The position numbers and the translations under genes were made by a program. From Methanobacteriota archaeon (lineage in GTDB: Archaea; Thermoplasmatota; Poseidoniia; Poseidoniales; Poseidoniaceae), in contig PBUZ01000071.1 of the NCBI GenBank assembly GCA_002728035.1, positions 1 to 18,255 on the forward strand: DNA of 18,255 nt. The letters are read 5' to 3'. Positions 1-18,255 of the stretch are shown in pieces (within the stretch, counting starts at the first letter, position 1; each line of letters opens with the position of its first letter). The notes beneath the pieces were generated by a model. It made no database searches. It saw nothing but the letters and a program-made list of their open reading frames with translations, and was not told the DNA's origin.

Positions 1-69
1 TAGTGTAGTTGGATATCACTCTAGCCTTCTAAGCTGGAAACCCGGGTTCGAATCCTGGTACGTCCGCCA
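1..69 (+). tRNA. trnR: tRNA-Arg (anticodon TCT), 5' end cut by the window
   Basis: Most of a tRNA is readable. T8-A9 are at 1-2, the D stem is GTG (3-5) with CAC (17-19), the anticodon stem is CTAGC (21-25) with GCTGG (33-37), and loop CTTCTAA places anticodon TCT at 28-30. The T stem is CCGGG (42-46) with CCTGG (54-58) around TTCGAAT. The 3' acceptor strand TACGTCC is at 59-65, discriminator G at 66, and CCA is encoded at 67-69. The seven 5' acceptor bases, expected as GGACGTA or a wobble variant, lie just outside the window. It reads AGA and, by wobble, AGG codons. The next gene converges on it and stops four bases after the CCA. Confidence 0.93.
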
Positions 70-73
70 CCGC

Positions 74-1153
74 TTAGACCGATTTGAGCCTTGAAGCGTC
101 AACCCACTCGTCCCAGTCTGCGCTGTAGTCTTCGTAAGTGATGCGGTACAAGTCGCCGTTGATTTCCAAAATGGAACCGGCCCACCATTGGCCGTTCCAT
201 TCGATCAAGACCTTCTTACCTACGCTGAAGGGGTTGAATGGATGGTCTGCAGGTCGTTTTATCCAACCGGTTGGTCCAACAATGTACACGGTGTTTTTGG
301 TTTCAACCCTCGCCGTGGCGCGCTCATCGTAAGTGACGGAGACGATGCTTGAGGAGTTGATTCGGCCTTCACCGAGTTTGGGGTGTTCATAGGCATAACC
401 CGACAAGATATTTCCTTCAATCGCAGCATCCTTGATGAGAACTTCCTGTTTAACCGCACCATCGGCTTCATGCTGTTCCGAGGCCACCATGAACTTTGCA
501 AGCGCTCGATAGTCGATCTCGGAATCAAGTTCAATGCCGAGTTCAACAAATTCATTCAGCACATCCTCCACCGAAAGGGGCTCATCCCCAATCTCGGTCA
601 GGATTCGAAGGTATTCATGAGCAGAAATCGTTCCTGTCCCCGTGGTGTCAAAGACTTCGAACGCTTCGATCAATTCACGTTCTGCTTCGTTGTCGTGCTC
701 GATGTAGGCTTGAACTGCCTCTGAGTTTTCATCGAGCGGCTTGATACGTCCCATGTTGACATGGTCTTCCACGTCCCCATCATCAAAATGGATGAGGTAG
801 GTCCCATCGGGGTTGCTTCTGGCAACCTTTCCAGCATAGAAATGGCCGTAATTTTTCCAGTTCACGAACACCCTGTCTCCTTCGGCGAGACGTTGCGGCA
901 GTTCAACCTCGGGTGAAGGGGGGGGTGCCTGCTCAACGACTTGACCGAGCATGCCCATGTGTTGAAGAGCGCTGATAACCGCCTCGGTGACGGCCGTTGG
1001 ATCGTTGTGGATGGTGGTGTTGTGGACCACGTCACCACCGATGACCGAATCCTGCATGTTGAGTTGCTGCCCGCTCTGCCCCGGCGGTGCGGGAATCCAT
1101 TCGTTGCCCGCCCACATCCACTTGCCATCAGGGCTGAACACGGGGTCGGCCAT
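74..1153 (-). CDS. Tudor / EF-hand pair / Tudor-like protein
   Basis: A 359-residue soluble protein with no signal peptide or membrane segment. Residues 6-24 form a short Trp-rich motif (SPDGKWMWAGNEWIPAPP). Residues 33-52 carry a QDSVIGGDVV segment. A Tudor/Agenet-like SH3 barrel spans about 89-140 (EGDRVFVNWK to GRIKPL). Next is a calmodulin-type EF-hand pair: loop 1 is D169 to E180 (DTTGTGTISAHE), with Gly at position 6 and Glu at 12 but Thr at 3 and 5. The second hand (about 194-223) has lost most acidic ligands. A second Tudor/chromo-barrel-like domain at 308-357 ends in a DWDEWV signature. The architecture is eukaryote-like; calcium binding is plausible but weakened. Tudor folds bind methylated peptides or nucleic acid in eukaryotes, and the ligand here is unknown. 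No clear Shine-Dalgarno precedes the ATG. It is divergent from the SPFH operon, 120 bp away. Confidence 0.8.
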   Translation of the reverse strand: MADPVFSPDGKWMWAGNEWIPAPPGQSGQQLNMQDSVIGGDVVHNTTIHNDPTAVTEAVISALQHMGMLGQVVEQAPPPSPEVELPQRLAEGDRVFVNWKNYGHFYAGKVARSNPDGTYLIHFDDGDVEDHVNMGRIKPLDENSEAVQAYIEHDNEAERELIEAFEVFDTTGTGTISAHEYLRILTEIGDEPLSVEDVLNEFVELGIELDSEIDYRALAKFMVASEQHEADGAVKQEVLIKDAAIEGNILSGYAYEHPKLGEGRINSSSIVSVTYDERATARVETKNTVYIVGPTGWIKRPADHPFNPFSVGKKVLIEWNGQWWAGSILEINGDLYRITYEDYSADWDEWVDASRLKSV

Positions 1154-1243
1154 GCACTCACGGAGAGGTGTTTGCTAACCAAATCTTCGGTGAGCAATTG
1201 AAGCAAAGCGGCGTGTGCAAATCAATTGGAGGCCATCAAGAGT

Positions 1244-1251
1244 TCTATATG
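1244..1251 (+). promoter_or_regulatory. TATA-like box upstream of the SPFH operon
   Basis: TCTATATG is centred about 26 bases before the ATG at 1274. That is the archaeal TATA-to-start distance expected for a leaderless mRNA. A GGGAGGTG stretch at 1251-1258 would be a strong Shine-Dalgarno but ends 15 bases from the ATG, too far for good use. An in-frame TGA at 1265 excludes an earlier start. I favour leaderless transcription from about 1273. The 120-bp gap also holds the start of the divergent Tudor gene, for which no convincing TATA box was seen. Confidence 0.4.
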
Positions 1252-1273
1252 GGAGGTGCTTCATTGATTTATC

Positions 1274-1801
1274 ATGGACGTGAGCACCTCAACGCTGGCC
1301 GCCGCCGTCCAAGGTGTTCGTGCTTTGGTTTCGGCCTACGACGGGTACGAAAAAGGCCGATTTATGAAATCGGACGAAGCGGTTCGAGCAGAAATCCAAC
1401 GACGCTGCGAGATGCTGAATCGCCATGCTGAAAAATTGCAGGGTGATGTGCACGCTGCTGGCAATCGCGAGGCTCGGAAGGGCCTTGAGACCATGATTGA
1501 ATCCATCAACATCCTGCGTAACGAGGCCCAATTTTCAATCACGAGCAACCACGTCTCTCAACACACGGGCATTGGTAAATTGAAGGCCAAAGCGGTGCGC
1601 AAGCTCGTCGATCACGACAGTGCGGTGTTGCAGGCCCTCGTGGACACCACCCGAATGGCCAACGAATTGGCCGATCAACTGAGCGACTTGGATGACGAAA
1701 CCGTCAATGCACGAATCGCCGACTGGCATCAAAAATTGACACGAACTCGAAACATGTACCTGGAGAGGAACATGTACATAGACGGACTCATCAAGAGGTG
1801 A
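1274..1801 (+). CDS. Helical hypothetical protein, first gene of SPFH operon
   Basis: A 175-residue, charged, predominantly helical protein with no signal peptide, membrane segment or cysteine pair motif. A single Cys lies in the RRCEML segment near residue 45. Long heptad-like stretches around residues 35-85 and 105-170 suggest a coiled coil or helical bundle. The family is not recognised. Its stop codon (1799-1801) lies inside the Shine-Dalgarno GAGGTG (1795-1800) of the SPFH gene, so the two are translationally coupled and probably act together. By position it could play the role of a small PspA-like or adaptor component, but I see no PspA signature and that is speculation. Confidence 0.7.
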   Translation: MDVSTSTLAAAVQGVRALVSAYDGYEKGRFMKSDEAVRAEIQRRCEMLNRHAEKLQGDVHAAGNREARKGLETMIESINILRNEAQFSITSNHVSQHTGIGKLKAKAVRKLVDHDSAVLQALVDTTRMANELADQLSDLDDETVNARIADWHQKLTRTRNMYLERNMYIDGLIKR

Positions 1802-1805
1802 AAAA

Positions 1806-3020
1806 ATGCATTTTCGATGGAGAACCAACCCAACCGTGATCGCCCACTACATGAACGACGCTGATGTCCCACAGCAAGCCGAGGTAACGCTCAAACCGAA
1901 CGAAGTTTGCGTTGTTTTGGAAAACGGCAAGGTCGTCGGTTCCGTCTCACAAACGCATATGGAAGTGAGCCCAGAAGTTGGCCTTTTTGGGAAATTGTTT
2001 GGAAAGAAGAACCCCATTCGTTCCTTCATGTTCGCCTTCACTGGACCGCATGCCGTTCTTGTTCAGGTTCGAGGTATCGCCGATAACGGGGATGAAATCA
2101 ACTGCCTCATCACCCTCAAACTCGAGATTACTCGAGAAACAGCACCCCGCCTCATCTCCTTCCCCGCAAAAGGCACGATGACCGTCCAAGCAAAAGACAT
2201 CGCCGATTTGCTTTCACCTGTTGCCAGCGCCGCTGCTCTGCAACATCTGCGCGGCATGGATGCCGCCACCATGCGCAATGTCCAGACCAACGAGGACGTC
2301 ATGTATGCCGTCAAGACGGGGCTCCGAGCGACGTTGGACCAATACGGCCTCGCCTTCCGCAGCGGCTTCATCACCTGGAGCACCACGGCTGCCGAGCAGC
2401 AACTCCAGCATCAACACGACCTCGAACGCCTGCAGCTCTCCAAGGACATCGAATCGGACAAGCAGGCCATCGAACTGGACCACTTCATCAAGACGGAGCA
2501 ACGCAAGCACGAGGTCAATGCACGCATGGCGCTTGCCGGTGTGCAAGCCAAGGAAGCGGCTGAACTCAAATTGGAACTTGAACGCCTGAAGGGCGCCGGC
2601 GCCTTTGATCTGCAGGAATGGCAGCAAGAACAGCTCCTGCGTGACAAACAATCGCAGGCTGACCGAGAGAACGCCGTCAAAGACGCGCAAAGCGAGGTTG
2701 AGGTTGCAAAGTTGCAGGCGGAGCGACAGCGCGTCTTGTCCGCAGCACAACAAGAGGTCGATGAGAACAAAATGAGTACGGCCATGGCCATGTTTGAACA
2801 AGTGCAGGCCAAGAAAAGGGAGCGAATGGAATTGAAGAACGCTCAAGAGCAACAACGGCTCGACCAACACGCAGAAGGTTCAAAATCAGCCATGGAAACG
2901 CTTCAAAACATTGCAAATTCGTCCGACGACCCTGCTGTGCAAATGGAAGCTCTCCGTCAACTTGCTGAACTTCGAAAAGCCGATGTTGAAGGACAAAAGG
3001 GTGCCTACAAGGACGATTAA
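1806..3020 (+). CDS. SPFH/band-7 domain protein with long coiled coil (YdjI-like)
   Basis: A 404-residue protein. Residues 22-190 fit an SPFH/prohibitin-like domain of the 'virion core protein'/YdjI type: a beta start around KPNEVCVVLENGKVVG, a GLFGKLFGKKNP loop, and a helical end around KTGLRATLDQYGL. Residues 195-350 are highly charged, Gln/Glu/Lys/Arg/Ala-rich coiled coil as in flotillins, with a short acidic tail. There is no membrane segment, so membrane contact would come from the SPFH domain or from the following DUF805 protein. In Bacillus, YdjI-type SPFH proteins work with a zinc-finger membrane protein (YdjG) and recruit PspA to stressed membrane; the gene order here is similar. The start has SD GAGGTG at 1795-1800 with a 5-base spacer. 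The domain call is firm; the exact subfamily is inferred. Confidence 0.82.
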   Translation: MHFRWRTNPTVIAHYMNDADVPQQAEVTLKPNEVCVVLENGKVVGSVSQTHMEVSPEVGLFGKLFGKKNPIRSFMFAFTGPHAVLVQVRGIADNGDEINCLITLKLEITRETAPRLISFPAKGTMTVQAKDIADLLSPVASAAALQHLRGMDAATMRNVQTNEDVMYAVKTGLRATLDQYGLAFRSGFITWSTTAAEQQLQHQHDLERLQLSKDIESDKQAIELDHFIKTEQRKHEVNARMALAGVQAKEAAELKLELERLKGAGAFDLQEWQQEQLLRDKQSQADRENAVKDAQSEVEVAKLQAERQRVLSAAQQEVDENKMSTAMAMFEQVQAKKRERMELKNAQEQQRLDQHAEGSKSAMETLQNIANSSDDPAVQMEALRQLAELRKADVEGQKGAYKDD

Positions 3021-3050
3021 ACGCATCATATCAACCTGCAGGAGGAGTAG

Positions 3051-3965
3051 ATGTTGGATGAGAACAACCAACCCCTGGTGAACCTCACCGACTCCGTGCA
3101 GGTTGGGCACAACGCCATTGGACCCTCCACGGGCGACATTGTCATCAATGCGGGTACCGAAGTTGAGCACTGCAGCATGTGCAAAACACCCATCGATGCC
3201 GTCTCAAACCCCGGACTGTATTGTTTCAAAGAGGGATGCAACACGATGTTCTGTACGAATTGCGAATCATTTTTCCGAGCGTCAAGAAAGCCTGGAGAAA
3301 AGCCCTACTGTTCAGAGCACATCTCAGAATTCCAAGGTGCAGCAAGCGAAACTGTGTCCAAAAAGCCGGATATATCGCCAACATTGAAATCACCAAATCA
3401 ACCACTGCCAAGCCAACCACCTCAGGCTCAACCTCGGCCAGCGCCGGACATTCGTCCACCGGTTCCCACGGTCGTTGGCGTCATCTCACCACCAGTTCAA
3501 ACACCGAATACCCAAATGTTCGTCCCTTTTCAACAACAGTCACCGAGACAAGTCGTTCAACAGATGGTTGGAAATCCATACCTTCACCAGACCATGGTTC
3601 ATCCGTGGACGGCCGTTGTTCGAACACTGAAAAATTGGAACGGCCAAGGCCGCGCACAGCGATCAGAATATTGGTTTGGTTTCTATCTTTACCTTTTCAT
3701 TCTGTCCTCTACTTTCTTTGTACTGGCTCTTCCTGTCGCTTTCTCCGACATCGGCGTGGCTTCTGGCATTTGGCTTTTTGTTGTCATCGCTACCACTTGT
3801 GTCTTCTTGATACCGCTGTTGAGCTTGCAAATCCGACGGCTTCACGATATCGGCGCATCGGGTTGGTGGGTTCTGTTGTGGGTCTTCGCCCCCTACATCG
3901 GGCCGATGATCCTCTTGTGCATGGCCCTGCTCCCCGGTCAACCCCACCCAAACAAGTACGACTGA
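3051..3965 (+). CDS. Binuclear zinc-finger protein fused to DUF805 membrane domain
   Basis: A 304-residue protein in three parts. Residues 41-90 hold eight ordered metal ligands: C41-x2-C44, C58-x4-C63, C68-x2-C71, C87-x2-H90. This is a cross-brace/treble-clef finger for two zincs, of RING, FYVE or B-box style. Residues 100-170 are a Pro/Gln-rich linker. Residues 180-304 are a DUF805 domain with membrane segments at about 207-231, 234-259 and 272-294, and the family signature RRLHDIGASGWW at 262-273. Before the finger is TDSVQVG...GDIVINAG, similar to a motif in the neighbouring Tudor protein. The strong SD GGAGG (3041-3045) lies 5 bases before the ATG. As last gene of the operon it plausibly anchors the SPFH protein to the membrane, as YdjG does. 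E3-type activity is not implied by the ligand pattern alone. Confidence 0.85.
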   Translation: MLDENNQPLVNLTDSVQVGHNAIGPSTGDIVINAGTEVEHCSMCKTPIDAVSNPGLYCFKEGCNTMFCTNCESFFRASRKPGEKPYCSEHISEFQGAASETVSKKPDISPTLKSPNQPLPSQPPQAQPRPAPDIRPPVPTVVGVISPPVQTPNTQMFVPFQQQSPRQVVQQMVGNPYLHQTMVHPWTAVVRTLKNWNGQGRAQRSEYWFGFYLYLFILSSTFFVLALPVAFSDIGVASGIWLFVVIATTCVFLIPLLSLQIRRLHDIGASGWWVLLWVFAPYIGPMILLCMALLPGQPHPNKYD

Positions 3966-3967
3966 TT

Positions 3968-3999
3968 TTGACTTACGAGAAAGTCAATGACGGCGTCAT
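3968..3999 (+). terminator. Two adjacent hairpins after the SPFH operon
   Basis: Directly after the stop codon at 3963-3965, TTGACTT (3968-3974) pairs perfectly with AAGTCAA (3981-3987) across the loop ACGAGA. A second stem, ATGAC (3987-3991) with GTCAT (3995-3999), follows around GGC and shares A3987, so the two are adjacent or alternative. There is no long T tract behind them, so this may be an RNA-end stabiliser or processing structure rather than a classical terminator. The remaining 4000-4135 shows only the TATA-like site listed separately. Confidence 0.4.
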
Positions 4000-4100
4000 G
4001 CGCAATGTTTCCAACAATAAGGGGACAAAGTCCATGGCCCTCGGAAAGAAACCAGCGTAGAATCCTCCTCAAAACCTGGCGTAAGCGTCAGACGATGCTC

Positions 4101-4108
4101 TCATATAG
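4101..4108 (+). promoter_or_regulatory. TATA-like element upstream of eL41 gene
   Basis: TCATATAG is the only TATA-like run in the 170-bp gap before the eL41 gene. Initiation about 25 bases downstream (around 4129-4131) would leave a leader too short to include the good Shine-Dalgarno GGAGGG at 4121-4126. Either the true promoter lies further upstream or the SD is not used. The assignment is tentative. Confidence 0.25.
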
Positions 4109-4135
4109 GGAAGGCAAGTGGGAGGGCTGTTCACC

Positions 4136-4243
4136 ATGAAGCGAGGTTCACGTGCTTGGAAAAAAACTGGCAACCAACGTTGGAAGTGGCGCAAGAAGAA
4201 GTTGCGACGCCGAAAGCGAGCACGCCGACAAGCAAAGGCCTGA
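4136..4243 (+). CDS. rpl41e: Ribosomal protein eL41 (L41e), 35 residues
   Basis: A 35-codon ORF, MKRGSRAWKKTGNQRWKWRK followed by KKLRRRKRARRQAKA. Its last ~21 residues match the classical 25-residue eL41 pattern (R-x-K-W-R-K-K-R-M-R-R-x-K-R-x-R-R). eL41 is a single basic helix bridging the ribosomal subunits in eukaryotes and some archaea. The protein has about 19 Lys/Arg, three Trp and no acidic residue. The start is supported by SD GGAGGG (4121-4126) with a 9-base spacer. A GTG at 4118 is in frame but lies upstream of that SD. The ~14-residue N-terminal extension relative to eukaryotic eL41 is unusual. The stop lies 19 bases before tRNA-Trp, so co-transcription is likely. It is too short for most gene callers. 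Confidence 0.8.
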   Translation: MKRGSRAWKKTGNQRWKWRKKKLRRRKRARRQAKA

Positions 4244-4262
4244 TGCTCGAGGTTGAATACAC

Positions 4263-4442
4263 GGGAGTATAGTATAGCTTGGTAGTATCGCGGGCTCCAG
4301 TTGCACGGGAATGACGACGAGTGGGTTTGCTGAAGTTGATGACCAACTGGAGCGCCGACCCGTTGCAATCCTGCAGACTGCCCATCTGATGCGCAGTTTC
4401 AGAAGAAATCCGCTGGGGGGGGTTCAAATCCCTCTGCTCCCA
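4263..4442 (+). tRNA. trnW: tRNA-Trp (anticodon CCA) with 107-nt intron
   Basis: Exons are 4263-4300 and 4408-4442 (73 nt mature, CCA not encoded). The acceptor GGGAGTA (4263-4269) pairs with TGCTCCC (4435-4441), discriminator A at 4442. T8-A9 are at 4270-4271, the D stem is GTA/TAT, and the D loop contains GG. The anticodon stem GCGGG (4290-4294) pairs with TCCGC (4409-4413) across the intron. The loop is C-T-CCA-G plus A38, with the anticodon at 4297-4299. The T stem GGGGG (4418-4422) pairs with CCCTC (4430-4434) around TTCAAAT. The intron follows position 37, the canonical archaeal site. A bulge-helix-bulge is nearly canonical: C32, T33 and C35 pair with G4405, A4404 and G4402, C34 faces A4403, and the 3-nt bulges are A36-G37-T4301 and A4406-A4407-A4408. 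Confidence 0.93.
4301..4407 (+). ncRNA. Box C/D guide RNA in the tRNA-Trp intron, targets C34 and U39
   Basis: The terminal stem TTGCA-CGGG (4301-4309) pairs with CCCG-(T)-TGCAA (4359-4368, one bulged T). Box C is ATGACGA (4311-4317), D' CTGA (4330-4333), C' TTGATGA (4336-4342), D CCGA (4355-4358). Both guide spacers are exactly 12 nt. The D guide 4344-4353 pairs with 4294-4303 over 10 Watson-Crick pairs, and the fifth base upstream of D (G4350) faces C4297 = C34. The D' guide 4320-4328 pairs with 4406-4414 over 9 pairs (two G-U), and the fifth base upstream of D' (G4325) faces T4409 = U39. This is the dual target set known for the Haloferax tRNA-Trp intron. Box C position 5 and box D position 2 are both C, replacing the standard U-U of the kink-turn. 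An extra hairpin, GACTGC (4376-4381) with GCAGTT (4393-4398), lies outside the C/D core. Confidence 0.9.
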
Positions 4443-4498
4443 CTTTGTCAAGACGGCGTTAGGTTGATGCCATGCAGTCTTTTGGGTTGGATTGAGGG

Positions 4499-6661
4499 AT
4501 GAACTTGCAACGAATGCTCGCGTTCTTGGTGCTTGCTTTGCTGATGGGGCCGTTAACGGGTACCTTGGTCACTGACCAAGAACCGGATGGTTGGACGGCG
4601 CTCGACGAAGAGGGCTTCCAGTGGACACCCAACGAATTCAGCATGGATGTTCCCGAACAAACGGTTCCTGCCTACGTGGCGGACAACACGCCTTGGTGGG
4701 AGCGCACCTCACTCGACCAAAATCGAAACAACATCCATGACAGTTTGGAAACCTTCGAAGGCATCACGGGTATCGGTCTTTCGTACGGCGTGGAGGTCGA
4801 TGCAGAACATCTTGCCCAACTGGACCTCATGAACCTCAGCGTGGTCGACGTCATTGAATCGGTGAACGCCGTACTGCTCGGTCAGGTCAACGCCAGTTTG
4901 GTCTTCGAACTTGCAGCGCTTGAGGATGTGGTGATGGTGGAACGCTACGGAAGTGTCGTGTTCTACGGCGACATCCAAACGCCTGCTGTGAAAGCACGCA
5001 ACTCCAGTCTTTACCCCATGGGTGCTTGGGATTTGGGATACACGGGTGCTGATGTGAACATCGCCATGGTGGATACGGGTGTTGACAACGAGCACCCTGG
5101 ACTGAATCAGAAATTCATCGCAGGTTACGACGCCGTGTGTTATGTTCACACCGACCCGCTCTGCACGGCAGGTGGGGCGCGGGAAACGGACGGAACCTAC
5201 GATCCGGACGACGGAAACCAACACGGAACGGCCTGCATGGGCATGGCTGCCGCAACGGGTATCGATGCCAGCGGTGCACAAACGGACTTCTACGGTTCAG
5301 CCCCCGACGCTGACTTGATCGATGTGCGCATCGGCACGGACTTGGGCGCCGGCCCGTTTGAGAACTACCTCATTGAGCAGGAGTTCTATGAATCGGCCAT
5401 GAACGGCCTCCAGTGGATCATCGACAACAAGGACACGGCTTGGCAGGGTGCGGATGAGGAAAGCTACGGCATTGACATCATTTCGTTGTCTTGGGGAATC
5501 ACCTCTCATGAGGGCGGTGGCTCGGACGGTGAGGACATGCACAGCCGCATTCTGAACGAAGCCATGGAAGCCGGTGTCGTGGTCAGTGCCGCAGCCGGAA
5601 ACGACGGGCCCGACAACGACGGGCTTTCGGGTATGGGCTCCTCCAGCTTGTCCATCACGGTGGGTGCGACCGATGACCAGAACACCATCGACCGAAGCGA
5701 TGACACCGTCGCCTCCTATTCTTCACGTGGAGAACGCAGGGACAACGGTGACGGAAATCCCCTCAATGAATTAAAGCCCGAAGTATCAGCACCTGGTACC
5801 AACATCGTCCAGGCAGAAGGTTGTGTTACCTCAGGAGGTTGCCTCAACGTTGTAGGCGGTTCAGCGGAAGACAACGGCTACACCGGGCGCGGTTCCGGTA
5901 CGTCCTATGCTACGCCAGCCGTTTCGGGCATCCTTGCCATGATGATCGAAGCGAATCCCGATCTGAGCACGGCGGAGATGAAGGAGATTCTCAAGTTGAC
6001 AGCCGAACGCCGTGGTGAGCCTTCTGCCCCGGATGTGGACCCCTTTTGGAACCGTGATTTCGGCTGGGGCATGGTGGACGCCTATGAGGCGGTATCGCTG
6101 TCCATTTACATGCGAGACAACGGATTAACCGGCAACGTGGATGTCACCTCCCAAGTCCACGTGACGAACGCAAGTCTGAACGCTTCCACCGGATTGTTCG
6201 AAGTCCGAGGTCTTGCTTGGGGCCAAGCCGGAACCATCTCCGCTGTTGAAGGACGCATCGATGGAGGCGCTTGGATGCAAGCCACCTACGAATCTGTTGA
6301 AGGCGGTCTGGCTGCATTTGATCGGTTTGAATGGGTGATTGCCATCGATGCATCGACGCTCGCTGAGGGCAACCACACGCTCGAGATTCGAGGCCTGAAC
6401 GACCAAGGAACCCCATCGCTCCCGGTCTTTGTCACCTTTGCGGGCGACGGAGAGCGTGGGGCATCGGTTCTGGGATTGAGCGGTGACCTCTTCATGTTCG
6501 CTGGCCTTGGTTTGCTGGTGGCGCTCCTCATCGTCTTCGCAGTTGGCGGGCGCATTGACCCACCGCTTCAGTTGGAAAGCATCGCTCAAAAGGCGTATGT
6601 GCAAGCCAGTGTGGTCGATGCCATTCTCGTCGTGGAAGACGAGGAGAAGTCTTCGACATGA
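4499..6661 (+). CDS. Secreted, membrane-anchored subtilisin-like serine protease (S8)
   Basis: A 720-residue protein. A signal peptide covers about 1-23 (hydrophobic LAFLVLALLMGPLTG). A propeptide-like region follows to about 170. The S8 catalytic domain has Asp192 (MVDTGVDNEHPGL), His242 (GNQHGTACMGMAAA), oxyanion Asn368 (AAAGNDGP) and Ser469 (GTSYATPAVSG). A beta-sandwich region at about 545-650 is followed by one membrane span at about 660-683 and a 37-residue cytoplasmic tail ending in acidic residues. It should act on the outer face of the cell membrane, degrading protein or processing surface proteins. Two Cys pairs (C214/C222, C442/C448) may form disulfides. The ATG at 4499 follows an in-frame TGA at 4493. 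GAGGG abuts the ATG and is too close for a normal SD, so the message may be leaderless. Confidence 0.92.
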   Translation: MNLQRMLAFLVLALLMGPLTGTLVTDQEPDGWTALDEEGFQWTPNEFSMDVPEQTVPAYVADNTPWWERTSLDQNRNNIHDSLETFEGITGIGLSYGVEVDAEHLAQLDLMNLSVVDVIESVNAVLLGQVNASLVFELAALEDVVMVERYGSVVFYGDIQTPAVKARNSSLYPMGAWDLGYTGADVNIAMVDTGVDNEHPGLNQKFIAGYDAVCYVHTDPLCTAGGARETDGTYDPDDGNQHGTACMGMAAATGIDASGAQTDFYGSAPDADLIDVRIGTDLGAGPFENYLIEQEFYESAMNGLQWIIDNKDTAWQGADEESYGIDIISLSWGITSHEGGGSDGEDMHSRILNEAMEAGVVVSAAAGNDGPDNDGLSGMGSSSLSITVGATDDQNTIDRSDDTVASYSSRGERRDNGDGNPLNELKPEVSAPGTNIVQAEGCVTSGGCLNVVGGSAEDNGYTGRGSGTSYATPAVSGILAMMIEANPDLSTAEMKEILKLTAERRGEPSAPDVDPFWNRDFGWGMVDAYEAVSLSIYMRDNGLTGNVDVTSQVHVTNASLNASTGLFEVRGLAWGQAGTISAVEGRIDGGAWMQATYESVEGGLAAFDRFEWVIAIDASTLAEGNHTLEIRGLNDQGTPSLPVFVTFAGDGERGASVLGLSGDLFMFAGLGLLVALLIVFAVGGRIDPPLQLESIAQKAYVQASVVDAILVVEDEEKSST

Positions 6662-6710
6662 CCCTTTCCAAGCGATTGCATTCAAATGCAACCCTGCCTT
6701 GGCATTGGCC

Positions 6711-7859
6711 ATGCGCATGTTCAGCGACCGGGCTCTCGCCATTCAACCAACAGGCGTACGCAAGATGTTTGACCTCGCTGGTGATGATGTCATTTCCTTC
6801 GGTTTGGGTGAGCCGGATTTTCAGCCGCCCAAACTGGCCATTGAGGCCTTCCACCAAGCCATGTTGGACGGGCGCAACGAGTACACGACCACTGCGGGTT
6901 TGCCGGCACTGCGCAAGAAAATTGCTGAGTCATGGTCGGCTTACCAGGGTGGGATGAACGAAGACAACGTGTGCATGACGATGTCGGGCACCAACGCCTT
7001 GCTTAACCTCTTCATGACGGTGGTGAATCCCGGAGACAACATCCTTCTGCCCGAACCCTACTTTCCTCTTTATGGGCCAGATGCGACCTTGGTTGGCGGT
7101 GAATCAAAGTACTATCCCTGCCTGTTTGAAAATGAATTTATTCCCCAAATCGAGGACTTGGAGGCGTTGGTCGATGCGAACACTGTGGCCATCCTCTACA
7201 ACTTTCCAAGCAATCCCACTGGGGGAACCCTCAACATCGAGCAACGAGATGCCCTGCTCGCTTTTGCAAAGAAGCACGACCTGTGGATCATCTCTGACGA
7301 AGTCTACGACCGCATCGTGTTCGAAGGCCAACACGTCTCGTTCATGGGGACGGGCTACGAGAAACTCATGGTGGTCAATTCCTTCTCCAAAACCTTCGCC
7401 ATGACTGGTTGGCGAATCGGTTACATCATTTCGACAAATTTGGAAGCGATGAAACAAGTCATCAAGATTCAATATTACATTTCAGCCTGCTCGAACGACG
7501 CCATGCAATATGCTGTGCTCGAAGCGATGGAGCGCGCCAACGACTATCCCGACATGATGGCCAACGAATTCCAAAAGCGTTGCAACCTCATCGTCGACCG
7601 TCTCAACGCCATGCCCGGCGTCCAATGCCATCGACCGAAAGGCGCCATCTATGTCTTCCCCAAGGTGGAGGTTGAGGGCATGACCTCCGAGGAAGTGGCA
7701 CTTGAATTGCTCAAAGACGGCGTGTTGTGCTCTCCAGGAAGCGCCTTCGGCCCCTCTGGCGAAGGCCACCTCCGCTTTGCCTACACCATCAGTCAGGAAG
7801 ACATCGCTCGAGGCATGGACAAGGTCGAGGCCACGCTCCATCGATTGCAACAAGGATGA
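6711..7859 (+). CDS. Class I/II PLP-dependent aminotransferase (aspartate/aromatic type)
   Basis: 382 residues from ATG 6711, close to the usual family length. The same frame is open further upstream, but that part lies over the protease gene and lacks family features, while GVRKMFDLAG and FGLGEPDFQPP are typical of the true N-terminus. The cofactor lysine is K227 in NSFSKTFAMTGWRIGY. NFPSNPTGG (164-172) and SDEVYDR (195-201) are the PLP-binding segments, and R355 in GHLRF should bind the substrate carboxylate. It transfers an amino group from an L-amino acid (aspartate, alanine or an aromatic one) to 2-oxoglutarate; exact specificity cannot be read from sequence. A second Met (6717) is a possible start. 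The gene lies 49 bp after the protease, and its stop overlaps the SD of the next gene. Confidence 0.92.
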   Translation: MRMFSDRALAIQPTGVRKMFDLAGDDVISFGLGEPDFQPPKLAIEAFHQAMLDGRNEYTTTAGLPALRKKIAESWSAYQGGMNEDNVCMTMSGTNALLNLFMTVVNPGDNILLPEPYFPLYGPDATLVGGESKYYPCLFENEFIPQIEDLEALVDANTVAILYNFPSNPTGGTLNIEQRDALLAFAKKHDLWIISDEVYDRIVFEGQHVSFMGTGYEKLMVVNSFSKTFAMTGWRIGYIISTNLEAMKQVIKIQYYISACSNDAMQYAVLEAMERANDYPDMMANEFQKRCNLIVDRLNAMPGVQCHRPKGAIYVFPKVEVEGMTSEEVALELLKDGVLCSPGSAFGPSGEGHLRFAYTISQEDIARGMDKVEATLHRLQQG

Positions 7860-7868
7860 GGGGCGCTC

Positions 7869-8471
7869 ATGGGCTTGGTTGGAACCATCGGAATGGTCTC
7901 GTTCGGGGCCCTTATTGGGCATGTCGGACCTCGTCTTCCGACCCTTTTGCTGACCCGTGGGCGCGGCTTCAATGTTCACTTCAGTGAGCACCCAGAGCCG
8001 GTGGCCTTGTCGCCTCACTTGACGCAACGTATTCTGCATCTTCGTGCGTTCTACTGGCTGAGTTTTGTGCTGGCTGCCGTGGTCCTTGCGTTTGGTGCCG
8101 TGAGCCTTCGTTGGGGGTCTGCAACCTTTGGCTTCGGTCTTTGGTTGTCATCGTCTTGGCTCATCCTGTCCCGCTTGCAACAGGTCTTGGCGGGACGCCC
8201 CGCACCGTGGACGTACGAAATGGCGGTGACGCTGCAGAACATCATGGACCAAGGTCGCACAGAGGCTGCTTGTTGTCATCACCCGGCTCCCGCGTGGGGT
8301 TTGCAGGCCATTGTTTGCAGCGCCTGTGGGGCTGTCCTTTCTCGCGAACCCCGTCCGGATCTTGGTCGTCCACGCAAAGATGGGCGCATACGGGGGATGC
8401 TTCGCTTGCTCATCACCGATGGTTACCCGTTTGCGGAACCTCTGCCCTCACCCGTCAGCGAGGAAGAATAG
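7869..8471 (+). CDS. Hypothetical membrane protein with C-terminal Cys/His cluster
   Basis: A 200-residue protein of no recognised family. Two adjacent membrane segments lie at about 61-80 and 86-104. Residues 1-30 are also hydrophobic and may be membrane-associated. The cytoplasmic C-terminal part has CCHH (135-138) and CSAC (150-153), a spacing compatible with a small zinc ribbon, then a basic stretch and an acidic tail. The SD GAGGGG (7858-7863) overlaps the stop of the aminotransferase gene with a 5-base spacer to ATG 7869, so the two are co-translated. Whether it relates functionally to the aminotransferase is unknown. A hairpin follows its stop codon. Confidence 0.65.
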   Translation: MGLVGTIGMVSFGALIGHVGPRLPTLLLTRGRGFNVHFSEHPEPVALSPHLTQRILHLRAFYWLSFVLAAVVLAFGAVSLRWGSATFGFGLWLSSSWLILSRLQQVLAGRPAPWTYEMAVTLQNIMDQGRTEAACCHHPAPAWGLQAIVCSACGAVLSREPRPDLGRPRKDGRIRGMLRLLITDGYPFAEPLPSPVSEEE

Positions 8472-8472
8472 C

Positions 8473-8494
8473 CTCTGAACGCGTTCGTTCAGGG
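8473..8494 (+). terminator. Strong hairpin after the 200-aa gene
   Basis: CTGAACG (8475-8481) pairs perfectly with CGTTCAG (8486-8492) around the tetraloop CGTT. A T-G and a C-G pair (8474/8493, 8473/8494) extend the stem to 9 bp. It begins two bases after the TAG at 8469-8471. No T run follows, so it may protect or process the 3' end rather than terminate transcription. Confidence 0.4.
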
Positions 8495-8523
8495 CAACCT
8501 TTGAGAAAAGCACCTCATGGCTC

Positions 8524-9786
8524 GTGGTTATGGAGGGCCGCCCCACCGTTGGGTCACTGATTGCACGGCTGGGTTTAACCGGCCAGTTGCTGGGTCAAAT
8601 CTTCCTTACGCCGATGGCTGCCTTTTCGTTGACCTACCTGCTCGTTTTTTCTGCCAAGGGAGGTGATTTCCGCCTCAGTATCGAGATGGATATGGTGCCG
8701 TGGATCGGTATGGCATCCCTGTTTTACGGCATGCTCGCCCTGACCCTGGCCCTTGGCATGGGGGGATTCATGCCCATGCGGGTAATCGAAGCAGGAGGTT
8801 GGCGTCTTGCGCTTGGCTTGACCCGCCACAAGGGAAGCTCCGTGCATCGCTACGAAGCACGCCGACGCTACGCTTCTTCCGCCCACGGACGGCTCTCGCT
8901 TTTGGTCCACGAGCGGTTTGCTGCAGGTCATGCACTTTGGACCACTCGCGGCTCTTTGGTGTTGCTCGCCATACCGTTCCAAGTGCTGCTCGCCACCATC
9001 CCGCTTGCCCTTGTGCTGATGTTTCCGGAGGGTGTTGTCCATCAAAATCGTCAATTGGAACTGGCGTTGCTTCTGTATTGCATTTGTCTGTTCGCCTCCA
9101 TTCATCTGTTTCCCCGATTCGCCAGACGTTACATCACCATTGCTTCGCTCGGGAGGAAATTTCTCGGGAACACCTTGCGCATCTCTTGGGCTTTCCCCGT
9201 TTTCCTTCTCTGGTCCATGGGGCAATTGTCCTCCTACGTTGTTCAACGCATGCTCGGAGAAGATATCGCACTGAACATCGCGTTTGAAAAGCAACTCTTT
9301 GAATCGCTCATTTCAGCGGGCTCCACTCCCGAGACCTCCTTTCTCAACCTGCTGACGGCACTGGCGGTGATGCCCATGGCGGCGTTTACGACGTTGGCTG
9401 TTTTGGGAGGCGGCGCCGGAGAGCCACCCTCCTGGATGCGCCCGGGCTCTGGTGGCGGCTCATCGGACGATACAGAGGAACAATTGGACCAACTCTCCTC
9501 GAGTTTGGACCAACTCGCCGCTGAGGTCGTCGATGCAAAGAACGCCGCACCACCGCCAACACAGCATACGCCCGCCGTGATTCAACACGTGGTGGTGCCC
9601 GTGGCCACACCGCAGGTCCAGCCTTACGATGCAATGGTTCAGGACACCTCTTCGATGGTGGATGATTTGGATTTTGATCGCCTTCGCCTTGAAGACATCG
9701 AGGCTCCTTCATCAGCATCAACGCCTCAACCATCGCACAACGAACGGGTCATCCGAGGGTTTGACCTCGGAGAAGAGGAGACCTGA
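8524..9786 (+). CDS. Six-span membrane protein with long cytoplasmic tail, unrecognised
   Basis: 420 residues from GTG 8524; ATG 8530 (residue 3) is an equally good start, and no Shine-Dalgarno is evident for either. Predicted membrane segments lie at about 24-43, 57-80, 143-166, 178-196, 221-240 and 272-295. Residues 83-140 between spans 2 and 3 are rich in Arg and His and so probably cytoplasmic. Residues 297-420 are a low-complexity tail: Gly/Ser/Pro linker, a short heptad stretch (EEQLDQLSSSLDQLAAEV), Pro/Gln/Thr-rich segments and acidic motifs. I do not recognise the family; no transporter, protease or insertase signature is visible. It sits between the small zinc-ribbon membrane protein and the giant surface protein, so a role in the cell envelope is a reasonable guess only. 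Confidence 0.65.
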   Translation: MVMEGRPTVGSLIARLGLTGQLLGQIFLTPMAAFSLTYLLVFSAKGGDFRLSIEMDMVPWIGMASLFYGMLALTLALGMGGFMPMRVIEAGGWRLALGLTRHKGSSVHRYEARRRYASSAHGRLSLLVHERFAAGHALWTTRGSLVLLAIPFQVLLATIPLALVLMFPEGVVHQNRQLELALLLYCICLFASIHLFPRFARRYITIASLGRKFLGNTLRISWAFPVFLLWSMGQLSSYVVQRMLGEDIALNIAFEKQLFESLISAGSTPETSFLNLLTALAVMPMAAFTTLAVLGGGAGEPPSWMRPGSGGGSSDDTEEQLDQLSSSLDQLAAEVVDAKNAAPPPTQHTPAVIQHVVVPVATPQVQPYDAMVQDTSSMVDDLDFDRLRLEDIEAPSSASTPQPSHNERVIRGFDLGEEET

Positions 9787-9854
9787 AATCCGAACCACAA
9801 CGGCGAACCATGGGAAGGCGACCTTCTTATGCTCCATCCTGTTGGAGGTGTTTG

Positions 9855-12800
9855 ATGATGACCATGCGCCGTTTGATGCCTTTCACCATTGTCATGCTGC
9901 TCTTGATGCAAACCGTAGCACTGAACCTCGTCACGCCCGCTCAAGCGGCGTCGGGCCGAGGTGGAACAAACGACGACTTCACCGTCAAGTTCATTTCCGT
10001 CGGTAACACTTCATCTCCTGCCGAGCAATGGGTGCAATCCGATGGTACCGTCATGGATTACATCTTCGTCGGGCAATCCATCGAGATCACCGTTTCCATC
10101 CAGCGCTACGGATCTTCTGCAATCCAGGAAGAAGCCCCCGTGAGTTTGGACATTGTTCACCCCATCGGCTTCGTGATGGAATCCTACAGCTTCAACACGC
10201 CGCTCATGACCGGTGGCCAGACGTACAACCACAACCTTGTGTGGGCGCCCTCCGCTGCACATTCCATTCTCAACACCACCACCAACGACCTCTCTGGCGG
10301 GCTCATCTTGCGAGCTGCGGTAACGTTCAGCGGCGACGACAGAAACGAGAACGACCAGCGAGACGAGGCCGTTCCTGTGGCCGTGACAGCTGACTCCATG
10401 GAAGATTTCCAAGTCCCGGGTATTGGCTTCATCTCGGCAAAGTACCCAGCAGATGGGGGCGGCGCAACGGCTGCGGGCTCCTGGCAAACCGATGCAACAA
10501 GCAGCGCTGTTGGGTCGAAGCACTGGCGTCATTCCGCACCGGGTAGCAACTACCCCTCAAGCGCTGAAGCCACCCGTTTGGTCTACAGCCGTACCGCAGG
10601 CCAAGGTGGCCAGTGTGACACCGATTCACTCGACGGCGAAATGTCCCAGATCTACCAAGTCTACTTGTGCAGGATTCTGTTCTATTCCAATGATTTTGTC
10701 TCGAGCCAGTTTCACCTCCAAGCCTGGGGAAGCATGGCGGCCGGCGACAGCGTCTCCATGGAATTGTGGCGCGGTTCAGGAAACATCGACGACCCATTTG
10801 AGTCCATTTCGTGGGACATCAGTCAAGGAAACCCAAGCGCTGCACCAGGTCAGTGGACCAACCTTTCTTGGGACCCGCAAGAGACATGGGAACAAATCCC
10901 TGATTTGGCCAATCCCGAGGTCTTCCTCGGTGGGAACTCCTATGCATTCAGCATCCTCTTTACTTCGGACAGCAGTGTTGCCAGCGAAGGGTTCCACGTC
11001 GACGACTTCGTTCACTTCGGTGTGAGCCGAGTCACCGATTACACGGTTGACATGCAGTGCGATAATCCGCTGAACGGTTACACCGTCGCACCCAACCAAA
11101 TGGCATCTCTTTACTGTACGCTCACCAACAACGGCTACGCACCCGCAACCATTCGATTGCAAACAAACGTGACCAACGATTCGTGGATGGCCCCTTACCC
11201 CATCATCCGGATGGACATTGAAGGAAGCAACAATCACGGAACCAATGTTGTCATGCCGCCCATCGGAGCGGGGAAGACCATTGAATTCTGGGGCAACCTC
11301 ACGGTTCCTGCAGGTTCAGATGTTCAACAACAAACTTGGAATCTTTGGCTCGAGGATGCCAGCAGCGCTCAAGCCGGCGAGAAAGCACGGTTGACCATGG
11401 ATTTGGGTGTCAGTGAACAATTTAGCGTCGCCTTGACCTCAACCGTCTCCCTGATCTCAGCCGTGATTGAACCCGGTGAATCGGGTTTGGTGGATTTCCG
11501 ATTGCAGAACACGGGTAACCGTGACGCATCGTTCAACCTCTTAACCTCGTTCTCCGATGATGGCGGATGGACCGGTGTCGTGCAAAATGAAACGGGCGTC
11601 ATCAAACAGAACCCCATAGCGCTGAGCAAAGGCGAACGCGTGGACCTTGTCCTCAACCTCACGGCGCCAGACGACGCCTCCCCTGCCTTGGGAACGGACA
11701 GCAACCCGTATGTCAATTGGAACCTTCGAGCCTCGTGCCCATCGTGCAGCACACAGCTCTTTGGAACCGATGTCCTTGTTCGAAACATCGAAGTTCCCGT
11801 CCTTCGCACGGTTGACCTTGTCAGCGAGGAAAACACCTTCTCCGGTGCAGCGAACGGTATTGGGAAAGCGATGTACCTCTCGCTGCTCAACCTCGGCAAC
11901 GATGACGAGCAATACAACTTGTCCATCGGGCAGAGCAACTGGCGCTTGGGTGCTTCGCTGACTGCGGACCAATCCCCTGTGTTGGATGCATGGGATGGCG
12001 AATCAACCGTTGTGCTTTCCTTGCCCATGCCGATTGGCTTGAGCCCTGGCTTTTACTCCGTGACCATCACCGCTACGAGTGTTGATGACGACATGGTCTA
12101 TGATTCGGTCGAGATCATCGTTGAGATTTTGGAGACCGCCGCCGTGTTCGTTTCCAACGAAGAAACCGGTCAATCCTACATTCCAGGAGACCTTCCGCAA
12201 ACCATGTCGTTTGAAGTTCGTAACGATGGAAACAGCTTGGACAGTTTCACCATGTCCCTCGAGACCCCGAACGGTATGGTGGCCGAGTTCACCAATCTCA
12301 TCAACGGAGACACACCCGATATTGAAGTCGGTTCAAGTTACAACGTCTCCGTCCAGTTCTCATTTATTGAAGGAACGGAAGGCGATTTGACCCTTCGAGT
12401 CATCGCCACCAGTGTCGCCGACACCTCCATCAGCGCTTCCGGTCAAGCCACCTACCTTGTCGGTTCGCAAAACTGGCTCCGTATCTTTGCCATTCAGCCT
12501 TTGGAAATCACTGAAGAGGGCGAGTATGAGGTCAATGTACGTGTCGTCAATCAATACACAACAGGGCAACGGGTGGTCATGGAACTCGATACCAGCGAAA
12601 GCAACTCTTGGTTCCAATCCTCCATCGCTCGTCTGGACAAGGATTTCACCCTCGGCATCGGCGAGACAAAAGAGATCACCATGACCGTTGATGTCACCGA
12701 AACGACATTGAAGAATCTTGCAAGCGATACCCTTACAGTGAACCTCACCGTTTGGGCTCGCTCTGAAACGGTCAGCGATGCAGCCAATCAAAAGGTCGAA

Positions 12801-13280
12801 GTGACACTTGTTCGCGCTGACGCCGGTGGTGATGAAAATGTGGAAGGCGCCGGTGCTGGCTTACCATTCGAAGAAATTGCACTCTGGTTGGTGTTCATCT
12901 TGGTACTCTTGGGCGGCGCGGCCGTCATCATGATGATTTTGCGAAGCGGAGAAGAGGAGGACGATGAATACGCCAATTGGGGTGAAGACGGTTACGAGGA
13001 CAGCCTCTCGGCAACCTACGGAGCAGTAGCGGCCGCCCCCACCGTTCCAATGAGTATGCCTACGCCAGAGACACCCGTCACTCCTGCACCTGAAGCAACG
13101 CCAACCATTGTTCAAAACATCACGTACAACATCAACGACAGTGCCATTTCAGGAGGCATTGCTGCATCAGGTGCGACCTCTGCTGGGCCTCCACTCCCAG
13201 AGGGTGGATTGCCTGCTGGATGGACGATGGAGCAGTGGAGCCACTACGGTCAGCAATGGTTGGACCAAAACCAACCTTGA
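9855..13280 (+). CDS. Giant surface protein: signal peptide, beta-sandwich repeats, C-terminal anchor
   Basis: 1141 residues from ATG 9855. The SD GGAGGT (9844-9849) sits just before the ATGs at 9855/9858, and the signal peptide (RRLMPFTIVMLLLMQTVALN, ending near AQAAS) starts here, which rules against the ATG at 9810. About residues 190-390 resemble a jelly-roll/concanavalin-type domain (HLQAWGSMAAGDSVSMELWR). Several CARDB/NEW3-like beta-sandwich repeats follow, each with a 'N-x-G-N' core such as VDFRLQNTGNRDASFNL and FEVRNDGNSLDSFTM. One membrane span lies at about 1007-1029 (ALWLVFILVLLGGAAVIMMI), then an acidic/Pro-rich cytoplasmic tail with NITYNINDSAISGG and a C-terminal GLPAGWTMEQWSHYG motif. 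It probably projects into the envelope as a structural or adhesion protein. Family identity is not resolved. Confidence 0.82.
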   Translation: MMTMRRLMPFTIVMLLLMQTVALNLVTPAQAASGRGGTNDDFTVKFISVGNTSSPAEQWVQSDGTVMDYIFVGQSIEITVSIQRYGSSAIQEEAPVSLDIVHPIGFVMESYSFNTPLMTGGQTYNHNLVWAPSAAHSILNTTTNDLSGGLILRAAVTFSGDDRNENDQRDEAVPVAVTADSMEDFQVPGIGFISAKYPADGGGATAAGSWQTDATSSAVGSKHWRHSAPGSNYPSSAEATRLVYSRTAGQGGQCDTDSLDGEMSQIYQVYLCRILFYSNDFVSSQFHLQAWGSMAAGDSVSMELWRGSGNIDDPFESISWDISQGNPSAAPGQWTNLSWDPQETWEQIPDLANPEVFLGGNSYAFSILFTSDSSVASEGFHVDDFVHFGVSRVTDYTVDMQCDNPLNGYTVAPNQMASLYCTLTNNGYAPATIRLQTNVTNDSWMAPYPIIRMDIEGSNNHGTNVVMPPIGAGKTIEFWGNLTVPAGSDVQQQTWNLWLEDASSAQAGEKARLTMDLGVSEQFSVALTSTVSLISAVIEPGESGLVDFRLQNTGNRDASFNLLTSFSDDGGWTGVVQNETGVIKQNPIALSKGERVDLVLNLTAPDDASPALGTDSNPYVNWNLRASCPSCSTQLFGTDVLVRNIEVPVLRTVDLVSEENTFSGAANGIGKAMYLSLLNLGNDDEQYNLSIGQSNWRLGASLTADQSPVLDAWDGESTVVLSLPMPIGLSPGFYSVTITATSVDDDMVYDSVEIIVEILETAAVFVSNEETGQSYIPGDLPQTMSFEVRNDGNSLDSFTMSLETPNGMVAEFTNLINGDTPDIEVGSSYNVSVQFSFIEGTEGDLTLRVIATSVADTSISASGQATYLVGSQNWLRIFAIQPLEITEEGEYEVNVRVVNQYTTGQRVVMELDTSESNSWFQSSIARLDKDFTLGIGETKEITMTVDVTETTLKNLASDTLTVNLTVWARSETVSDAANQKVEVTLVRADAGGDENVEGAGAGLPFEEIALWLVFILVLLGGAAVIMMILRSGEEEDDEYANWGEDGYEDSLSATYGAVAAAPTVPMSMPTPETPVTPAPEATPTIVQNITYNINDSAISGGIAASGATSAGPPLPEGGLPAGWTMEQWSHYGQQWLDQNQP

Positions 13281-13284
13281 GCCA

Positions 13285-13290
13285 TTTTTT
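13285..13290 (+). terminator. Oligo-T tract after the surface-protein gene
   Basis: Six consecutive T residues start four bases after the TGA at 13278-13280. Short oligo-T runs terminate archaeal RNA polymerase. No stem precedes it. It separates the surface-protein gene from the thermosome gene, which should therefore have its own promoter in the 78-bp gap; I saw no clear TATA box there. Confidence 0.4.
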
Positions 13291-13358
13291 CCTCACCATG
13301 AGCAAGCGTAGGGTTCAAGATGCACGCAACCTCGCCTTGAATGCCGGAGGGCATCATC

Positions 13359-14981
13359 ATGTATGGAAACGGACAGGCACCCATCTTCATTCTCAAAGAC
13401 GGAACGCAACGCACCCGTGGTCGAACCGCTCAATCCAACAACATCGCGGCAGCAAAAGCCGTCGCCGATGCGGTTCGTTCAACCCTCGGGCCCAAGGGCA
13501 TGGACAAGATGCTCGTTGATTCCATGGGTGACGTGGTCATCACCAACGATGGCGCGACCATCTTGAAAGAAATGGACATCGAGCATCCTGCTGCAAAGAT
13601 GATCATCGAAGTTGCCAAGACGCAAGAACAACATTGCTTCGACGGAACAACATCAGCGGTGATCCTCTCTGGAGAATTGCTCAAGCGAAGTGAGGATCTT
13701 ATCGAGCAAAACGTCCACCCAACCGTGATTTGCGAGGGCTTTCGACTCGCCGCAGAACGGGCGATTGGTTTGCTTGAGGGCCACGGTATTTCCACAGAGA
13801 ACGCCGATGCCGTGTTGCAAGAAGTTGCAAAGACGGCGTTGACCGGTAAATCTGCAGGTGCTGTCAAGTCGTTCATGGCCGACATTTGTGTTCGCGCCGT
13901 GAACGCCGTCGGGGTGGTCGAAGACGGTGAGCGTTTGGTCGACCTTTCCGATATCAAGGTCGAAAAAAGGCAAGGCGGTTCCATCAAGGATTCAACCCTC
14001 ATCGACGGTATCCTTCTCGACAAAGAGCGCGTTCATGCAGGTATGCCCCGAAGTGTAAGCGATGCGAACATTGCCTTGGTAAACTCGGCCATCGAGGTCA
14101 AGAAGACGGAAGTGGATGCAAAGATTCAGATCACCGACCCCAACCAGTTGGCTCTCTTCCTTGAAGAAGAGGAGAACTATATCCGAAACTTGGTCAACAC
14201 CATCGAAAAGGCCGGCGCAAACGTCCTGATCTGCCAGAAAGGAATCGATGAATTGGCACAACACTACCTTTCAAAGAAAGGCATTTTCGCCGTACGTCGT
14301 GCCAAAAAATCCGACATGGAAGCCTTGGCAAAGGCCACGGGGGGTTCCATCATCACCAACCTCGAAGACATGGGCAAGGATGACCTTGGCCACGCTGCCC
14401 GCGTTGAGGAGAAGAAAATTGGCGATTCGGACATGACATTCATCACCGGATGTCCCGAAGCAAAATCCGTTTCCGTGCTCCTGCGAGGCGGCACCGAACA
14501 CGTAGTGGATGAAATCCGCCGTGCCTTTGATGACGCCGTCGGTGTGGTTTCCGTAGCCTGGGAAGACGGGGCGGTCTTGACGGGAGGTGGAAGCGTTCTC
14601 GCAGCCCTCTCGCGTGATCTTCGCACCTACGCAGAAACGGTGGGTGGACGGGAACAAATGGCGATTGAAGCCTTTGCATCAGCGCTTGAGATCATCCCGC
14701 GCACGCTGGCAGAAAACGCAGGTTTGGACCCTGTGACCACGCTCATTGAGTTGCGCAAAGCCCACGCTGATGGCCAATCGCATGCGGGCATCAATGTCTA
14801 CGAGGGCGGCGTGGTTGACATGAAGGAGGGGAACGTTGTCGAACCTCTTCGCGTGGTCGAGCAAGCCATTCAGTCGGCGACTGAAACGGCCATCATGATT
14901 CTGCGCATTGACGATGTCATTTCCTCCAAGGGTGTTCCGATGGACGAAGGCATGGGCGACATGGGCGATTTCCACATGTGA
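13359..14981 (+). CDS. thsA: Thermosome subunit (group II chaperonin)
   Basis: 540 residues from ATG 13359, chosen because GGAGGG (13346-13351) sits 7 bases upstream as SD; the in-frame ATG at 13341 lies before that SD. The protein subunit forms double eight- or nine-fold rings that fold proteins with ATP and a built-in lid. Visible family motifs: the N-terminal [17 protein letters not shown], the ATP-binding [12 protein letters not shown] (41-52), ITNDGATIL (61-69), FDGTTSAV (94-101, containing catalytic-type Asp95), and GGGSVLAAL near the C-terminal equatorial half. The tail [14 protein letters not shown] is a short acidic version of the usual GGM-rich end. The residue before Asp95 is Phe, where nearly all group II chaperonins carry Gly (GDGTT). 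Only one subunit gene is in the window, so whether the ring is homo- or hetero-oligomeric cannot be said. Confidence 0.96.
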
Positions 14982-15110
14982 TGAAGTGTGCAAAAAGCGC
15001 ATGAAAAACGAACCACGGAAGCCCCGTTTGCTTATGGAGCAATAATAACCTTCAAAGGCCACTCAAGGCTGGCAAAGATTGCCCACAGAGCGTGAGCAAG
15101 AGGTCATCCC

Positions 15111-17075
15111 ATGGCAGTCGTCGCAAAAGTATGGATCGATGAAGACTGCATCACCTGCGATGCGTGCGAAGACATCTGCCCTGAAGTGTTCAAGGTCACC
15201 GACGATTCTTCACAAATTTTGGCAGCGGTGCGTACCGACGGTACCTTTGACCGAAACGTCGGGGGCTCCCCATTGGTGGGTGATTTGGGTGCTGAACTTG
15301 GTGACATCATCATCGAAGCAGCCGAGGCTTGCCCAGTGGAGGTCATCAAATACGAACTCGTGACCGAGGGCGCCGCCGAAGAAACGGTTGAAGCCGCCCC
15401 TGCTGCCGTGGAAGCCGCTGCTCCTGCGGCCGCCGCCGCTCCTGCTGCTGGCGCTTCGGACGCACTGAACGCTGTGTTTGCAGGTGACCGTAGTCTCAAC
15501 ATCCTCTTTGGCTCCCAAACTGGAAACGCCGCAGGTCTCGCAGAAAAGACTGCAAAACTCGCAGCCAACTACGGATTGGAAGCCAATGTCGTCGACATGG
15601 ACGGTTTTGACCCTGCTCGTTTGGCGAGCATGAAGCGCGTGATGATCATCACCTCAACATGGGGCGAGGGTGAAATGCCTGACAACGCAGACGCCATGTG
15701 GAATGCAATCAACGCCAATGGCCCTGCATTGGCCTCGGTTCACTATTCCGTTTGTGCGATTGGCGACACCTCATACGACGAATACTGCAAAGCAGGTCAT
15801 GATTGGAACCAAAAACTCGCGGCACTCGGCGGCCAAGAAGCCTTCCCCATTCAGGAATGCGACGTGGACTTTGAACCTCCGTGGAAACTGTGGGTTGAGG
15901 AAGCACTCCCGCGCTTGGCTTGCGTTGACGAATCTGGAACCCTCCAAGTTGAACTTCTCGAAGAGATGAAGGCCTACGGAGCGGGTGACGATGACGACAT
16001 CGTCGAAGGCGATTTCTCCCCAGGCATCATTGTTCGAGAGGACATCAACATCACCTTGGAGATTTTCCGCTACTGTCCCGAAGCTGCCGAATCCGGTTGG
16101 GACACCTTGACTTGTGCTGTCCCAGGACACGCCACGGTTGAGGATGTGTTGCTCACCATGCAGCGAGAGGTTGACGGCAGCCTTGCCTTCCGACGAGGCG
16201 GTCAAGTCGGAACGCCAACCACGGGTGTGCGCGTCAACGGTCGCATCACGCTTGCAGACAGCGCCATGGTTGGCGACCTTGTGAAGGAAGGAGGCCGTCT
16301 CCGTGTCGAGCCACTCCCCGGCCATCCCGTCGTGCGAGATTTGGTGGTTGACACCAGTCGCTATGAAAGCCATCGAAGCCGTGCCGAACCATGGATGCGT
16401 ACCGACCCTCGTGAAGGCGAGCGCCTCCCCTCTGGAATGGCCATGGGCACCATGGAACCTGCCATGGCCACCGCCTTGCATCAAGCGGGCAATATCGCAT
16501 CTTTCCAACTGATTCAGGCCATGTCCGATACGCTTCCTCATGACCCTCATTACGAGGGTCCTGGTGTTCACTTCCAACAATGGCTCCGCGTCATCGACCC
16601 AAGAACCTCTGAGAAGCAACGACGCACCATCATGACCTCGCTCCAAGAAAAGGACGGCGTTTGGTCTGAATCCGATCATGCCAGTTTGATGCGTTACGGT
16701 GAAGACGGCCGACTGGCAGCACGTGCTCTCAACGAAGCACGCGGTGCTTTGCTCAATCAACACCGGTACGCTGGTAAGCCAGGCCGCCTCGTGAAGTGGT
16801 ACGGCCGCAGTGTGAAATGGTCGGGTAACGTGAATGAAACAACCCTCTACCGACAGGTCTTGGGGCCCTTGGGACTGGTCAGCAACATCTTCAGCGGCGT
16901 ATCGGCTCGCATGGCCCTTGCGTTTACTCGCAACGGTTCTCCACCCATTCGTAGTCTCCAAGCCCTTCTCGTTCCACCAGCAGGTCTTGGGCGCATCCCG
17001 AAAATGTTCAACAGTCGGGTAGAGGACTATCACGAGGTCGTGAGTTTGTTTAACGAAATCGATCAGCGGTTCTGA
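15111..17075 (+). CDS. Ferredoxin-flavodoxin-SdhB-like fusion lacking SdhB cluster ligands
   Basis: 654 residues. Residues 1-83 are a single-[4Fe-4S] ferredoxin (C13-x2-C16-x2-C19-x3-C23-P and distal C74-P). Residues 84-118 are an Ala/Pro linker. Residues 126-272 are a flavodoxin domain with phosphate loop GSQTGNA (134-140), STWGEGEMPDN (182-192) and CAIGDTSYDEY (215-225). From about 302 the sequence follows succinate dehydrogenase/fumarate reductase iron-sulfur subunit: LEIFRYCPE, LAFRRGGQ, VRVNGRITLA, PLPGHPVVRDLVVDTSRY, HYEGPGVHFQQWLRVIDPR. The [2Fe-2S] motif CxxxxCxxC is replaced by GGQVGTPTT and the last ligand (usually LAC) by LAD. The C-terminal [4Fe-4S]/[3Fe-4S] motifs are also absent: there is no cysteine after C335. 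Residues 550-654 have no clear match. The SD is GAGGT at 15100-15104. It forms an operon with the HdrB-like gene. Electron transfer through the SdhB part is not possible by the usual route. Confidence 0.88.
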   Translation: MAVVAKVWIDEDCITCDACEDICPEVFKVTDDSSQILAAVRTDGTFDRNVGGSPLVGDLGAELGDIIIEAAEACPVEVIKYELVTEGAAEETVEAAPAAVEAAAPAAAAAPAAGASDALNAVFAGDRSLNILFGSQTGNAAGLAEKTAKLAANYGLEANVVDMDGFDPARLASMKRVMIITSTWGEGEMPDNADAMWNAINANGPALASVHYSVCAIGDTSYDEYCKAGHDWNQKLAALGGQEAFPIQECDVDFEPPWKLWVEEALPRLACVDESGTLQVELLEEMKAYGAGDDDDIVEGDFSPGIIVREDINITLEIFRYCPEAAESGWDTLTCAVPGHATVEDVLLTMQREVDGSLAFRRGGQVGTPTTGVRVNGRITLADSAMVGDLVKEGGRLRVEPLPGHPVVRDLVVDTSRYESHRSRAEPWMRTDPREGERLPSGMAMGTMEPAMATALHQAGNIASFQLIQAMSDTLPHDPHYEGPGVHFQQWLRVIDPRTSEKQRRTIMTSLQEKDGVWSESDHASLMRYGEDGRLAARALNEARGALLNQHRYAGKPGRLVKWYGRSVKWSGNVNETTLYRQVLGPLGLVSNIFSGVSARMALAFTRNGSPPIRSLQALLVPPAGLGRIPKMFNSRVEDYHEVVSLFNEIDQRF

Positions 17076-17084
17076 GGTGTAAAA

Positions 17085-17942
17085 ATGGCGAAAATTGCGT
17101 ACTACCCCGGAAATGTCGCACGAGCGGGTGCTTACGAAGTTGAAGACTGTATTCAACCGCTCTGCAAAGCCCTGAACATTCAATTGGTTGAACTTCCAAA
17201 AGCCAGCAGTGACGGTGGAAACGTCATCAAACAGGCTACGCCCAAACTCCAGGACGCCCTTGTGGCCCGTAACCTCGCCTTGGCAGAGGCCAAAGGGTTG
17301 GACATCATGACCACGTGTGCCACCAGCCACGCCATCATGTGCAACACGGCTGATGACATGAAGCGAGACCCCGTCTATGCAAGCACCATCAACAACCTCG
17401 TTGCACGAACATCAAAGGTCGAGTATACGGGTGAAACGCAATCTCGCCACCTGCTGCACTACCTCGTCGAAGAAATCGGTCTTGACGCCGTTCGCGATGC
17501 GGTCAAAAACCCGCTGAACATGAAGATTGCCGCCTATTATGGCCCTGACATGCAACGCGATGGCGCTTGTGCAGGCGACGACCCCTTCATGCCGACGTAC
17601 ATGGAACAACTCATTGAGGCATTGGGAGGGACGCCGGTTGACTACGATTCAAAGTGTTCAAGCGTCGGCTCAACATCCATGCTCACCCTTGAGGACTCCT
17701 CCCTCGCCATGACGGCTGCGGTTCTTTCCGATGCCATTGAATCGGGGGCCGAACTCGTCGTCAGTGCCTGCACCGTCTCCCACATCAACTTGGATTCCTA
17801 TCAATCCAAGGCTGGTCGCGTGAGCGGAAAGAACACTTCTGTGCCTGTGAGTCATCTCTCCGAAATCGTTGCCTTTGCTCTTGGCTACTATCCAGACCGG
17901 CTCCCACAACTGCGGACCCGAGTTCGTCTCATCGGTTCTTGA
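17085..17942 (+). CDS. HdrB/SdhE-like CCG-domain protein with degenerate CCG motifs
   Basis: 285 residues, the normal length of HdrB. Two repeats of the CCG (cysteine-rich) domain are plain: IAYYPGN...VELPKASSDGGNV...DIMTTCATSHAI and IAAYYGPD...VDYDSKCSSVGSTSM...VVSACTVSHINLD. In functional HdrB each repeat supplies five cysteines to a non-cubane [4Fe-4S] cluster. Here repeat 1 has Asn10 after YYPG, Ser42-Asp43 for Cys-Cys, and Ser81 for the last ligand. Repeat 2 has Pro154, Ser193-Val194 and Ser232. Only C78 and C229 remain at ligand positions (C191 is offset). Such clusters should not assemble. The SD GAGGTG (17074-17079) overlaps the stop of the upstream fusion with a 5-base spacer, so the pair is co-translated, like the SdhB and CCG parts of TfrB or archaeal SDH. 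Its 3' end overlaps the convergent gene by 14 bp. Confidence 0.88.
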   Translation: MAKIAYYPGNVARAGAYEVEDCIQPLCKALNIQLVELPKASSDGGNVIKQATPKLQDALVARNLALAEAKGLDIMTTCATSHAIMCNTADDMKRDPVYASTINNLVARTSKVEYTGETQSRHLLHYLVEEIGLDAVRDAVKNPLNMKIAAYYGPDMQRDGACAGDDPFMPTYMEQLIEALGGTPVDYDSKCSSVGSTSMLTLEDSSLAMTAAVLSDAIESGAELVVSACTVSHINLDSYQSKAGRVSGKNTSVPVSHLSEIVAFALGYYPDRLPQLRTRVRLIGS

Positions 17943-18255
17943 GAGGCTCATTGAGCACGGCCAACAACGCCGTAGCCACCGCTTTGTTGCATCCTGCTCT
18001 GTTCATGATTTGGTCGGGTGTTGAACCGAACAAAGCACCCAAGTTCGGGCTGAAGCACACGATGGTTTCCTCGAGTTCTGGATGCTTGGCCACAATCGGT
18101 TCGATGGCATGCTGAAAACATCGCTCCAGATGTTCATGCTTGGCGTCAAACCAAGGATGTTGTTTCTCTTGTTCCAATTCCTGCACCGCTTCCTTGGCGG
18201 ACTCAAGGTGTTCTTTCAATTCGGCCCCCTCGGCTGATTGCTCTTGTACATAGTT
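17929..18255 (-). CDS. Hypothetical soluble protein, N-terminus outside the window
   Basis: At least 108 residues on the minus strand. A TTG at 18217-18219 would give 96 residues, but the frame stays open to the window edge (reading NYVQEQSAEGAELKEHLESA), so the gene most likely starts beyond 18255. The visible part is a charged helical stretch with Glu/Lys/Gln heptads, then a small folded region with HPWFDAKHEHLERCFQHAIE, IVCFSPNLGALFG and a helix-hairpin-like GCNKAVATALLAVL near the end. The family is not recognised. It converges on the HdrB-like gene, and the two coding ends overlap by 14 bp (17929-17942), so they share 3' regions and could affect each other by antisense transcription. Confidence 0.6.
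   Translation of the reverse strand, partial: NYVQEQSAEGAELKEHLESAKEAVQELEQEKQHPWFDAKHEHLERCFQHAIEPIVAKHPELEETIVCFSPNLGALFGSTPDQIMNRAGCNKAVATALLAVLNEPLKNR

Follow-up and report, generated by a model that had tools for sequence, protein, structure and literature searches.

What can an electron-transfer arm still do once the cysteines that bind its iron-sulfur clusters are gone? The question is raised by two adjacent genes, hereafter A and B (15111..17942), of a Methanobacteriota archaeon (Poseidoniaceae, Poseidoniales; assembly GCA_002728035.1). The window, i.e., the whole stretch of DNA analysed, spans 18,255 nucleotides of contig PBUZ01000071.1 (positions 1-18,255, forward strand), and all features given below lie on its + strand. 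Both genes are intact open reading frames, with a TGA stop between them.

Gene A starts with a single-cluster ferredoxin (residues 1-90, 15111..15380; Pfam Fer4_13 at 9-80), in which the expected ligands C13, C16, C19, and C74 are all present. It is followed by a CysJ-type FMN flavodoxin (around residues 128-300, 15492..16010; Flavodoxin_1 at 131-253, 2.4e-26; cysJ, 1.8e-35), a cluster-free SdhB-like body (around residues 311-560, 16041..16790; Fer2_3 at 315-418), and a C-terminal tail (residues 561-654, 16791..17072), which we studied by SdhB alignment, identity profiles, and dN/dS. The NCBIfam matches of gene A are of the SdhB type, those shown all being under their curated cut-offs; NF004898, listed for its likeness to TfrB, matches at 1e-07, also under the cut-off. 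Gene B (17085..17942, 285 aa) encodes an SdhE/HdrB-like subunit, matched by Pfam CCG and by the NCBIfam families CoB_CoM_SS_B and MFR_anch_SdhE, the latter two, where shown, under curated cut-offs. The upstream neighbour is a thermosome subunit gene (13341..14981; Cpn60_TCP1, 4.3e-181), and the order thermosome-A-B is also found at four other loci (L053, L055, L057, and L060). We report this as synteny, with no claim that the thermosome subunit belongs to a complex with A and B.

Cluster ligands are lost in both subunits

We placed the former ligands of gene A by alignment to an intact SdhB of the same phylum (L103), with its 12 cysteines. The three sets read G, T, T, D (residues 364, 368, 371, and 383), I, F, I, S (462, 465, 468, and 472), and E, H, L, G (520, 523, 526, and 530), i.e., 0 of the 12 ligands of the three SdhB clusters are cysteines. 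This bears out the original prediction that the SdhB-like half has no cysteine at any ligand position. An alignment of the last 360 residues across the order, comprising 81 loci, 120 P rows (the best 120 of 1283, all close to the gene A studied here), and gene A itself, gave 202 rows (152 distinct), 198 of which have no cysteine at the 12 former ligand columns (one of them a gap in 193 rows) and 4 of which have one. S472 and E520 are present in all 202 rows, and most of the remaining columns vary among unlike residues.

In gene B, neither CCG-type domain has a full ligand set. The residues are N, S, D, C, S at the former N-terminal site (residues 10, 42, 43, 78, and 81; 17112..17327) and P, S, V, C, S at the C-terminal one (residues 154, 193, 194, 229, and 232; 17544..17780), so that each domain is left with one cysteine, the first of its CxxC. 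The two repeats were originally described as keeping CCG; neither reads CCG, and it is the pair of CCG-type domains that persists. We aligned gene B with 109 P rows (of the 120 listed, those under 270 aa were left out) and with locus open reading frames of 260-320 aa or tblastn pieces. With identical rows counted once, this gave 180 distinct rows: 170 from the order (149, 1 with a gap at position 10, 13, and 7) and 10 outgroup rows. The C-terminal ligand set is gone in all 170 distinct rows of the order, and all of them keep the first cysteine of the CxxC in both domains; a locus outside this set (L151) has lost the N-terminal one.

The genes are conserved and under purifying selection

The possibility of pseudogene decay or assembly error was raised by the original prediction itself, and many motifs were lost at once. 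Yet gene B is found in 257 of the 292 genomes of the order, and nearly all of the matches listed are free of stops. Median dN/dS is 0.017-0.045 for the two genes (0.017 for the tail of gene A), as computed from a small number of unsaturated pairs (5-24 of 253-2016) that belong without exception to family f1; dS against the genes of PBUZ01000071.1 alone is mostly saturated. Both genes are thus under strong purifying selection. Close metagenome proteins, sequenced separately, also exist. Because the 202 A rows (152 distinct) and the 170 distinct B rows agree, we exclude chance or error, and the spread of gene B together with the low dN/dS argues against decay, which we regard as having next to no chance of being right. 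A loss peculiar to the source genome was likewise rejected, since A and B rows across the order share it. The original view of a selected change in both partners, to a nearly cluster-free complex, thereby stands, and extends to the order.

A and B derive from an SdhABE-type complex

The best relatives of gene B that we found outside the order are the SdhE subunits of SdhABE-type complexes, and the tail of gene A has its homologue in the C-terminal extension that SdhB carries in these complexes (aligned to L103, L107, and L104). The ancestors of A and B were the SdhB and SdhE of such a complex. The identity pattern of the tail tracks that of gene B; plain linkage could explain this shared history.

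The pair resembles the SdhABE-type SQR and 8-methylmenaquinol:fumarate reductase in having the same two subunits, encoded by adjacent genes, and a homologous SdhB tail, but differs in lacking an adjacent SdhA and cluster ligand sets and in having ferredoxin and flavodoxin fused to the SdhB side. Unlike HdrB, gene B has neither CCG ligand set complete. TfrB, the B subunit of thiol:fumarate reductase, unites SdhB-like and HdrB-like parts with their clusters in one polypeptide, whereas A and B are two genes split by the stop codon, cluster-free, and preceded by an N-terminal carrier module. No SdhA gene was seen beside A and B in the four syntenic loci read, nor an HdrA or HdrC gene in the loci read. 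The source genome has a separate intact SdhB, accompanied by SdhA, on another contig, as the original prediction had proposed to check, and an intact HdrBC-like fusion. SdhA-like matches to the SdhA of L103 are listed for 39 of 39 relatives.

Canonical complexes I and II have been reported in MGII by PMC6336850, the main text of which contains no SdhB, flavodoxin, or heterodisulfide term. The passages of PMC6741140 on a Marine Group II locus do not mention SdhB/HdrB ancestry or cluster loss, and we found no description of this loss in the literature titles or abstract openings listed.

Clusters were lost stepwise and carriers exchanged

No sampled lineage retains any of the three SdhB sites or the C-terminal HdrB site. 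An early-branching type of gene B, placed on a tree of 54 alignment rows chosen by us, has lost the C-terminal set and keeps only the N-terminal one. Of 256 genomes, at least 21 have it, with all five ligands in 20 and four in one (L151); the match in genome G226 is a weaker one and may be a piece of an early-type B. The derived type retains 2 of the 5 ligands in 13 distinct rows of family f2. Because the N-terminal HdrB site survives in these at least 21 genomes, the loss of clusters was stepwise, and the sequences show this site to have been lost later, in most lineages. The original prediction proposed to check whether the losses are fixed and always co-occur; they go together at the SdhB sites and at the C-terminal site of HdrB, but not at its N-terminal one. 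Homologues with an intact CCG motif, which were to betray sequencing error, do exist at one of the five sites, where they represent an ancient intermediate and not an error.

The carrier module varies too. Among the 81 loci, a non-random set that we chose across genera, 43 have ferredoxin plus flavodoxin, 32 have a second flavodoxin instead (Flav-Flav), and 6 have a single flavodoxin, so the intact ferredoxin originally noted is a feature of this gene A but is not constant in the family. The Flav-Flav class includes 28 loci found by motif search and 4 (721-726 aa) moved over from the single-flavodoxin class, 2 assigned by their printed N-termini and 2 by length alone. Four of the six single-flavodoxin loci were checked for a small separate upstream open reading frame: three have none, and the fourth has one that looks unrelated. 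Two points limit the inferred swaps: the tree used to trace them is a quick reconstruction with 22 of 79 branches open, and architectures are more clustered on it than in shuffles (19 versus a mean of 30.2). We also looked for cluster-free relatives in the sister order within the class: 8 of 14 genomes there match gene A, over the flavodoxin stretch only, which is 45-50% identical to the 12 long matches, and for gene B the six f3 genomes listed gave a single weak match (2.1e-5).

Tentatively, the wire may have been stripped in a series of steps: first the three clusters of SdhB and one of HdrB, then the second HdrB cluster, and finally, in many lineages, the fused ferredoxin. Where a Flav-Flav protein pairs with a derived B, the resulting complex would lack any recognised iron site, and tethered, exchangeable flavodoxins would replace the fixed relay in an iron-sparing redesign; a cluster-free SdhB-HdrB body would have arisen independently in Helicobacter. 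The early-branching intermediates and the frequent ferredoxin-flavodoxin swaps make this order of events testable.

An electron wire possibly re-used as a scaffold

That both partners lost all their cluster sites while purifying selection persisted indicates that the SdhB-HdrB architecture is useful beyond electron conduction. Our preferred reading, in which we have about even confidence, is that A and B form a two-subunit complex of Ca. Poseidoniales, a cluster-free scaffold that would tether exchangeable carriers to a putative respiratory partner. Its SdhB-HdrB body, descended from the arm by which SdhB and SdhE pass on electrons in an archaeal succinate dehydrogenase of the SdhABE type, presumably no longer conducts them. 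As a rigid body, it would hold the flavodoxin FMN and a [4Fe-4S] ferredoxin or second flavodoxin, and dock them to the partner, for which a Rieske/cytochrome b/HdrBC-like complex or complex I are candidates. Exchangeable flavin carriers in place of fixed clusters might save iron in the surface ocean, and the reading thus bears on low-iron respiration in archaea abundant there. It suggests that only the ferredoxin/flavodoxin front end is still expected to carry electrons and that the old wire has been re-used as an iron-sparing scaffold. Against it, A and B adjoin the thermosome gene and not a respiratory operon, and 20 of the 21 early-branching-type genomes retain a complete ligand set at one site, so that a cluster or zinc could still function there.

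Clusters or zinc might still be bound through non-cysteine ligands in the body, or a metal in the N-terminal CCG domain, leaving A-B a conducting relay. The complete or almost complete N-terminal set of the 21 or more early-type genomes (of 256) and the 2 of 5 ligands in the f2 rows are in line with this, but body motifs such as I/F/I/S and E/H/L/G, with cysteine at 0 of the 12 columns of gene A, make it very improbable. The emptied pockets might alternatively form a small-molecule or metal site, built from S472, E520, and their neighbours and the leftover CCG cysteines; A-B would then act as a regulator or an enzyme, with the flavodoxin driving it. The invariance of S472 and E520 (202 of 202 A rows) and of the first CxxC cysteines (170 of 170 distinct B rows, with L151, outside this set, as an exception) fits such a site; we consider it unlikely, given that Pfam and NCBIfam recognise no known ligand-binding family in the body or B and that most other former ligand columns vary among unlike residues. 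Somewhat more doubtful is a role as assembly factor or decoy, in which A-B would hold the genuine iron-sulfur subunits (SDH, Rieske/cytochrome b/HdrBC-like) or help them mature with ferredoxin/flavodoxin electrons. The genome does encode an intact SdhB and HdrBC-like fusion, and the body is predicted to keep both folds without clusters, but synteny ties A-B to neither complex, and we know of no assembly factor that is an SdhB/HdrB look-alike.

The predicted fold resembles an uncharacterised Helicobacter protein

We modelled part of gene A joined to B by a 4-residue read-through linker; over half of the tail has a pLDDT below 50. The model matches the SdhB fold and appears to match the HdrB fold (HdrB structures compared: PDB 5odc, 8rvu, 8rvy, 8rwn, and 7bkb) and, over 460 residues and in both halves, PDB 3kwl, an uncharacterised Helicobacter protein. 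Foldseek superposes the model on 3kwl loosely (rmsd 10.4 across 651 columns, TM 0.56/0.70), so the way the halves sit against each other, and the surface by which they would touch, are tentative. A profile search with A1 did not return 3kwl among 31 PDB sequences at E<=10, and gave only SdhB-range matches in two of three Helicobacter genomes and none in the third. A Pfam accession led us to the gene of 3kwl, and its identity was then confirmed. PF18712 and PF22196 are both listed for this type of protein (L254), and neither matches A or B at E<=1.

The Helicobacter protein (DUF5644/HdrB-like_C) has an SdhB-like and an HdrB-like part, in a single chain or, in L256, in two adjacent genes, an arrangement that A and B may share. 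Its aligned CCG ligand columns have no cysteine, an alignment that is uncertain at 14-16% identity to gene B, and the first 234 residues of L254 are cysteine-free. Unlike gene A, it is bacterial and its open reading frame has no ferredoxin/flavodoxin module, and the loss of its cluster sites was most likely independent. The comparison would give a first evolutionary reading of 3kwl and, with the results above, would correct misleading annotations of the A/B locus. 3kwl is probably HP0468, which PMC9570263 enters only as a 'DUF5644 domain-containing protein'.

Cluster ligands of the A and B proteins

The two genes lie in a 1.84-Mb genome that is 80.5% complete and that belongs to Ca. Poseidoniales (Marine Group II), judging by the names of its homologues (Poseidonia sp., Candidatus Poseidoniales archaeon). 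Domain and family profiles identify gene A (15111-17075) as a ferredoxin, a flavodoxin, an SdhB-like body and a tail, and gene B (17085-17942) as an SdhE/HdrB-like protein; the genes are in the same frame, with a TGA stop and three codons between them. We aligned A with the SdhB of locus L103, whose 12 cysteines form three groups of four. Across 27 representative A proteins, 11 of these columns lack cysteine and the twelfth has a single one, in one row. A larger set of 202 rows (the window, 81 loci and 120 database proteins; 152 distinct), in which one of the 12 columns is a gap in 193 rows, has zero cysteines at ligand columns in 198 rows and one in 4; at two former ligand sites a different residue is invariant, S472 and E520 being found in all 202. 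The observation of ligand loss in the original prediction is sound, and its claim that the SdhB-like half lacks cluster cysteines is borne out. The window's genome also encodes a canonical SdhB (L064), in which 11 of these 12 positions are still cysteine. The SdhB family model matched 37 of 39 relatives (E<=2.3e-31), with a piece at a contig end in another and no match in one; among these matches, cysteines were read for L064 only.

The B alignment contains 180 distinct rows. Of the N-terminal ligands, 150 rows from the order retain just the first CxxC cysteine, 13 rows, all from family f2 loci, retain two, and 7 retain all five, while 10 outgroup rows have all ten ligands. The original prediction asked whether the losses are fixed in a clade and always co-occur. 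The C-terminal set is gone except for its first CxxC cysteine in 170/170 distinct order rows, but the N-terminal set is whole in 20 of 21 loci of the early-branching type (four ligands in the other). A query with the early-type B recovered 21 of 256 B-bearing genomes at E<=2.6e-114, the next best match being at 1.4e-95. In a tree of 54 B rows, rooted at the midpoint, the outgroup is on one side of a branch and the early type is a grade, within which two forks are under the starred level; the derived f1 "SDG" and f2 "SCG" types each come out as one group (100/98 and 100/99), the two uniting at 100/99. The simplest reading of these sequences is that B lost its ligands stepwise. We take f1 to be Poseidoniaceae, f2 Thalassarchaeaceae and f3 Marine Group III.

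The loss is a selected change and not decay, as had been predicted. Among pairs with 0.05<dS<0.8, all inside f1, median dN/dS is 0.045 for the ferredoxin (5 pairs), 0.030 for the flavodoxin (18), 0.028 for the SdhB body (13), 0.017 for the tail (24) and 0.024 for B (14). B is present in 257/292 genomes and 21/22 genera, including 35/35 genomes at least 90% complete.

Relationship to SdhABE

Beyond the order, B has its best matches in f6 genomes (35% identity in the top five). In L103, the genes of SdhA (named by eye), SdhB and SdhE adjoin and all ligands are present, and the SdhBs of L103, L104 and L107 have a C-terminal extension to which the tail of A aligns. PMC2680327 describes the SdhABE type, with a second [4Fe-4S] cluster in SdhB and an SdhE without predicted transmembrane domains. 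The SDH of the window's genome is a separate operon of SdhA and SdhB, and therefore the old SdhB/SdhE pair seems to have been released for another use. An SdhABE-type SdhA query gave a full-length SdhA-like match in 3 of 39 relatives (36-37%, E<=4.1e-82; G003:C24, G026:C27 and G222:C3), the G026 copy being near the SDH operon.

Loci L053, L055, L057 and L060 share one gene arrangement, thermosome - A - B - helicase - ribosomal protein genes (helicase and ribosomal names by eye), and PMC6741140 gives the identical order under other names. Elsewhere in the window, 4499-6661 encodes a long, secreted-looking protein with subtilase-like motifs, as judged by eye.

Exchange of the carrier modules

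The N-terminal start of A varies among 81 chosen loci: ferredoxin-flavodoxin in 43, flavodoxin-flavodoxin in 32 (assigned by motif in 28, from the printed sequence in 2 and from length in 2) and flavodoxin alone in 6. A quick tree built from the body requires 19 changes of this architecture, against a shuffle average of 30.2, and starred branches force 12-13 of them; the B type requires 4 changes and the family label one. Profiles of pairwise identity seem mosaic. Within one genus, L083 and L084 (G016, G111) share 70/65% in the flavodoxin, 83/67/63/72% in the body, 54/52% in the tail and 49% in B. The values are 68/60%, 48/59/50/66%, 77/72% and 74% for L083 and L087, from different genera, and 92/89%, 55/69/46/52%, 84/82% and 66% for L084 and the window. 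From these profiles, the tail and B appear to travel together, which we read as pointing to a physical interface, though plain linkage could account for it too. Within the single genus of L083 and L084, the carrier, body and tail-plus-B blocks seemingly differ in history.

Our best reading, to which we give an even chance, is that A-B would be a scaffold with swappable carriers. Alternatively, the emptied cluster pockets may have been re-used, A-B may be an assembly factor, or it may retain residual metal binding.

Candidate partners

A scaffold with swappable carriers would bring them to a partner. In f3 genomes, a flavodoxin-ferredoxin gene adjoins a CCG protein and HdrC-like, cytochrome b-like and Rieske-like genes (the last three by eye), and the flavodoxin of A is 45-50% identical to 12 long flavodoxin matches from this sister order. 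In the window's genome, one operon encodes cytochrome b (PF00033), a Rieske-like protein (TIGR01416, under cut-off) and a 936-aa fusion in which the HdrC/HdrB-like parts are intact; the HdrB part of this fusion has a strong match in 25/30 relatives (E<=7.4e-68). In database protein P0342, NuoC of complex I is fused to a flavodoxin of this type, which matches the L163 flavodoxin at 60% identity. The f3 neighbourhood, the fusion operon and P0342 together suggest that A-B may deliver carriers to complex I or to this HdrBC-like complex.

In the related sister-order operon (L162 9004-13651, L163 228-2534), the HdrB-like gene is separate and the flavodoxin is fused to a dicluster ferredoxin; G299 has a second flavodoxin copy ~19 kb away. 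The Rieske-like, cytochrome b and 936-937-aa fusion operon (L173 31-4578 in the window's own genome, G000:C99; also L172 and L174), its fusion joining a membrane part to HdrC- and HdrB-like (TfrB/GlpC-type) parts that are intact, is perhaps an unusual complex III variant.

A Helicobacter parallel

The DUF5644 protein of Helicobacter loci L254, L255 and L256, with a solved relative, 3kwl, resembles a cluster-free SdhB-HdrB. In H. cetorum L254, a 497-aa ORF is closely homologous to 3kwl (E 1.3e-243). This ORF has Pfam matches to DUF5644 and HdrB-like_C and one to Fer2_3 under cut-off, and its first 234 residues contain zero cysteines. L256 (H. pullorum) encodes the two halves as neighbouring genes of their own. 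The three Helicobacter rows lack cysteine at the aligned CCG ligand columns, in an alignment that is uncertain at 14-16% identity to B. Because an intact site persists in early-type Poseidoniales B, independent loss in Helicobacter is the simpler reading. PMC9570263 gives HP0468 as a DUF5644 protein, and we infer that HP0468 is 3kwl.
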